Shown here: piece by piece, positions 1 to 64,000 of the stretch
Numbering within the stretch: position 1 is the stretch's first letter
Layout of the letters: the number at the start of each line of letters is the position of its first letter
Assembly (NCBI RefSeq): GCF_000183135.1
Contig: NC_014734.1
Location: forward strand, 1,302,001-1,366,000
DNA from: Paludibacter propionicigenes WB4
GTDB lineage: Bacteria; Bacteroidota; Bacteroidia; Bacteroidales; Paludibacteraceae
Reading direction: 5' to 3'
Length of the DNA: 64,000 nucleotides
Made by a program: the position numbers and the translations under genes
The notes under the pieces: model-generated
The model's input: only the letters and a program-made list of their open reading frames with translations
Database searches by the model: none
What the model was told of the DNA's origin: nothing

Positions 1-312
1 AATTTGTTAGTTTTATGGACTGTAAGAGAAGGCGTTGAATTGAAAGAAGCCGTTGAATTTTGTCGTAGCCGGGGATTAGAGTTTTACGCTGTCAATAAGA
101 ATTACCCCGAAGAATCGGCTGAGCATCCGGAGCCGCGTAAATTAAAAGCCGATTTATTTATCGACGACAGAAATCTTGGTGGTTTACCCGATTGGGGAGT
201 GATTTACCGAATGATAATGAACGGTAAATTCTTCGACCCGATTACCAACGATATTGAGCCTGAATATCAGCTACCTAAGAAAAAAGGACTTTTTAAATCA
301 TTGTTCGGATAA
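1..312 (+). CDS. HAD-like hydrolase, C-terminal part (5' end outside window)
   Basis: The reading frame is open from the first base, so the gene is cut by the window edge; the TTG at position 4 is an internal Leu, not a start. The 103 visible residues resemble the C-terminal half of the short Bacteroidetes HAD-superfamily proteins of the BT0820 type. The run LVLWTVREG followed by EAVEFCRSRGL fits the substrate-side helix, and KADLFIDDRNLGG fits the DDRN metal-binding motif of the C-terminal HAD strand. The tail is basic. The substrate is unknown, and the family call comes from memory of these motifs. The following acetyltransferase frame overlaps its end. Confidence 0.6.
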   Translation, partial: NLLVLWTVREGVELKEAVEFCRSRGLEFYAVNKNYPEESAEHPEPRKLKADLFIDDRNLGGLPDWGVIYRMIMNGKFFDPITNDIEPEYQLPKKKGLFKSLFG

Positions 313-895
313 TTATCCTGCGTATAATCAAGCAAAACACTTTACTGAATTGTTAGAAAACGAACACATATTGCTAAGAGCCGTAGAGCCTGAAGATCTG
401 GATAAATTATATGCCTGGGAAAATAATGCTTTGCTATGGGATGTAGGCAATACGCGCAATCCATATTCGCGTTTTGTTTTAAAACAATACATTGTTGATT
501 CCGCCAAAGACATTTATGAGAATAAACAACTACGCTTGATGATAGAGAGTCGCACAAGCGGAGAAACTGTGGGAACAGTTGATTTGTTTGATTTCGACAT
601 CCACAACAGCCGCATCGCTCTGGGATTATTTGTTGACAGCGCTTTTCAGGGCAAAGGATTCGCAAAAGCCAGTTTACACCTGATTGAAGAATATGTTTTT
701 AATTACCTGAAAATAAATCAGCTTTACTGCCACATAGCGGAGTCAAATACTGCCAGTCGCCGTATGTTCGAGCAAGAAGAATATGAGACAAATGGCGTAT
801 TGAAAAACTGGATCAAAACAATTGACGGTTACGAAAACATAATTGTTTTTCAATTATTCAGAGATACTTTTCTGAACAGACAAAAACAGAAATAG
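254..895 (+). CDS. GNAT-family N-acetyltransferase
   Basis: This is a GNAT acetyltransferase that would transfer acetyl from acetyl-CoA to an amine; the substrate is unknown. The conserved part begins with LLENEHILLRAVEPEDLD. The acetyl-CoA loop appears as SAFQGKGFAKASL, and IAESNTASRRMFEQ matches the closing GNAT motif. The ATG at 254 lies 59 bases inside the upstream gene. The family normally begins close to the LLENE motif, where only a TTG (350) is available, so the true start is uncertain and may be about 350. Its TAG stop directly abuts the stop of the convergent manA gene. Confidence 0.75.
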   Translation: MSLNISYLRKKDFLNHCSDNYPAYNQAKHFTELLENEHILLRAVEPEDLDKLYAWENNALLWDVGNTRNPYSRFVLKQYIVDSAKDIYENKQLRLMIESRTSGETVGTVDLFDFDIHNSRIALGLFVDSAFQGKGFAKASLHLIEEYVFNYLKINQLYCHIAESNTASRRMFEQEEYETNGVLKNWIKTIDGYENIIVFQLFRDTFLNRQKQK

Positions 896-1867
896 TTACT
901 CAATATAGATTTCCAGCAAAGTCACTTCACCATCCGGCATCAACCCAAGCTCGTTTATACAGGCGGGAATCAACACGGTATCTCCTTTTCCCATCACTGT
1001 TTTTTCGCCGGCATATTCAATAACAAAACTACCTTCGACACACATATACGTTACGAAAGTATCCAGCGTTCCGTAGTTTCGGGTCACAGGCGCATCAAAA
1101 CGCAATGTATTGGTAGTAAAGTATTCGCATTTCACCAACGGAGTAATTTCATTTAACTGAGCATTATAAGCAATCTTTGGGTTTTCAGTGGCTTCAAAGT
1201 TTATCACATCAAGCGCTTCCTCAGTATGCAGCTCACGTTCATTGCCATTATCATCTTTTCGTTTATAATCGTAAATTCTGTATGTAATATCACTGCTTTG
1301 TTGAATTTCGGCCACCATCACTCCTTTTCCAATAGCATGGACCAATCCTGCTGGAATGAAGAAAACATCTCCCTTTTTTACCGGAATTTTCTGCAACAAA
1401 TTTTCGATTTTATCATCTTCAAGCGCATCAAGATATTCATCTCTTGAACAATTTTTGCTGAATCCGATAATCAGCTCTCCTCCTTCATCAGCATTCAACA
1501 CATACCACATTTCGGTTTTCCCGAAAGAATTATGGCGTTCAGCTGCCACTTCATCACCTGGATGAACCTGAATTGACAGGTTTTCATTTGCATCAATCAG
1601 CTTAAAAAGCAAGGGAAAAAACAAACCATATTCGTCGTAAATAGCATCACCTACCAATTCACCCATGTAAATCTCAACCAACTCGGTGAGACTGTTACCT
1701 GCTAGCAGCCCATTGACCACTACAGATTCATCGCCTTCATAACCTGACAGCTCCCAGCTTTCGCCCAGCTTGTGAGTGTCAGCCGGCTTACCGTATAAAT
1801 CTTTTAGTTTAGTTCCACCCCAGATTTTATCTTTTAAAATGGGAGCAAATTTTAATGGATACAACAT
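896..1867 (-). CDS. manA: Mannose-6-phosphate isomerase, class I
   Basis: This enzyme interconverts mannose-6-phosphate and fructose-6-phosphate in the cytoplasm, linking glycolysis to GDP-mannose and glycan synthesis. It begins with the class I signature PLKFAPILKDKIWGG. It shows the zinc-site segment SIQVHPGDE followed by GKTEMWYVL, and the later FIPAGLVHAIGKG motif. A longer frame opens at 1903, but its 12 extra residues are atypical. The ATG at 1867 gives 323 residues, the usual length for Bacteroidetes ManA. It lies downstream of galE and a nucleotidyltransferase on the same strand, which makes a sugar-nucleotide group. Confidence 0.9.
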   Translation of the reverse strand: MLYPLKFAPILKDKIWGGTKLKDLYGKPADTHKLGESWELSGYEGDESVVVNGLLAGNSLTELVEIYMGELVGDAIYDEYGLFFPLLFKLIDANENLSIQVHPGDEVAAERHNSFGKTEMWYVLNADEGGELIIGFSKNCSRDEYLDALEDDKIENLLQKIPVKKGDVFFIPAGLVHAIGKGVMVAEIQQSSDITYRIYDYKRKDDNGNERELHTEEALDVINFEATENPKIAYNAQLNEITPLVKCEYFTTNTLRFDAPVTRNYGTLDTFVTYMCVEGSFVIEYAGEKTVMGKGDTVLIPACINELGLMPDGEVTLLEIYIE

Positions 1868-1966
1868 ATTAAAATAGGTATTACAAAGAAAAAAAATGAA
1901 CAATTAATACTCTTATCATGTCGATATATTAACTGTTCATCCTTCTTATTTACTATGAAATATTTG

Positions 1967-3001
1967 TTATTCTTCTTTCACTCGCTTTGCCAGATTTTGT
2001 TCCCAAACCCACGCACTTCGAAGCGTTTCTTCTACTGTTTCATTGGCAGTCCATCCCAACTCATCATTAGCATAACTTGGATCGGCCCACACTTTTTCTA
2101 TATCTCCTTCACGACGAGGCGCTAGTTTGTATGGAATCTTTACTCCATTCACTTTTTCGAATGTTTCAATTATTTCCAATACCGACAGTCCCCGACCCGT
2201 TCCTAAATTAAACGTCTCAACATGGTGTTTTGTTTGGTTATTCAACATTCGCTGAACTGCAATAACATGAGCTTTTGCCAAATCTACCACATGAATATAA
2301 TCACGAATACACGATCCGTCAGGGGTATTATAATCATCACCATACACCTGAAGTTGCTTACGTAGTCCGATAGCGGTTTGTGTAACAAATGGTAATAGAT
2401 TATTCGGCACACCGTTCGGCAGCTCACCAATCTCTGCTGATGGATGTGCTCCTATCGGATTGAAATAACGGAGTATAATGCTCTGATAACAAGGGTTAGA
2501 ATGAATTGTATCGTGTATAATCTCTTCGCAAATCTGCTTGGTATTACCGTAAGGAGATAAAGCAGGTTTAATAGGCGCATCTTCTGTCACCGGTAACACA
2601 TCAGGCTGACCATATACAGTACAGGAAGAAGAAAAAACAATGTTCTTAACCTTGTGGATTGGCATCAACTGTAATAAATTTATCAACGAAACCAAGTTAT
2701 TGCGGTAATAAAGAAGAGGTTTCTCTACCGATTCGCCCACTGCTTTACTCGCAGCAAAGTGAATGATTGCGTCAATGCCTTTATACTTTTCGAACATGCG
2801 ATCCATGCTTACATAGTCCGCACAATCAATATTTTCAAATGCAGGACGAATACCTGTTATTTTCTCAATACCATTCAATACATCGATGTTTGAATTAGAC
2901 AGGTTATCTACAACCACCACTTCAAAACCAACCTTCTGTAATTCTACTACCGTATGAGAACCAATATAACCGGTTCCTCCTGTCACTAAAATTTTAGCCA
3001 T
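1967..3001 (-). CDS. galE: UDP-glucose 4-epimerase
   Basis: This NAD-dependent SDR epimerase interconverts UDP-glucose and UDP-galactose (Leloir pathway and glycan precursor supply). The N-terminal NAD motif GGTGYIG is at residues 8-14. The catalytic pair Tyr151/Lys155 sits in SPYGNTK, and the SSSCTVYG strand carries the catalytic Ser near residue 124. At 344 residues it is full length. It lies 15 bp downstream of the nucleotidyltransferase gene on the same strand, so the two are probably co-transcribed, with manA about 100 bp further on. Confidence 0.95.
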   Translation of the reverse strand: MAKILVTGGTGYIGSHTVVELQKVGFEVVVVDNLSNSNIDVLNGIEKITGIRPAFENIDCADYVSMDRMFEKYKGIDAIIHFAASKAVGESVEKPLLYYRNNLVSLINLLQLMPIHKVKNIVFSSSCTVYGQPDVLPVTEDAPIKPALSPYGNTKQICEEIIHDTIHSNPCYQSIILRYFNPIGAHPSAEIGELPNGVPNNLLPFVTQTAIGLRKQLQVYGDDYNTPDGSCIRDYIHVVDLAKAHVIAVQRMLNNQTKHHVETFNLGTGRGLSVLEIIETFEKVNGVKIPYKLAPRREGDIEKVWADPSYANDELGWTANETVEETLRSAWVWEQNLAKRVKEE

Positions 3002-3016
3002 ATAATTGAGAGATTA

Positions 3017-3919
3017 TTAAAACAATTTTTTCGGATACACACCGTTCCTGATCAATTCGTTAATCTTAATAACTACTTGCGGGCGATCTTCAGCATACGT
3101 TACACCAAACCATTTTGACGGAGTATCAAGCACTTTACAAGTAACTTTACCTTCCACTATCAAATTGTTTACGGCCAGAGGAATATAAAACTCAGATTTT
3201 AGTTTCTGACCTTCGGTAGCTAAAAACTCTTTAAAGTATTCCAACGAATAATCGAAATAATCAGGTGTAAAGCCCCACATATTCATTGATACAGGTGTAG
3301 TAGCAACAATTGCGACTTCTTTTCCATTCTCATCCACATAATTTATCGTGCCGCTTTTCTCTTCAATGTGAGTGCGCTCTACTACGTTTTTCAGAAGTTG
3401 GTTTTCATCTACAACGCAAACTCCACGGCTCACAGCTCCACTTTCCGACAAAGTATTTCCTACACGATAGCCTATCATGCAGTATTCATTTTTCTTTCCT
3501 TCTACACTTCGCAGAAAATCTGCCAAGATAGCAAAAGACTCCTGACCATAAAAATCGTCGGCATTTATCACTGCAAATGGCTCATGAATTGCATCTTTTC
3601 CCATCAACACAGCATGGTTTGTGCCCCATGGCTTTTCTCTTTCCGGAATATAAGTACAACCTTCAGGAACTTTATCAATCTCCTGAAATACAACATCTGT
3701 TTCAATTAAATCTTTGAATTTGTCAATAACAACAGCTCTAAAGTCTTTTTCAAAACTTCCACGGATAACAAATACAATCTTTCCGAATCCGGCTTTGATT
3801 GCATCGTAAATCGAATAATCCATGATAGTTTCACCATTAGGGCCAAGTCCATCTAATTGTTTCAGACCTCCATAGCGACTTCCCATACCTGCTGCCAGTA
3901 CAAATAACGTTGGTTTCAT
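3017..3919 (-). CDS. Sugar nucleotidyltransferase (NTP_transferase family)
   Basis: This is a cytoplasmic nucleotidyltransferase of the NTP_transferase family, expected to activate a sugar phosphate with an NTP. The N-terminal pyrophosphorylase signature is clear in VLAAGMGSRYGGLKQ (residues 8-22), and VINADDFYG carries the metal-binding Asp. The neighbouring galE suggests UDP-sugar metabolism, but the protein is not a canonical GalU, so the exact sugar is not assigned. It is the first gene of a minus-strand group with galE and perhaps manA; a TAACTTTG -7 box lies 28 bp before the ATG. Confidence 0.8.
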   Translation of the reverse strand: MKPTLFVLAAGMGSRYGGLKQLDGLGPNGETIMDYSIYDAIKAGFGKIVFVIRGSFEKDFRAVVIDKFKDLIETDVVFQEIDKVPEGCTYIPEREKPWGTNHAVLMGKDAIHEPFAVINADDFYGQESFAILADFLRSVEGKKNEYCMIGYRVGNTLSESGAVSRGVCVVDENQLLKNVVERTHIEEKSGTINYVDENGKEVAIVATTPVSMNMWGFTPDYFDYSLEYFKEFLATEGQKLKSEFYIPLAVNNLIVEGKVTCKVLDTPSKWFGVTYAEDRPQVVIKINELIRNGVYPKKLF

Positions 3920-3946
3920 ATTACTCTTTTTTTAGATTTAGAGGCG

Positions 3947-3954
3947 CAAAGTTA
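3947..3954 (-). promoter_or_regulatory. Putative -7 box (TAACTTTG)
   Basis: On the minus strand this reads TAACTTTG, matching the Bacteroidetes -7 consensus TAnnTTTG, upstream of the nucleotidyltransferase ATG at 3919. No convincing -33 element is seen. Confidence 0.5.
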
Positions 3955-4086
3955 ATTAATTGTTTTGAATTGAAGAATATTCAAGCTGCATTTTATGAAC
4001 TATTATAAATTAGAAAAAAAATGTTTTTTTGGAAAAAGTAGAATCATAAAAAACGGTTTAATATTTTAGCAATTCTCTCTGGAAAT

Positions 4087-4109
4087 TTTGGGCAAAAACC
4101 TTATCTTTG
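4087..4109 (+). promoter_or_regulatory. Putative Bacteroidetes promoter (-33 TTTG, -7 TATCTTTG)
   Basis: TTTG at 4087-4090 and TATCTTTG at 4102-4109 fit the sigma-ABfr-type promoter, though the spacer is short. The TTG at 4107 that opens a longer frame lies inside the -7 box, so translation must begin at the ATG at 4128. Confidence 0.55.
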
Positions 4110-4127
4110 CAGGAAAGAATAGCGTTT

Positions 4128-4874
4128 ATGTTGAAAAGAAGCAGAAAAAGAAATCAAACATTATTAACAGGCATAGTTTTAATCATTTGTAGTGGAATAA
4201 TATCAACAATAATATATAAGCACAAGTCTAAAAACAAATACACCCCGGGCGTTTCTACCCTTTGCGACCATGTAAAGTATGCAAATGCACCCATTTCTCC
4301 TAGCAACAAGCTAAACGATCTGAATGACATACACCTAATACATGCTCAAAAAAACGGCTTAAAAAGAACATTTGCCACAAACGAAGAATTCCTTTTAAAG
4401 CTGGACAGTTTAAAGAACAACCTTATTCTGTTTGAAGTAGTGGAAACTCCGTATTATCAACTCAAATCGCTGACTCATTCGCAACCATACCTCATTCCTG
4501 AAGCCATTGACATGCTAAATGAAATAGGATACAGATTTCAACAACGGCTGGCCGAGAAAAAATATAACATATATCGCTTTAGAATCACCTCGTTGCTTAG
4601 AACCGAAGAAACACAAAATAAGCTGAGCCACCGAAATACAAATGCAACTGCCCATTCGGCTCATTTATATGGAACTACAGTAGATATATCCTATAAGAAC
4701 TTTTATAACACCCAAAAGGACACCATAGAAAGTAGCTATGAAGCTGTACAAACACTTACCAAAGTTCTGGTGGAAATGAGACAGGAATGCAAGTTCCTTG
4801 CGGTTCGTGAGCGCAAGCAATCATGCTTTCACCTCACCGTAGTAGTCTGCAAATCAATAGACAATAAGAATTAA
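4128..4874 (+). CDS. Membrane-anchored M15-like (DUF5715-type) peptidase
   Basis: The protein has 248 residues from the ATG at 4128; the upstream TTG falls in the promoter. A basic N-terminus is followed by one hydrophobic segment (about residues 11-30), giving a signal anchor that places the rest in the periplasm. The C-terminal half carries a metallopeptidase-like layout: HLYGTTVDIS with His179 and Asp186, and a final His235 in CFHLTV. This is the HxxGxxxD...H arrangement of M15/VanY-type D-Ala-D-Ala carboxypeptidases. A role in peptidoglycan trimming is inferred. It stands alone, followed by a tRNA gene. Confidence 0.65.
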   Translation: MLKRSRKRNQTLLTGIVLIICSGIISTIIYKHKSKNKYTPGVSTLCDHVKYANAPISPSNKLNDLNDIHLIHAQKNGLKRTFATNEEFLLKLDSLKNNLILFEVVETPYYQLKSLTHSQPYLIPEAIDMLNEIGYRFQQRLAEKKYNIYRFRITSLLRTEETQNKLSHRNTNATAHSAHLYGTTVDISYKNFYNTQKDTIESSYEAVQTLTKVLVEMRQECKFLAVRERKQSCFHLTVVVCKSIDNKN

Positions 4875-4917
4875 CTATATTTCTTTGTCAGAAGTTACGC
4901 AAAAGGATTTTTTTCAT

Positions 4918-4925
4918 TAACTTTG
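4918..4925 (+). promoter_or_regulatory. Putative -7 box (TAACTTTG) of the tRNA-Lys gene
   Basis: TAACTTTG lies 45 bp upstream of the mature tRNA 5' end and matches TAnnTTTG. The -33 element is not clear. Confidence 0.45.
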
Positions 4926-4970
4926 CACCCCGAAAGTAGAACAACAGGTTCTCCTTTTCTTTTAAAAAAT

Positions 4971-5043
4971 GACTTAGTAGCTCAGCTGGTAGAGCAACAG
5001 ACTCTTAATCTGTGGGTCGTGGGTTCGAGCCCCACCTGGGTCA
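4971..5043 (+). tRNA. tRNA-Lys (anticodon CUU)
   Basis: This is a 73-nt cloverleaf. The 7-bp acceptor stem pairs GACTTAG with CTGGGTC using G-U wobbles. The D arm is CTCAGCTGGTAGAG, and the anticodon loop CTCTTAA gives anticodon CUU. The T arm contains GGTTCGAGCC, and the discriminator is A. The 3' CCA is not fully encoded (ACA follows), so CCA must be added after transcription. Confidence 0.95.
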
Positions 5044-5056
5044 CAAAATGATAATT

Positions 5057-5094
5057 AAGCACTTACATATAAAAACATGTAAGTGCTTTTTATT
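5057..5094 (+). terminator. Intrinsic terminator after tRNA-Lys
   Basis: A perfect 12-bp stem (5057-5068 with 5077-5088, AAGCACTTACAT and its complement) is followed by a T-rich tract. It ends the tRNA transcript. Confidence 0.85.
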
Positions 5095-5113
5095 TATGCA
5101 CACACTAAGGACT

Positions 5114-5575
5114 TTATTTACCATTCAAGATACCTGTTGCTTGAATAATAGCTGCTATTTCAATGGCATCATTCCTATTGGTACTGTATGGAGTTCTGAT
5201 TTTGAAATAGAACCCTTCTTCAATGACAATAATTGGAACAGATATAATTGATTGGATTTTATCAGCCAACTGTTACGATCGTCCTCCGGTACGGAATGCC
5301 CCGAATTGAACACAGTAATTTTCATTATCATTCCGAATTATCATCTCTTTGGAATCTCCTTTATATGACAGGATAAAACTTTGCAACAATAAATCATCCA
5401 AACTTATTCCGTCTGCATATACAACCGCAGTATCTTTAGATATATTTGCCAGTTCAAGGATATAAAAAAGATACAAATCAACGTTCAATCCTTTGTTAGG
5501 GAATTGTATTAGAAATCGATGTTTCGCTCTATGCTCATGACTTTGGTTAGTATTGTATGAAATAATACTGTCCTT
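5114..5575 (-). pseudogene. SPOR-domain tail of the upstream OmpA-like gene, separated by two in-frame TAA codons
   Basis: Reading on from the TAA (5578-5576) that ends the OmpA-like gene, the same frame stays open for about 100 codons to a second TAA (5275-5273). It then runs another 52 codons to a third TAA (5116-5114). The translation contains NENYCVQFGAFRTGGRS before the second stop. After it come QLADKIQSI, then EEGFYFKIRTPYS and NRNDAIEIAAIIQATGI. Together these look like a complete SPOR (septal peptidoglycan-binding) domain: YxVQxGAF, a central strand, then GxYKVRxGPF-like and the AxxxAxxLxxxGI ending. The domain is therefore probably a decayed C-terminus of the OmpA-like protein, lost through nonsense mutations without frameshift. 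Confidence 0.65.
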
Positions 5576-7912
5576 TTATGGTGTATTTCTTTTAAAGTTA
5601 TAAAAGAAGTCTACAGGAAAATTGCTCTTATTGATCTGCTCACCTTTTTTGAATTTATTAAGGTCAATTTCAGTATTTCGAAGTTTCAGTAAATTTCCAT
5701 TGCTTATTACCTTTACTTCCGTGCGTCTATTTACCTGATGTTCATTTTCACTACATGAAACTCCATCGATACAACGATTCAGTATATTACGCTCACCATG
5801 ACCAACTGCTATTAGTCTGTTTCGATCAATACCGTGTTTTACGAGATATGCAACCACCGACTCAGCTCTTTTTTGCGACAGAGTGTCATTGTATTGAGAT
5901 GTTCCGCGGCTATCTGTGTATGATCCCAACTCAATTTTGATTGGATATATTTTGAGTAGTGTGATTAAGCTGTCTAAAGTTGGTGTTGCATCCGGTCGAA
6001 TATCCCATTTATTAAAGTTGTAATGTATATTGTTAAGCTTCCATCTATCATTAACCTCAAGCTCCTGTTTATTTGAGATTAAATCTTTCATAGCTCCGGA
6101 AGTCACATCGATAGATTTAACACCCTTCTTAGTATAATCGTTTGGCTTAGTATAAGTTCTTTGTTTCTCCAACATCATATCCTGAACAGACCTTGTTGCT
6201 ACATCCATTTCCTGAATCGGTATTATTCCGCCTGACTCAATACAGTCGTTTGTCATCCCTTCTTTCATCGCCTTCAATATTACCTTATCTACAGATGAGG
6301 TTACAAAATGATACATACCTTTACTATCTGTTTGAGTAGCAATAACCTTAGCTGTTCTATCGTTCAACATAAAAACTGTTGCTCCTTCAATCGGATTGTG
6401 AGTATACATATCAACAACTTTTCCTTCGATATTGCTCATCTGAAGGTATATATCTTTATAGCTAAAACTATATAAATTATCGTCGTTATCAAGTCTATCA
6501 GAGGAGAAGAAACCTCTTTTACCTGCATTATCCTGCGTCCAACCAAAATCGTCGGCCGAACTGTTTATCGGATAACTTAAATGTTCCGGTTCCCCACTGC
6601 CTTTAATAGCATCTTCAAGAGGTATTCTGTAAATATCCAAACCTCCCAGTCCTGGTCTGGCATCACTGCTAAAATATAAATAGCCATCGGAAGTGATAGT
6701 TGGAAAAACTTCGTTCCCCACCGTATTTATGTTGGAACTGAATGCTTCGGGATTACTCCATTTATGTGTTTTGGCGTTGCGGATAGAAAAATACAAATCC
6801 ATTTTACCCTTTCCTTTCGGCATATCACTACAAAATACAAGAACACTCCCGTCCTCATTTACAGTTGGTAACATAACTGAATATGATTTATTGTCACCGA
6901 ATGGAAGAGGCCGTATATTAGTGATTCTATTTGAAGCATACATCCCTTCCATTAAACGAACACGATTTATACTTTTCCTGTTTTGCGAATAATTGGCAGA
7001 AAAATATACCCGTGAATTATTGTCCAAAGCAATGCCGGTTACATTAAAATCAATTTTCTCTAATCCTTTCACCACAGAGCCCAACGTATCCTTGCTCTCG
7101 TTCCACATATACCGCCGATCCGTCATAAAATATAATTCGGACTCCATGTCCTTAGCATCAGCACCTTCATACTGTGGGGCAACAGATTTTGATAAAACTC
7201 CTTTAGTTTCCTTTTTCGCAAGAAACGAGCCGGCAATGGGAGCACCAATTGGTTCTGATTTGATTTTATTCAATTCGACTTTATGCAAACTTGTATAGCA
7301 AAAATTGTCCCAAAGCGAGACTTGCTTTTTTACAGACAAAGGCTTATTACTGGTAAAAAACAATACACTGTCTATCAAAACAGGGGAATAATCGCGATAA
7401 GGAGTGTTAACATTTAAAAATCCTATTTTCCAATTCAACGAATCCTTTTTTAATGAATCAAGGCTTATGGCACTGTTGTACACACTAGCTTTTGCGCTGT
7501 AACCTTTCACATCTTTCAGCCAATCTGCTGCCTGTTGGTACATTCCATGCCGGGCATATAATTCTCCAACCCGAATCTTTTGGAGCTCAGTTGCCCCTTC
7601 CTTTCCATTCTTAAATAATAATTTATAAACCCTCAAAGCGTTGTCATTGGCTCTCATTTGATAATAACAATCAGCTAACTTGGAAAGTACAGTCTCCGGA
7701 TGACTCCCATCCTGAATTAAGTACTCTTCATAGTCTTTAGCCGCAACAGAATAGCTTGAATTGTTATATTGAGCATCAGCACGCTGCAACATTTCTATTG
7801 CTTTTGAACGACTCGTTTTAGGTTTGGTGTTTTGGCTAAAAATCGTATTTATCCATGTCAGCAACAGGATAATAGTCATCATCAATATTGAATATCTACT
7901 TTTATGATTCAT
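5576..7912 (-). CDS. PorE-like OmpA-family protein (TPR, PD40 propeller, CRD, OmpA C-terminal domain)
   Basis: The 778-residue envelope protein has a signal peptide (hydrophobic residues about 10-26). TPR-like helices follow at about residues 35-130, then a PD40/WD40-type propeller (about 170-470) with repeats such as FPTITSDGYLYFSSDA and GGLDIYRI. A carboxypeptidase regulatory-like domain follows (about 495-570, EGKVVDMYTHNPIEGATV), and a C-terminal OmpA domain (about 640-745, ELGSYTDSRGTSQYNDTLSQ, with NRRTEVKV). This order matches the T9SS protein PorE, which binds peptidoglycan and links the secretion apparatus to the wall. It lies 31 bp downstream of a PorP/SprF gene in one operon. The same frame continues past its stop into a SPOR-like domain. 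Confidence 0.85.
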   Translation of the reverse strand: MNHKSRYSILMMTIILLLTWINTIFSQNTKPKTSRSKAIEMLQRADAQYNNSSYSVAAKDYEEYLIQDGSHPETVLSKLADCYYQMRANDNALRVYKLLFKNGKEGATELQKIRVGELYARHGMYQQAADWLKDVKGYSAKASVYNSAISLDSLKKDSLNWKIGFLNVNTPYRDYSPVLIDSVLFFTSNKPLSVKKQVSLWDNFCYTSLHKVELNKIKSEPIGAPIAGSFLAKKETKGVLSKSVAPQYEGADAKDMESELYFMTDRRYMWNESKDTLGSVVKGLEKIDFNVTGIALDNNSRVYFSANYSQNRKSINRVRLMEGMYASNRITNIRPLPFGDNKSYSVMLPTVNEDGSVLVFCSDMPKGKGKMDLYFSIRNAKTHKWSNPEAFSSNINTVGNEVFPTITSDGYLYFSSDARPGLGGLDIYRIPLEDAIKGSGEPEHLSYPINSSADDFGWTQDNAGKRGFFSSDRLDNDDNLYSFSYKDIYLQMSNIEGKVVDMYTHNPIEGATVFMLNDRTAKVIATQTDSKGMYHFVTSSVDKVILKAMKEGMTNDCIESGGIIPIQEMDVATRSVQDMMLEKQRTYTKPNDYTKKGVKSIDVTSGAMKDLISNKQELEVNDRWKLNNIHYNFNKWDIRPDATPTLDSLITLLKIYPIKIELGSYTDSRGTSQYNDTLSQKRAESVVAYLVKHGIDRNRLIAVGHGERNILNRCIDGVSCSENEHQVNRRTEVKVISNGNLLKLRNTEIDLNKFKKGEQINKSNFPVDFFYNFKRNTP

Positions 7913-7943
7913 TTCAGTGTATACTTTTTAGAAATTTATATTG

Positions 7944-8921
7944 TTAGTAATATCTAGGAGACAGAACCGGTCTATATTTCGGCAAATTAAACTCATATCT
8001 TAGCATTAGCTCGTGAGATCCTCCGACATTATATGTTTTGAGGCTTGAGATCGTGTAATCATAGGCATATCCGAGCCTGAGCGTAGGCGATAATTGAATT
8101 TCAAATAAACCCACTACAGCATTACCCGGTCGATAACTGACACCAAATCCAAGACTATTTTGAAACCAAGCATTCATATTGAAATCGAAAGCCGGAGCCG
8201 ATCCTTGAACAGCTTTGAGCAGAACCGATGGTTTCAACTTTATTTCACTTGAGACATCAAAAATATATCCTCCCGTAAAGAAATAGTGGTTATTAGCAGA
8301 GGTAGAATGTAATGTGTTATCTATGTCAACTTTAGTTTTTAAAAGAGCCGGAATGGAGAATCCTAAATACATCCTGTCTGCATTTAATAACATTCCGAAC
8401 CCCACGGTAGGTAAGATAATATTAATATCTTGAGCAAATAATGGATCATCTGGGCTTGAGGTAACTGCTTTTGAATAAGCTGCCTGATAGTTTAAAGCCC
8501 CACCACTTAATCCAAAAGTAAGAGTTGAGTATGCTAATTTAAGCCTATAGGAGTAAAATGCCTGAATACCGGTAGTTGTTTCAATTCCTAATTTATCGTT
8601 ATAAACCTGAAGTCCATAGCCAACATTGCTGTCAACACTTCGCCTATCCCAGGACAAAGTCCCTGTTTTTGGTGCGCCGTCAACACCAACCCACTGCATG
8701 CGGTATAAAAGTGTTATGTTATCACCTCCAAAATTACCTGCATAAGCCGGGTTCAGGTTTATCATATTGAACATGTATTGCGAATACATGGGTTCCTGTT
8801 GAGCCTGGAGCGAATTGCCCAAAAACAATAAACAGGAACTAAGTATAAATATGATTTTCGATAGCCTTAACTTATCCTGGAAGTAAGATATATATATGTA
8901 ATTCATTATTTTACAATTCAT
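7944..8921 (-). CDS. PorP/SprF-family T9SS outer-membrane protein
   Basis: This is an outer-membrane beta-barrel of the PorP/SprF family. In other Bacteroidota, SprF-like proteins are needed to secrete the type B sorting-domain cargo encoded beside them. The diagnostic N-terminus after signal cleavage is visible: QQEPMYSQYMFNMINLNPAYAG, followed by LLYRMQWVGVDGAP and beta strands ending in YEFNL. The signal peptide ends at LQAQ. The ATG at 8906 would give a shorter leader and is equally plausible. It sits between the cargo gene (upstream) and the PorE-like gene (downstream). Confidence 0.92.
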   Translation of the reverse strand: MNCKIMNYIYISYFQDKLRLSKIIFILSSCLLFLGNSLQAQQEPMYSQYMFNMINLNPAYAGNFGGDNITLLYRMQWVGVDGAPKTGTLSWDRRSVDSNVGYGLQVYNDKLGIETTTGIQAFYSYRLKLAYSTLTFGLSGGALNYQAAYSKAVTSSPDDPLFAQDINIILPTVGFGMLLNADRMYLGFSIPALLKTKVDIDNTLHSTSANNHYFFTGGYIFDVSSEIKLKPSVLLKAVQGSAPAFDFNMNAWFQNSLGFGVSYRPGNAVVGLFEIQLSPTLRLGYAYDYTISSLKTYNVGGSHELMLRYEFNLPKYRPVLSPRYY

Positions 8922-8987
8922 TATTAATAGTTATCGGTCTGTTGGTAGTTGACTATTTGTCATTCATCGTTCGGTACTCCTCATTGA

Positions 8988-11003
8988 TTACGGGCGCCTT
9001 AAGCTTATATATTTCACATTTCTATTAACAACTTCACCCGTAGCTATTTTAATTTGTTTGTATACACAATAATAGGTGCCGCTTATTAATTCTTTTCCCA
9101 AAAAAGTCCCCATTCCTGTCCCATCCCAATCATTTTGATAATCGCTACTCTTATATACCAGTATTCCCCAACGGTTATAAACTTCCAAATCAATCTTAGT
9201 GGACGCTGTATGGGTAATTATAAATTTGTCGTTTATGCCATCTCCATTAGGTGAAAAACCATCCGGAATGAATAGTGTAGCTACAGGCATAGCAGTTATA
9301 GTGGGTTCTGCAACACTTGTGGTCGAATTCTCATCGGTACGAATATCTTTAAAGTAGATGGGTTCTTTGCTATTAACTAAGGTCTGACCTGAAAAAAATG
9401 CCTGATTGGACAGTAATAATGTATCGGTCTGAAGATCACTTGGGAAAACTTTTACCTCCATTTTTATTGAATCACGTGCATTCACATCCAACGATGCACC
9501 GGGAAGCAGCATTTTGAGAATGGTAGAGCCATTATAAGATCCATTTGCTGTCAGCTTACCGGAAGCCAACAAGCTTGTGACTGAGTAAGTACAGTTTTTG
9601 TCCTTAAACACATCATCCAGGTTATCTTCCACCTGAATCGAATCAATCTTTGTCTGTGTATCATTATAGAGAGATATCGTATATTTCCAACTATAGGATC
9701 CATCATGATTGAAAACAGGTTTTGAAGACGTTTTGCTGATTTCTGGTAACGGGTGCACAACAATAATTAAATTGGCGCCTGCTAAATTCTTATCGGTATC
9801 TATAGCCGTATAGCTAATTACTGGAACTGTTCCAAAATAATTCAAGGCTGGAGTAAACGTGTAATCTCCATTAGCAGCCATAGTTATTGACCCCACATCA
9901 GGCAGCGTTATGGTCGATCCCGGTTGGCCGATTACGCCTCCAACACTAAAACCTGTAAGAGTGAGTTTATTTCCATTAAACACCGAATCATTTGCCAATA
10001 CATTGCCGCTTACAGGTTCATCCTCCCAATTAGCCACACTGTCATTTATAGCTACCGAAACAACACTGTATGTCGCCAATGTGAAAGCCCCATAACCCGT
10101 CACATTGGCTGTTATGGTACCTGTAGTAAAATTACCCGTGGTAGACACACTATTCTCTGTTATCCATTTACTACCATCCCAACGTACAATTCTGATCTTA
10201 TTGAGTTCGGACGGCATGGACGCACTTGTTTTGGTGACATCCCAACTAAGCGTAAGTTGTACATCTGCACTTCCAGAAGTACGATTCAGTATCCAATACT
10301 CCTTGCTACTAATATGTATAGCCTGATTATCTCGTTGAGTACGCAGAAAACCAGCCTTATCGGGATCTCCGAAGATATAGCGAGCGGCAAAACAATCAGT
10401 GACAGACGCAGGAGCGGAAATTGATGCAGGACGAAAATAGCCTCCATCACCTATTGGAAAAACAAATGAAGAATTTCCCGCTTTACTCACAAAACCATCT
10501 ACATGGCTCATGTCAGAAGCATTAATCCAGCCTGCTCCGTTTTCCAGCAGTAGCATATTGGTCATTGTTTCGGACGAAGGTTGTGATGCGACGACAATCC
10601 CCTTTACAAAATTGACGCTATTGGCAACACTGATATTTTGCTCCAGACTAAATGCATTATCAACCAAATCACTACCTAAAAACAAACCGTAGAAACGCGT
10701 AGAACCGGAACCGGAGATATGTTGTGTATTACTGCCGGAAAACTGGCTCAAAGCCGGGCTAGTAGCTAAATTTGTTACAAAATCAACCTTCCCGTTATTT
10801 GTAAAATTATGACTATACCACACAGCGCCATTATTTATGAACACGCCCGTAGATGTATTGATAAAATCCATACCTATATACTTCTGTGCGTCGGGGTATA
10901 TCCAGTTATTCACTTTATTCTGTTCTATTGTTTGCGCTTGTCCTCTTACCGAGGTGAGAACCAGCAACAAGAATATGCTCCTAACTATTTTTTTATAATT
11001 CAT
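8988..11003 (-). CDS. Secreted surface protein with T9SS type B (gliding-motility) C-terminal sorting domain
   Basis: Start chosen at the ATG at 11003, giving the signal peptide MNYKKIVRSIFLLLVLTSV; ATGs at 11009 and 11039 are also in frame. The N-terminal half is rich in beta strands. A cadherin/VCBS-like module follows (EDEPVSGNVLANDSV ... LNYFGTVPVISYTAID), then a DUF11-like stretch. The C-terminus is the type B sorting domain: FIPDGFSPNGDGINDKF, LEVYNRWGILVY, DWDGTGMG, SGTYYCVYK. The protein is expected to cross the outer membrane through the T9SS with the adjacent SprF-like partner and remain on or leave the cell surface. Function beyond adhesion-like architecture is unknown. Confidence 0.9.
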   Translation of the reverse strand: MNYKKIVRSIFLLLVLTSVRGQAQTIEQNKVNNWIYPDAQKYIGMDFINTSTGVFINNGAVWYSHNFTNNGKVDFVTNLATSPALSQFSGSNTQHISGSGSTRFYGLFLGSDLVDNAFSLEQNISVANSVNFVKGIVVASQPSSETMTNMLLLENGAGWINASDMSHVDGFVSKAGNSSFVFPIGDGGYFRPASISAPASVTDCFAARYIFGDPDKAGFLRTQRDNQAIHISSKEYWILNRTSGSADVQLTLSWDVTKTSASMPSELNKIRIVRWDGSKWITENSVSTTGNFTTGTITANVTGYGAFTLATYSVVSVAINDSVANWEDEPVSGNVLANDSVFNGNKLTLTGFSVGGVIGQPGSTITLPDVGSITMAANGDYTFTPALNYFGTVPVISYTAIDTDKNLAGANLIIVVHPLPEISKTSSKPVFNHDGSYSWKYTISLYNDTQTKIDSIQVEDNLDDVFKDKNCTYSVTSLLASGKLTANGSYNGSTILKMLLPGASLDVNARDSIKMEVKVFPSDLQTDTLLLSNQAFFSGQTLVNSKEPIYFKDIRTDENSTTSVAEPTITAMPVATLFIPDGFSPNGDGINDKFIITHTASTKIDLEVYNRWGILVYKSSDYQNDWDGTGMGTFLGKELISGTYYCVYKQIKIATGEVVNRNVKYISLRRP

Positions 11004-11291
11004 AATCATTTTATTATTGATAGCATTCAGTTGATGCAAACCAAACGATTGACCGAAAATTCAGAACAAAACACCTTTCCGAGTAGAATAAAAGTATTTT
11101 ATCATTCCTACGCTTTGTTATGTTATTGTCTGCCAAAACAAAGCGCTACTTTGAGACTAAATAACTCTTGTTTGTAGAAGAGCATCCTACGCCTATTCCA
11201 CTTTTAAGAAACAGAAAACCACAATCTAAATTTAGAATCCTGATATTCATAGTATCAAAATAATCATTGGTATACACTACTTACTCCTGAA

Positions 11292-11583
11292 TCATTTCAG
11301 TTTCTTCACAATCACCTGCGTGATATTCAGTTTTGTATCTATGTATATTAGAGCATTTCGGAGTTGTTCAAAACTATAAACCGCCGACAAGTTGTTTGCC
11401 TTCGCATAATCGGTTATTACCCTGTTTACTTTATTGAGCAACGGTTGAATATCCTGATTATATTGAGTCTGTATTAATTTATCGTAAGTTGTCCGTTTTT
11501 CCTGCCATTGAGAGGTAAGCTACTTTTTGACTGAAAACATGTGCTGAGAACAACACCAATACGAGTAATACTAATTTCTTCAT
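11292..11583 (-). pseudogene. OmpH/Skp-like protein remnant (internal deletion plus frameshift)
   Basis: From the ATG at 11583 the minus strand encodes a signal peptide (MKKLVLLVLVLFSAHVFSQK), but this frame stops after 34 codons. One base out of that frame, from about 11520 to the TGA at 11292, it encodes LTSQWQEKRTTYDKLI, then DIQPLLNKVNRVITDYAK and ITQVIVKKLK. This matches the conserved C-terminal end of small Bacteroidetes OmpH/Skp periplasmic chaperones (LxPxxxKVxxAIxxxAKENxF ... DITxxVxKKL). The whole is about 100 codons instead of about 170, so the central coiled-coil part has been deleted and the ends joined out of frame. I see no genes in the flanking stretches 11040-11291 and 11584-11843. 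Confidence 0.6.
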
Positions 11584-11843
11584 CTGATTATTTTTTTGTT
11601 TGTCAATGGAGTTGTCTTTACTTTTTCTTCAACATAATTTCAACAGGTTCATTCTGTTTTATGTATCGTTACTATCAAAAATTAACTTTGTGCTGACGTT
11701 GTGTTTGCCATTGGGTGCAACGAGTTACGAATCGCTGTAAAAACATTAACGAATTAAACCTCTCTAAACCCTATATTTTTTTGTGTTGTTCTATTGCTTT
11801 TTCCTTAGTTGCCGATTAACTATTTTGATTTTACCATTAACTA

Positions 11844-12710
11844 TTATTTCAGACAACGCAACGGCATGGCACATCCTTTAGGTACATTATAAAGAAGTGG
11901 TTGATGACTCCCTTGATCACTCGCTTCCCAACCTGTTGTAGCGTCAGCTTGAGTTGAAGACCAAGTGGAAAGATTATAACCCCGGTTCGTTAAGACAAAT
12001 GTTGATCCACTATAACTAAATCCAGCTCCATGCAATTTTAATACACTGGTATAACTTAGAGCAGTCGAGCCAAACGCCGCATTGTTACCCACTGTTACCC
12101 ATTCCGAATAAGTTGGCATTCGCCACCCTGATCCCAATAACAGGGTACATGGATCATTAGCAGCTGTCCAATCACTATTTTCAGTAATGGATGTGTACCA
12201 GCTTGTTGGAGTGATGATGCCATCATCTCCCACTTTAATCCCTTGTGCTCGGTTAAACTGCCAATACCAACCACCAGATGCTGCTGTTGCATCATTGACG
12301 GAAGTAGCTGAATGCTCAGCTCCAAGGTTCTGAGTGATCCAGCATTTTGTTGTGCCTGATACGTTCGTGCTAACAGTTGTGTAAGTAATTAACTTGCTAA
12401 CAGGAGATACGCTACCGGCATAATGAGCTACAGAGAAACTATTTCCACAGGATGTAAAAGGGATAGCTCCATAACCATACCAGTCACTCAAACTATAAGG
12501 GGCTGTTTTATCAGTTAAATGAGATTTATTATTTAGATCGGAAATGGAATAAGTCCCTGCAGTAATCTCTCCTGCTGTCAGCATCCAGTCAGAAATTGCT
12601 TTTACACTTATAGCCCCCGATGAGGGAAGCGCAGCTGGATATTGGCCCCTGACAGTTGAAAACATCAGTGACAAGTATAAAAAAACAAGCTTCTTTTTCA
12701 TTTTCTTCAT
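11844..12710 (-). CDS. FISUMP-domain secreted protein
   Basis: The 288-residue exported protein has a signal peptide ending near STVRGQ. Its C-terminal two thirds look like a FISUMP domain (Fibrobacter succinogenes major paralogous domain). Visible features are CWITQNLGAE near the start, LGSGWRMPTYSEW in the middle, then WSSTQADATTGWEA and a terminal CAMPLRCLK. Such domains are surface or secreted modules of unknown chemistry. It is the last gene of the S74/TlpA/FISUMP operon, 2 bp after the thioredoxin-like gene. An ATG three codons in (12701) is an alternative start. Confidence 0.75.
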   Translation of the reverse strand: MKKMKKKLVFLYLSLMFSTVRGQYPAALPSSGAISVKAISDWMLTAGEITAGTYSISDLNNKSHLTDKTAPYSLSDWYGYGAIPFTSCGNSFSVAHYAGSVSPVSKLITYTTVSTNVSGTTKCWITQNLGAEHSATSVNDATAASGGWYWQFNRAQGIKVGDDGIITPTSWYTSITENSDWTAANDPCTLLLGSGWRMPTYSEWVTVGNNAAFGSTALSYTSVLKLHGAGFSYSGSTFVLTNRGYNLSTWSSTQADATTGWEASDQGSHQPLLYNVPKGCAMPLRCLK

Positions 12711-12712
12711 TT

Positions 12713-14146
12713 TTATTTCATTGCAGTTTCCAGTTGTTCCACACTTTCGGGTAAGGCAACGATTTTGTTTGTTTGAGCATCGACCAGTACCATCACGGGA
12801 GTAGACAGAATAAAATAAGCATTGGCTACTTTACTGTTGATACCACCTTTGAGAAGCATATGTTTCCAACCTTTGAGCAAAGTGTGCACTTTATCCCAGA
12901 GTTTGATATCTGCTTCGGTATCATCAATGCCAAGAGCAAAAATTTCTACCGCTTTTTTATTTGATATTTGCTGATACCACGGATATAGGTTCTTGATTAG
13001 CTCCTTGCAATGGTCGCACCCAGCTGACCAAAACAATACTAGTTTATATCGGCAGGTAGTGGAATAAGTAGAAAATTGTGTATTTGTGCCGGCATCGTTT
13101 ATAATATTAAAATCCGGTGCCGGGCTACCAACCACCAGTTTCTTTATGCCATTAAGCCGCTTTTCAATTTGTTGCTTTTTGTTGGTATAACAGCTTGGGT
13201 CGTCGAGGTAAGGTTGCAACGCTTTAATACCGACCGGGATATTATTGGCTTCAAAACCATTGTAAAAATAATCGACCATCCAACCATATACAAAAGGATT
13301 ACCGCCTACGCGGGCTTTATCAATCGCTATTGTGGCGGCTACTGAAAGCAGCGAATCGCGCAACGCCGGAGTAGTGGACATGGCGCCATAGATATTTACA
13401 TATTTGTTCATCCACTGAATCATGTCGGAGGTCTTCAAAATAAGTGTATCCTTAAAATCTATTCCATCAAAATAATGCGCTATCATACCGTTTACTCTGT
13501 CAACCAAACTATCTTCCCATTCCATCGCTGGCACATATTGAAATTTGAAAGCCTTGCTGACAAAAGTTTTTTTATGCTGTGCTATTTGTTTTTCAATCCA
13601 TCGGTTGTAATTCGTGCGCCTTTTTTCGTATTCTGTTATGCCTGTGCGATAAAGGGTGGAGTGGGTATCGTCGTAACTCATCAGAAAATTCTGCAATACC
13701 CCCAGTTTCTCCTTTTGTTTGAAATTCTCTTTGCTGAAGTCAGCATAGACGGTATTTTCTATTTCACCTTTTTGAAACCACGTGCTGTCCATATTGTTGC
13801 AGAAAGGAGGATTGACAAATAATTCAAGGTTCTGCGAGTAAGCAAAAATGTGCTTTTCTGAAGGATATGGCGTGCTTGTTTCTTTATCTTTATAGTCGAA
13901 ACGAATCACAAATTCACCCGGCAACTGGTCCTTAGCCACAGTAACTATGGCAGACTCATTACTTTTAACAGGTGACAATTCGGCAATGGGTTTACCTGCA
14001 TTGGGTCCAGACAAAGCCAGAAGGCTTATTTTACTATTCCACACTCCACGTATATGTACCGTAATGGTTATATCTCTGGTCTGCGCGTTTAGTTGGAATA
14101 CTACTGCCAGCAGAGAGATAACTAGAATTTTAAATTTCATGCGCAT
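12713..14146 (-). CDS. TlpA-like thioredoxin-fold lipid- or periplasm-targeted protein
   Basis: The 477-residue exported protein has a signal peptide (MKFKILVISLLAVVFQLNAQ from the internal Met at 14140). The N-terminal 320 residues form the large helical/DUF-like region common in Bacteroidetes TlpA-type proteins. The C-terminal thioredoxin-like domain (about 335-477) begins with VGSPAPDF. It has the redox motif CDHC in FWSAGCDHCKEL and the cis-Pro loop as LSTPVMVLVD. It probably acts as a periplasmic disulfide reductase or oxidase for its operon partners. It lies 48 bp after the giant S74 gene and 2 bp before the FISUMP gene. Confidence 0.85.
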   Translation of the reverse strand: MRMKFKILVISLLAVVFQLNAQTRDITITVHIRGVWNSKISLLALSGPNAGKPIAELSPVKSNESAIVTVAKDQLPGEFVIRFDYKDKETSTPYPSEKHIFAYSQNLELFVNPPFCNNMDSTWFQKGEIENTVYADFSKENFKQKEKLGVLQNFLMSYDDTHSTLYRTGITEYEKRRTNYNRWIEKQIAQHKKTFVSKAFKFQYVPAMEWEDSLVDRVNGMIAHYFDGIDFKDTLILKTSDMIQWMNKYVNIYGAMSTTPALRDSLLSVAATIAIDKARVGGNPFVYGWMVDYFYNGFEANNIPVGIKALQPYLDDPSCYTNKKQQIEKRLNGIKKLVVGSPAPDFNIINDAGTNTQFSTYSTTCRYKLVLFWSAGCDHCKELIKNLYPWYQQISNKKAVEIFALGIDDTEADIKLWDKVHTLLKGWKHMLLKGGINSKVANAYFILSTPVMVLVDAQTNKIVALPESVEQLETAMK

Positions 14147-14194
14147 TACCTTTAATTGACATTTTCAAGGTTTGAAAAGTCAATGTACGTTTCC

Positions 14195-17100
14195 TTATTT
14201 TTTATTGGTTATTAATTTCTTTAATTCCTCCTGATTTATTTTAAGGAATTCAATTTCTTTTTTCAACAAATCAATTTCCTGATGTTGCGCTTCTATTTCG
14301 GCTTGTTGTGAAATAATGACGGCATCATGTTCCTGCCACCCTTTCAACAATGGAGCCGTCATAGCCTGATAATTGAGCGATAGTGTAGACATACTGTCTT
14401 TGGCAATCGTAACTAAATCTGGGAAATATTGCTGCACATTTTGAGCTATAAAACCTAATTGATGTATCTTTATATCTTTACGGTCGAATTCTACTGCATT
14501 AATTTTACGTAGGCTTTCAGATACGTTGGGTAAAGTCTGGATATTCTTTTTGAGGCGAATATCTGAATAGGCGGTAACATTTCCCCCTGCTGTAATTGAA
14601 CCTGAAACTACTGCATTTCCTGTGGCATTAACATAAAATACAGGAGCCGCTTGATTTCCAAAATGAAACCCTATTGCATCTCCAACTCCAACTAATGCCG
14701 TCCCTTGGTAGTATGACATGCCATAAGGTGTGGCAGATGCAAAACACCAAATATTATTTGCGGCATTGGCAACATATCCTGCACTTTGAAATCCAGCTCC
14801 AGTTCCAGATTTAACTATACCGGAAAAGGTTGCAGTTGTTCCACTTAAGGCTCCTGTTAAGGTTCCTCCAGAAAGAGGAAGATATGCACCGGCTGCAGCA
14901 GCAGTAGTTAAATAAGTAGCTGCATCCACACTGCCATCCGCTTTTAGAAACTGAGCGGAAGTACCTCCTGATTTGACAAAACCAGTAGAAGTCACTGTTG
15001 ATGAAAAGGTTTTTGCTCCTGCAAAAGTTTGAGTTGTTGCCGAAACCAATCCAGCTGAAGAAGCATCAGCTGTTTGCATATAGAGACTGTTCCCAGAAAT
15101 TACTGCACCGTTGGCAGCTTTAGTCTGACTATCGATGGTGCCAATAACATTCACATAAGTAGTCGGCGTTGTCCAGCTCAATGCTCCTGCAGTAGTACCT
15201 GATAGTACCTGTCCATTCACAGTAGGGCCTGCTGTGGGGAGTGTGTAACTGATATTCGCCGACTGTGAACCTGCTGTAAAAGATGTAGAATATGAATTTG
15301 AAGCATCGGTAAATGCCAATGTTTTTCCTGCCGCTAAAGTGGTATTTCCATTCAGGGAAATGTTTCCTGTTCCCGTACTGAAAGTACCAGATCCGCTTAT
15401 TGCAAAATTTCCTGAAGCTTGTGCGTAGCCTGTTATTCCCGAAAGAGCACCCGAGTTTACAATTAAACCATTCATCGTATTACCTGAAGTTGGAGCTGTA
15501 ATGGCCGAATTGAATGTTTTTGCTCCTGCAAAAGTTTGGGCTCCGGTATTGACTACCCCACGGGCAGATGTACCTGCATCGGGGATGTTCAGGGTAAGTG
15601 TTCCTCCAAGACTAGCCGGCGAACCAGATACATTCACATCGACTCCCGTAGTTCCTGTAGCCAGCGTGATACTTCCCAGATTGGCCGTATTTACATCTAT
15701 CGTCGGTTCTGTTGTTGTTCCACCTATTGTAACTTTTGTACTACCAGCTCCAACTGAAGTTACTTTATTGTTAAACGTAGTCCAGTTGCCGGATGACAAA
15801 TATCCATCAGTACTGTTGGTTGCCTGCGTTATTCCTATCGCACCTGTTCCACTGTCGTAAGTGATAGGTGCTGTGGCTGACAAAGCTGATAATGTCAGAA
15901 AGTTTGGTGTCCAGTTCACCCAGTTACTTCCGTCGTACTTTAATATGTTATTTGCACTAAGGCTCGTAATAGAAATGGCAGTTCCTTTCAATTTATCAAC
16001 ATTGGTCGCTCCTAAAGTACCTGAGATATCTCCCCCAACGGGAAGTGCAGATGACTGGAAATAAGAAGGAGCTGCAGAAGAACCTGTATTATTTCCAAAC
16101 AGCGTATTGGCACCTGCATTGGTCAAAGTATAAGAGATCGTTGGTGTAGAACCGGCATTAGCTACCGATGTACTAAAGAGTGGGGTCAGATTTCCCGACG
16201 AAACGGTTGTAACGGTTCCGTTATTGACAGTACTAATAACATCTCCGGTCATTTGAAGTCCGGCACCAACGGTTACACCACCCTTCACAGAAGCTGTGGC
16301 AGTGGGCAAAGTATATGTATAGTTAGGGATATTCAGTGTACCTCCAGAAAAAGTTGCTGCTCCCCCTGTTCCTGTAGTGGTAAGTGCAATGGCATTTTGC
16401 TTGTTATTAAAGGTAGTCCAATCATTAGAAGACAAATATCCATTCGTACTATTTGTTGCTTGCGAGATAGCAAAGACACCTGTCGCATTGTTGTATGTCA
16501 AAGGTGTAGTGGCCGATAAGGCTGTTCGGGCAATATAATTAGGAGTCCAGTTGACCCACCCGCTAGATGTGTATTTTAATAGATCTCCATCTGTCAGAGA
16601 AGAGAAAAGAAGAGAATTACCTTTCAATTTATTTACAGTAACTGCGCTCACTGTACCGGAAACATCTCCCCCAACAGGAATTCCGGCAGTCGATACAGAT
16701 GCAGCAGCAGTGATTCGACCTGTAGCATCCACTGTAAACTGAGGAATAGCAGCAACCGATCCGTATGATCCGGAATTAGGATTTACATCTTTCAGCGTTA
16801 GTATTCCATTATTGTCCAGCGTTGCATCTCCATCCATCAAAACAGCTGTAGCTATTCCTGAAGCATTTCCGACAAACATCCGTCCCGCAGCCAGTCCATT
16901 GGTTAATCCACTTGCCCAACTTAACGCACCCGTACCATCATTAACAAGCAACTGTCCACTTTGACCCTGATTTTCAGGTAGAATTAGTGTATAACTACTT
17001 AGCGATGCCGGAGCTTGTAAGCGCACTGATTCGGAAGATGCATTGATTAATTGCATATCTCCTTTGATGTCCAATGCTGATTGCGGATTATCAGTACCAA

Positions 17101-20100
17101 TCCCGACATTTCCGTCAGTTTTGATTGTCAATCCAGATCCCGGATTTGTATTTGCAGCAAAACGAGCCAACAAACCACTGGTTGACAGACCTGTATTTGC
17201 AACATATAATAGACCCTTAGTAGATGAGTTCAATGCAGAACTTGACGAACTTACTGAAAGCAAATTACCACTTGATAAGCTATTTCCGGCTATTGATTGT
17301 ACTGTCCCTGTAGTAGTAGAAGAAGATAATGAAAACAAGCTACCTGTATGTGCTGCATTGCTATTCGCTAAAGAGAAAAGGTTTCCCGATGTGGCAGCGT
17401 TCCAGTTCCATGTTTGGGTAAAGTTGCCATTATTGATAGAATTATTAGCTTTAGCATCAGTGAGTCCATTCAATGGCATTGCCGACGCAATAGGATAATC
17501 GAGCTGTAGGCGTTCTGTTGCAGTGGTAAAATATAGATGACTATTAGCATACTCCATGGCTCCTTCTTCAAGTACTGCAACTTTATTAGCACTGGTCGTA
17601 AACTTCAAAGGAGCCATACCACTCGCTGCACCACCTGCAGGCAGGTGTAAACGTGCTGCTGGACTGGCAACTCCGATACCTATACTTCCATTATTTGAAG
17701 CAGCTGTTGATGGATTTCCTGATGCTGAAGAATAAGTATTCTTGCCAAACAATACTCCACCAATATTAATACTGTTCTCAGTAGTAGCCGGTAAAGTAAT
17801 ATTGGTACCTATAATAATATTATTCTTACCAATGTGGTTGCCCGAAAGACCATCATTTCCAACATTATATCCAATTAATGTACTATACTGAGCAGATGAA
17901 GCATTGTACCCTGCGTTTTGCCCTATAAAATTGGAATTACGAGCCAAATTTGCATAATATCCGGCTCCTTCTCCTATGAAATTTGAGAAACTTGCACTGA
18001 TAGCCCCTAAACCAGCATTTTGGCCTAAGAAGTTGGATGAAGAAGCACTCGTTGCATCTGCTCCGGCTCCGTTACCTAAAAAGTTGGAGTAAGAAGCTCC
18101 TGTAGCATTTTGGCCTGCTTTTTCACCAAAGAAGTTGGATGAAAGACTACCTGTTACTCCGGAACCTGTACCTGGAAGTCCTGTAGAGAAAAGATTAGAT
18201 CCATTCACAATAGTAATAGGAGAGGCCAATGATTCCGTCCATTGGTTTCCATCCCAAACAAGCGTTACCGACATTCCAATAGGCAATGTACAGGATTTAA
18301 CTGATACGTAATTCGTAGAAGTACCTGAGTTGGCTATTGTAAACAAACGACCCGGTGTTTTATCTGTAGGCGCAGGTAAGGTTATAGCGACATCGTATGT
18401 ATCCTGCACAATCACTAAACCCGAATAGTTATCCACAGGATCACTATTACCCGGAATAAATGTCGGATCTGAGTTATTTACCACATTGAATCCTAAAACC
18501 GTAGAACCGGTATTGTGTAAAGTAGCTACCGGAGCCGAAGTACCTATTCCCACTTTGCCATTTGCCATTACAGTTAACCCTGAACCGGAAGTACTATTCG
18601 ATTGAATGCGCCCCACAGTACCATCGGTACTTGCAGAAGCGTTAGCCACATAAAGCAGACCGTTTGTAGAATTCAAAGAGCTACTTGACGAAGTTATACT
18701 TAATCCCGTTCCTTCAGTCAAAGAAGATGAAGATATATTAGCCAAAGTTCCGGTAGTTGCCGAATTGGCAGTGACATTGAACAATCCTGTACCGGTGTAT
18801 GCTCCCGTACCAGTAACGTCAAATGCACTTCCGGATGTCTTTGAGTTCGTAAAATCAAGAGCATAGTTTGCTTGTGTAACCGTACGGTTAGCTGTCAACG
18901 TTCCATTGGCAGTATAAATATTGGGTAAAGTGGTAGGATCCTTCCATGCCGGTGCAGCTGTTCCTGTAGAAATAAGGACATAACCGTTTGTTCCGGCTGA
19001 TGTAGCCTGCACTGCTCCTATTCCATTACCGTAAAGGATTCCATTACCGGTTAAACTATTTACTCCCGTACCACCGTTAGCTACCGGTAAAATTCCGGTC
19101 ACGTCACCCGATGCAAGATTAACTGACGAACTGGAAAGATTTCCTGAAGCATTACTATGAACAATTCCAGCAGTTAGATTAGATAAATTGGTAATATTTT
19201 GACTGGTATTCACACTTATAGTGCCGGATGCAGCCGAAAGTCCCGTACCGACTATAACACCTCCTAAAGTGCTGTTGGTTGCCGGGGTAACCGTCCACGT
19301 TTGGGCTGCACTTCCATCAAAATCGGAACCTGTCAAGCCTGTCCCTGCGGATAACTTATTCGGACTTACTGCTGTTATCGTTCCACTCGATCCTAAAGCT
19401 ATATCTGTACCATTCACGGTTACCTTACTATTGACCAAAGAAGAATTTGGGATGTTGGACGTTTCAATACTTGAACCTGAAAAGCTAAGGCCCGTTCCTA
19501 ATGTGATATTTTGTGCATTAGCCAATGAACCCGTAGCATTACCTATCAAAGAAGAACCAGCCACCTGTTGTAGTTTGGAATAGGTTACGGCATTCGAGCC
19601 TATAGTCAGTGCTGGCGATAAAGCTGTTGTGCCTGATGCGGTTCCGGTAATATCTCCCGAAGCTGTAAAAGTAATACTCTCATTGTTCTTCAGGTAGGCG
19701 GAGTTATCGTAAACAACATCTCCACTTCCATTTATTGTCACAAAACCGGTTCCCGTAGTGGTGCTTAATACACCTGCGCTGCTATTGGTAACCAATCCTT
19801 TGGAATTTAGACCGCTAACGGTAAGACCACTGAATGTGGGGCTGCTTGTTGAAGCTATACTTTGAGGCAAACTGAGTGTTACATCTCCTGTCGAAGATGA
19901 AGCTATCACTTGATCAGTGGTTCCTGTGATAGTAGTTACAGGAGTGGTTGCTCCAACTAACTGACCATTAGTATTGGTGGCTATATAAGATGCTGATGCT
20001 GGGACTGAACCGCTGTTTATCTGATTTGCATTCCAATAAGCACCGGTGTTTAGAATAGTGGCAGTCGTTCCACTGGTGGATACAGCGGCAGGAGTGCTGC

Positions 20101-23100
20101 CGGTTACCGAACCTATTTTATCATTAAATGTTTTCCAGTCTGTAGAAATCAATGCGCCTCGTTGACTGGAAGAGGCATCTGGCAGATTAAAGGTGTGAGT
20201 ACTTCCTGATGACTGTACATTAAAATCGGTTCCACTAGTACCCGTTGAGATTGTCTGACTGGCATTAGTTAACCCGTTGATGGATGTGATATAACTACTG
20301 GTATCAAACAACCAGTTCGTTCCGTTATATTTTAAATAACCTGAAGAAAATCCGCTTGGAAGATAGGGTACTTTCGTATCATCTACCGTCCACGTCCGAG
20401 CTGCACTTCCGTCAAAATCGGAACCTGTCAAGCCTGTCCCTGCGGATAACTTATTCGGACTGACTGCTGTTATCGTTCCACTCGATCCTAAAGCTATATC
20501 TGTACCATTCACGGTTACCTTACTATTGACCAACGAAGAATTTGGGATGTTGGAAGTTTCAAGACTTGAGCCTGAAAAGCCAAGGCCTGTTCCCAAAGTG
20601 ATATTTTGTGCATCAGCTGATGAACCCGTAGCATTACCTACCAAAGAAGAGGCAGCCACCTGTTGTAATTTGGAATAGGTTACGGCATTCGATCCTATGG
20701 TTAATGCCGGTGATAAAGATGTGGTACCCGATGTGCTCCCTGTAATATCTCCCGAAGCTGCAAAAGTAATACTCTCATTGTTCTTCAGGTAGGCGGAGTT
20801 ATCGTAAACCACGTCTCCACTCCCATTTATTGTCACAAAACCGGTGCCGGTAGTGGTGCTTAATACGCCTGTGCTACTATTGCTAACCAATCCTTTGGCA
20901 TTTAGACCGCTAACGGTAAGACCACTGAAAGTGGGGCTGCTTGTTGTGGCTATACTTTGAGGCAAACTGAGTGTTACATCTCCTGTCGAAGAGGAAGCTA
21001 TCACCTGATCTGTAGTGCCTGTGATAGTAGTTACAGGAGTGGTTGCTCCAACTAACTGACCAGTGGCATTAGTAGCTATGTAAGACATTGATAATGGTAC
21101 TGAACCGCTGTTTATCTGATTTGCATTCCAGTAAGCTGCGGTATTCTGAATAGTAGCAGTTGTACCACTGGTGGATACAGCGCCAGGAGTACTGGCTGTT
21201 ACTGAACCGATCTTATCATTAAAAGTGGTCCAGTCTGTAGAAGTCAATGCGCCTCGTTGACTGGAAGAGGCATCTGGCAGATTAAAGGTGTGAGTACTTC
21301 CTAATGACTGTACATTAAAATCGGTTCCATTAGTACCTGTTGATATCGTCTGGTTTGCATTAGTTAACCCGTTGATGGATGTGATATAACTACTGGTATC
21401 AAACAACCAGTTCGTTCCGTTATATTTCAGATAACCCGAAGAAAATCCGCTTGGAAGATAGGGTATTTTCGTATCATCTACCGACCAGGTCCTAGCTGCA
21501 CTTCCATCAAAATCGGAACCTGTTAATCCTGTTCCTGCAGATAACTTATTCGGACTTACAGCTGTTATCGTTCCACTTGATCCTAAGGCTATATCTGTAC
21601 CATTAACGGTTACCTTACTATTGATCAACGAAGAATTTGGGATGTTGAAAGTTTCAAGATTTGAACCTGAAAAGCTAAGGCCTGTTCCTAATGTGATATT
21701 TTGTGCATTAGCTGATGAACCCGTAGCATTACCTACCAAAGAAGAGGCAGCCACCTGTTGTAATTTGGAATAGGTTACGGCATTCGATCCTATGGTTAGT
21801 GCAGGTGATAAGGATGTGATACCTGATGCGGTTCCTGTAATATCTCCCGAAGCTGTAAAAGTAATACTCTCATTGTTCTTCAGGTAATTGGAGTTATCGT
21901 AAACCACGTCTCCACTCCCATTTATTGTCACAAAACCGGTGCCGGTAGTGGTGCTTAATACGCCTGTGCTATTATTGGTAACCAATCCTTTGGAATTTAG
22001 ACCGCTAACGGTAAGACCACTGAAAGTGGGGCTGCTTGTTGTTGCTATACTTTGAGGCAAACTGAGTGTTACATCTCCTGTCGAAGAAGAAGCTATCACC
22101 TGATCAGTGGTTCCTGTGATAGTAGTTACAGGAGTGGTTGCTCCAACTAACTGACCAGCAGCATTGGTGGCTATGTAAGATGCCGATACTGGAACTGAAC
22201 CGCTGTTTATCTGATTTGCATTCCAATAAGCATCGGTATTTAGAATAGTAGCAGTAGTTCCACTGGTGGATACTGCGGCTGGAGTGCTGGCGGTTACTGA
22301 ACCGATTTTATCATTGAAAGTTGTCCAATCGGTATTGGATAATTTTCCTGTGTTGCTCGCCGAAGCTAAAGGGATATTCAAGGTAAGAGTCCCACCTAGA
22401 TTCGCAGGTAAACCGCCTACATTTACATCTGTGCCCGTGACACCGGTCTGAAGAGTAACAGTACCTAAATCGGATGTATTTACATCTACTGTTGGGGCAG
22501 TACTTGTTCCGCCGATAACTACTTTGCTGCTTCCTGCACTTACTGACCCTACTTTATCGTTAAATGTTTTCCAGTCTGTAGAAGTCAATGCTCCTCGTTG
22601 ACCTGAAGAGGCATCTGGCAGATTAAAGGTGTGAGTACTTCCTGATGACTGTACATTAAAATCGGTTCCACTAGTACCTGTTGATATCGTCTGGTTTGTA
22701 TTAGCTAACCCGTTGATGGATGTGATGTAACTACTGGTATCAAACAACCAGTTCGTTCCGTTATATTTCAGATAACCCGAAGAAAATCCGCTTGGAAGAT
22801 AGGGAATCTTAGTATCGTCTACCGACCAGGTCTTAGCTGCACTTCCATCAAAATCCAAACCCGTCAAACCTGTCCCTGCGGATAGCTTCTCTCGGCTTAG
22901 TGCTGAGGCACTTATTTCACGGAGCAAACCTGTTCCGGGAGCAACAACCAACAAATTGTCTGCTTTTGCATCGCCTGTTTGCAATCCTGTAACCGACAAA
23001 GTATTTGTCTGAGAAGTTTCTATGGTTGTTGGTTTTGTTAATAATCCTCCTAACTGAACATTACCATTAATATGAGTAAGCCCGTTATCTGCAGACACTA

Positions 23101-23611
23101 ATAATGGTATACCCGGAGAACTTGCAACCCCGTTTATAGTGGAAATAAGAATTCCGTTTACAACAGATAAATTGTTATTCTTAATAATATCCTCACCTAA
23201 AGATGTCACACCATTTACAGTCGTAACAAGACTATTCCCTGTAATTGTATTTGAAACTTGAGTTGAACCAGCTATGAGCGAAGTTAATTCCGCCGTATTT
23301 ACCACCCTAACCCAACGAGAGCTTACTATATCCCAATAATATAACCCTTTAGGGGCTTCACCTTTCTCATTGAACACTAACATTCCACTCACAGGAGAGC
23401 CATCCAAAGGACTCCATGAATTTATATCGTCAAGCACAATTCTTGAAATGCGCAATCCCTTTGTCATACTTTCCAATTCAAGCAAAGATCCATCTTGAAT
23501 TACAGTCGGATTATTTCCAATCTTGTTCTGAGCAGACACAGGTAGAACAAAAGATCCCAACGCAATCATTAACAAAAAGAAATGTCGCTCTTTTAAAACT
23601 TTATAAATCAT
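14195..23611 (-). CDS. Giant repeat surface protein with C-terminal Peptidase_S74 chaperone domain
   Basis: The 3138-residue exported protein has a signal peptide ending at VSAQ. Residues about 240-1440 hold near-identical modules of about 365 residues (see the repeat entry). Residues about 1815-1925 carry YadA-head-like repeats (SNFLGNGAGADA, SNFIGQNAGYNA), and VGIGTSAPVATLH-type segments occur twice. The C-terminus (about 3015-3138) is an intramolecular chaperone, Peptidase_S74: YSDIRLKKNIQTLP ... LGFIAQNVQQYFPDLV ... LNYQAMTAPLL, ending in a coiled coil. S74 domains of phage tail spikes trimerise and then cut themselves off, so a trimeric fibre is likely. I see no T9SS sorting domain. It is the first gene of a three-gene operon. 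Confidence 0.85.
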   Translation of the reverse strand: MIYKVLKERHFFLLMIALGSFVLPVSAQNKIGNNPTVIQDGSLLELESMTKGLRISRIVLDDINSWSPLDGSPVSGMLVFNEKGEAPKGLYYWDIVSSRWVRVVNTAELTSLIAGSTQVSNTITGNSLVTTVNGVTSLGEDIIKNNNLSVVNGILISTINGVASSPGIPLLVSADNGLTHINGNVQLGGLLTKPTTIETSQTNTLSVTGLQTGDAKADNLLVVAPGTGLLREISASALSREKLSAGTGLTGLDFDGSAAKTWSVDDTKIPYLPSGFSSGYLKYNGTNWLFDTSSYITSINGLANTNQTISTGTSGTDFNVQSSGSTHTFNLPDASSGQRGALTSTDWKTFNDKVGSVSAGSSKVVIGGTSTAPTVDVNTSDLGTVTLQTGVTGTDVNVGGLPANLGGTLTLNIPLASASNTGKLSNTDWTTFNDKIGSVTASTPAAVSTSGTTATILNTDAYWNANQINSGSVPVSASYIATNAAGQLVGATTPVTTITGTTDQVIASSSTGDVTLSLPQSIATTSSPTFSGLTVSGLNSKGLVTNNSTGVLSTTTGTGFVTINGSGDVVYDNSNYLKNNESITFTASGDITGTASGITSLSPALTIGSNAVTYSKLQQVAASSLVGNATGSSANAQNITLGTGLSFSGSNLETFNIPNSSLINSKVTVNGTDIALGSSGTITAVSPNKLSAGTGLTGSDFDGSAARTWSVDDTKIPYLPSGFSSGYLKYNGTNWLFDTSSYITSINGLTNANQTISTGTNGTDFNVQSLGSTHTFNLPDASSSQRGALTSTDWTTFNDKIGSVTASTPGAVSTSGTTATIQNTAAYWNANQINSGSVPLSMSYIATNATGQLVGATTPVTTITGTTDQVIASSSTGDVTLSLPQSIATTSSPTFSGLTVSGLNAKGLVSNSSTGVLSTTTGTGFVTINGSGDVVYDNSAYLKNNESITFAASGDITGSTSGTTSLSPALTIGSNAVTYSKLQQVAASSLVGNATGSSADAQNITLGTGLGFSGSSLETSNIPNSSLVNSKVTVNGTDIALGSSGTITAVSPNKLSAGTGLTGSDFDGSAARTWTVDDTKVPYLPSGFSSGYLKYNGTNWLFDTSSYITSINGLTNASQTISTGTSGTDFNVQSSGSTHTFNLPDASSSQRGALISTDWKTFNDKIGSVTGSTPAAVSTSGTTATILNTGAYWNANQINSGSVPASASYIATNTNGQLVGATTPVTTITGTTDQVIASSSTGDVTLSLPQSIASTSSPTFSGLTVSGLNSKGLVTNSSAGVLSTTTGTGFVTINGSGDVVYDNSAYLKNNESITFTASGDITGTASGTTALSPALTIGSNAVTYSKLQQVAGSSLIGNATGSLANAQNITLGTGLSFSGSSIETSNIPNSSLVNSKVTVNGTDIALGSSGTITAVSPNKLSAGTGLTGSDFDGSAAQTWTVTPATNSTLGGVIVGTGLSAASGTISVNTSQNITNLSNLTAGIVHSNASGNLSSSSVNLASGDVTGILPVANGGTGVNSLTGNGILYGNGIGAVQATSAGTNGYVLISTGTAAPAWKDPTTLPNIYTANGTLTANRTVTQANYALDFTNSKTSGSAFDVTGTGAYTGTGLFNVTANSATTGTLANISSSSLTEGTGLSITSSSSSLNSTNGLLYVANASASTDGTVGRIQSNSTSGSGLTVMANGKVGIGTSAPVATLHNTGSTVLGFNVVNNSDPTFIPGNSDPVDNYSGLVIVQDTYDVAITLPAPTDKTPGRLFTIANSGTSTNYVSVKSCTLPIGMSVTLVWDGNQWTESLASPITIVNGSNLFSTGLPGTGSGVTGSLSSNFFGEKAGQNATGASYSNFLGNGAGADATSASSSNFLGQNAGLGAISASFSNFIGEGAGYYANLARNSNFIGQNAGYNASSAQYSTLIGYNVGNDGLSGNHIGKNNIIIGTNITLPATTENSINIGGVLFGKNTYSSASGNPSTAASNNGSIGIGVASPAARLHLPAGGAASGMAPLKFTTSANKVAVLEEGAMEYANSHLYFTTATERLQLDYPIASAMPLNGLTDAKANNSINNGNFTQTWNWNAATSGNLFSLANSNAAHTGSLFSLSSSTTTGTVQSIAGNSLSSGNLLSVSSSSSALNSSTKGLLYVANTGLSTSGLLARFAANTNPGSGLTIKTDGNVGIGTDNPQSALDIKGDMQLINASSESVRLQAPASLSSYTLILPENQGQSGQLLVNDGTGALSWASGLTNGLAAGRMFVGNASGIATAVLMDGDATLDNNGILTLKDVNPNSGSYGSVAAIPQFTVDATGRITAAASVSTAGIPVGGDVSGTVSAVTVNKLKGNSLLFSSLTDGDLLKYTSSGWVNWTPNYIARTALSATTPLTYNNATGVFAISQATNSTNGYLSSNDWTTFNNKQNAIALTTTGTGGAATFSGGTLNIPNYTYTLPTATASVKGGVTVGAGLQMTGDVISTVNNGTVTTVSSGNLTPLFSTSVANAGSTPTISYTLTNAGANTLFGNNTGSSAAPSYFQSSALPVGGDISGTLGATNVDKLKGTAISITSLSANNILKYDGSNWVNWTPNFLTLSALSATAPITYDSGTGAIGITQATNSTDGYLSSGNWTTFNNKVTSVGAGSTKVTIGGTTTEPTIDVNTANLGSITLATGTTGVDVNVSGSPASLGGTLTLNIPDAGTSARGVVNTGAQTFAGAKTFNSAITAPTSGNTMNGLIVNSGALSGITGYAQASGNFAISGSGTFSTGTGNISLNGNTTLAAGKTLAFTDASNSYSTSFTAGSQSANISYTLPTAGPTVNGQVLSGTTAGALSWTTPTTYVNVIGTIDSQTKAANGAVISGNSLYMQTADASSAGLVSATTQTFAGAKTFSSTVTSTGFVKSGGTSAQFLKADGSVDAATYLTTAAAAGAYLPLSGGTLTGALSGTTATFSGIVKSGTGAGFQSAGYVANAANNIWCFASATPYGMSYYQGTALVGVGDAIGFHFGNQAAPVFYVNATGNAVVSGSITAGGNVTAYSDIRLKKNIQTLPNVSESLRKINAVEFDRKDIKIHQLGFIAQNVQQYFPDLVTIAKDSMSTLSLNYQAMTAPLLKGWQEHDAVIISQQAEIEAQHQEIDLLKKEIEFLKINQEELKKLITNKK
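19290..22905 (-). repeat. Near-identical long tandem modules inside the giant S74 gene
   Basis: The segment encoding KLSAGTGLTG ... SGFSSGYLKYNGTNW ... SINGL recurs. The AACCCGTTGA landmark is at 20271, 21366 and 22707, i.e. 1095 bp (365 codons) between two copies and 1341 bp (447 codons) to the third. The 82 extra codons of the long copy form one inserted block (VVIGGTSTAPTVDVNTSDLG and following). A fourth, truncated copy begins near 19370. Copies differ by scattered silent and conservative changes, as expected from recent duplication or gene conversion. Confidence 0.9.
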
Positions 23612-23689
23612 TTTGAGTCTAGTATAATTATGATGTTAAACTATTCATGTGGAATTTAGACAAATATCAATTATTCAATGATACATTAT

Positions 23690-23923
23690 TTATGGTATCA
23701 TTGAATTAGCGCCTTCTTTCAATGTTCGATTGCTTTCCTGTAATTCAATCTCTATTTTAGTATTTGACTTCTGCTTTCCCTTTATTCGTCGCAGTATTAC
23801 ATGGACTGAGATTATCGTTTCGTTAATAGCAATTGCTACCCACATGATAATCACATTAAGCTCCAAAAGATTACAAACAGCCACCTTTATTTCTGTTAGT
23901 TCTCTATATTTCTTTTGGCTATA
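23690..23923 (-). pseudogene. LuxR-type HTH remnant, out of frame with the upstream PAS gene
   Basis: This frame opens after a TGA at 23926-23924 and reads YSQKKYRELTEIKVAVCNLL, later VAIAINETIISVHVILRRIKGK. It resembles the LTxxEIxVCNLIxxxxxxKEIAxxxNIS..TVxxHRxxIRKKL pattern of LuxR-type helix-turn-helix domains of Bacteroidota, partly degenerate. It lies 15 bp after the stop of a PAS-domain gene and is two bases out of frame with it. I read the two as one PAS-LuxR regulator broken by a frameshift. A GTG at 23884 could start a 64-residue ORF, but no independent gene is recognised. Confidence 0.5.
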
Positions 23924-23937
23924 TCAGATTGTTAAGC

Positions 23938-24474
23938 CTATATCTTTTGCTTGTACGTTCTTTTGGAGCTTCGGGTTCTGCGTGGTTCTAGAATGCTTTT
24001 TGAATTATTTAAGACAGTCTCTGTTGAAATTATACTTTCATTATTACCAACACTATCCTCAAGGATGTTTGCACTTGCATCTGATTTATATGACCCAATA
24101 CTTGAATTAGTTATAGGAGAAAGTTCAAATAGTTGAAATAAATAGTAATCCGGTTTACCACTTATCATACATGCACATAATTCCACAATTGAAATACTGT
24201 TATCAGCGTGTATAAATAGCGTCCTTGCATTTCGTACAGTCTTTCCTCGCTTTAATTCAAGAACAATTGTTTTAATATAATCAGGCGTAGAAAAAATTTG
24301 CTCTTTTCTTTCATTAAACTCCTGTACACATTCTACTCTGAATAAATGTTTTGCTGATTCATTCATATCTATTAAATTACTTCTGTAATCAAAAAGCAAT
24401 GTGTACGCTGGCAATGATTTTAACATTATCATCATTTCTTGAACATTCTGAGCTATTGGAAGATATTTGTACAT
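23938..24474 (-). CDS. PAS-domain protein, probably the N-terminal part of a frameshifted regulator
   Basis: The 178-residue protein has a PAS-like fold in its first 120 residues: LPAYTLLFDYRSNLIDMNESAKHLF, then the helix and strands to SISIVELCACMISGKPDYYLFQLFEL. The last 60 residues are a polar linker ending in basic RTRSSKRTYKQK. Full-length relatives in Bacteroidota continue from such a linker into a LuxR-type HTH. Here the HTH-like sequence follows immediately in another frame, so this protein has probably lost DNA binding. The signal sensed by the PAS domain is unknown. Confidence 0.55.
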   Translation of the reverse strand: MYKYLPIAQNVQEMMIMLKSLPAYTLLFDYRSNLIDMNESAKHLFRVECVQEFNERKEQIFSTPDYIKTIVLELKRGKTVRNARTLFIHADNSISIVELCACMISGKPDYYLFQLFELSPITNSSIGSYKSDASANILEDSVGNNESIISTETVLNNSKSILEPRRTRSSKRTYKQKI

Positions 24475-24582
24475 ATACTAGAATTTTAATATTAACTTTA
24501 CCTTGTCGACAAAATAATAATCAGCGTAAAACATTATAAATATTATATTCATCAATATTCATAAGTTGAATATGAATTAAAT

Positions 24583-24708
24583 TCAATGGAATTGTTGTTT
24601 CACTTTTTCAATTAGCAAATAGAAATAATCTCCCAAAAATTGAAATGTAAAGATTATAGAGACAGTCCAAAGAACCGTTGGAATAATTAATAAAACCAAA
24701 ATATTCAT
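24583..24708 (-). CDS. Possible 41-residue membrane protein
   Basis: ATG at 24708 to TGA at 24583. The peptide starts MNILVLLIIPTVLWTVSIIF, with a single hydrophobic helix (about residues 3-30), then a charged tail (EKVKQQFH). It follows the 62-residue hydrophobic ORF at 24752-24940 by 43 bp. No family is recognised. Small tandem hydrophobic ORFs may be type I toxin-like or regulatory membrane peptides, but chance ORFs in AT-rich DNA are also possible. Confidence 0.3.
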   Translation of the reverse strand: MNILVLLIIPTVLWTVSIIFTFQFLGDYFYLLIEKVKQQFH

Positions 24709-24751
24709 TTGTAAATAAATCACTCTAAAAAGTATCAATCTTCATTGACTG

Positions 24752-24940
24752 CTACGTTAAGTGCACTGCCTTATTAGAATTATCTTTTTTCTGTTTTGCT
24801 TTTATCAGATTCCAAATGGTTTTAGCAATAAATAATACTACATCTTGAAATATGCAAATCAAAATTCCTAAAACAGCTAATACAAACATAACCGGCGTAA
24901 AAACAAACATTCTTAAACCTGATAGAATAAAATTAAACAT
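24752..24940 (-). CDS. Possible 62-residue membrane protein
   Basis: A small ORF with one long hydrophobic region (about residues 4-45: FVFTPVMFVLAVLGILICIF and on to VLFIAKTIW), followed by a Lys-rich tail (KAKQKKDNSNK). The clean hydrophobic-then-basic layout with an ATG start favours a real inner-membrane peptide. No family is recognised. Confidence 0.35.
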   Translation of the reverse strand: MFNFILSGLRMFVFTPVMFVLAVLGILICIFQDVVLFIAKTIWNLIKAKQKKDNSNKAVHLT

Positions 24941-26067
24941 ATCATCTTTTGTTATTAATCGATCATAAGAAAAAATGCTCTTATATCAATTTTATCATTT
25001 ACAAAGAGGTACCGCAAGTATGATCATTTAAAATAATTATAGTTAATCCATATTTAATCATGGATACCCTTTGACACACAAAATCACTATCACTGTTTTA
25101 ATTTCATTTTACAAATATGAATAAAACTTCATATTCATATAATCTTCAATATTCACCTTTATTTAAAAGGGCTAAATGATAATATAAGACAAAAAGAGAC
25201 AAACAAATGCAAATACCGGTTTTTCGAACTTAGTCATCAAATAAAAAGATTTTATGGCTAAAGCTTGAGAGTATCTAAATATTAAAGTTTTTCAGGCAAA
25301 CAGACAATATATTTATTTTACTTTTGTTCTTACCCTTGAACATTAAATAGCCGACTTTATTTATTTCCACTTAATACCGACAATTAAGATCAATAAAAAA
25401 CAGAGTCTTAATAGCTCTTTCAAATAATAAAGCTTGCGATATATCTACAGACCGCATACTTATTACGTCATAATAAATAGGACACTTTTCAATTTATTAA
25501 CACGTTCAATGACGATAATATGTCCTTTTTTATATAAATTTGTATTCTAAACAAAACTAATAGAACAAAAGACACTCGTAACTCATTATAACTTGATGTA
25601 TATTAAGCGACAAATGATTTTGACTTATTCGAACTTTTATTTGTAAACTTTTCTATCATCTAAATAATAGTCGGATACTTAGATAATTTCAAATAAAGAT
25701 TTTCGTTTTATAGAATTAAATTAATTGCTTAAATAAGAAAAGTATATCTACTTATTTCCTATATTTACAAGACAAAATAAAACTGCTGAACATATTCAAA
25801 CAAATGTAACTTCGAAAACACATCAGATAGATTTTGTAGTCACAGATTCTGAATTCAATAATTGAATTCTACATTTTTGACAAGATAAAAAACCAATGGC
25901 TCAGTTATTATGATTGATCTTTAACGCAAATAGGACTTGTATGATATCAAGCAAATGAATGAAAGCTATTTGAACAAGATATTGTATTCCTTTGCAGTCA
26001 CTGTCACATTTTCACAAATGAAATACAATGCAAATATCACAAACTTTTTTGAATAATACAATGGATT
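24941..26067. other. AT-rich stretch with no recognisable gene
   Basis: About 1.1 kb of very AT-rich DNA without a convincing coding frame on either strand. Only a short inverted pair (AGGACA near 25478 and TGTCCT near 25522) stands out. It separates the broken regulator and tiny ORFs from a phage-repressor-like gene and could be the eroded remains of a mobile insertion. Confidence 0.6.
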
Positions 26068-26484
26068 ATGAAAAAAAATACAAACTTATTTGAAAGAATT
26101 TGTCAAATTATTGATTTATACGACATTAAAAGTGTAAATTCATTTGCTATTGATTACTTAGAATACAATTCATCAGAAAAAATCAATAGATTGAAGAAAG
26201 AAAACACCAATCCTTCTTATGAAATTTTATGCGATATCGCAAACAAGTTTGAATCAATAGATATGAATTGGCTTCTTTTAGGGGAAGGAAACATGGAAAA
26301 AAACAACAATGTACCGGCTCAAGAAGACAACAAACAGATTGATGAAATATCATTCAACTATCTTTTAGAGAGATACGAGAAACTAGCTATTGAAAACGGA
26401 AGGTTGAATGCGGAGTTGAATGCCCTAAGGCAAAATATAAAAAAGTCGAACGAATTCAATGAAAAAAAGCAATTTTACATATAA
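26068..26484 (+). CDS. Phage-repressor-like HTH transcriptional regulator
   Basis: The 138-residue protein has an N-terminal HTH of the Bacteroidetes CI-like type (about residues 5-75). FERICQIIDLYDIKSVNSFA fits helix 1-2, NPSYEILCDIANKFESIDMNWLLLGEGNM fits the final helices and the hallmark WLLxGEGxM. A C-terminal coiled-coil-like segment follows (about 95-128, YEKLAIENGRLNAELNALRQN), likely for dimerisation. There is no peptidase domain. It stands alone after a long AT-rich gap and may be a leftover or solo regulator of mobile origin. Confidence 0.7.
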   Translation: MKKNTNLFERICQIIDLYDIKSVNSFAIDYLEYNSSEKINRLKKENTNPSYEILCDIANKFESIDMNWLLLGEGNMEKNNNVPAQEDNKQIDEISFNYLLERYEKLAIENGRLNAELNALRQNIKKSNEFNEKKQFYI

Positions 26485-26691
26485 CGACTGAAAAGCAAAC
26501 AAGAACAAATAAACATTGAATTACTGCAGTCTCTTATTTTTTTAAACTAAAAATGCATTACATTGACGATATGCTTATTAAAAATTACTTTCTTCATAAA
26601 TCTACGTATTGGCTTTTTTCCAAGCCAGTTTAAATTTAAACATTTGAAAAATGTAATTATATATTTATGATAATGTTTTTAATTTAATTAT

Positions 26692-26699
26692 TATATTTG
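26692..26699 (+). promoter_or_regulatory. Putative -7 box (TATATTTG) of the OmpA-lipoprotein gene
   Basis: TATATTTG lies 129 bp before the ATG at 26829, giving a long leader. The rest of the 26485-26828 gap shows nothing I can name. Confidence 0.45.
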
Positions 26700-26828
26700 C
26701 AACGTTTTCAAATCGGTATTGAACGTACTCAATCAGTGACTGACCCCGAAGAGTTACAACACTGACTAACGTACAACACTATACATAATTACAACTTAAA
26801 TATCAAACAATTAAAAAGAACTTGTAAC

Positions 26829-27524
26829 ATGAAAAGAAAAAATGGTTTAGTGGCTATTATTTTAAGTGCATCAATTGTACTTGCCGGGTGTAGTACTATG
26901 AGTAATACAACTAAAGGTGGTTTATTTGGTGGTGGAGCAGGAGCTGCTATTGGAGCAGGAGTAGGTGCATTAATCGGTAAAAGCACAAAAAGCGCTGCTA
27001 TTGGAGCTGGAATCGGAACTGTGGTTGGTGCAACTACCGGTGTCATTATTGGTAAAAAAATGGACAAAGCAGCAGCTCAGGCAGCGGCTATCGAAGGTGC
27101 AAGAGTTGACAGTATCAGAGATGCTAACAACCTGAAAGCAATCAAGGTTACTTTTGACTCGGGAATTTTATTCCAAACAAACAAAAGCGCTTTGAATACA
27201 GCTTCAAAAGATGCCCTCACCAAATTTGCCAAAATTTTGGTTGCAAACCCAACAATGGATATCACCATCATGGGACATACCGACAATCAGGGATCGCTTG
27301 ATGTAAATCAAAAACTTTCTCAGGAACGTGCTCAATCGGTAGCTAACTTCCTACAGACTCAAAGTGTAACTGCAACTCAGTTTAAAGAAATTATTGGAAA
27401 AAACTTTGCTGAGCCTGTTGCCGACAATAAAACTGCTGCCGGAAGAGCTGCAAATCGTCGTGTAGAGGTTTACATGTATGCCAGCGAAAAAATGATTAAT
27501 GACGCTCAAAATCAGGGCAAATAA
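26829..27524 (+). CDS. OmpA-family outer-membrane lipoprotein (YiaD-like)
   Basis: The 231-residue lipoprotein has lipobox LAGC with Cys21. It continues with a glycine-zipper region (about residues 30-80; GGGAGAAIGAGVGALIG and GAGIGTVVGATTGVIIG) that can insert in the membrane. The OmpA C-terminal peptidoglycan-binding domain is at about 105-220 (TIMGHTDNQGS, QKLSQERAQSVANFL, AANRRVEVYM). It would tie the outer membrane to the wall. It is monocistronic, with its own promoter-like box and a strong terminator. Confidence 0.9.
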   Translation: MKRKNGLVAIILSASIVLAGCSTMSNTTKGGLFGGGAGAAIGAGVGALIGKSTKSAAIGAGIGTVVGATTGVIIGKKMDKAAAQAAAIEGARVDSIRDANNLKAIKVTFDSGILFQTNKSALNTASKDALTKFAKILVANPTMDITIMGHTDNQGSLDVNQKLSQERAQSVANFLQTQSVTATQFKEIIGKNFAEPVADNKTAAGRAANRRVEVYMYASEKMINDAQNQGK

Positions 27525-27546
27525 TCTTTCGCCAACTTATCATTAC

Positions 27547-27582
27547 AAAAGCACACGTAATTCGGTTTACGTGTGCTTTTTG
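27547..27582 (+). terminator. Intrinsic terminator of the OmpA-lipoprotein gene
   Basis: A perfect 14-bp stem (27547-27560 with 27567-27580) has a TTCGGT loop and ends in a T tract. Its symmetry would let it work in both directions. Confidence 0.9.
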
Positions 27583-27956
27583 CATCAGACTACCTCTGCT
27601 TTGCTTCCTGCATAGCTCAACATCAAACAACAGCAATATAAGTCAACAATCAATTATAGAAAACGTAAGCAACCATTATTTAAGCTTTTAAACTATTATT
27701 CAAGCATATAAATCCTTCGGCACTAATTTACAATCAGAATCAAGAGATGTTCAGTGGCAATGAAAGTTTCATTTTAATACTAAAATCGCAGTCAAAAAAC
27801 TTAATCGAAATATAAATGCATTTATAATATTCAATTTGCAATCAAACTATAAAAAACAAAAACGTTTGAGAATACACCTGCTAAATATACTCAGCAAGGT
27901 TGTAATTTTGTAGTCCATAAAATTCAAACATAACAAAATCATATACACTCAACAAT
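27583..27956. other. Intergenic region before dapF
   Basis: No gene is seen. TAATTTTG at 27903-27910, 47 bp before the dapF ATG, matches the -7 consensus and is the likely dapF promoter; no good -33 element is at the expected distance. Confidence 0.45.
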
Positions 27957-28790
27957 ATGAAATTCACCAAAATGCACGGAATCGGAAACGATTATATATA
28001 TGTCAACGGGTTTGAGGAAACTATTGACGATCCGGTTTCTTTTGCCATTTGTTACAGCGACCGCCACAAAGGCATTGGTTCGGATGGATTGGTTATTATC
28101 CTGCCTTCAGACGACTGCGATTTTAAAATGAGAATGTTCAATGCCGACGGTTCCGAATCGGAAATGTGCGGAAACGCTTCGCGCTGCATAGGCAAATTTG
28201 TTTACGATAAAGGTTTAACCGACAAAACGGAGTTGACTCTGGAAACTTTGGCCGGGGTAAAAAAGCTGAAACTTTTTTTAGGCGAAGACAAATTGGTTGA
28301 GACTGTAACGGTAGATATGGGCGAACCTATTTTTGAATCGGGTCTTATTCCAACAACAATTAACAAACCCAGCATTATAAACGAACCTGTTACATTCAAT
28401 TCGGAAATAAAGTATAACATCACTTGTGTTTCGATGGGTAATCCGCATGCAGTAATATTCACAACAGGCATAGACAAACTTGACCTGAATAAAATTGGAC
28501 CGGTTACTGAGAATGCAGCCATTTTTCCACGTCGTACCAACACAGAATTTATCGAAGTGCTGTCAACCGACAGAATCAAAATGCGCGTTTGGGAACGTGG
28601 CTCCGGCGAAACGATGGCTTGCGGAACGGGTGCCTGCGCTTCGGTAGTGGCTGCCGTATTAAACGGACACACCGGAAGAAAAACTACCGTAGAACTACTA
28701 GGCGGCGAACTCACCATTGAATGGAAAGAATCCGACAACCGCGTGTACCTGACCGGCGGAGCTACAACAGTGTTTGAAGGAACAATTTAA
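27957..28790 (+). CDS. dapF: Diaminopimelate epimerase
   Basis: This enzyme converts LL- to meso-diaminopimelate for lysine and peptidoglycan synthesis, by a two-cysteine mechanism without cofactor. The first catalytic Cys71 is in EMCGNASRC, and the second, Cys222, is in [11 protein letters not shown]. The N-terminus [10 protein letters not shown] is characteristic. At 277 residues it is full length. It lies 111 bp upstream of dapL, which makes its substrate, so the two form one functional pair. Confidence 0.97.
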
Positions 28791-28901
28791 TTAAGTTGGT
28801 AGTAAAAAGTAAGTAGCTGGTAGAATAAGAATAATTCTGCCAATGAAAAGACTTGAGCTACCATATACAAACTACAATCTAGAAACTACTTACTGACTAT
28901 T

Positions 28902-30125
28902 ATGGCACAAATTAACGAGAATTTTATAAAAATTCCGGCAACTTATTTATTTTCTGAAATAGCTAAACGCGTAGCTCAACACAAGGAAGAAAATCCAACG
29001 GCACCTATTATCCGCATGGGAATTGGCGATGTAAGCCTGCCCCTACCCGACGCATCGGTGGACGCCATGATTAAAGCCGCTGACGAGCAACGTAGTGCCG
29101 AAACATTCAGAGGATACGGACCTGAACAAGGTTATGCTTTTTTGCGCGAAGCAATTGTAATTAATGATTTTACAAACCGGGGCATTGATATTGCTGAAGA
29201 TGAAATTTTCGTCAGCGATGGCGCTAAAAGTGACACAGGAAATATCGGCGATATTTTTGATGTGAATAATCGTGTTGCGATCACTGATCCGAGTTATCCG
29301 GTATATGTAGACACTAACGCTATGGCAGGTCGCGCAGGCGAACCAACAGCTACCGGCGAATGGACTAACCTGGTTTATCTGCAATGCAACTCTGAAAACA
29401 ACTTTGTGCCTGCACTTCCAACTGAAAAAGTTGACCTGGTATATCTTTGCTATCCGAACAATCCAACCGGAACTACACTGACCAAAGAACAACTGACTGT
29501 TTGGGTGGAATATGCCAAAGCAAACAACGTTATTCTACTCTTTGATGCTGCTTACGAAGCATTTATTACCGAAGAGGATGTGCCTCACAGTATTTACGAA
29601 ATAGAAGGCGCTAAAGACGTGGCAATAGAATTTCGCAGTTTTTCTAAAACAGCCGGCTTTACCGGAACTCGTTGCGGATACACCGTAGTACCTAAACAAC
29701 TGATGGGCAACACAGCTAACGGTGAAAAAGTATCACTTAATAAACTATGGAATCGTCGCCAATGCACAAAATTCAACGGAACATCTTATATCGTGCAACG
29801 TGCTGCCGAGGCAACCTACTCACCAGAAGGAAAAAAACAAGTAAAGGCTCTGATCGACTTTTATACAGAGAACGCCCGCATCATTCGCGAAGGACTAACC
29901 AAAGCCGGATATACCATTTTCGGAGGAGTGAATGCACCTTACGTCTGGGCTAAAGCCCCTGTGGGAATGGGAAGCTGGGAGTATTTTGACTTTCTGTTGA
30001 AAGAGAAGAACATTGTGACTACTCCGGGAGCCGGCTTTGGAGCCAGTGGAGAAGGCTACGTTCGATTCTCGGCATTCGGTAGCAGAGAAAACACCATTGA
30101 AGCTATGAAGCGATTGGAAAAATAA
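28902..30125 (+). CDS. dapL: LL-diaminopimelate aminotransferase
   Basis: This PLP enzyme makes LL-diaminopimelate directly from tetrahydrodipicolinate and glutamate, bypassing the acylated intermediates. It starts with [17 protein letters not shown], typical of DapL. It contains [12 protein letters not shown] and the PLP-binding Lys249 in [17 protein letters not shown]. At 407 residues it is complete. A strong hairpin terminator follows. Confidence 0.97.
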
Positions 30126-30148
30126 TGGTCAATATTTAATGATTAATG

Positions 30149-30178
30149 ACGCCCGGAAGATTTTCCGGGCGTTTTTTG
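30149..30178 (+). terminator. Intrinsic terminator of dapL
   Basis: A perfect 10-bp GC-rich stem (ACGCCCGGAA, 30149-30158, with 30163-30172) has loop GATT and a T run. The same stem-loop recurs at 31757-31787 after the next gene. Confidence 0.92.
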
Positions 30179-30200
30179 TTGTTGGTAGTTATCTGTCGCA

Positions 30201-30560
30201 TGATTGATGAGAGATGATGGGTGATTGATGAGCGATGACTAGTGATTGATGAGCTCTGTCAGGTGATTGATGAGCGCTGACGGATGATTGATGAGCACTG
30301 ATGGGTGATTGATGAGCGCTGACGGGTGATTGATGAACGCTGTCGGGTGATTGATGAACGCTGTCGGGTGATTGATGAGCGATGACGGATAATTGATGAG
30401 CACTGATGGGTGATTGATGAGCGCTGACGAGTGATTGTTGAACGCTGTCGGGTGATTGATGAGCGATGACGGATGATTGATGAGGACTGATGGGTGATTG
30501 ATGAGCACTGATGGGTGATTGATGAGCGATGACGGGTGATTGATGAGCGTTGATGGGTGA
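30201..30560. repeat. 21-bp tandem repeat array (about 17 copies)
   Basis: The core TGATTGATGA recurs exactly every 21 bp: 30201, 30222, 30243, 30264, 30285, 30306, 30327 and on to about 30537. The consensus is TGATTGATGAGCGNTGANGGG. Copies vary mainly at positions 13-19. The minus strand stays open because 21 is a multiple of three (it would read LINHPSA repeatedly), but it has no coding context. The array begins just after the dapL terminator and ends about 200 bp before the ATG of the helical-protein gene at 30761. Confidence 0.95.
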
Positions 30561-30674
30561 TTGGCTGGTTTTGGCTAGTTATTACAAAATAACATCTATC
30601 AATTTAATGTGCTTGAGTTAAATATTATTAAGATTATTTTTCATTTTATCGAAATTTACTTATGTATATTTTTA

Positions 30675-30682
30675 TAAATTTG
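30675..30682 (+). promoter_or_regulatory. Putative -7 box (TAAATTTG) between the 21-bp array and its gene
   Basis: TAAATTTG lies 78 bp before the ATG at 30761 and about 115 bp after the array. The same octamer sits in the matching place in front of the paralogue at 52437. Confidence 0.5.
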
Positions 30683-30760
30683 CATTTACATTGTTTCAAA
30701 TAAACCTGTAAATAATGTAATCAATCAACTAATTTATTCATTAATCAAAATTTATCTATC

Positions 30761-31705
30761 ATGAATGCAAAACAACAAAGCAAGTACAACATGTATTTGA
30801 CAACTGTTGAGTTCCTGAACGCAAACAACTCAATTACAATGCTTCTACCGAGGTATCAGGAGTTCTATGGTACATTTCAGAATGGCATTTCTCAAATCCG
30901 ATCGTCGAACGAACAACAAAGTATTGACAAGTCCGGGATAGCAAGTAACAAAAAACAACTCCGGAAGTTGCTAGTAAAACTAGGCGCTGACACTTCGCGC
31001 AAAATTCAGTCATACGCAAAAATTGAAAATAATCAGATTCTGCTTAATGAAGCGAAGTTTACTGAAAGTGACTTTAAAAATGCCTCGGATAGCGACCTTG
31101 AAACTTTTGCTCAGAGTACCTACGATACAGCACAAAAGCAGCTTGGGAATTTGGCGCAATATGGTGTAACCAATGAGACTCAGAATGATCTTATGAGAGC
31201 ACTTACCGACTTTAGAGCAGCTATGCCTACGCCCCGAAACGGTGCAATCGGGACTAAACTAAGTACAGAACAACTTACAAAATCTTTTACCGCAACAGAT
31301 AAAGCATTGGATAATATTGATGCATTGGTGGAAATAGTGAGAATTTCGCAACCAGAGTTTTATAGCGGTTATAAATCGGCACGAAAAATAATAGACACAG
31401 CAGCCGGCTCACTTCAGTTAAAAGGCTTTGTGACTGATGCCGGTACGGGAGAAGGACTTAAAGGTGCAACCGTTAGTTTTGAACTAAATAATAACAGCAA
31501 TGGACTGCTTAAGGCCAAAGCAAGCGGCGGCGAAAGCGTAAAGAAAAAGACAGCGGATAAGGGTGGGTTTAATATTAAATCGCTACCGGAGGGTACATAC
31601 TCGGCCACTGTGAGCAAAAATGGTTATGCCGATGTGGTAACGACAATAGCTATTACAAACGGCGAATTGGCGGTACTTAACGTAGAGCTAGTAAAGAACA
31701 TTTAA
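30761..31705 (+). CDS. Unrecognised helical protein with C-terminal CarboxypepD_reg-like domain (array-linked family)
   Basis: The protein has 314 residues with no signal peptide. Residues about 1-215 are predicted helical and polar, ending with SQPEFYSGYKSARKIID. The remainder (about 222-314) is a single beta-sandwich module of the carboxypeptidase-regulatory type: LQLKGFVTDAGTGEGLKGATV, GGFNIKSLPEGTYSATVSKNGY. The helical part is clearly related to the protein at 52437-53126 (shared PEFYxxYKxAxxxI ending, GIxxxKxxL and IxSYA segments), which lacks the beta domain. Both genes follow a tandem array with a period near 21 bp. I recognise no characterised family, and function is unknown. The lack of a signal peptide is odd for a CarboxypepD_reg module. 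Confidence 0.75.
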   Translation: MNAKQQSKYNMYLTTVEFLNANNSITMLLPRYQEFYGTFQNGISQIRSSNEQQSIDKSGIASNKKQLRKLLVKLGADTSRKIQSYAKIENNQILLNEAKFTESDFKNASDSDLETFAQSTYDTAQKQLGNLAQYGVTNETQNDLMRALTDFRAAMPTPRNGAIGTKLSTEQLTKSFTATDKALDNIDALVEIVRISQPEFYSGYKSARKIIDTAAGSLQLKGFVTDAGTGEGLKGATVSFELNNNSNGLLKAKASGGESVKKKTADKGGFNIKSLPEGTYSATVSKNGYADVVTTIAITNGELAVLNVELVKNI

Positions 31706-31756
31706 GCAATGATTTAGCGAGAATATATTTGTACATTTATTCACAATAATACTTAT

Positions 31757-31787
31757 ACGCCCGGAAGATTTTCCGGGCGTTTTTTTT
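31757..31787 (+). terminator. Intrinsic terminator, copy of the dapL terminator
   Basis: The same ACGCCCGGAA stem with GATT loop as at 30149 (31757-31766 with 31771-31780), followed by eight Ts. It closes the array-linked gene. The following stretch to 32150 is AT-rich with no gene seen. Confidence 0.92.
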
Positions 31788-32152
31788 GTTTGTTTCAACT
31801 AACAATTCTCACTATCTACCTACCTCTTTACAAAACCGAAAGCAAACAACACTCTAACGTTAGTAAAATCCAAGTTTCGGGCAACTAGCTTGTAAAAATT
31901 ACAAAAAAGTAGCCGAAAGTCCTCAAAAAAGTACATTTTGGCTGAATTTTCAGGACACACATATCAAAATATTACATAAATGTGGCAAATTCTATTATTT
32001 TTACAACTACACAACCGGAATAACTTTTCATTCAAAAATAACAATTTGTCACAATAACACAACAAATAGTATTATTATGTTACATATATAGCAATAATAG
32101 CTTCAATTTGATATAGTATGTTTTTATTTTCCATTATTTTTAAAGTAAAGTA

Positions 32153-32182
32153 TTGTTTGTAATGACATTTTGATTATTTTTG
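32153..32182 (+). promoter_or_regulatory. Putative promoter of the porin-glnB-amt operon
   Basis: TTG at 32153-32155 and TATTTTTG at 32175-32182 are separated by 19 bp, fitting the Bacteroidetes -33/-7 layout. The leader to the ATG at 32319 is about 130 nt, similar to the leader of the second glnB at 37567. Confidence 0.55.
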
Positions 32183-32318
32183 CAGTGTATTCAAATCAAT
32201 ATGACACATCATTAGCATTTAGAATTACTATATGTCAAGATTAGACACTATATAATTGACAACATATAAAACTAAACAAACATTTTTTAATCAATAATCA
32301 TCAATTAAATTTTCTGGT

Positions 32319-33011
32319 ATGAGAAAAATTAAATTATTAGCAATCTGCGCGATTGCATTGTTTTCGACAATGAGTGTTAAAGCTCAGTTTGCAACAGGTG
32401 CCGACATTGTAAGCTCATATGTATGGCGTGGTATTCCACAAGAAGGTTCTAACGGAGGTACTCCTAATATTCAACCTTACGCTACTTTCACAACAGGTGC
32501 ATTAACATTGGGTTCATGGGGATCAGGAAGTTTTTCGGGAGCCGTTAAAGAAGTAGATTTGTATGCTACTTACGCTATTTCGAGCAAATTTGCTATAACA
32601 CTTACAGATTACTATTACAATTTCGCAACAAAACCAAACTATTTCAAATATAGTGGCGGAACCGGTCACGTATTTGAAGGAACACTTGCCTATACAGGAT
32701 CGGCTTTCAGTGCATCAATCAACACTATGTTTGCAGGATTAGATAAAAAAGCCTCCGACCCATCAAAACAGGCACTTTCAACCTATGTAGAATTAGGATA
32801 TCAAATTGCTCCGGTAGCTAAAATCTTCCTTGGAGGTTCATTAGCTGAGAGCGCTACTTATGGAACTACCGGCTTCGGTATCACTAACCTGGGCATTAAA
32901 GTAAGCAAATCAATTGCTATTACCGACAAATTCAGTCTTCCGGTATATGCAATTGTTGGAGCAAATCCTTACGCTAAAAGCACATTCTTTGTAGCAGGAG
33001 TATCTTTATAA
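32319..33011 (+). CDS. TorF-family putative porin
   Basis: The 230-residue outer-membrane beta-barrel protein has a signal peptide ending at VKAQ. The family hallmark follows directly: DIVSSYVWRGIPQ, then alternating strands and a C-terminal KSTFFVAGVSL. TorF/TIGR02001-type proteins are putative porins often found beside P-II and Amt genes. Here it lies 58 bp before a glnB-like gene and then amt. It may admit ammonium or another small nitrogen compound through the outer membrane; this is inferred from context. Confidence 0.75.
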   Translation: MRKIKLLAICAIALFSTMSVKAQFATGADIVSSYVWRGIPQEGSNGGTPNIQPYATFTTGALTLGSWGSGSFSGAVKEVDLYATYAISSKFAITLTDYYYNFATKPNYFKYSGGTGHVFEGTLAYTGSAFSASINTMFAGLDKKASDPSKQALSTYVELGYQIAPVAKIFLGGSLAESATYGTTGFGITNLGIKVSKSIAITDKFSLPVYAIVGANPYAKSTFFVAGVSL

Positions 33012-33069
33012 GCAAGTTATTATTTTAGAACGCAGATCTAAAAAACACTAATCGTTTAAAAATAAGCAA

Positions 33070-33426
33070 ATGAAAAAAATTGAAGCAATTATTCGCACTT
33101 CTAAATTTGGTGAAGTACAAGAAGCTTTGCGTGAAGCTGGCATCGATTTCTTTACTTACGTTGATGTAACAGGCGTAGGAAACGAAGTTGAAAAAGGAGG
33201 TCATTCGTACAGAGGTACTGTTTATGACACAAGTTATATCTCTCGTCAATTACTTACTATAGTTGTACGCGATATAAATGTAGAAAAAACAGTTGAAGCA
33301 GTTTTGAAATCGGCAAAAACAGGTGAAATCGGCGATGGAAAGATTTTCGTATCTACCATTGATGAATCGTACCGTATTAGAAACGCTGAAAAGGGAGACA
33401 CCTCTTTATACAACAAAGCAGAATAG
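33070..33426 (+). CDS. glnB: P-II family nitrogen regulator (paired with first Amt)
   Basis: The 118-residue P-II protein is a trimeric sensor of 2-oxoglutarate and ATP/ADP that plugs Amt channels. It starts MKKIEAIIRTSKFGEVQEAL. The T-loop carries SYRGTVY (Tyr47 and Tyr52, matching Tyr46 and Tyr51 of classical P-II), and the B-loop/C-terminal region has TGEIGDGKIFV. The retained Tyr allows, but does not prove, uridylylation. It lies 37 bp upstream of amt, the classical glnK-amtB order. Confidence 0.93.
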   Translation: MKKIEAIIRTSKFGEVQEALREAGIDFFTYVDVTGVGNEVEKGGHSYRGTVYDTSYISRQLLTIVVRDINVEKTVEAVLKSAKTGEIGDGKIFVSTIDESYRIRNAEKGDTSLYNKAE

Positions 33427-33463
33427 AAAAAAGTGTAATTCATAAAAAATAGGAGAAAAATAT

Positions 33464-35005
33464 ATGAAAAAGTATTTATTAATGATGTTATTAATGCTGG
33501 TCACAGCTGCTGCCTCCAGCTATATATATGCTGAAAAGGCACCAGACTCGACAGGAGCTACGACCGGTACCGCAGCCGATGTTACCGCCGTAACAGCAGG
33601 CAAACCAACACTCGATGAAGTAGCTGCACAAGCAGGTCATAACAAAATAGCCATTAACATGGTGTGGGTTTTGATTACAGGATTTATTGTAATGTTTATG
33701 CAGTTTGGTTTTGCTGCCGTAGAAGGGGGTATGACCCGTGCAAAAAATGCGTCGCACACCTTTGCCATGAACTTTCTGATTTATCCCTTAGGCATGTTAG
33801 GGTTCTTTATATGCGGATTTGCCTTTATGTTTGGCGGAGTAGGTGCGCTGGGAACTCTGGGTGGCTATGACGGTTTAAATCAAGAATTTACCATTAACCT
33901 ATTTGGTCATGCATTTGGCTTGATAGGAACCAAAGGATTCTTCCTTAATGGCGCATACGACGTATCTGTTTTTGCCTTATTCTTGTTCCAAATGGTATTT
34001 ATGGATACAACAGCTACCATTCCTACAGGAGCTATGGCTGAAAGATGGAAGTATTCTTCATTCTTTATTTATGGTCTTTTAGTAGGATCTATTATCTACC
34101 CAATCTACGGAAACTGGGTATGGGGAGGTGGCTGGTTGTCACAACTAGGTAATATGTTTGGTTTGGGTCACGGTCATGTTGACTACGCAGGTTCATCTGT
34201 AGTTCACTTAAGCGGTGGTGTATTGGCATTCGTTGGAGCAAAATTACTTGGACCACGTCTTGGAAAATACAATAAAAACGGTTCAGCTAATGCAATTCCC
34301 GGACACAATATTCCAATTGCAATCCTTGGTGCTTTCGTACTTGCATTCTGCTGGTTCTCATTCAACGCCGGATCTTCATTAGCCGGTGGCGATCTTAGAA
34401 TATCAATTATTGCTGTAAATACAATGATTGCTTCTGCAACAGGCGCATTGGCTTCAACACTTTATATGTGGTTCTTCAAAACTAAAAAGCCAGACCCAAC
34501 CATGATGATAAACGGTCTACTTGCCGGATTGGTTGCGATTACTGCTCCATGTGCTTTCGTAACTGTAGGCTCTGCTGCTATAATTGGATTAATTTCAGGT
34601 ATTTTGGTAATAGAAGCAGCATTCTTTGTAGAACTTAAACTTAAAGTTGATGACCCTGTTGGCGCAGTAGCCGTACACGGTGTGAATGGTGCATTCGGCT
34701 GTATAGCTCTTGGATTATTTGCAGACGGAACTTACGGTGATGGCCTCAACGGAATCAAAGGAGGTGTAACCGGTTTATTTTATGGTGATGGAGGTCAGTT
34801 AGCCGCTCAAACCATTGGAGTTGCAGCAAACATTGTATATATTGGCTTAATTGGCTGGGTAGTATTCAAATTAATTGATCTGGTTGTTGGAAATCGTGTT
34901 TCTGCCGAAGATGAACTAAAAGGTCTTGATCTTCCTGAAATGGGTGTAGAAGCTTACTCAGGTATCAAAATGGACAAAAACAGTGAAACTCCACTTTCAA
35001 GATAA
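33464..35005 (+). CDS. amt: Ammonium transporter with exported N-terminal extension
   Basis: The 513-residue Amt/Mep/Rh-family channel for ammonium lies in the inner membrane. It has eleven or so membrane segments with Amt signatures: FGFAAVEGGMTRAKN near the start, FMDTTATIPTGAMAERWKYSSF, DYAGSSVVHLSGG, CWFSFNAGSS and DDPVGAVAVHGVNGAFG, including the twin-His pore residues. A cleavable-looking signal peptide plus about 35 mostly small and polar residues precede the first helix. A RBS-like AGGAG lies 12 bp before the ATG. It is co-transcribed with the P-II gene. Confidence 0.95.
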   Translation: MKKYLLMMLLMLVTAAASSYIYAEKAPDSTGATTGTAADVTAVTAGKPTLDEVAAQAGHNKIAINMVWVLITGFIVMFMQFGFAAVEGGMTRAKNASHTFAMNFLIYPLGMLGFFICGFAFMFGGVGALGTLGGYDGLNQEFTINLFGHAFGLIGTKGFFLNGAYDVSVFALFLFQMVFMDTTATIPTGAMAERWKYSSFFIYGLLVGSIIYPIYGNWVWGGGWLSQLGNMFGLGHGHVDYAGSSVVHLSGGVLAFVGAKLLGPRLGKYNKNGSANAIPGHNIPIAILGAFVLAFCWFSFNAGSSLAGGDLRISIIAVNTMIASATGALASTLYMWFFKTKKPDPTMMINGLLAGLVAITAPCAFVTVGSAAIIGLISGILVIEAAFFVELKLKVDDPVGAVAVHGVNGAFGCIALGLFADGTYGDGLNGIKGGVTGLFYGDGGQLAAQTIGVAANIVYIGLIGWVVFKLIDLVVGNRVSAEDELKGLDLPEMGVEAYSGIKMDKNSETPLSR

Positions 35006-35018
35006 ATCACAATTATTA

Positions 35019-35057
35019 TATCAAAGAGATTCTTGTTTCATCAAGATCTCTTTGATA
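35019..35057 (+). terminator. Inverted repeat after the first amt
   Basis: A perfect 12-bp stem, TATCAAAGAGAT at 35019-35030 with 35046-35057. It is followed by AT-rich DNA without a strong T run, so it may attenuate or stabilise rather than fully terminate. Confidence 0.55.
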
Positions 35058-35094
35058 TAATTAATTATTCAAACAACATTAAAACTGAAACAAC

Positions 35095-35508
35095 ATGACT
35101 AAAGAAGATAACACATTGAATTGCTACATGAAATTATTTCCCAAATGGATTGCTTATGTAGTTTTGGCTGTAGGTATAGCAGGCGCCTTTATAATACCTG
35201 TCGCATCTGTTGCATTTTATATATGGATTGGATTATGTGGACTATTCATCGCGAAAACACTGACTCAGGAAGCACCAAAAGAACCCGTAATTTCATTAAC
35301 AGAGACAGGAGTCCAATTGGACAACAAACAATTTTACCCCTATAAGGAAATAGAGAAAGTTATGGCATTCTCAACAAAAAGACTAAGATTTAGAACCATA
35401 AATTTCAAACTATACTTAAAAAAAGGTACTCCGGTAGAATTTTGTGTTGACAACCTAGATGTCAAACCTCAATACTTATTGGACGTTATCAATGAAAGAA
35501 TAAAATAG
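35095..35508 (+). CDS. Small membrane protein with PH-like cytoplasmic domain
   Basis: The 137-residue protein has a short polar start, then two membrane helices (about residues 18-38 and 40-55; YVVLAVGIAGAFIIPVASVAF, FYIWIGLCGLFIAK). The soluble C-terminal region (about 65-137) is rich in beta strands (VISLTETGVQLDNKQFYPYKEI ... NFKLYLKKGTPVEFCV) and ends in a helix. This looks like the small two-helix proteins with a bacterial PH-like fold. It is unassigned in function and lies 90 bp after amt. Confidence 0.6.
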   Translation: MTKEDNTLNCYMKLFPKWIAYVVLAVGIAGAFIIPVASVAFYIWIGLCGLFIAKTLTQEAPKEPVISLTETGVQLDNKQFYPYKEIEKVMAFSTKRLRFRTINFKLYLKKGTPVEFCVDNLDVKPQYLLDVINERIK

Positions 35509-35514
35509 AGTGAG

Positions 35515-35572
35515 ATACCATAATAAATAAAGCTGTAATCATTTAGAATACAGGCTTTATGGTATTCTTTGT
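35515..35572 (+). terminator. Hairpin after the small membrane protein gene
   Basis: ATACCATAA (35515-35523) pairs with TTATGGTAT (35557-35565). An inner AAAGC/GCTTT extension is present and a T-rich tract follows. Confidence 0.65.
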
Positions 35573-35712
35573 CTATCTATATAAATAATAAACTGTGAGA
35601 ACTAGTAATGGTACCGCCATCGTTTCTCACACTATAATATTTATAGAAAAATCCCCAAACACGGTGAAACTGCTTACAACTAATCGTGTGTTTTTTAGTT
35701 TTATTGTTTCTG

Positions 35713-35747
35713 GCAGACTATTTCGTGAGAAATGGTCTGCTTTCTTT
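35713..35747 (+). terminator. Second terminator-like hairpin upstream of nhaD
   Basis: GCAGACTATTTC (35713-35724) pairs with 35729-35740 around a GTGA loop, with one wobble, and is followed by TTTCTTT. It lies more than 200 bp past the preceding gene and its hairpin, so it could end a short untranslated transcript from the 35573-35712 stretch. No gene is visible there. Confidence 0.6.
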
Positions 35748-35873
35748 AAAGGCCAATAATGCCAACAATAATTTATGAATAGACAGACATCTATCCTGAA
35801 ATTATTTGTATTTTTACACGACTTTAATCCAACAATCAAAATTACATCACCTCCAAAAATTTAAATTATCAGC

Positions 35874-37199
35874 ATGAAAGATGTTTTCAGTATCCCTTTA
35901 TGGTGTTCAATTCCCTTCGTTGTAATGCTTTTGGCCATTGCCATAGGTCCACTTATTGCCGAAAATTGGTGGGGCAAAAACAAAAACAAACTACTTGTTT
36001 CATTATTTCTAGGTATTCCGGTAACAATCTACATGCTGGCAAACGGACTTTCTGAAAATTTACTTGACACCGTCATTTACGACTATGTACCGTTTATGAT
36101 ATTACTGGGTTCGTTGTTTATAATCACAGGCGGCATACATATATCAGGCGATATTAAAGCCACTCCATTAAACAACACTCTTTTTTTAGGTATTGGCTAT
36201 GTTTTGGCATCCATCATGGGCACCACCGGAGCTGCCATGCTTCTTATCCGGCCTGTAATTGCCACCAATTCAGAACGCAGATTCACAACACACACCATTC
36301 TTTTTTTCATAGCTGCAGTGGCTAACTGCGGAGGGCTTCTAACGCCACTTGGTGATCCTCCGTTGTTTATGATTTACCTACGTGGTGCTGAATTTTCCTG
36401 GTTTTTAAATCTTTTTCCCGAATGGCTATTTACAGGCACTCTGCTGTTGCTCATTTATTATTTTGTAGACAGATACTATTATAAAAAGGAAGACTGGACT
36501 AATATTGCCGAAGATTATATTCAAATAAAACCTATCCGCGTCACCGGCAATATCAATTTTTTATTTCTTGTCGGTGTAGTTATCGCTGTGGCACTTATCA
36601 ATAAAGGTACCATCCACCAAATGGGAGAAGAAAACGCCTCTATCGGATTAAAATATCTTCGCGAAATAGTCTTACTGCTGCTTGCTGGAGCATCGTTATA
36701 CTTCACTAAATCGGAAGTACGTAAAAGCAATAAATTCTCCTGGGAACCCATCGTAGAAGTGGCTTATCTTTTTCTGGGTATTTTTATTACTATGGCTCCC
36801 ACCCTACTTTGGCTCGCCAAAAATGCCGCAAGCTTTGGAGTTACAGAACCCTGGCAATTTATGTATGCATCAGGAGCTTTAAGCTCCTTCCTTGATAACA
36901 CTCCGACAGCTGTAGCGTTTTACGATTTGGCACGCGGACTGGTTACAAGCGGCTTACCAGCATCACTTTCGGCCTCAGTCATGACGGCAGGAATTCCGGA
37001 AATACTACTGAAAGCTATTTGCGTTGGAGCCGTATTCTTTGGCTCCATGACCTACATTGGCAACGGACCGAATTTCATGGTCAAATCTATTGCCGAAGAA
37101 AGCGGTATCAAAATGCCCAGTTTCTTCTCCTACATGTTCAGGTTCTCACTCATAGTTTTACTACCTATCTACATTTTAGTACAACTGATTTTCATATAA
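35874..37199 (+). CDS. nhaD: NhaD-type sodium/proton antiporter
   Basis: The 441-residue polytopic inner-membrane protein belongs to the ion transporter superfamily. NhaD-like landmarks include AIAIGPLIAENWWGKNKNK, IMGTTGAAMLLIRPVI, ANCGGLLTPLGDPPLFMIYLRG, ALSSFLDNTPTAVAFYDLA and the closing TYIGNGPNFMVKSIAEESGI. It would exchange Na+ (or Li+) for protons. It lies between two glnB-amt units but has its own terminator, so it may be unrelated to nitrogen control. Confidence 0.88.
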   Translation: MKDVFSIPLWCSIPFVVMLLAIAIGPLIAENWWGKNKNKLLVSLFLGIPVTIYMLANGLSENLLDTVIYDYVPFMILLGSLFIITGGIHISGDIKATPLNNTLFLGIGYVLASIMGTTGAAMLLIRPVIATNSERRFTTHTILFFIAAVANCGGLLTPLGDPPLFMIYLRGAEFSWFLNLFPEWLFTGTLLLLIYYFVDRYYYKKEDWTNIAEDYIQIKPIRVTGNINFLFLVGVVIAVALINKGTIHQMGEENASIGLKYLREIVLLLLAGASLYFTKSEVRKSNKFSWEPIVEVAYLFLGIFITMAPTLLWLAKNAASFGVTEPWQFMYASGALSSFLDNTPTAVAFYDLARGLVTSGLPASLSASVMTAGIPEILLKAICVGAVFFGSMTYIGNGPNFMVKSIAEESGIKMPSFFSYMFRFSLIVLLPIYILVQLIFI

Positions 37200-37220
37200 T
37201 CCCTATCTTCGGAACATTTC

Positions 37221-37253
37221 AAAAGACCTTTCATTACGAAAGGTCTTTTTTTG
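37221..37253 (+). terminator. Intrinsic terminator of nhaD
   Basis: A perfect 12-bp stem AAAAGACCTTTC (37221-37232) with 37238-37249 is followed by a T run. Apart from the glnB promoter, the gap to 37566 shows no gene. Confidence 0.92.
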
Positions 37254-37399
37254 TTTCGTTTTACTCAAAATCTATAATCAAAACCACCATAAATTTAAAT
37301 ATATGATATCATTTGCGTAATATTTAATACATAAACGTAGCTTTACGACGAAAAATCTTACATAAATGTTATTTTTAGACCGGAAACTTGTCAAATTGC

Positions 37400-37430
37400 T
37401 TTGGTAATTGAAAATAATGACATACTTTTG
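37400..37430 (+). promoter_or_regulatory. Putative promoter of the second glnB-amt unit
   Basis: TTTG at 37400-37403 and TACTTTTG at 37423-37430 with a 19-bp spacer form one of the cleanest -33/-7 pairs in the window. The leader is about 130 nt. Confidence 0.65.
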
Positions 37431-37566
37431 CAATGTGATTTACAATATGGCACATAAATAAGTAAAAAATAACCATTTTGAAGGCTAGATGATTACAAAA
37501 CACTACATTAATGTAGAATTTAAGATTCATTCGAAACATACAAAAAACTAACAAACACAAATAGAA

Positions 37567-37929
37567 ATGAAGAAAATTGAAGCAATTATCCGCAAATCAA
37601 AATTTGAAGATGTAAAACGGGCGCTTTACGACGCCGGCATCGAATGGTTTTCCTACTGGGACATTACAGGACTTGGAAAATCAACAGAAGAACAGGTTGT
37701 ACGAGGTCAGGTTTTCAAGTCAGGCTACATTCAACGACGCATGGTATCCATTGTAGTACGCGACGTTAATTTAGAGAAAACAATCAACGCTATTCTTGAT
37801 TCTGCCTGGACAGGAGAAACAGGAGACGGTAAATTATTCGTTTACGATATAGAGGACACATATCGTATCCGTACCAAAGAATCAGGACCGGAAGCATTGT
37901 ACAACAAAGACGAATCGACAAAAAACTAA
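37567..37929 (+). CDS. P-II family regulator with tyrosine-free T-loop
   Basis: The 120-residue P-II protein (MKKIEAIIRKSKFEDVKRAL, TGETGDGKLFV) is close to the one at 33070. Its T-loop reads VVRGQVF (residues 44-50), so both tyrosines of the classical YRGxxY are replaced by Val and Phe. Uridylylation at Tyr51 is therefore impossible, and control must rely on ligand binding alone. It lies 12 bp before the second amt gene, so it is very likely that channel's dedicated regulator. Confidence 0.93.
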   Translation: MKKIEAIIRKSKFEDVKRALYDAGIEWFSYWDITGLGKSTEEQVVRGQVFKSGYIQRRMVSIVVRDVNLEKTINAILDSAWTGETGDGKLFVYDIEDTYRIRTKESGPEALYNKDESTKN

Positions 37930-37941
37930 AAAACGAAGAAA

Positions 37942-39312
37942 ATGAAGAAATATATTTTATCACTTATAGCATTATTAACTTTATTTAGCTCAACACTTGT
38001 AGCTCAAACTCCAGCAGTGACAGCACCAAAAATCGACAGCGGAGATACCGCATGGATGATTGTTGCAACTGCTTTTGTATTATTGATGTCGATTCCCGGG
38101 CTAGCGCTTTTTTACGGCGGATTAGTACGTCGCAAAAACGTTTTAAATGTATTCATGCAAGTTTTTATCCTGGTTGCTGTTATCAGCGTCGAATGGGTAA
38201 TAATTGGTTATAGCAATGCATTCAGCTCTAATCCTATAGAAGCTCTTAAACCGTACATAGGGGGATTTGACTGGGCATTTTTAAATAACATCGGAATAAA
38301 TGACTTAAGTCCGTATTTTATTTCTCATTCACAGACAGCCGCAGATGGATCAGCCGTAGGAACCATTCCTCACATTGTATTTATCATGTTCCAATGTATG
38401 TTTGCGGTTATTACACCGGCACTTATCATCGGTGCTTTTGCTGAACGTATCAATTTTAAAGGATTCTTGATCTTCTCAGTACTTTGGTCAATTATTATCT
38501 ACAATCCGGTTGCGCACTGGGTATGGTCAGGCGATGGTTGGTTGTTTAAACTGGGAGCACTTGATTTTGCAGGAGGTACCGTTGTTCACATCAATGCCGG
38601 TGTTGCAGCCATAGTAACTGCAATCATGCTTGGCAAACGCAGAGATTACAAAGGTCATGCTATACCAGCTCACAACATTACCTATGTGGTTATAGGTGCA
38701 GGCCTGCTTTGGGTAGGCTGGTTCGGATTTAACGCAGGTAGCGGATTGGCCGCCGATGGACTTGCAGCCAACGCATTAATGGTTACACATATAGCAGCCG
38801 CAGCCGCAGCTTTGACATGGGCATTATTAGACTGGATTATTGACAAACGCCCAACCGTAGTTGGTATAAGCACAGGAGCAGTAGGTGGTTTAGTAGCTAT
38901 CACTCCGGCAGCAGGATTTGTTGGTGTTACCGGTGCATTAATTATCGGAGTTGTAGTATCATTAATTTGCTTCTGCATGGTAGCATACGTAAAACCTAAG
39001 TTAGGATACGACGATTCATTAGATGCATTTGGTGTTCACGGTGTTGGAGGTATGATTGGAGCTGTATCGACAGGCATTCTAGCTACCCCTGCAATTCAGG
39101 CAGCGTATAGCGGAGCAGCGTATGGCAACCTACACCAACTTTGGGTACAACTAATCGCTATTGGTGCCACAATCATATTTTCTGGAATTGGAACGTTTAT
39201 CCTCTTCAAGATTGTTGATAAAACCGTAGGTTTGCGCGCTTCCGACAAGCATGAAGCAATCGGACTGGATGAAACTCAACATGGAGAAACTGCTTACACC
39301 AATTTTGATTAA
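37942..39312 (+). CDS. amt: Ammonium transporter (second copy)
   Basis: The 456-residue inner-membrane Amt channel has a signal-like N-terminus ending at LVAQ, then helix 1 (WMIVATAFVLLMSIPGLALF) and YGGLVRRKNVLNVFMQ. Further signatures are FMFQCMFAVITPALIIGAFAERI-type residues, the pore His in FAGGTVVHINAG and GWFGFNAGSGLA, and DAFGVHGVGGMIG near the end. It is closer to the classical AmtB layout than the 513-residue copy at 33464. It is co-transcribed with its P-II gene. Confidence 0.95.
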   Translation: MKKYILSLIALLTLFSSTLVAQTPAVTAPKIDSGDTAWMIVATAFVLLMSIPGLALFYGGLVRRKNVLNVFMQVFILVAVISVEWVIIGYSNAFSSNPIEALKPYIGGFDWAFLNNIGINDLSPYFISHSQTAADGSAVGTIPHIVFIMFQCMFAVITPALIIGAFAERINFKGFLIFSVLWSIIIYNPVAHWVWSGDGWLFKLGALDFAGGTVVHINAGVAAIVTAIMLGKRRDYKGHAIPAHNITYVVIGAGLLWVGWFGFNAGSGLAADGLAANALMVTHIAAAAAALTWALLDWIIDKRPTVVGISTGAVGGLVAITPAAGFVGVTGALIIGVVVSLICFCMVAYVKPKLGYDDSLDAFGVHGVGGMIGAVSTGILATPAIQAAYSGAAYGNLHQLWVQLIAIGATIIFSGIGTFILFKIVDKTVGLRASDKHEAIGLDETQHGETAYTNFD

Positions 39313-39341
39313 GAGCAGACTATAAGTTTCAAAATTAATCG

Positions 39342-39371
39342 ACAGGCTATTCTGTTGAAAGAATAGCCTGT
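39342..39371 (+). terminator. Hairpin after the second amt
   Basis: ACAGGCTATTC (39342-39352) pairs perfectly with 39361-39371. Only a short T stretch follows, so it is a weak terminator or 3'-end stabiliser. Confidence 0.6.
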
Positions 39372-39665
39372 TAAACATAATTATCACATTAATCAATCAT
39401 TATAATTCACATTAATCACGCTTGCATTGTCACAAAAACAACTAAAATCAACGCAAGTGTCATTACGCTTCCAACCATTTGAAGACTCTGAAACTTTACA
39501 TGCCATAAGAAATATTAGTTTCAATAAAAATAATAAATTGATATTTAATTCACTCTTAAACTTTCAATCAACTCAAATAAACAGGAGAAAAATAATGATT
39601 TGATTATCGATAATCTTTTTTTTATTATATGAAATAGAAAACGATGCAAAAACTATCATTTTTAT

Positions 39666-39673
39666 TATTTTTG
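39666..39673 (+). promoter_or_regulatory. Putative -7 box (TATTTTTG) of glnN
   Basis: TATTTTTG lies 82 bp before the glnN ATG, the same octamer as in the porin-glnB promoter. The gap 39372-39754 also holds AGGAGAAAAATA followed by ATG-ATT-TGA (39583-39603), a two-codon frame with an unusually good RBS. I see no gene there. Confidence 0.5.
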
Positions 39674-39754
39674 CATAGATTTTATTACATTACGTCAGAT
39701 AAGAGTATATAAAAAAAATAAATCCATAAAATTTAACCCACAAAAAATAAAATT

Positions 39755-41950
39755 ATGTCATCATTAAGATTTAATGCAGTAGAAGAAGCTTTTAAGAAAA
39801 AAGCACTTGAAGTTACAGCACCTTCAAAATTTACATCCGACTATTACGGAAAGTATGTTTTCAACAGCGCAGCGAAAGCGAAATATCTTTCAAAGGACAC
39901 GCTGAAAGCATTAAACAACGTTATTAACAAAGGTGCAACATTGGATATTGCTCTGGCAAATCAAATTGCTGCAGGGATGAAACTTTGGGCTACTGAATTA
40001 GGCGCAACACACTATACACACTGGTTCCAACCATTAACTGATGGAACTGCCGAAAAGCACGATTCATTTATTGATTATGCAGGAGCTCCGGGTGAAGATA
40101 TTATTGAAGATTTCTCAGGAAAATTATTGGCTCAACAAGAACCTGACGCTTCTTCTTTCCCTAACGGTGGTATCCGCAGCACTTTCGAAGCTCGCGGCTA
40201 TACTGCATGGGATCCATCTTCTCCTGCTTTCGTAGTAGATGACACATTGGTTATTCCTACTATTTTCTTCTCTTACACTGGTGAATCTTTAGACTTAAAA
40301 GCTCCATTATTGAAAGCTCTTGCTGCTGTTGATAAAGCTGCTGTAGAAGTATGTCAATTGTTCGACACTAATGTAAAAAAAGTAAATGCCAACCTGGGTT
40401 GGGAACAAGAGTACTTCCTTATTGATGAAGGTTTGTACGCAACACGCCCTGACTTAGTATTGACAGGTCGCACTTTGATGGGACACGAATCAGCTAAGAA
40501 TCAACAATTGGAAGATCACTATTTCGGTGCAGTTCCAAGTCGTGTGGCTGCTTACATGAAAGATCTTGAATTTGAAGGTTACAAATATGGTATTCCATTA
40601 AAAACCCGTCACAACGAGGTAGCTCCTAACCAATTTGAGTTGGCTCCTATCTTTGGCGAATGTAATCTGGCAGTTGACCAAAACCTATTGGTTATGTCAA
40701 TCATGAAGAAAGTTGCCCGTCGTCATGGATTCCGTTTGTTGTTGCACGAAAAACCATTTGCAGGTATCAACGGTTCCGGTAAACACAATAACTGGTCATT
40801 GAGCACTGACACCGGTGTTATTCTTTATGCTCCGGGAAAAACTGCAGAAGAAAATCTTCAATTCATCACTTTCATTGTAACAACACTGAAAGCAGTACAC
40901 AAACACAATGCATTGTTGAAAGCTTCTATCATGACAGCTCAAAATGCTCACCGTTTGGGTGCTAACGAAGCTCCTCCTGCAATCATTTCTGCATTCCTTG
41001 GTTCACAATTGACTGCTATTCTGGACAAATTGGAAAACAGCACAAGCGAAGAAGCTATCCTGATTGATGACAAGAAAAAACTGAAATTAGATATTCCACA
41101 TATCCCTGAAGTATTCCTTGATAATACAGATCGTAACCGTACTTCACCATTTGCTTTCACCGGAAACCGTTTCGAGTTCCGTGCAGTTGGTTCTTCAGCT
41201 AACTGTTCTTCAGCAATGACAGCTTTGAATACTGCTGTGGCAGCTCAATTGGTTGAGTTTAAAGCAGAAGTTGATGCTAAAATTGCAGCAGGCTCAAGCA
41301 AAGAAAAAGCCATCTTTGATGTTATCAAAACTTACATCAAAGAGTCTAAAGCGATTCGTTTCGACGGTAACGGTTATAGCGATGAGTGGAAAGTTGAAGC
41401 AGCAAAACGTGGTTTGGATTGCGAAACAAGTGCTCCTAAAATTGTTGAAGCTTACACCAGCAAATCAAGTATTGAGCTTTTCACCAAAACAGGTGTATTA
41501 ACTGAAAAAGAGCTTGAATCTCGTAACGAGGTGAAATGGGAAACTTATACTAAGAAAATCCAAATTGAATCTCGCGTATTGGGCGACTTGGCTATTAATC
41601 ATATTATCCCTGTAGCTACCCGCTATCAATCACTTTTATTGGATAATGTATTCAAAATAAAAGCTGTATTTGATGCTGAAAAAGCAGCTAAAATTTCCGC
41701 TAAAGACTTGGCTCTTATTGAAGAAATTGCAGAAAGAACAGCTATTATCAAAGAAAATGTTGATGCAATGATTGAAGCTCGTAAAGCTGCTAATGCTATT
41801 GAACATGAAGACAAGAAAGCCAATGCTTATCACGATGTAGTATTACCATATTTTGATGTTATTCGTTACAATATCGATAAACTTGAATTAATTGTTGACG
41901 ATGAAATATGGACATTACCTAAGTATAGAGAATTGCTTTTCATTCGATAA
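39755..41950 (+). CDS. glnN: Glutamine synthetase type III
   Basis: The 731-residue GSIII makes glutamine from glutamate, ammonia and ATP. This is the long type typical of Bacteroidota, not the 470-residue GSI. Landmarks are NLGWEQEYFLID (metal-binding Glu), KTRHNEVAPNQFELAPIFGE, HEKPFAGINGSGKHNNWSL (glutamate/ammonia site), RLGANEAPPAI and DNTDRNRTSPFAFTGNRFEFR. The C-terminal helical part is complete. It lies between the P-II/amt units and the GOGAT genes, consistent with one ammonium-assimilation region. Confidence 0.97.
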   Translation: MSSLRFNAVEEAFKKKALEVTAPSKFTSDYYGKYVFNSAAKAKYLSKDTLKALNNVINKGATLDIALANQIAAGMKLWATELGATHYTHWFQPLTDGTAEKHDSFIDYAGAPGEDIIEDFSGKLLAQQEPDASSFPNGGIRSTFEARGYTAWDPSSPAFVVDDTLVIPTIFFSYTGESLDLKAPLLKALAAVDKAAVEVCQLFDTNVKKVNANLGWEQEYFLIDEGLYATRPDLVLTGRTLMGHESAKNQQLEDHYFGAVPSRVAAYMKDLEFEGYKYGIPLKTRHNEVAPNQFELAPIFGECNLAVDQNLLVMSIMKKVARRHGFRLLLHEKPFAGINGSGKHNNWSLSTDTGVILYAPGKTAEENLQFITFIVTTLKAVHKHNALLKASIMTAQNAHRLGANEAPPAIISAFLGSQLTAILDKLENSTSEEAILIDDKKKLKLDIPHIPEVFLDNTDRNRTSPFAFTGNRFEFRAVGSSANCSSAMTALNTAVAAQLVEFKAEVDAKIAAGSSKEKAIFDVIKTYIKESKAIRFDGNGYSDEWKVEAAKRGLDCETSAPKIVEAYTSKSSIELFTKTGVLTEKELESRNEVKWETYTKKIQIESRVLGDLAINHIIPVATRYQSLLLDNVFKIKAVFDAEKAAKISAKDLALIEEIAERTAIIKENVDAMIEARKAANAIEHEDKKANAYHDVVLPYFDVIRYNIDKLELIVDDEIWTLPKYRELLFIR

Positions 41951-41986
41951 GTAACGAAGGTTAATAACCCTCTTGATCAAATTAAG

Positions 41987-42030
41987 AATAGTGGGAAAAC
42001 CTTTTTAAACTAAGGGTTTCCCACTATTTT
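41987..42030 (+). terminator. Intrinsic terminator of glnN
   Basis: A roughly 14-bp stem AATAGTGGGAAAACC (41987-42001) pairs with 42015-42028, with one bulged A, and ends in Ts. It separates glnN from gltB. Confidence 0.8.
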
Positions 42031-42117
42031 GCGACATATACAATAAAACAAAAAACACGAACTATAAGCCGTATACATGTGTTTATAAGTGTATCAAAAA
42101 AGACTAAATAAAAGACA

Positions 42118-45100
42118 ATGACTAGTTCAAATCCATTTCTATCCGACGAATATGAGCAGCAATCGCTCTATTCACCCCAGAATGAGCACGATGCTTGTGG
42201 TGTTGGCTTGGTATTAAATATTCACGGCGAAAAATCGCATGACATTGTTGCCAATGGACTACAGGTTCTGGAAAACATGGTTCACCGTGGAGCTGAAAGT
42301 GCCGACAACAAGACAGGTGATGGTGCAGGTATTCTGTTGCAAATTCCACACGAGTTTATATTATTACAAGGTATCCCTGTTCCAGCCAAAGGTAAGTACG
42401 GAACCGGGCTTGTTTTTCTTCCAAAGGATGCAAAAAAACAAGAACTTTGTATCAACGTGATTAAAGAACACATTGAAAAAGAAGGTTTATCACTGTTAGC
42501 TATCCGTGATGTACCTGTAAATAGTCATATACTCGGCGAAATATCTGCCTCAAACGAACCGGCTACTAAACAGATATTTGTAACAGGCTGCAATTCTCAA
42601 CAAGAACTGGAATTAAAACTTTACGTACTTCGCAAGAAAATAGAAAATGCGATGTACAAAACGGCGATTGCTAAAGATCGCAGTTTCTACATTGTTAGTC
42701 TTTCTACTAAACAAATGATTTACAAGGGTATGTTGACGTCTGAACAACTACGTGAATACTACCCTGATTTATCCGATAAAAATTTCACAAGTGCTATTGC
42801 TCTTGTTCACTCTCGTTTCAGTACCAATACATTCCCAACCTGGGATTTGGCTCAGCCATTCCGTATGTTGGGACACAACGGAGAAATTAATACCATCCGT
42901 GGTAATCGCCAATGGATGGAATCTCGTGAAAGTGTTCTTAAATCCGATCAACTTGGAAATCTTCAGGAATTATATCCTATTTGCCAACCTGGCATGAGCG
43001 ATAGTGCAACGCTTGATAATGCACTCGAATTCCTTGTTATGTCAGGTAAAAGCTTACCACACGCTATGGCTATGCTTGTGCCTGAAAGCTGGAACAAAAA
43101 AAATCCGATTTCCGATAACCTGAGAGCGTTTTACGAATACCACAGTACCTTTATGGAACCATGGGATGGTCCTGCATGTTTACTGTTCAGTGATGGACGC
43201 TATGCCGGAGGTATGTTGGATCGTAACGGATTGCGCCCTGCCCGCTACCTTGTAACGCACGATGATATAATGGTAATCGCATCCGAAACCGGAACTTTAG
43301 AATTTGATCCTGCCAATATAAAAGCAAAAGGTCGTCTGAAACCAGGTAAAATGGTTATGGTTGATACTGAGCTGGGACAAATTTTCTATGATAACGAATT
43401 AAAAGAAGGTTTAGCAAAAGCATTCCCATACAGAGACTGGTTGAACCAAAATTGTGTAAATATTGATGATATTTCGTCCGGTCGTAGTGTAAAAAGCGAA
43501 CTGAACAACTATAAAACAATACTCAACGCGTTCGGTTATTCGAAAGAAGATATCGAAAGATTGATTCTTCCTATGGCCAATGATGGTTATGAACCAACTT
43601 CGTCGATGGGTAACGATGTTGCCTTGTCAGTTTTTTCTGACAAACAACAACGCTTGTTCAACTATTTCCGTCAACAGTTTGCTCAGGTAACCAATCCGCC
43701 AATTGACCCGATTCGTGAAGAATTGGTTATGTCATTGACCGGATATATTGGTTCTGTTCACCAGAATCTGTTGGAACCTGCGCACGATATCTGTAAAATG
43801 GTAAAACTGAAGAGCCCTGTATTGACCAACTCTCAGTTCGACATATTGATGAATCTGAACTATAAAGGATTCTACACCATTTCATTGCCTATGCTTTTCG
43901 ACCCTAAGGGCGGAGCTGCAGGTCTTGAGAAAGCCATTCAGGAGCTTTGTCTTTCTGTAGAAAAAGCGGTAGATGATGGTAAAAACTACATTGTATTGAG
44001 CGACCGTGGTGTAGACGCCACTCATGCTCCAATACCATCGTTGCTCGCCGTTTCTGCTGTTCACCTATATCTGGTACAGAAACGTAAACGTATGCAGATA
44101 GACATTGTGGTAGAATCAGCCGAACCACGTGAAGTAATGCACTTTGCATTATTATTTGGATTCGGTGCTAATGCTATCAATCCGTATATGGTTTTTGCCA
44201 TAATTAATGACAGCATTAAAGCAGGCGAAATTCAGATGGATATGGATACAGCCAAGAAACATTATATCAAAGCTGTAAATAAAGGTTTGCTCAAAGTATT
44301 ATCAAAAATGGGTAACTCTACACTGCGTAGCTATCGTGGAGCGCATATTTTCGAAGCTATTGGAATCTCATCCAAACTGCTCGACAAGTACTTTACCGGC
44401 ATTACCTCTGCCATTCAGGGTATTGATATTGAAGATGTGGCTGCTGAGGTTATTAAACCTCACTATGATGCTTTCTTCCCTGCCGAAGGAGTTGATACCA
44501 CTCACTTGAAAAATCTTGGTAATTATGCTTACCGTCGTGATGGAGAACAACACGCCTGGAATCCTGAAACGATAGCACGCTTACAAATAGCATCTAAAAC
44601 AAACGATTATAAAAAGTACCGCGAATACGTAGAAGCTGTTGACGGCAAACCAACGCCAATATTTATCCGCGACTTGATGGACTACAAACGTAATCCTATC
44701 AGCATTGATGAAGTAGAACCTATTGAAAGCATCACCAAACGTTTCGTTACAGGTGCTATGTCGTACGGTTCAATCAGCCGCGAAGCTCACGAGGCGATGG
44801 CTATGGCCATGAACATTTTGGGTGGACGCAGTAATACCGGTGAAGGTGGAGAAGATCCTGAACGTTACAAAAAGCGTGAAGACGGTTTGAGTACCCGTAG
44901 TGCTATTAAGCAGGTTGCTTCAGGACGTTTTGGTGTAACTGCCGAATATCTTGTAAATGCAGATGAAATACAGATAAAAATTGCTCAGGGAGCTAAACCG
45001 GGTGAAGGCGGACAGCTACCGGGTCATAAAGTAGATAAAATCATTGCAAAAACCCGTCACTCTATTCCGGGCATTTCATTGATTTCACCTCCACCCCACC

Positions 45101-46650
45101 ACGATATTTACTCTATTGAGGATTTGGCTCAGCTGATCTACGATTTGAAAAATATCAACCCTACAGCCATCATAAGTGTAAAACTTGTATCGGAAACAGG
45201 AGTTGGAACCATTGCTGCCGGTGTGGCAAAAGCAAAGGCCGACTTAATTCTTATCAGTGGTGCTGAAGGTGGTACTGGTGCAAGTCCTTCAAGTTCTATC
45301 AAACATGCCGGACTTCCGGTAGAAATTGGTTTGGCGGAAACACAACAAACACTTGTATTAAACAACCTGCGCGGACAAATACGCTTACAAACCGACGGAC
45401 AGCTCAAAACAGGTCGCGATATTATTCTTACTGCGCTTATGGGTGCCGAAGAATACGGATTTGCTACCAGTGCATTGTTGATTCTGGGTTGTGTAATGAT
45501 GCGTAAATGTCACTTAAATACTTGTCCGGTAGGTGTTGCTACGCAGGATGAAGTGCTACGTAAACATTTTACCGGTAAACATGAATATCTTGTAAACTTC
45601 TTCCGTTTTATCGCTCAGGATGTTCGTGAACATTTGGCGCAAATGGGATTCCGCAGCATGGACGAAATAATTGGACGTGCAGACTTGCTGGTTCGCAAGA
45701 AAATTGAAGGAGCCACTCCTAAGATTGAAAAAGTAGATTTGAAAAAAATCATGTTCTACCCTACGAATAACAGCAATGCCATTCGTCAGGTAAAAACACA
45801 GGATCACAAACTGGATAATGTGTTGGATCGTGAGTTAATCAAAAAATCACTTCCTGCACTGGATCTCTGCATGCCTGTTCAGATCAAATCGAAAATTAAA
45901 AATACCGACCGTACTGTGGGTGCAATGCTTTCGGGCGAAATAGCCAAACGTTACGGACAAGCAGGACTACCTGAAGATACCATTAAAGCTTACTTTACAG
46001 GATCGGCCGGTCAGAGTTTCGGAGCATTCCTCAGCAAAGGAACTTACTTCGAATTGAACGGTGAAGCCAATGACTATGTAGGTAAAGGACTTTCGGGTGG
46101 TAAAATTGTGGTGAAAGCACCTAAAGAAAGTACTTTCAGCCCAGAAGAAAACATCATTGCCGGTAATACCATTCTGTATGGAGCTACATCAGGCGAAGTG
46201 TATATCAACGGTGTGGTTGGCGAGCGTTTCTGCGTTCGTAACTCCGGAGCTATAGCTGTAGTTGAAGGAGCAGGTGATCACTGCTGCGAATATATGACAG
46301 GTGGACGTACCGTGGTGCTCGGACAAACAGGACGTAACTTTGCTGCCGGTATGAGTGGTGGTGTTGCTTACGTACTCGACGAAGTTGGTAATTTCGACTT
46401 TTTCTGTAACATGGAAATGGTTGAACTATCGCTTATAGAAGATAGCATGGACAGTAAAGAAGTGCAGGGATTAATCTCTAACCACTACAAATACACCAAC
46501 AGTAAACGTGCTAAACAAATTCTGGACAACTGGAGCTTCTATGTTGATAAATTCAAAAAAATTGTTCCGATAGAATACAAGAAAGTATTGCAGGAAGAAA
46601 AAATGGAAGCTATCAACAAAAAGATTGCTCAGGTAGAACGCGATTATTAA
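42118..46650 (+). CDS. gltB: Glutamate synthase, large subunit
   Basis: The 1510-residue GOGAT alpha subunit forms two glutamates from glutamine and 2-oxoglutarate. The N-terminal Ntn-type glutaminase begins at the conserved HDACGVGLV. The nucleophile is Cys27, so a 26-residue propeptide is expected to be removed. The FMN-binding synthase core follows (RFVTGAMSYGSIS, GGRSNTGEGGEDPERY, LISGAEGGTGASPSSS). The 3Fe-4S cysteines are in GCVMMRKCHLNTCPVGVATQ, and the C-terminal GXGXG beta-helix domain is complete (GGKIVVKAPK, GATSGEVYINGVVGERF). It lies 99 bp before gltD, with a hairpin between them. Confidence 0.97.
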   Translation: MTSSNPFLSDEYEQQSLYSPQNEHDACGVGLVLNIHGEKSHDIVANGLQVLENMVHRGAESADNKTGDGAGILLQIPHEFILLQGIPVPAKGKYGTGLVFLPKDAKKQELCINVIKEHIEKEGLSLLAIRDVPVNSHILGEISASNEPATKQIFVTGCNSQQELELKLYVLRKKIENAMYKTAIAKDRSFYIVSLSTKQMIYKGMLTSEQLREYYPDLSDKNFTSAIALVHSRFSTNTFPTWDLAQPFRMLGHNGEINTIRGNRQWMESRESVLKSDQLGNLQELYPICQPGMSDSATLDNALEFLVMSGKSLPHAMAMLVPESWNKKNPISDNLRAFYEYHSTFMEPWDGPACLLFSDGRYAGGMLDRNGLRPARYLVTHDDIMVIASETGTLEFDPANIKAKGRLKPGKMVMVDTELGQIFYDNELKEGLAKAFPYRDWLNQNCVNIDDISSGRSVKSELNNYKTILNAFGYSKEDIERLILPMANDGYEPTSSMGNDVALSVFSDKQQRLFNYFRQQFAQVTNPPIDPIREELVMSLTGYIGSVHQNLLEPAHDICKMVKLKSPVLTNSQFDILMNLNYKGFYTISLPMLFDPKGGAAGLEKAIQELCLSVEKAVDDGKNYIVLSDRGVDATHAPIPSLLAVSAVHLYLVQKRKRMQIDIVVESAEPREVMHFALLFGFGANAINPYMVFAIINDSIKAGEIQMDMDTAKKHYIKAVNKGLLKVLSKMGNSTLRSYRGAHIFEAIGISSKLLDKYFTGITSAIQGIDIEDVAAEVIKPHYDAFFPAEGVDTTHLKNLGNYAYRRDGEQHAWNPETIARLQIASKTNDYKKYREYVEAVDGKPTPIFIRDLMDYKRNPISIDEVEPIESITKRFVTGAMSYGSISREAHEAMAMAMNILGGRSNTGEGGEDPERYKKREDGLSTRSAIKQVASGRFGVTAEYLVNADEIQIKIAQGAKPGEGGQLPGHKVDKIIAKTRHSIPGISLISPPPHHDIYSIEDLAQLIYDLKNINPTAIISVKLVSETGVGTIAAGVAKAKADLILISGAEGGTGASPSSSIKHAGLPVEIGLAETQQTLVLNNLRGQIRLQTDGQLKTGRDIILTALMGAEEYGFATSALLILGCVMMRKCHLNTCPVGVATQDEVLRKHFTGKHEYLVNFFRFIAQDVREHLAQMGFRSMDEIIGRADLLVRKKIEGATPKIEKVDLKKIMFYPTNNSNAIRQVKTQDHKLDNVLDRELIKKSLPALDLCMPVQIKSKIKNTDRTVGAMLSGEIAKRYGQAGLPEDTIKAYFTGSAGQSFGAFLSKGTYFELNGEANDYVGKGLSGGKIVVKAPKESTFSPEENIIAGNTILYGATSGEVYINGVVGERFCVRNSGAIAVVEGAGDHCCEYMTGGRTVVLGQTGRNFAAGMSGGVAYVLDEVGNFDFFCNMEMVELSLIEDSMDSKEVQGLISNHYKYTNSKRAKQILDNWSFYVDKFKKIVPIEYKKVLQEEKMEAINKKIAQVERDY

Positions 46651-46700
46651 ACCGTCAGAAAGTTGACAAGTTGACGAGTAAACATAAAAATAAATTTTAA

Positions 46701-46733
46701 AACTTGTCCGGAATATAATCTTCCGGACAAGTT
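46701..46733 (+). promoter_or_regulatory. Perfect hairpin between gltB and gltD
   Basis: A 13-bp perfect stem AACTTGTCCGGAA (46701-46713) pairs with 46721-46733. It lacks a T run, so it does not look like a full terminator. It could mark an RNA processing or attenuation point that sets the gltB to gltD ratio. Confidence 0.6.
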
Positions 46734-46749
46734 CTAACAATAAAACATC

Positions 46750-48162
46750 ATGGGAAATCCTAAAGCATTTATAAATATACCCCGCAAAAACGCCGGTTAC
46801 CGTCCAATAAATGAACGGATATACGATTTCGGGGAAGTAGAACAGACATTGAACCGCGAAGACAGAAAACTTCAGGCTTCGCGTTGTATGGATTGTGGTA
46901 TTCCTTTTTGTCACTGGGCATGTCCTCTTGGCAATAAAATGCCTGAATGGCAAGATTTGATTTACAAAGGACACTGGAAAGAAGGTATCGAAATACTTCA
47001 CGAAACAAATAACTTTCCTGATTTTACAGGACGTATTTGCCCTGCTCCTTGTGAAAAATCATGCGTCCTGGCGTTGCACGACGCACCGGTGACTATCCGC
47101 GAAAACGAAGCAGCGGTTACCGAAGTGGCATTTATCGAAGGAATGATTAAAGCATGTCCTCCTAAAACACGCAGTGGTAAAAAAGTAGCCGTGATAGGTT
47201 CGGGACCTGCAGGTCTGGCAGCAGCACAACAGCTAAACCGTAAAGGCCATCTTGTTACTATCTTCGAAAAAGATAACGGACTCGGTGGCTTGATGCGTTA
47301 CGGTATTCCAAACTTTAAGCTGAACAAAAACATCATCGATCGTCGTTTGGAGCAATTGTCCGAAGAAGGTATTATCTTCAAACCGAATACCGAAGTAGGA
47401 AAAGACATTTCAGGAAGCGAAATCATGAAAAACTTTGACGCGGTTTGTATCGCTATCGGCGCAGGTCATCCACGCGATATTACGCCCGAAGGACGTGATT
47501 TGAAAGGAATTCATTTCGCTATGGAGTTTCTGAGCCAGCAAAACCAGGTGATCATGGGCGAAAATGTTGATGAAAGTACTTTAATCTCGGCAAAGGACAA
47601 ACACGTTCTGGTAATCGGTGGTGGTGATACCGGCTCCGATTGTGTAGGAACATCGATACGTCAGGGAGCTGTGAAGGTAACGCAGATAGAGATTATGCCT
47701 ATGCCTCCGGCAGATAAAAACCCGGATACTCCATGGCCATTTTATCCAAACATTCTGAAAACTTCGAGCTCGCATCAGGAAGGCTGCGAACGCAAATGGA
47801 GTCTGAACACCAACAAATTTGTCGGCAAAAACGGACAACTGACCGAAGTACTGGTAGAAGAAGTAGAATGGACTAAAGATGAAACCGGACGCTGGAATAT
47901 GAAACTGACCGGCAAAACCGATGTTATCAAAGCTGATTTGGTATTCCTTGCTCTTGGTTTTATTCACCCTGTTCATGAAGGATTGCTGACTGAACTTGGC
48001 GTAGAATTTGACGGACGCGGCAACGTGGCCATAGACAAAACAAGCCAGAGCAATGTGAAGAAGGTTTTTGCAACAGGTGACGCGGCTATGGGTGCCAGTT
48101 TGGTGGTTCGTGCTATAGCTTCGGGACGTAAAGTGGCTGAAGACATACACAGTTCATTGTAA
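46750..48162 (+). CDS. gltD: Glutamate synthase, small (beta) subunit
   Basis: The 470-residue subunit passes electrons from NADPH to the GltB FMN. N-terminal cysteines for two 4Fe-4S clusters are in CMDCGIPFCHWACPLGN and RICPAPCEKSCV. The FAD motif is VAVIGSGPAGLAAAQQL (about residue 146), the NADPH motif is VLVIGGGDTGSDCVG (about 287), and the closing FAD segment is VFATGDAAMGASLVVRAI. It is full length and adjacent to gltB. Confidence 0.97.
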   Translation: MGNPKAFINIPRKNAGYRPINERIYDFGEVEQTLNREDRKLQASRCMDCGIPFCHWACPLGNKMPEWQDLIYKGHWKEGIEILHETNNFPDFTGRICPAPCEKSCVLALHDAPVTIRENEAAVTEVAFIEGMIKACPPKTRSGKKVAVIGSGPAGLAAAQQLNRKGHLVTIFEKDNGLGGLMRYGIPNFKLNKNIIDRRLEQLSEEGIIFKPNTEVGKDISGSEIMKNFDAVCIAIGAGHPRDITPEGRDLKGIHFAMEFLSQQNQVIMGENVDESTLISAKDKHVLVIGGGDTGSDCVGTSIRQGAVKVTQIEIMPMPPADKNPDTPWPFYPNILKTSSSHQEGCERKWSLNTNKFVGKNGQLTEVLVEEVEWTKDETGRWNMKLTGKTDVIKADLVFLALGFIHPVHEGLLTELGVEFDGRGNVAIDKTSQSNVKKVFATGDAAMGASLVVRAIASGRKVAEDIHSSL

Positions 48163-48340
48163 TCGGGATCCTAAAAAGAGCAGTAGTACAGTTTCAATTA
48201 AGAATTTTCGGGAAGAGCATCAATACACAAAAGCTCGTTTTCCGATGGATTTAATAACAGAACTACCACTTTACTGCTCAAAAAACTAAAAAATATAAGA
48301 AAACTACTTACAAGTTATCGGTAAAGACAAGTTAATGACT

Positions 48341-48348
48341 TATCTTTG
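48341..48348 (+). promoter_or_regulatory. Putative -7 box (TATCTTTG) of asnB
   Basis: TATCTTTG lies 36 bp before the ATG at 48384; the -33 element is not clear. The preceding gltD-asnB gap shows no gene. Confidence 0.5.
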
Positions 48349-48383
48349 CAGATAACTTGTAACTCGTAAACAAAATAAATACT

Positions 48384-50045
48384 ATGTGTGGAATTGTATG
48401 TGCATTTGATATAAAACAGCAGGCTCAGGCTCTGCGACCACAAGTTTTGAGAATGTCGAAACGTATACGGCATCGTGGGCCGGACTGGTCGGGAGTTTAT
48501 TCCGATGATAAAGCTATTTTAGCACACGAACGACTTTCAATTGTAGATCCGGAATCAGGAAAACAACCGCTATTCAGTAAAGATGGTAAGTTGGTACTGG
48601 CTGTAAACGGTGAAATATACAATCATCAGGAAATACGCAAACAATTTGAAGGCAAATATGAATTTCTGACCAAATCCGACTGTGAAGTGATTTTGGCATT
48701 GTACCGCGAAAAAGGTCCCACCTTTATGGAAGACCTGAACGGTATTTTCGCTTTCGCGCTTTACGATATTGAAAAAGATATCTTCATGGTAGGACGCGAT
48801 CACATCGGTATCATTCCGTTGTATCAGGGTTGGGATGCCGAAGGAACGTACTACGTAGCTTCGGAGCTAAAAGCACTAGAAGGCTATTGCTCTAAAATAG
48901 AAGAATTCCTTCCCGGTCAATACTATTACAGTCCGGATGGAAAACCGACACAATGGTACACCCGCGACTGGATGAACTTTGATGCGGTAAAAGATAACGA
49001 AACAAGTATAGAACAACTGCACGATGCATTGGAAGCTGCTGTAGAACGCCAGTTGATGGCCGACGTACCTTACGGTGTGTTGCTTTCGGGAGGATTGGAT
49101 TCGTCCATCATTTCGGCTGTAGCCATGAAAATTGCCGCTAAACAATCGGCAAGTACCGGCGCTGCATGGGGAAATCAACTACACTCTTTTGCTGTAGGAT
49201 TGCAGGGATCGCCTGACCTGGCTGCTGCCCGCAAAGTAGCTGAATTTATCGGAACAAAACACCACGAAATTCATTTCACCGTACAAGAAGGACTCGACGC
49301 TATCCGCGACGTAATATACCATATCGAAACATACGATGTAACAACCATCCGCGCAAGTACCCCTATGTACCTGTTGGCTCGCGTTATCAAATCGATGGGC
49401 GTAAAAATGGTACTTTCGGGCGAAGGTGCTGATGAGATATTCGGCGGTTACCTGTATTTCCACAAGGCACCAAGTGCTGAAGAATTCCACAAAGAAACTG
49501 TACGCAAAATAGACAAACTTCACCTGTACGACTGCTTACGCGCCAACAAATCATTGGCATCGTGGGGTGTTGAGGGTCGTGTGCCGTTTCTGGACAAAGA
49601 ATTTATGGATATTGCCATGCGCCTGAATCCAAAAGACAAGATGTGCGGCAAAGAAAAAATGGAGAAATGGATTTTGCGCAAAGCATTTGAAAGCTATCTG
49701 CCCGAAAGTGTTGCATGGCGTCAGAAAGAACAATTCTCGGATGGTGTGGGTTACAACTGGATTGACACGCTGCGTGCCATGACTACCGAACTGGTTACCG
49801 ACGAGCAAATGACTAAGGTAAACGAAACCTACCCTATCAATCCGCCAATGAATAAGGAAGAATACTACTATCGTACTATCTTCACCGATTTCTTCCCATC
49901 GGATGCAGCGTCGAAATGTGTGCCTTCGGTACCTTCGGTAGCTTGCTCTACTCCTATCGCGCTCGAATGGGATGAAGCGTTCAAAAACCTGAATGATCCT
50001 TCGGGACGTTCGGTAAAAACGGTTCACGAAGACGGATATAAATAA
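48384..50045 (+). CDS. asnB: Asparagine synthetase B (glutamine-hydrolysing)
   Basis: The 553-residue enzyme makes asparagine from aspartate, glutamine and ATP. Cys2 (MCGIVC) is the Ntn glutaminase nucleophile. RIRHRGPDWSG and VNGEIYNHQ belong to the glutaminase domain. The PPi loop LLSGGLDSSIISAV (about residue 233) opens the synthetase domain, followed by VLSGEGADEIFGGYLYF and GVEGRVPFLDKEFMD. It closes the nitrogen-assimilation region. Confidence 0.97.
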   Translation: MCGIVCAFDIKQQAQALRPQVLRMSKRIRHRGPDWSGVYSDDKAILAHERLSIVDPESGKQPLFSKDGKLVLAVNGEIYNHQEIRKQFEGKYEFLTKSDCEVILALYREKGPTFMEDLNGIFAFALYDIEKDIFMVGRDHIGIIPLYQGWDAEGTYYVASELKALEGYCSKIEEFLPGQYYYSPDGKPTQWYTRDWMNFDAVKDNETSIEQLHDALEAAVERQLMADVPYGVLLSGGLDSSIISAVAMKIAAKQSASTGAAWGNQLHSFAVGLQGSPDLAAARKVAEFIGTKHHEIHFTVQEGLDAIRDVIYHIETYDVTTIRASTPMYLLARVIKSMGVKMVLSGEGADEIFGGYLYFHKAPSAEEFHKETVRKIDKLHLYDCLRANKSLASWGVEGRVPFLDKEFMDIAMRLNPKDKMCGKEKMEKWILRKAFESYLPESVAWRQKEQFSDGVGYNWIDTLRAMTTELVTDEQMTKVNETYPINPPMNKEEYYYRTIFTDFFPSDAASKCVPSVPSVACSTPIALEWDEAFKNLNDPSGRSVKTVHEDGYK

Positions 50046-50083
50046 ATTGATAGTTGACAGTTGATAGTTGACAATTAATATAG

Positions 50084-50119
50084 AAAGGCTGATCTGAATT
50101 ATTCAGGTCAGCCTTTTTC
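50084..50119 (+). terminator. Intrinsic terminator of asnB
   Basis: AAAGGCTGATCTGAAT (50084-50099) pairs with 50101-50116, one G-T wobble, and is followed by Ts. A degenerate echo of the same stem lies at about 50215-50245. Confidence 0.8.
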
Positions 50120-50147
50120 GCAAAAAATAATGTAGGTTCACAACCGC

Positions 50148-50200
50148 TACCGAGCAGCGGCTCCAGACGCTTGCCGGTTGAAAAGCAGAAAAGCTCAAAA
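50148..50200. repeat. Dispersed repeat, short copy
   Basis: TACCGAGCAGCGGCT and GACGCTTGCCGGTTGAAAAG recur at 51620 and 52132, where the repeat extends to about 110 bp. This copy keeps only the first 53 bp. It lies in an intergenic stretch without genes (50046-50567). Confidence 0.8.
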
Positions 50201-50357
50201 TGCATAATTATTATAAAGACTGATCTGAATAATTCAGGTCAGGTTCATAACCGCGAAAACAACTTTACGATAGTATAAACCAACCTCTGTTTAGCGACGT
50301 AGTATATAAATTAACGTGAGTTCGATATAATTCATATAAACTAGTTGAAATTCATTT

Positions 50358-50455
50358 ATTAATTCCCAGGGGGAATTAATATCCATAGAACATGTTCGTT
50401 TCTGGCATCAGATTCCCCGTTAGGGGATAAATAGCTAAATCCCCTAACGGGGAAT
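50358..50455. repeat. REP-like double hairpin
   Basis: Two perfect hairpins share the same end motif. The first pairs ATTAATTCCC (50358-50367) with 50371-50380. The second pairs ATTCCCCGTTAGGGGA (50412-50427) with 50440-50455. Paired palindromes of this kind in intergenic DNA resemble REP/BIME elements mobilised by RAYT transposases. No transposase is in the window. Confidence 0.65.
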
Positions 50456-50567
50456 TAATCCACTCTGAACTATATTTCTATTGACATTTAAGTCCTAACG
50501 GACTAACGTTTATATCGAATCAACGTTAAATCACACCTCTTTTCTTGTAAATACGGGATAGAAATAT

Positions 50568-51482
50568 TTAAAACCGATAACCGATCAGCCAGTTATTCTC
50601 GTAAAAAACCACATTTTGTTTGGCTTTATCTGTATTGTAATAGTTGGTGGTATGCACATTAAGCATCCTGACATAACCGGTCTTCAGATTTGACTCAAGG
50701 AAGAAATGTTTCGACAGACTGACCTGTGCCGCAACTTTGGCATCAACACCCCATCCTGCGACATTCCAATAGTGGTTAGCACCACTCCCGAACAGGTGCG
50801 CATCCGTTCGGGGTACAATGACACCCGTACCCAATCCACTGACCAAAGAAACACCCAATCTATCGTATTTAGAGTATTGCCAAAGTTTGTCGTGTCGTTC
50901 CAAGTCTACGGTTGCAAAGTTAAACCCATCGGTGTGCTCATAGCGCAGGAAGTTGTTTGGCTCCATAATTACCTGCGTGTTATTATAAACTCCATTGGGA
51001 GCATACAGAGCATTCATATTCTCCATATTTGTTTTCATCAATGCATCCTGAACCTGAGTTGGGTCGAGGCGACCGGTCATTCTTAATGCCTGATAATCTG
51101 TAGCAACATATTTCATGTGATCCCAGCCAATAGAGACGCTATATTTATCGGACAGGAAATACCCCACCCGAAAATTAAACTGCGGAACTGACCAGTTGGC
51201 CAGCGAAATATACTTTGTACTTAGCTTGGTGGGGCGGTCGGTCGCTTTTACGTCGTATAACGTAAACTCATGTCCCTGACCGTTGAAATGAATGTCGCTT
51301 TTTTCGTACCACGAACGGTTATAACCCCAGGTGACGTAGAATCGTCCTTTTTGTTGTAATTTAAACTTATCTACAGTAGATCCTGACTCCTGTTGTTGAG
51401 CGGATAGGCGGGCTGAACCAACAAACAGAAAGAGCGAAGCAGCAAATAGCACTTTAAAAAATAAATAGTTAACTTGTTTCAT
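50568..51482 (-). CDS. Outer-membrane beta-barrel protein, unassigned
   Basis: The protein has 304 residues from the ATG at 51482; a longer frame opens at 51521 but adds an unlikely leader. The signal peptide (KVLFAASLFLFVGSARLSAQ) is followed by many amphipathic strands typical of an outer-membrane barrel, e.g. KGRFYVTWGYNRSWYEKSDI and FNFRVGYFLSDKYSVSIGWD. It ends in aromatic LIGYRF, the usual barrel signature. No substrate or family name is recognised. It is convergent with asnB across a repeat-rich gap. Confidence 0.7.
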   Translation of the reverse strand: MKQVNYLFFKVLFAASLFLFVGSARLSAQQQESGSTVDKFKLQQKGRFYVTWGYNRSWYEKSDIHFNGQGHEFTLYDVKATDRPTKLSTKYISLANWSVPQFNFRVGYFLSDKYSVSIGWDHMKYVATDYQALRMTGRLDPTQVQDALMKTNMENMNALYAPNGVYNNTQVIMEPNNFLRYEHTDGFNFATVDLERHDKLWQYSKYDRLGVSLVSGLGTGVIVPRTDAHLFGSGANHYWNVAGWGVDAKVAAQVSLSKHFFLESNLKTGYVRMLNVHTTNYYNTDKAKQNVVFYENNWLIGYRF

Positions 51483-51597
51483 AACAATAATCTTTTTTTT
51501 ATTCGAAATCATTGTTATCAAAACAAAAAAGTGAGTAAAAAGATTTTGGAATTAGAAAAATTAGCCTTTTAATTGTTCTTTGGGGACAAAAAAAGCC

Positions 51598-52131
51598 AGC
51601 TCGACAACCGTATAATCTGATACCGTACCGAGCAGCGGCTTTAGACGCTTGCCGGTTGAAAAGCAGAATGCTCAAAGATCTACGCTACAAGCGGCATATA
51701 GCCGCTGATAGCGTTGAGCCGTCTCGACAACCACGAAAGCATCTCGACAATCGTATAAGCCATCTTTACAACCGCAAAAGCATCTCGACAAATGTATAAG
51801 CCATCTCAACAACCGCGAAAGCATCTCGACAAATGTATAAGCCGTCTCGACAACCGCGAAAGCATCTCGACAATCGTATAAGCCATCTTTACAACCGCGA
51901 AACCGTCTCGAAAACCGTATAAGGCATCTCAACAACCGCGAAACCATCTCGACAACCGTATAAGCCATCTCGACAACCGCGAAACCATCTCGACAACCGT
52001 ATAAGCCATCTCGACAAACGCGAAACCATCTCGACAAACGCATAAGCCATCTTTACAACCGCGAAGCCATCTCGACAAACGTATAAGTCATCTTTACAAC
52101 CGCGAAAGCATCTCGACAAACGTATAAGCTA
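51598..52131. repeat. Tandem repeat array of alternating 20/21-bp units (41-bp composite)
   Basis: Units alternate between TCTCGACAACCGCGAAAGCA (20 bp) and TCTCGACAATCGTATAAGCCA-like (21 bp), giving a 41-bp composite repeated about ten times from 51721 to 52131. A leading half-unit lies at 51598-51614. Copies differ at a few fixed positions (TCTTTACAA for TCTCGACAA; AAACG for AACCG). The array is bracketed by about 110-bp direct repeats and lies about 190 bp before the helical-protein gene at 52437. Its sequence is unrelated to the 21-bp array at 30201. Confidence 0.93.
51620..51732. repeat. Direct repeat flanking the array, left copy
   Basis: About 110 bp running from ATACCGTACCGAGCAGCGG through a small hairpin (GCGGCATATAGCCGC) to CTCGACAACC. 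It is nearly identical to 52132-52245, and its first half also occurs at 50148. Confidence 0.9.
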
Positions 52132-52245
52132 ATACCGTACCGGGCAGCGGCTTCAGACGCTTGCCGGTTGAAAAGCAGAAGGGCTCAAAGATCTACGCTA
52201 CAAGCGGCTTATAGCCGCTGATAGCGTTGAGGCAGCTCGACAACC
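52132..52245. repeat. Direct repeat flanking the array, right copy
   Basis: This matches the left copy with few changes (GGGCAGCGGCTTCAG, GCGGCTTATAGCCGC). The last bases CTCGACAACC equal the array core, so array and flanking repeat share an edge. Confidence 0.9.
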
Positions 52246-52321
52246 TGGAATTGACAATTGATAGTTGATAATTGATAAACCACACAACCTAAGCGTGCTG
52301 CTGTCGAAAAAAAAAGTATAC

Positions 52322-52350
52322 TTTGTTATAATTAAACAGCATTAAATTTG
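52322..52350 (+). promoter_or_regulatory. Putative promoter between the array and its gene
   Basis: TTTG at 52322-52325 and TAAATTTG at 52343-52350 form a -33/-7 pair with a short (17-bp) spacer. The same TAAATTTG octamer precedes the paralogous gene at 30761. A second -7-like TATATTTG lies at 52371-52378. Confidence 0.5.
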
Positions 52351-52436
52351 CTTATTTAATTTGTTCTATTTATATTTGCTGCTCGATTTACATAAAAACC
52401 AAACTAATTACCATCTAAAAATTATTTTTATTTACA

Positions 52437-53126
52437 ATGAACAATTACCAAAAAGCCAGGCACAGCTCTAACAAAGAAATCGTAATCGTGGCCGAAAACA
52501 ATCAGTCCGCAACGGGCCTTATTCCATCTTTTGCCAGAGGAATAGAACAATTAAAAAGTATCAACGCCGAAATCGACGAGTTGACAGTGCAGCAAAGCCA
52601 GAACCTCACCGGTATTACCGATGACAAAAACGATGTACTGGACGAAACCTCCGACTATCTGATCGATATTTCGGGAGCCATTCACTCCTACGCCGAACGG
52701 CTGGGCAACAAGACCCTGCAAGCGCAGGTTAACTTCAAACCTGCAAAAGTAGAACATCTGGACCGCCACGAAATTATCGACGCGTGCGTCAACGTGCTCA
52801 ACGAAGCACGCAAGATAGCACCCAACGAACTGGCAGACGAAGGTATCAGCTACGAGGAACTTAATCATTTCGACGAACTGATTACGCGGCTGAAAGGCTA
52901 CAGCAACACACGCCAAACAGCAGGGATAGACCAAAAAGACATCACGCGCCGCATTGGCGGACTGATCACCAAAGCCGTCGACCTTAAGAGAAACACCCTC
53001 GACCGCCTCGCACCACAGTTCCAACGCAAAGCACCCGAGTTTTACAACAAGTACAAAACAGCCGCTAACGTGATATACCGCCGCGCCGCTAAAAAAACCG
53101 ACACAAAACCCGAGGCCAAAGCCTAA
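52437..53126 (+). CDS. Unrecognised helical protein (array-linked family, short form)
   Basis: The 229-residue protein is predicted all-helical and highly polar, without signal peptide or membrane segment. It shares layout and segments with residues 1-215 of the protein at 30761: LIPSFARGIEQL, GITDDKNDVL, GAIHSYAERL, and above all APEFYNKYKTAANVIYR against QPEFYSGYKSARKIID. The tail is Lys-rich (RRAAKKTDTKPEAKA) where the longer paralogue carries a beta-sandwich domain. I recognise no named family. Lack of export signals suggests a cytoplasmic role, perhaps nucleic-acid or protein binding, but nothing in the sequence proves it. Confidence 0.75.
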   Translation: MNNYQKARHSSNKEIVIVAENNQSATGLIPSFARGIEQLKSINAEIDELTVQQSQNLTGITDDKNDVLDETSDYLIDISGAIHSYAERLGNKTLQAQVNFKPAKVEHLDRHEIIDACVNVLNEARKIAPNELADEGISYEELNHFDELITRLKGYSNTRQTAGIDQKDITRRIGGLITKAVDLKRNTLDRLAPQFQRKAPEFYNKYKTAANVIYRRAAKKTDTKPEAKA

Positions 53127-53136
53127 TGAAAACAGG

Positions 53137-53180
53137 AACTTTCTCCATCCGGGAAATACCGGATGGGGAAAGTTTTTTTT
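53137..53180 (+). terminator. Intrinsic terminator of the array-linked gene
   Basis: AACTTTCTCCATCCGG (53137-53152) pairs with 53159-53174, with one imperfect position, and is followed by eight Ts. Confidence 0.92.
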
Positions 53181-53379
53181 ATATGATTTACAAAGCAGAA
53201 CCTTGTTTCTAACACGACCTAGACTGGAGACTAGGCAAAACGAAGAATTATGGAAAGAACAATGGAAAAATTGATTTGTGCACAACTAAACCTGATTATC
53301 AAAACTTATTTACTACTATATTCATTTGAAAAAAGAAATAGTATTTGGAAGTGGTTATATAAACAATAACAATGAAGAA

Positions 53380-54987
53380 ATGAAAAATAGAGAAGAAATA
53401 TTGATTGAATTAAATAGACTTTCATCATCTCGAGATTTTTTAGAAATCCTTTTAATATTAAGCAATACACATTTGAATTGTACTGCTAATAAATTGGCAA
53501 CAAGAGATGTAAAAAGTATCCTAAATGAGAATGAAATAGTATTTCTTTTTGGTTTGTGGGCAAAGAATAAAAATAAAAATACAGAGGGGTTTGTTGACAA
53601 GCAAGAGATATCGAAAAGAGTTCATGAATTAATGAACGAATATCATCAGACTTACATACCTGATATTAGTATCTTTAATACGACTAAGACTTTTAATGAA
53701 ATAGCTAGAAACAATCCTGACATGATAAAAGAAAGTATATTTTACTCTGGCACAGGAGCCTATGATTATCAATTGATTACTTTTTTGGATGACAAATATA
53801 ACTTAGATAAAGAATGGTTGAAACAGAATAAAGGGTTTATAATAAAAGAAGCTCAAAAACTATTTATATACATAAAATCGACGTTTATATACAAACTAAA
53901 TTCTAAAAAATTCAACGATAATGTAATTGAATTATATACAATAAGAAAAGACAATTACATTTTTAAAAAGAATCCTTCGTTTATTTTTTTATTAAACCTG
54001 CTTTCATTTAAGATGGATGAAAGTTTAAATGAAGAATTTAACGATATTGGAGATTTAAATCATTTTAAATTCCGTCCTGTAATTAATACTGATTCAAAAT
54101 TTATAATTCCATTACCTAACTTATTATCAGAATCTATTTATGATGGCCCATTTTATTGGATGAATGATGATGAAAAATATCTAAGTACAGCAGCTAAAAA
54201 TAGAGGAAAATCTGCTGAAAATATCGTAAAATCTATACTTGAAAGAAAGATCCCAAATGAAAATATATTTCTTGAGGTAAATGTAAATGTGACAAAAAAC
54301 GAAACACTTACTGATTTGGATGTTTGTGTTATAAATGGAAATAAAATGTTGATTTTCCAAGTGAAATCTAAAAGGTTGACTCAGTTGTCCAAAAAAGGTG
54401 ACATTGAAGGATTTCATAAAGATTTCAAACTAGCTATTCAAGATGCAAATGATCAAGCAACAAAACCAATAGAATTAATAATTTCAAATTCATGTAAACT
54501 AAAATCAATGTTATCTGGAGAAAATATTGATTGTGAAAAAATAGACGAAATACATACGGCTTGTATTGTCTTAGATAGTTATCCTGCAATCACAACACAT
54601 ACTAGAATGTTTTTTTTCGATGAGGAAAAAACTCCAGTAACAATGAGTATTTTTGATCTAGAACTTCTAATCGAGTACATCAAGGATTTTGATATGCTCT
54701 TCGATTATATAAAAAAGAGAGAAGAGTTTTCCAAATACTTTATTGCAGAAACTGAATTATCTTTTTTTTCGAAATACATTAAATCTGGTTTGATTAAATC
54801 ATCAAACGCAGATATAGAAATATTGGATAATGATTTTGCCCAAAGATTTGATTATGATTATTATGTACCACTTACTCTAAAATTTCAGAAAGAATTTTCA
54901 ACTTATATAAAAGATATTGGAAGAAATGACTTTTGTTTTTGTGGAAGTGGAAAGAAATATAAAAAATGTTGTTCTGAAAAATGTTAG
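53380..54987 (+). CDS. Putative PD-(D/E)XK nuclease-like protein with C-terminal SEC-C motif
   Basis: The protein has 535 residues from the ATG at 53380; a TTG at 53326 would add 18 residues. The first 260 residues are helical and unassigned. A restriction-endonuclease-like core follows: Glu280 in GKSAENIVKSIL, Asp314 in LTDLDVCV, and Gln327/Lys329 in LIFQVKSKRL. This is the E...D...QxK pattern of PD-(D/E)XK/NERD-type nucleases. The last 20 residues are a SEC-C zinc motif (GRNDFCFCGSGKKYKKCC). It is clearly more AT-rich than its neighbours, suggesting transfer. A defence role is plausible but inferred. Confidence 0.65.
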   Translation: MKNREEILIELNRLSSSRDFLEILLILSNTHLNCTANKLATRDVKSILNENEIVFLFGLWAKNKNKNTEGFVDKQEISKRVHELMNEYHQTYIPDISIFNTTKTFNEIARNNPDMIKESIFYSGTGAYDYQLITFLDDKYNLDKEWLKQNKGFIIKEAQKLFIYIKSTFIYKLNSKKFNDNVIELYTIRKDNYIFKKNPSFIFLLNLLSFKMDESLNEEFNDIGDLNHFKFRPVINTDSKFIIPLPNLLSESIYDGPFYWMNDDEKYLSTAAKNRGKSAENIVKSILERKIPNENIFLEVNVNVTKNETLTDLDVCVINGNKMLIFQVKSKRLTQLSKKGDIEGFHKDFKLAIQDANDQATKPIELIISNSCKLKSMLSGENIDCEKIDEIHTACIVLDSYPAITTHTRMFFFDEEKTPVTMSIFDLELLIEYIKDFDMLFDYIKKREEFSKYFIAETELSFFSKYIKSGLIKSSNADIEILDNDFAQRFDYDYYVPLTLKFQKEFSTYIKDIGRNDFCFCGSGKKYKKCCSEKC

Positions 54988-55002
54988 ATACCCCCTCAGT
55001 TC

Positions 55003-55054
55003 AGCGTAGTGTATAAATGTTCGGCGTAGTCTCCAGACTACGTCGTGCTAAAAG
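55003..55054. repeat. Dispersed 52-bp repeat, copy 1
   Basis: AGCGTAGTGTATAAATGT, then TCTCCAGACTACG and GTGCTAAAAG. It matches 57039-57090 in order and length. Both copies are followed by an AAGGCTCTTGCCTTGC-like palindrome. Confidence 0.8.
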
Positions 55055-55209
55055 CAAGGCTCTTGCCTTGCATATCAAAAATTGAATGTGGAAAGCAAGA
55101 GCTTTCCTCGCTGCCGCGGGTCTGTGACCCGTGATAAACAAAATGAAAGGAAGCGCAGGAAGAAGTGGAGTAGATAATAAACCGTCTGTAATTAAATGAA
55201 GATCTTTAA

Positions 55210-55731
55210 ATGAAAATAGCAATAACAGGAGCACACAGGGTTGGAAAAACAACTCTGGCAGAAAAACTTCAGGAACATCTGGTTGATTACGAATTCAGAA
55301 TGGAACCTTATCACGAGTTGACGGAATTAGGATATGAATTTTCAGAGCAACCTACTGTATCTGACTTTTTAGAACAACTGGATTATTCAATAACCCAAAT
55401 TTCGACGAGTGATCGGAATGTGATTTATGACAGATGCCCGATTGATTTTTTAGCGTACATTCAGGCAATTGATGGATCGGGCAATATACAGTCCATCTTC
55501 AACAAAGTAGAGAGCATAATATCGGAATTGGACTTGCTTGTATTTGTACCGATAGAAGAACCTGATTTAATACCGGGTGATACATCAGATTTTCAAGAAC
55601 TCAGAGAGGATGTAAATGAAATAATGGCGGATTGGATTGGGGATTTTGGAGTTGATGTAATCGAAGTCAGAGGTACTTTATCGAATCGACTAGAACAAAT
55701 ACTCAGTAAAGTTACTCGACAAACAAAATAA
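55210..55731 (+). CDS. P-loop ATP/GTP-binding protein (AAA_28 / nucleoside-kinase-like)
   Basis: The 173-residue protein has Walker A GAHRVGKTT (residues 7-15) and a Walker B/DRxP-like segment VIYDRCPIDFLAYI near residue 75. The DRCPxD motif is reminiscent of deoxynucleoside or NadR-type kinases. LDLLVFVPIEEPD is the following strand. It is probably a small cytoplasmic kinase; the substrate is not recognisable. It is isolated among repeats. Confidence 0.65.
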   Translation: MKIAITGAHRVGKTTLAEKLQEHLVDYEFRMEPYHELTELGYEFSEQPTVSDFLEQLDYSITQISTSDRNVIYDRCPIDFLAYIQAIDGSGNIQSIFNKVESIISELDLLVFVPIEEPDLIPGDTSDFQELREDVNEIMADWIGDFGVDVIEVRGTLSNRLEQILSKVTRQTK

Positions 55732-55858
55732 GAAGAAGCACAGGACACACTACGCTAGCGTAGGATACGCTTATAGACCGAGAAAACGTTGATGTCTGTA
55801 GTTCGGATTTCGGTTTGCAACAAGAGGGAGTGGAGACATTAAACTCTAATTAAAAAAA

Positions 55859-56365
55859 ATGAAAAAACAATCTTTAGTAATTCTGTTGGTTGTGTTTGTG
55901 GGCTTAAAAATGCAGGCACAAACAAACGCTTCAATGCCAACCGATAGTATAGCGTACATAAGTTTAAACAGCTATGTGCAACCGGCATCTTTTACAGCAG
56001 ATAATATAGCTCAACAACAAGACTATAAGCACTATTTAAGAACTGCTAAAACCTTGAAGATTTTAGGTTGGGTATCGTTGGGGGTAGGGATTCCAGCAAT
56101 GTGGTTTGGTTTTGGAATCTCATATGCTGAAAACAGTGAAGGTCCTAATACAACCAATATTGGTGCTCTAGTCTTCGCTTCCGGAGCTGCACTTACCCTT
56201 TCCAGCATTCCTCTTTTTATAGTCTCACATCATTATAAAAAGAAAGGAAATAAACTGAAAAAGGCAGCAACTCTATCACTGGGTAGTCAGCAGGTTTTTG
56301 TTCCTCAGGGATACGGATTTACAACCAAAGTGCAGCCCGTCCTTAGCGTTAAGATTGCTCTGTAA
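55859..56365 (+). CDS. Exported membrane protein of unknown function (intact copy of a tandem pair)
   Basis: The 168-residue protein has a signal peptide (VILLVVFVGLKMQAQ), a conserved polar N-terminus (SMPTDSIAYISLNSYVQP), then QQDYKHYLRTAKTLKI. Two membrane helices follow (about 72-92, GWVSLGVGIPAMWFGFGI; about 104-125, ALVFASGAALTLSSIPLFIV), then HHYKKKGNKLKKAATL and a strand-rich tail. No family name is recognised. A second copy 656 bp downstream is frameshifted. Confidence 0.6.
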   Translation: MKKQSLVILLVVFVGLKMQAQTNASMPTDSIAYISLNSYVQPASFTADNIAQQQDYKHYLRTAKTLKILGWVSLGVGIPAMWFGFGISYAENSEGPNTTNIGALVFASGAALTLSSIPLFIVSHHYKKKGNKLKKAATLSLGSQQVFVPQGYGFTTKVQPVLSVKIAL

Positions 56366-56525
56366 AATAGGAATACAAAAACGACCCCTAGCCCCTGAAG
56401 GGGAAACAAGAGTGGTATGCGGAGGTAAATACATTTCATAAAGTGGTTGGTGGTCAAAAGTAATTCTATTTGCGATGTATAATCGGCTGTGAGTTGTGTA
56501 ATTTACAAACTCTAATTTATCAAAA

Positions 56526-57021
56526 ATGAAAAAGCAATATAGAGTAATCCTATTAATTTTATTCATCGGTTTAAATACGCAGGCACAAACAAACGCTTCA
56601 ATGCCAACCGATAGTATAGCGTACATAAGTTTAAACAGCTATGTGCAACCGGTGTCTTTTACAGCATATAGCGCAACAACAAGACTATAAGCACTATTTA
56701 AAAACTGCTAAAACATTGAAAATTGCAGGGTGGACGTCGTTTGTAGGAGTTCCGGTGCTGGTTTATGGTTTAGGAATGGCCATTGGAAGTATTGATGGGT
56801 CTAGCAATGGTGGTCTAGGTGTTGTGCTTATGGGCGCCGGAGCCACCCTTACCCTTTCCAGTATCCCTCTTTTTATAGTTTCGCATCATTATAAAAAGAA
56901 AGGAAATGAACTGAAAAAGGCAGCAACTCTATCACTGGGTAGTCAGCAGGTTTTTGTTCCTCAGGGATACGGATTTACAACCAAAGTGCAGCCCGTCCTT
57001 AGCGTTAAGATTGCTCTGTAA
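56526..57021 (+). pseudogene. Frameshifted tandem duplicate of the 55859-56365 gene
   Basis: The copy starts at the ATG at 56526 with the same signal peptide and TNASMPTDSIAYIS segment. Within ACAGCA...CAACAACAAG it lacks five bases (GATAA) present in the first copy, and the frame stops at 56690. The other frame then continues QQQDYKHYLKTAKTLKIAGW to the identical end at 57021. The last 140 bp are almost identical between copies, so the duplication is recent. An ATG at 56641 could express a truncated form without a signal peptide. Confidence 0.85.
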
Positions 57022-57038
57022 AATAGGTTAGCTTGTTT

Positions 57039-57090
57039 AGCGTTGCGTATAAATGTCCGGCGCAATCTCCAGACCATGCAGCGCTAAAAG
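57039..57090. repeat. Dispersed 52-bp repeat, copy 2
   Basis: AGCGTTGCGTATAAATGT, then TCTCCAGACCATG and GCGCTAAAAG, aligning without gaps to 55003-55054. Confidence 0.8.
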
Positions 57091-57158
57091 GAAAGTTTCA
57101 GGTTCCATATTTAAAAGAAATTTAATTAGAAACAAGGCTCTGCCTTGCTTCTTATCCG

Positions 57159-57166
57159 TAACTTTG
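57159..57166 (+). promoter_or_regulatory. Putative -7 box (TAACTTTG) of the propeller lipoprotein gene
   Basis: TAACTTTG lies 66 bp before the ATG at 57232; no clear -33 element is seen. Confidence 0.45.
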
Positions 57167-57231
57167 CAGAACTAAAAAAAGACCTATCCTACCCGGATAG
57201 GGTAATGAAACAAAACTAAAAAATGGGAATT

Positions 57232-58206
57232 ATGAAAACTTTAAAATTTATCTTATTCTGTATGTTGATTACAGTTTTTCCTTCGTGCCAAAAAGATAAC
57301 ACAGAGGATGTAAGTACTGTAAAATGGACTGAGGTTACAACCACCGGATTAACGAACCGAATCTATGCTATTTCCTGCGATTCGTCTAAAAACATCTGGG
57401 TTGGCACCGATAACGGAGCCTATAAGTTTGACGGAAAAAGCTGGATCAATTATGACAGTTTTGGGAATAACAGTCAGGTAAAAGCAATAGCAACCGATGC
57501 CGACAACAATATCTGGTTTGGAACAAATGGCGCAGGACTGGTCAAATACAAAAACGGTAACTGGACTTATTATCAAAATGATCCACTGTCATCGAATAGC
57601 ATTTCGAGCAACTTCGTGTACTCAATCGCAATAGATGCTAAAGGTAACAAATGGATAGGGACAGAGAACGGAGTGTGTAAATTTGATGGACAAAACTGGG
57701 TAAACTATAAAGTTGGCGACGGATTAATTGAAAATCATGTTTATAGTATTGCTATTGAAAAATCGGGCATCAAATGGTTTGGAACCAATGGTGGAGTTTC
57801 GAGGTTTGATGATGTCAGCTGGACTACCTACACATACTATAAGGATAACGGTGAAGGACTGGCTGGAAACGGAGTGATGGGCATTGTCATTGACAATCAG
57901 GGAAACCAATGGTTTGCTACATTTGGTGGTTTATCTAAACTGAACGGGCTAAACTGGACAAACTTTAAAACTCAAACAGACTGGCTTAAGTCAGGTTCTC
58001 CTGTTTTATCTGCGGCTATCGATGCGAAAGGACATAAATGGTTTGGCTCTAATGGCATGGGTATTTCGGAATTTGATGGATTAAACTGGACAACATACAC
58101 CATGGCGAACAACACTGTTATCGGTGCGGTAAACGCAATAGCCCAAGACTCCAATGGTAACTTATGGTTTGGAACAAATAAGGGACTATTGAAATTGACA
58201 AAATAG
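57232..58206 (+). CDS. Lipoprotein with two-component-regulator propeller repeats
   Basis: The 324-residue predicted lipoprotein has a lipobox ending FPSC (Cys near residue 19 from the ATG at 57232; a second ATG lies at 57223). The rest is a single beta-propeller of Reg_prop repeats, each with WxGTxxGxxKFDGxxWxxY: NIWVGTDNGAYKFDGKSWINY, NKWIGTENGVCKFDGQNWVNY, NLWFGTNKGLLKL. Reg_prop propellers sense ligands in hybrid two-component systems. Here the propeller is free-standing, probably at the outer membrane or in the periplasm. Confidence 0.8.
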   Translation: MKTLKFILFCMLITVFPSCQKDNTEDVSTVKWTEVTTTGLTNRIYAISCDSSKNIWVGTDNGAYKFDGKSWINYDSFGNNSQVKAIATDADNNIWFGTNGAGLVKYKNGNWTYYQNDPLSSNSISSNFVYSIAIDAKGNKWIGTENGVCKFDGQNWVNYKVGDGLIENHVYSIAIEKSGIKWFGTNGGVSRFDDVSWTTYTYYKDNGEGLAGNGVMGIVIDNQGNQWFATFGGLSKLNGLNWTNFKTQTDWLKSGSPVLSAAIDAKGHKWFGSNGMGISEFDGLNWTTYTMANNTVIGAVNAIAQDSNGNLWFGTNKGLLKLTK

Positions 58207-58274
58207 AGTTCCCGGATTTAAACGAGGGGAAGAGTAGACACAAAAAAACGACATATAACCAACAAACAAATTGT

Positions 58275-59132
58275 ATGAAACTACTATCGACAATCTTTCT
58301 ATTCTTCCTGACTGTACAGCTGCAAGCTCAATTAATTACCGGAAAGGTGATTGATTCCTCGAGTGAAAAACCACTGGAATACGTGAATCTGGGAGTTATT
58401 GACACTCCTTTAGGCATATCTACCAATGAAAATGGAGAATTTAGTTTAGACATCAAAGGTCAATCGCCAAAAGCAATCGTTCGGATTTCGATGATTGGTT
58501 ATAAACCGCAGACTTTTCCCATCGCAGAACTTACGAACAAAGAAAACCTGATAAAACTAATAAACGAACCGATTCAGTTAGCCGAAGTAAATGTAAAACC
58601 TTTTTCAGGGAAATTGAAGAAAGTGGGTACAACAAGCTCTACATGGCATGGAGAATATTGTGGCATTGGAGGTGCTCAAAAAGGCAAAGGTTATGAGATA
58701 GGGACTAAATTAGAACTTGGTTCTAAACCTGTATCATTAAGAAGTTTGCATATTTGCATGCACAATCAATCGTTTGAATATAGTCTGTTTCGCTTGCACA
58801 TTCGAAACATTGTCAACAATTTGCCTTTTGAAGAACAGCTTACTGAGAATATCATGATACCAATAACTAAAAAGTCAGGCTGGGTGGATATTGATTTGAC
58901 TAAGTACAACTTAGTATTTAAAGATGACATTGCTCTAACAATTGAATGGGTAAAGGTGAATACGACTGATAAAATGAAGTTTATTAGAGTACAAGGGAGA
59001 GATGAATACTGCATACTTTTTAATATGAAGCAAAAACAAGGAAGTATTTACATAAGATGGGGTAGTGAATCGAAATGGTTATGGAAAGTCGGTTCAAGTC
59101 CGAGCTTCTATTTGAAAGTTCAAGAACAGTAA
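58275..59132 (+). CDS. Exported protein with CarboxypepD_reg-like domain
   Basis: The 285-residue protein has a signal peptide ending at LQAQ. Residues about 20-100 form a carboxypeptidase regulatory-like beta sandwich (ITGKVIDSSSEKPLEYVNLGV, STNENGEFSLDI, MIGYKPQTFPI). The C-terminal 180 residues are beta-rich and not assigned (ELGSKPVSLRSLHICMHN). It has no barrel or TonB-plug signature. It lies 69 bp after the propeller lipoprotein gene, possibly co-transcribed. Confidence 0.7.
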   Translation: MKLLSTIFLFFLTVQLQAQLITGKVIDSSSEKPLEYVNLGVIDTPLGISTNENGEFSLDIKGQSPKAIVRISMIGYKPQTFPIAELTNKENLIKLINEPIQLAEVNVKPFSGKLKKVGTTSSTWHGEYCGIGGAQKGKGYEIGTKLELGSKPVSLRSLHICMHNQSFEYSLFRLHIRNIVNNLPFEEQLTENIMIPITKKSGWVDIDLTKYNLVFKDDIALTIEWVKVNTTDKMKFIRVQGRDEYCILFNMKQKQGSIYIRWGSESKWLWKVGSSPSFYLKVQEQ

Positions 59133-59159
59133 GATGAATAAACAATTCTCCGACACTGA

Positions 59160-59345
59160 TAACTGATAAAACCCCTCCCTTTCGGGTACTCCCCTTTGAC
59201 AAGGGGAGATTGTTGGGTGCAGAGGTTTGAGCATTAAAGGGAGTGTGCAGCATTATGCAACCGGAGAAGTTCTATTTTGTAGAAAGTCCCGCACTTCTCA
59301 TTTGTCCCCTTATGATAAGGGGACGAGCGTAGCGGAGGAGTTAGT
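59160..59345. repeat. Intergenic hairpins of dispersed-repeat type
   Basis: TCCCCTT (59190-59196) pairs with 59201-59207. GTCCCCTTAT (59304-59313) pairs perfectly with 59315-59324. These CCCCTT/AAGGGG palindromes resemble intergenic repeats common in Bacteroidota; a shorter relative is at 56392-56403. No gene is visible between 59133 and 59484. Confidence 0.6.
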
Positions 59346-59443
59346 AATATATTCTCCTCGTTTGCAAACATGGAGAGAGTAAATAACCCCGTAATATCTT
59401 ATTAACCTGTGATTGGTACAAAAACAAGATTCAAAAAATTCTT

Positions 59444-59451
59444 TATCTTTG
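59444..59451 (+). promoter_or_regulatory. Putative -7 box (TATCTTTG) of the PqqD-HPrK cluster
   Basis: TATCTTTG lies 33 bp before the ATG at 59485, suggesting the four-gene cluster starts here. Confidence 0.55.
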
Positions 59452-59484
59452 CATAATTAAAAACACTGCTTTTTTATCAGGAAT

Positions 59485-59763
59485 ATGGATATAGAAACAC
59501 TTTATAAATTAAAATCAAGATTCGCTACGCTCAGTATTGGAAGCGAGTTAATCTTAGTTCCGATTACAGCAAATGTAGCAAAAATGAATGAGTTGTTTAC
59601 GTTGAACGAAACAGGAAAGTTTATTTGGGAAAACATCAAAGAAAATACTACCGTTCTGGATTTAGAAAACTCGATGATTGAGACCTTTAGTGTTGACAAT
59701 ATAACAGCCAAAAGAGACATTGACCTGTTTTTGAATAAGCTGGCAACTATATTCGGACAATAA
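59485..59763 (+). CDS. PqqD-like RRE protein
   Basis: The 92-residue PqqD-family protein. Visible features are LILVPITANVAKMNELFTLNETGKFIWENI (the LNExGxxIWxxI hallmark), then a helix-rich end with VLDLENSMIETF. PqqD-like proteins are RiPP recognition elements that hand leader peptides to modifying enzymes. Here it is the first gene of a cluster with a kinase, a peptidase/ABC exporter and a nucleotidyltransferase. Confidence 0.85.
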   Translation: MDIETLYKLKSRFATLSIGSELILVPITANVAKMNELFTLNETGKFIWENIKENTTVLDLENSMIETFSVDNITAKRDIDLFLNKLATIFGQ

Positions 59764-59789
59764 ACTCAGCCCAACAGACTTAAACAAAG

Positions 59790-60668
59790 ATGCCTACTAC
59801 TATTCAAATCGCTATTGCTGACTTTTTGATAAAGCTACATGCTGAACATAGAATTGTACTTGAAGAAGGATATCTTCCTTTCGTTCAAACAACAGAAAAT
59901 AACACAGTAGATTTAACCATAGAATGTTTTCAGCATATCCCGGTCCTACCTTTATCTGATTATGAATTAATTTTTGAAGCAGAAAACAACGATCAAAAAT
60001 TCTATTCCATTTATCTTTCAACCTTAGGTTTTGTCTTTGTTATTTACAACCAACAAAACAAAAACGAGGTACAGCAATTGGCTGTGTTGAATGAAGATTT
60101 GTCTAACTGGAAAATTTATTCGACTCCACTGGATAATGGAGACATCATACCGCTAAAATATCCAATGGGACCGATTATCATGCATTACATAACCGTGAAA
60201 TCTGAAGCAGTAATGATACACGCATCGTGCGTTGTAGAAAAGCAAAAAGGCCGGATTTTTACAGGTTTTTCAGGAGCGGGTAAAAGCACAATGTCTAAAA
60301 TATGGGCAGACGCAGGCAATACTATCGTAAATGATGATCGCTTGATTATTCGCAAGTTAAATGAGAATTACTATGTCTATAACACACCCATGTATTATAT
60401 AGATATTCCTAAAAAGACGATTTTAGACTCCATATTTTTAATTCGTCATTCGCCGGAGAATAACCTAAAGAAGTTATCGGGTGCATCGGCAGTTTCAAAG
60501 GTATTGGCATTTTGTATTCAAAATAATTTTGATCCTAATTTCATTCAAAACAAGTTGAATTTCCTATCCGAATTAAGTGCGCATGTTCCGGTTTACGAGC
60601 TCGGATTTGTTCCCAATAGTAGTGTTGTAAATTTCGTTCTGGAAAATGAAACAGCAGGAATTAAATAA
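59790..60668 (+). CDS. HPr-kinase-like protein
   Basis: The 292-residue protein has a P-loop FTGFSGAGKSTMSKIWADAG (about residue 155) followed by IVNDDRLIIRK, the layout of HPr kinase/phosphatase-like P-loop kinases. The N-terminal 140 residues are beta-rich. In lasso-peptide and related loci, such kinases phosphorylate the precursor peptide. It lies 26 bp after the PqqD gene, and its 3' end overlaps the next gene by 23 bp, indicating translational coupling. Confidence 0.8.
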   Translation: MPTTIQIAIADFLIKLHAEHRIVLEEGYLPFVQTTENNTVDLTIECFQHIPVLPLSDYELIFEAENNDQKFYSIYLSTLGFVFVIYNQQNKNEVQQLAVLNEDLSNWKIYSTPLDNGDIIPLKYPMGPIIMHYITVKSEAVMIHASCVVEKQKGRIFTGFSGAGKSTMSKIWADAGNTIVNDDRLIIRKLNENYYVYNTPMYYIDIPKKTILDSIFLIRHSPENNLKKLSGASAVSKVLAFCIQNNFDPNFIQNKLNFLSELSAHVPVYELGFVPNSSVVNFVLENETAGIK

Positions 60669-62889
60669 GCAATTGCTCGATTTTGCAGAAACTCTTTTGG
60701 ATGAAAATCATCAGTTGAGTTTTAGAATGAGCGGAAACAGCATGTATCCTGCACTTAAAGCCGGTGATATCGGATTCGTTCAAAAATGTGACGAAAAAGA
60801 TTTAAACAAAGGCGATATAATTGTTTTCAATCAAAATGGCAGGCTGGTTGCGCACAGACTAATTGGCATGTTCACTCGGGATGACATTCAGTTCATCATT
60901 GCTAAAGGGGATAAGAATTCATATACAGACAACCCGATTACGATTGAATCACTTATAGGAAAGGTGTATTCGTTTCAACGAGGAAACAAAAAAAAGAAAA
61001 TTGACAGTACGAAAATGAAATTAAATAAATTTGTTGCTCTGCATTTTTCTACACCAATAATTCCTTTTTACAATTTTAGACTTCAAGCAGGAAAAAGATT
61101 CAACTTACTTTGGTCGGAGCTTAAATCAATTAAAAACAATATATCGATTGTTTCGAAAGAGTCGGAGAAAATTCTGTTTGTCAACATTATAATCTCCATA
61201 CTTCAGGGTGTTTTACCATTTATCATTATCGTCTGCATAAAGACTCTGATTGACCAGCTTACAAGCATATCCACTCAGAACGAAAGCCAACGTTTATATT
61301 TTACTGTAATCCTGATTATAACCGCACTTGTTTTCCTGGCAAGCGGAGTTTTATCGGAACTCAAGACTTATTTCTCCCTAAAATTATCGCAGTCCATCAC
61401 GCACCAAATCTACCAAAAACTGCATTGGAAACACGCCTCACTGGATTTATCGCGCTACGAAAGCCCAGCAGAACAGGACAAAATTCATCGGGCTGTTCAA
61501 GAAGCTTCCTTTCGCCCTATTAAAATCGTAAGCGAAATGCTAATCGGAATTAAATCTGTAGCAGCTGCTTTATTTCTGGTTGGTCTGTTTATAACTATCA
61601 AATGGCATTTAATTGTAATCCTGATAATTGCCATCATTCCGGGCGTTTATTTCCGATTAAAATCTTCCCGAAAACTGTACAAGCAAAAAGAAGCGCAAAG
61701 CACAAAAGAGCGTGAGATGTACTATTTCAACCGGATTCTGACAGGTCTTCCGTTTGCAAAAGAAATGAAACTGTTTGGCTTTTTCGATTTCTTCAAACAA
61801 CATTTTTCGAACGTTCAGAACATGCTGTTTGAACAACAGATTAAGCTTCGAAAATCGGAATTATGGCTGAATATATTCGCCCAAATCTTCTCTGTATCAT
61901 TGATATTTTTATCATTAGGATTTGTTTCCTATTTGAAAATAAAAGGAGAAATTTCCATTGGAACTGTTGCTTTGTTTTTCTTTGCTTTTCAGCGAGGATA
62001 TGGAGTTCTGAATGAGCTTTTCATGTCGGCCACTCAAATTTTGGAAGACAATACATTTTTGAATGATTTCATAGCTTTTCTAAACATGCCGACAAGCTCT
62101 AACAGTTTGCAGAGCGATCATTCCTTCTCATTAAGCAAGGAAATTCGAATTGAAAATGTCAGATTCCGCTATAAATCAAGTAAACGTGATGCACTAAAAT
62201 TGGTGAACATAACTATTCCTGCAGGAAAGACGGTGGCTTTCGTCGGTGCAAATGGTTCAGGTAAAACAACTTTAATAAAACTGCTTTGTGGATTTTACCA
62301 ACCGGATTCAGGGCGCATTCTTTTTGACGGCATTGATGCTACTGAAATTGGCCAACAAAAGATTTGCGAAAACATAACAGCCGTTTTTCAGGATTTTGCC
62401 TTGTATAACATTAGTGCTATCAATAATATCGGTTTAGGAAACACCCGGGAAACCCTTGATTTTGATAAAGCTGTAAAAGCAGCAAAAGCGGCAGGCATTA
62501 ATGATATTTTGGAACATCTTCCGAATGGTTACAACACCTTGCTAGGTAATTTATTTAGCTGTGGAGAAGAACTTAGTATTGGCCAATGGCAGAAAATGGC
62601 CATAGCAAGAGCTTTTTATCGAGATTCTTCGTTAGTGCTTCTGGACGAACCTTCAAGTGCACTGGATGCAGAATCGGAATTACAGATTATCAATGGATTA
62701 AAAAAACTATCGCACGATAAAACAGCCGTAATTATCAGTCACCGTCTTAGCACCGTGCAGTGGGCAGATATTATTTATGTATTTAATGATGGTGAAGTTG
62801 TGGAATCCGGCAATCATCAAGAACTTCTGCAACTGGGAGGAAAATACTACTCGTTATTTCATACAAATAATAATCAATCTATTGAGTGA
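60646..62889 (+). CDS. SipW-type signal peptidase fused to ABC exporter
   Basis: The 747-residue fusion has, at residues about 1-120, an S24/S26 signal-peptidase-like domain with Ser32 in MSGNSMYPAL, His70 in LVAHRLIG and Asp89 in AKGDKN. This is the Ser-His-Asp type, not Ser-Lys. Residues about 175-480 are an ABC exporter membrane domain (six helices). The C-terminal ATPase has Walker A GANGSGKTT, signature LSIGQWQ and Walker B LVLLDEPSSALD. Cleaving and exporting a peptide in one protein fits a RiPP-type secretion unit. I do not see the C39 peptidase domain usual for PCAT exporters. Confidence 0.85.
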   Translation: MKQQELNKQLLDFAETLLDENHQLSFRMSGNSMYPALKAGDIGFVQKCDEKDLNKGDIIVFNQNGRLVAHRLIGMFTRDDIQFIIAKGDKNSYTDNPITIESLIGKVYSFQRGNKKKKIDSTKMKLNKFVALHFSTPIIPFYNFRLQAGKRFNLLWSELKSIKNNISIVSKESEKILFVNIIISILQGVLPFIIIVCIKTLIDQLTSISTQNESQRLYFTVILIITALVFLASGVLSELKTYFSLKLSQSITHQIYQKLHWKHASLDLSRYESPAEQDKIHRAVQEASFRPIKIVSEMLIGIKSVAAALFLVGLFITIKWHLIVILIIAIIPGVYFRLKSSRKLYKQKEAQSTKEREMYYFNRILTGLPFAKEMKLFGFFDFFKQHFSNVQNMLFEQQIKLRKSELWLNIFAQIFSVSLIFLSLGFVSYLKIKGEISIGTVALFFFAFQRGYGVLNELFMSATQILEDNTFLNDFIAFLNMPTSSNSLQSDHSFSLSKEIRIENVRFRYKSSKRDALKLVNITIPAGKTVAFVGANGSGKTTLIKLLCGFYQPDSGRILFDGIDATEIGQQKICENITAVFQDFALYNISAINNIGLGNTRETLDFDKAVKAAKAAGINDILEHLPNGYNTLLGNLFSCGEELSIGQWQKMAIARAFYRDSSLVLLDEPSSALDAESELQIINGLKKLSHDKTAVIISHRLSTVQWADIIYVFNDGEVVESGNHQELLQLGGKYYSLFHTNNNQSIE

Positions 62890-62890
62890 T

Positions 62891-64000
62891 TCATTTATTC
62901 CATGATTTTTTCAAGTGGAATACAACACCTCTTATGCCTTCCGTCCATCTTAATGGATAATAGAAAACGACCAAAGAAGAATACTTAACCTTATACCGTT
63001 CAATCATGAAATCTTTAGGAGGAAACAACACACCCAAAAGGTATCTGACTTTATTTGAAAACGTTCTAACCTCTTTCAAATAATAAAAATGTGAAGACAA
63101 TGAAATAGTTCCTGAACTACCAACTCCCTTCAAATACTTGAAAAATTGTTGTTCTGTTTCTTCTGTCAATAAATAGCTATACTTATTGATAACATCAATG
63201 GGAACGGGCGCATTCATATACTTATTTACCAAAACGATATATTTGAATATTACTTCTTCAGACTTATACAATCGGCATGATGCCGTAAAAGCTCCCCAAT
63301 CAAAGCCTTCTACATTTTCATTTAAAACATTTGTTATGTCGCTCAAGCAGGTAAACTGAACCTTTCCTACCTGAAAATGTTTATCGAGATGTGCACAAAG
63401 GTGAATTAGTAAATCATTATTTTCTAATGCAAGAACATTGCATTTATTGACCGTAACGGGCATCGCATTTTTCCAAACCTCAGAGGTCAGCAAATTATAC
63501 TTTTCTCCTTTTCGGTGCAGCTTTATATGAATTTCTATTGACACGCCGTGTAACACCATTGGCGTATAATGAACAATATCAAATTGTGAGCTTACAAATT
63601 CTGATAGTTTTAATGCAGACACTGCCCTGTATCCCAAATTCCGGAGAATGTCTAAACATCTTTCACCATCCTCCTCATGTACCAATAAATCAATATCGCT
63701 AAATTGCCTCAATCCAATATCGTGATAAAGATTCTCGGATAAATAAACTCCTTTTAATGCAATTACAGGAATACCTTGATTTGAAAACTCTTTAGCAATC
63801 TGTTGGAAATAGTTTAGTAACAAAGTCCCTCTGCTAATGGTAATATAATAAGTTTGTTGCAATTTTGCCTGAACAGCGTCGGGTATCAGAGAACTATTTT
63901 TTAAAGCTGGGAGCTTTTTAAACAGCAACGGAGCTATTCCTCTGTCGATAATCGTTTTGGTAAGATAATCCCAATCCTTAACTTCCAAAATCAGATTATC
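62891..64000 (-). CDS. Nucleotidyltransferase family protein (NTP_transf_5), 5' end outside window
   Basis: The frame is still open at the window end (reading DNLILEVKDWDYL inward), and the TTG at 63988 is not a start. The core has IPVIALKGVYLSENLYHDIGLR and FSDIDLLV, the KG...D-D-D nucleotidyltransferase motif of PF14907-type proteins found in lasso-peptide and exosortase-like loci. It is convergent with the ABC gene; the stops lie one base apart. Confidence 0.85.
   Translation of the reverse strand, partial: DNLILEVKDWDYLTKTIIDRGIAPLLFKKLPALKNSSLIPDAVQAKLQQTYYITISRGTLLLNYFQQIAKEFSNQGIPVIALKGVYLSENLYHDIGLRQFSDIDLLVHEEDGERCLDILRNLGYRAVSALKLSEFVSSQFDIVHYTPMVLHGVSIEIHIKLHRKGEKYNLLTSEVWKNAMPVTVNKCNVLALENNDLLIHLCAHLDKHFQVGKVQFTCLSDITNVLNENVEGFDWGAFTASCRLYKSEEVIFKYIVLVNKYMNAPVPIDVINKYSYLLTEETEQQFFKYLKGVGSSGTISLSSHFYYLKEVRTFSNKVRYLLGVLFPPKDFMIERYKVKYSSLVVFYYPLRWTEGIRGVVFHLKKSWNK

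Follow-up and report, generated by a model that had tools for sequence, protein, structure and literature searches.

Genes of four protein families in Paludibacter propionicigenes WB4 and in other bacteria are usually preceded by tandem repeat arrays with a spacing of about 21 bp, the repeat unit differing in sequence from gene to gene. The pairing of gene and array is established for all four families, and the spacing is conserved across the four and, in one of them (family C), across two phyla. This pairing points to an undescribed system of protein acting on DNA.

Two array loci in the window

The window analysed was a stretch of 64,000 bases (1302001–1366000) from a single-contig genome of 3,685,504 bp. 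It contains two loci in which an array lies upstream of a gene of one protein family (family A), with the following features.

30149–30177, plus strand: dapL terminator, copy one of the ~29-bp direct repeat on either side of the module of array and gene (read in the sequence)
30201–30563, no strand: array 1, 21-bp unit in 17.3 copies (TRF; shuffles)
30675–30682, plus strand: TAAATTTG box between array 1 and the P0001 ATG
30761–31705, plus strand: family-A gene P0001, 314 aa, a helical N-terminal part and a CarboxypepD_reg C-terminal domain
31757–31785, plus strand: terminator, second copy of the ~29-bp direct repeat
50143–50199, no strand: a lone, incomplete copy of the hairpin element found on both sides of array 2 (blastn, 91% over 57 bp)
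51610–51725, no strand: hairpin-containing REP-like element, copy 1
51717–52129, no strand: array 2, 41-bp unit (2 × 20.5) in 10.1 copies (TRF)
52122–52231, no strand: REP-like element, copy 2, 94% identical to copy 1
52343–52350, plus strand: TAAATTTG box between array 2 and the P0002 ATG
52437–53126, plus strand: family-A gene for P0002 (229 aa), predicted to be helical throughout and matching no Pfam family over cut-off
53138–53179, plus strand: terminator-like hairpin and T run after P0002 (by eye)

Array 1 had been described beforehand as about 17 copies of a 21-bp unit at 30201–30560. TRF recovered it at 30201–30563 with period 21, 17.3 copies, 84% matches, no indels and a score of 481, and its best 84-bp window showed 0.92 identity at lag 21. 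The parallel locus proposed at 51.6–53.2 kb was also confirmed. Array 2 had a period of 41 bp, made up of two sub-units of 20–21 bp, with 10.1 copies, 89% matches and a score of 595, and reached 0.96 identity at lag 41 in its best 84-bp window. Both arrays lie far beyond shuffled sequence, for which the maximum was 0.56 in each case (500 mononucleotide shuffles, 59 lags). TRF also reported period 7 for array 1 and for some other 21-bp arrays (21 = 3 × 7), and long arrays of 7-bp repeats (ACAGTGA, AGGAGTA) occur elsewhere in the genome, at 11278–12786 of L078.

The two genes belong to one protein family, as had been claimed, with 25% identity and a BLASTP E of 6e-11 in a single comparison; the helical part of P0001 was assigned through this relation. 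The octamer reported for both loci, TAAATTTG, which we take to be a Bacteroidota -7-type promoter box, was found at 30675 and 52343, at -86 and -94 from the respective ATGs. A spacer of about 190–200 bp had been given for the second locus, as part of a layout repeated from the first. The distance is 197 bp between array 1 and its gene; for array 2 it is 307 bp from the repeat end, or 205 bp when measured from where the copied flank stops, at 52231.

The flanks of the two modules are themselves repeated. The 22-bp dapL terminator stem, CGCCCGGAAGATTTTCCGGGCG, occurs on both sides of the P0001 module, at 30150 and 31758, and no copy of the stem was found in a genome sample of 60 stretches of 20 kb (1.2 Mb, 33% of the genome). 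Array 2 has on each side a copy of a ~110-bp hairpin-containing element, in direct-repeat orientation and absent from the earlier description. In the 1.2-Mb sample these elements recur only near an orphan array (one not preceding a family gene), L082, and a REP-transposase-like gene (L082/L171), for which the NCBIfam score was 45.2 bits against a cut-off of 80, with no Pfam match at 0.001. The bounding hairpins and the orphan copy beside such a gene may point to REP/RAYT systems, a comparison that concerns only how array 2 may have spread.

The dapL loci of seven relatives were compared with that of array 1. The same downstream gene is kept beside dapL, without a family gene, in three of them (L182, L183, L185). 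No 21-bp array was present at the site in L182 or L183 (the gap in L183 was read from blastn rows). L185, from a congener, carries at the site of the P0001 module a short 21-bp array of 7-bp sub-units, ~17–143 bases after dapL, and no family gene. Three loci had other neighbours at dapL (L181, L186, L187), and L184 was cut by a contig end. A dapL site without the family gene in relatives fits either gain here or loss there.

Arrays upstream of four protein families

Upstream regions were scored by a lag test, defined as identity at lag k in an 84-bp window within 700 bp upstream, with a threshold of 0.55 at lags 20–22 or 41–43. Family A has five members in the genome, all five with a TRF array upstream of period 20–22 or near a multiple. 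Members were found in 6 of 101 genomes sampled from the taxonomic family, giving 17 loci with the five above included. All 16 loci with enough upstream sequence had a period-21-type array by TRF, and 15 of these passed the lag test; the exception, L015, failed because its 21-bp array lies further upstream. Two loci cut by contig ends, L017 (~200 bp upstream) and the DUF6261 locus L119, were left out of the lag counts; TRF found an array of 42-bp period at L119. Upstream of one family-A gene (L002, ~1160–1460), two near-identical stretches of ~125 bp with CCCCTTTAGGGG-type words lie between array and gene, by eye.

Family B is DUF6261 (PF19775), with 11 genes in the genome, all matching over the Pfam cut-off. 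A TRF array of period 41–42 was found upstream of 10 of the 11; at L093 the best lag was 41, at 0.58. The family was present in 15 of 149 Bacteroidales genomes, the present one included, and TRF arrays of period 41–43 occurred at 18 of 27 newly fetched loci. Among loci with a correct start (L119 dropped), 34 of 37 passed the lag test at 0.55 and 30 at 0.60, L115 being a weak, AT-rich case among the passes at 0.55.

Family C comprises helical proteins with an fn3-like part, ending in GPWS. All three full genes in the genome have arrays; two further rows were excluded, L100 (24% identity, one stop) and L101 (E 0.066). A scan of one genome per species (84,980 species) yielded 39 loci. The lag set held the 38 of 42 loci, the three above included, that had at least 300 bp upstream (L150, L155, L156 and L157 were skipped). 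At 0.55, 28 of 38 passed. Bacteroidota contributed 27 of these, out of 29 loci, and the nine loci from other groups contributed one, from a Verrucomicrobium (L159). Counting lag 63 added L130, bringing the Bacteroidota to 28 of 29. No 21-bp array was present at the other eight non-Bacteroidota loci, seven of them Planctomycete or cyanobacterial-bin and one a Limisphaerales fragment hit. Two loci counted as array-less carry other repeats: L166, where the match is a 44-residue fragment, has an 83-bp repeat in 2.8 copies upstream, beyond the lag range, and L161 passes at lag 63 with what is, by eye, a two-copy duplication. The skipped Tannerella forsythia member, L156, has a 21-bp TRF repeat in 2.8 copies at 100% within its 182 bp of upstream sequence. 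By eye, the array-less Phycisphaerales and cyanobacterial-bin loci L158, L162 and L164 have in common a GC-rich stretch of ~110 bp before the start codon.

Family D is helical with an fn3-like part by our own reading and has no Pfam match over cut-off. It was matched in 3 of 247 genomes of the phylum, at five loci, four of which have periods of the 21/42/63/84 type; the fifth, L178, is a doubtful match without an array. By these genome counts families A, B and D are sparse. A 42-bp-period repeat of 2.7 copies also lies directly downstream of a family-D gene (L026, 14680–14794) and is unlike the upstream family arrays with which it was compared. With homologues keeping their arrays at these rates, the earlier proposal that array and protein probably form one unit is supported. 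In the genome sample, 5 of the 17 arrays with listed neighbours precede small proteins of further families (DUF6261, helix plus fn3).

Control regions

Upstream regions of control genes in the same genome passed far less often, 27 of 307 at 0.55. At 0.60 the number was 23, of which six proved to be family genes (L044 6835, L064 1686, L068 13470, L080 14968, L081 5095 and L083 1533), leaving 17 passes among 301 controls not recognised as such. Some of the other passing controls have an intergenic region in common with a family gene, or are two controls with one array between them. In other genomes, at 0.60 and with lag 63 included, 24 of 26 family-C genes passed, versus 2 of 75 controls; two divergent neighbours, both passing, had been set aside. 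By coordinates, both passing controls overlap a family array: the first has its intergenic stretch in common with the family gene, and the second falls inside that stretch. Downstream of family genes, 1 of 88 regions passed (L090, with 7-bp repeats; L017 and L119 left out). The preliminary description had asked whether 21-bp arrays are equally common before unrelated genes. They are rarer there, but the comparison is not a clean one: orphan arrays exist, some with the unit of one family gene and others with none of these units.

Repeat units and orphan arrays

Among the 22 family arrays of the genome, the highest similarity in 231 pairs was 0.09. The earlier statement that the repeat sequences are unrelated therefore holds for these 22 arrays; it does not hold for close relatives in other genomes. 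The units of the two window arrays had no match in the genomes of eight relatives. Searches of the genome itself with array 1, and with a query containing array 2, recovered the queries and orphans.

Sixteen arrays not preceding a family gene were compared with the family arrays (L068_up was excluded, being the DUF6261 gene L086 itself). Six of these orphans resemble one family array each, at 0.22–0.98, with second-best values of 0.03–0.16. From the genome sample, L082 (0.93) and L053 (0.22, the weakest case) resemble the P0002 array, L032_12599 (0.63) a family-D array and L036_6557 (0.36) a family-C array. The remaining two came from directed searches, L172 (0.98, P0002) and L169 (0.59, P0001), so that the six are not an unbiased count. 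The other 10 of the 16 had no clear partner among the family arrays (best at most 0.16). Orphan copies were 98–517 bp long, and L169 sits between two 3' ends. In L032, at 7741–8104, two orphan 21-bp arrays with different units and no clear partner adjoin each other, between a helicase-like ORF (by eye) and a 257-aa ORF.

Units were more alike where the proteins were more identical in family C (rho 0.52, 0 of 2000 permutations); in family A the trend was weak (rho 0.24, 36 of 2000), and in DUF6261 there was none (rho 0.016, 802 of 2000). Shared descent alone could explain the correlation in C and A. Of the 8 array gaps in the four closest family-C pairs, 4 measured exactly 21 or 42 bp; none of the 3 spacer gaps did. 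Over 13 pairs, multiples of 21 accounted for 6 of 132 array gaps, 0 of 55 spacer gaps and 1 of 101 gaps upstream; nine of these pairs were judged too diverged for good alignment, and the reading of indels is based on the four closest. Array indel rates, at 1.2–1.6%, were not clearly different from the 2.7% in 17 other tandem arrays.

Period, symmetry and promoter position

The median fundamental period was 21.00 bp in family A (n = 16), 20.73 bp in B (n = 32) and 21.00 bp in C (n = 26; interquartile 20.95–21.00), in a scan limited to 19.5–22.5 bp. A length of 21 bp corresponds to two turns of B-DNA. Many arrays are 60–85% identical from unit to unit (60% matches in L010/L025), and the degenerate arrays still hold the 21-bp register. 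A 10.5-bp A/T-dinucleotide harmonic was not dominant in A or C and had the second largest share in B; phased A-tract bending was rejected as the rule on the result for A and C. Coding sequence was rejected as well, since periods of 41, 43 and 61 are not multiples of three.

Dyad symmetry at p ≤ 0.05 against column-permuted nulls was found in 24 of 32 arrays of family B, 18 of 28 of C and 2 of 16 of A. Consensus stems had centres of 0–2 nt in 12 of 20 cases in C (three of the 12 from one array) and 10 of 32 in B. Such centres leave no room for an RNA loop. If the stems were selected to pair as RNA, G.T mismatches should outnumber A.C mismatches in them, and the ratios were 61:68 and 51:53 in B (two choices of stem) and 15:33 in C, so there is no bias of the kind expected of single-stranded RNA. 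DUF6261 arrays contain many short inverted repeats spaced 20–21 or 41–42, with 13 compensatory changes versus 226 breaks. From the dyads and the lack of a G.U excess in B and C we infer a preference for double-stranded DNA over RNA as the form in which these arrays would act. The structured-RNA/protein pair put forward earlier is disfavoured by the same stem centres and the same lack of G.U excess, and RNA hairpins were rejected as the main reading for the DUF6261 and C arrays. Over gathering cut-offs, Rfam gave only a tRNA in the window and nothing at the window arrays.

The TAnnTTTG box, presumably a promoter element, was found between array and ATG at 12 of 16 loci in family A (two of them distant, at -329 and -513), 5 of 32 in B and 0 of 29 in C. 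From -240 to -60 of the array start, there were 14 sense versus 4 antisense boxes in B and 12 versus 1 in C. Judged by these boxes, the arrays probably lie upstream of the promoter in A and within the transcribed leader in B and C. One simple promoter mechanism is disfavoured because the order of box and array differs between families.

Properties of the proteins

No DNA-binding domain was found over cut-off in Pfam or NCBIfam, which sets these loci apart from a classical autoregulated operator array, where such a domain would be recognisable. The pI was below 7 in 15 of 16 family-A proteins (helical part) and 26 of 31 B proteins, and above 7 in 8 of 16 full C proteins. P0002 was predicted to fold into long helices (pLDDT 81) and DUF6261 into helical bundles (pLDDT 96). 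Fold comparisons returned generic helical matches and exclude nothing; this includes the helical bimodular sensor domain (McpS, PilJ, TorS; two stacked helical bundles), against which DUF6261 was set. Profile comparison gave no significant homology between families A, B and C. Searches by sequence found no solved relatives for A and C; for DUF6261 they gave seven rows, the best (E 1.5e-8) to designed helical chains.

PHROGs and PADLOC gave nothing significant. Defence genes were rejected on weak PADLOC rows (best E 0.0016), and phage origin on weak PHROGs rows, with no relative confirmed in two viral-contig scans, of family C and P0002. The one openly licensed PubMed Central paper found to name DUF6261 was PMC10376253.

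A candidate DNA platform and its rivals

A double-stranded platform of some kind is probable. The fuller reading, held tentatively and at slightly under even confidence, is a gene-private platform, phased at two turns, with the adjacent gene's product as its likeliest binder. Binding by that product, taken as a step alone, is possible, at a confidence well below even. Tandem sites two helical turns apart would align numerous molecules of one binder along a single face of the DNA before the gene, with a conserved spacing and letters specific to each gene. The sites in B and C would mostly be inverted repeats, or dimer sites, lying in the transcribed leader if the boxes are a guide; those in A would be direct repeats that for the most part lie before the promoter box. 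The product may act both on the array in front of its gene and on orphans elsewhere that have the same unit, and its binding might set its own expression, assemble an ordered nucleoprotein structure, or both.

Several results weigh against the platform with its neighbour as binder. The mostly acidic character of the A and B proteins, without a recognised DNA-binding domain, counts against the protein as binder. The predicted helical folds with their generic matches, the DUF6261 units that do not track protein identity, the array-less C loci outside Bacteroidota, the orphans without partners and the few compensatory changes also weigh against this reading. Simple promoter control does not explain everything, given the orphan between two 3' ends and the varying position of the promoter. 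A more specific form of the platform, in which many paralogues each have an orthogonal address phased at 21.0 bp on which that protein alone polymerises, with orphans as docking sites, seems unlikely. If true, it would describe parallel self-addressed nucleoprotein systems, separated by unit sequence and held to one helix geometry.

The strongest rival holds that the array is a cis element with phased repeats, recognised by a host factor or through DNA shape (by bending, by buffering supercoils, or by recruiting polymerase or a nucleoid protein), the neighbouring protein not being the binder. We regard it as rather unlikely. It would accommodate the acidic A and B proteins lacking a recognised domain, the fixed spacing with free letters, the independence of DUF6261 units from protein identity, and arrays on either side of the promoter box. 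However, a general factor has no need of gene-private units, dyads or orphans that copy one gene's unit, and the lack of a dominant 10.5-bp harmonic in A and C (in B it has the second largest share) means that simple phased A-tracts are not the rule.

It is improbable that the arrays are spreading, slipping minisatellites, partly mobilised by REP/RAYT elements and merely tolerated before these genes. The orphan copies, the REP-like elements that bound array 2 and recur beside an orphan copy and the REP-transposase-like gene, the passes among non-family controls and the unremarkable indel rates all agree with such spreading. Placement upstream and hardly ever downstream does not, nor does a single period with differing letters, the dyads in B and C, or the register kept by degenerate arrays.

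Quite improbable, too, is action as RNA, in which the protein would bind a transcribed series of hairpins or repeats serving as scaffold, attenuator or leader control. The boxes 60–240 bp upstream of the array start in B and C, which would put the array in the leader, and the closely spaced inverted repeats of DUF6261 arrays speak for it. The stems speak against it, with no G.U excess and, in C, frequent 0–2-nt centres, as do the box mostly lying between array and gene in A, the 14 of 16 A arrays without dyads, and the lack of an Rfam family over cut-off at the window arrays. A contingency locus, in which slippage changes repeat number and so tunes or switches expression, is highly improbable: close relatives do differ by whole units (21, 42 bp), but the divergence between units in many arrays should slow slippage, and the families do not follow any one logic of reading frame or promoter spacer.

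If the proteins do bind their arrays, one genome would hold about twenty orthogonal protein–DNA pairs with unknown DNA-recognition folds, allowing a direct test of array–protein co-evolution. Even without binding, the fixed two-turn spacing before these genes calls for explanation, and DUF6261 and its companion families gain from the array pairing a first handle on function.

Comparison with known systems

The window arrays are head-to-tail units without spacers, in keeping with the initial judgement that they are not CRISPR. BrickBuilt of Porphyromonas gingivalis is a MITE that carries a single 23-nt tandem repeat sequence and has spread within that one species (PMC4596501). It resembles the present arrays in being an intergenic tandem repeat of Bacteroidales with a similar unit size, and one BrickBuilt element consists of repeats alone; the portion of that paper covered names no linked protein family (PMC4596501). 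In contrast, units here differ per gene and each array is tied to its gene. The 22 family arrays do not have one repeat in common, their similarity being at most 0.09.

TIGR-Tas loci also place a tandem array beside one compact-protein gene, with locus-specific repeats and, in some clades, palindromic units, but have dual spacers, box C/D-type motifs and a Nop-domain protein in the account covered (PMC12045711). The window units, by contrast, are near-copies of one another. By sequence profile, none of 34 DUF6261 proteins and none of 36 family-A proteins matched a Nop family at E ≤ 0.01, and there was no match at E ≤ 1 in 12 Pfam scans. The box C/D motif letters are CTGA and TGATGA, and 0 of 76 arrays had both in at least half of their units on either strand. 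Guide spacers were not seen either, the window arrays matching head to tail at 84% and 89%; some other arrays are more variable (L010/L025, 60%). Guides of the TIGR type were rejected for want of a Nop domain and of box C/D.

In plasmid centromere and iteron arrays such as ParR-parC, tandem sites in helical phase lie upstream of the gene whose product binds them. Their periods are shorter and their proteins of ribbon-helix-helix or winged-helix type, whereas the present arrays are chromosomal, with many paralogues per genome and no ribbon-helix-helix or winged-helix domain found. The TAACTGA heptamer repeats of Beggiatoaceae, Cyanobacteria and Bacteroidetes are likewise intergenic direct repeats upstream of genes, and P. 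propionicigenes WB4 is mentioned in that study (PMC4679880). They differ in having a fixed 7-bp word, a proposed translational role and, in the parts of the study covered, no dedicated neighbouring protein family (PMC4679880). No known kind that we could name or find has the features tested here; in openly licensed PubMed Central, no description was found of a gene class with a private upstream repeat, conserved in spacing and free in its letters, across four families, and an earlier description may exist beyond that collection.

Two minor observations concern the rest of the window. The minus strand carries an ORF of 3138 aa at 14195–23611, and a 21-bp repeat of two copies occurs at 54193–54234, within the ORF at 53326–54987.
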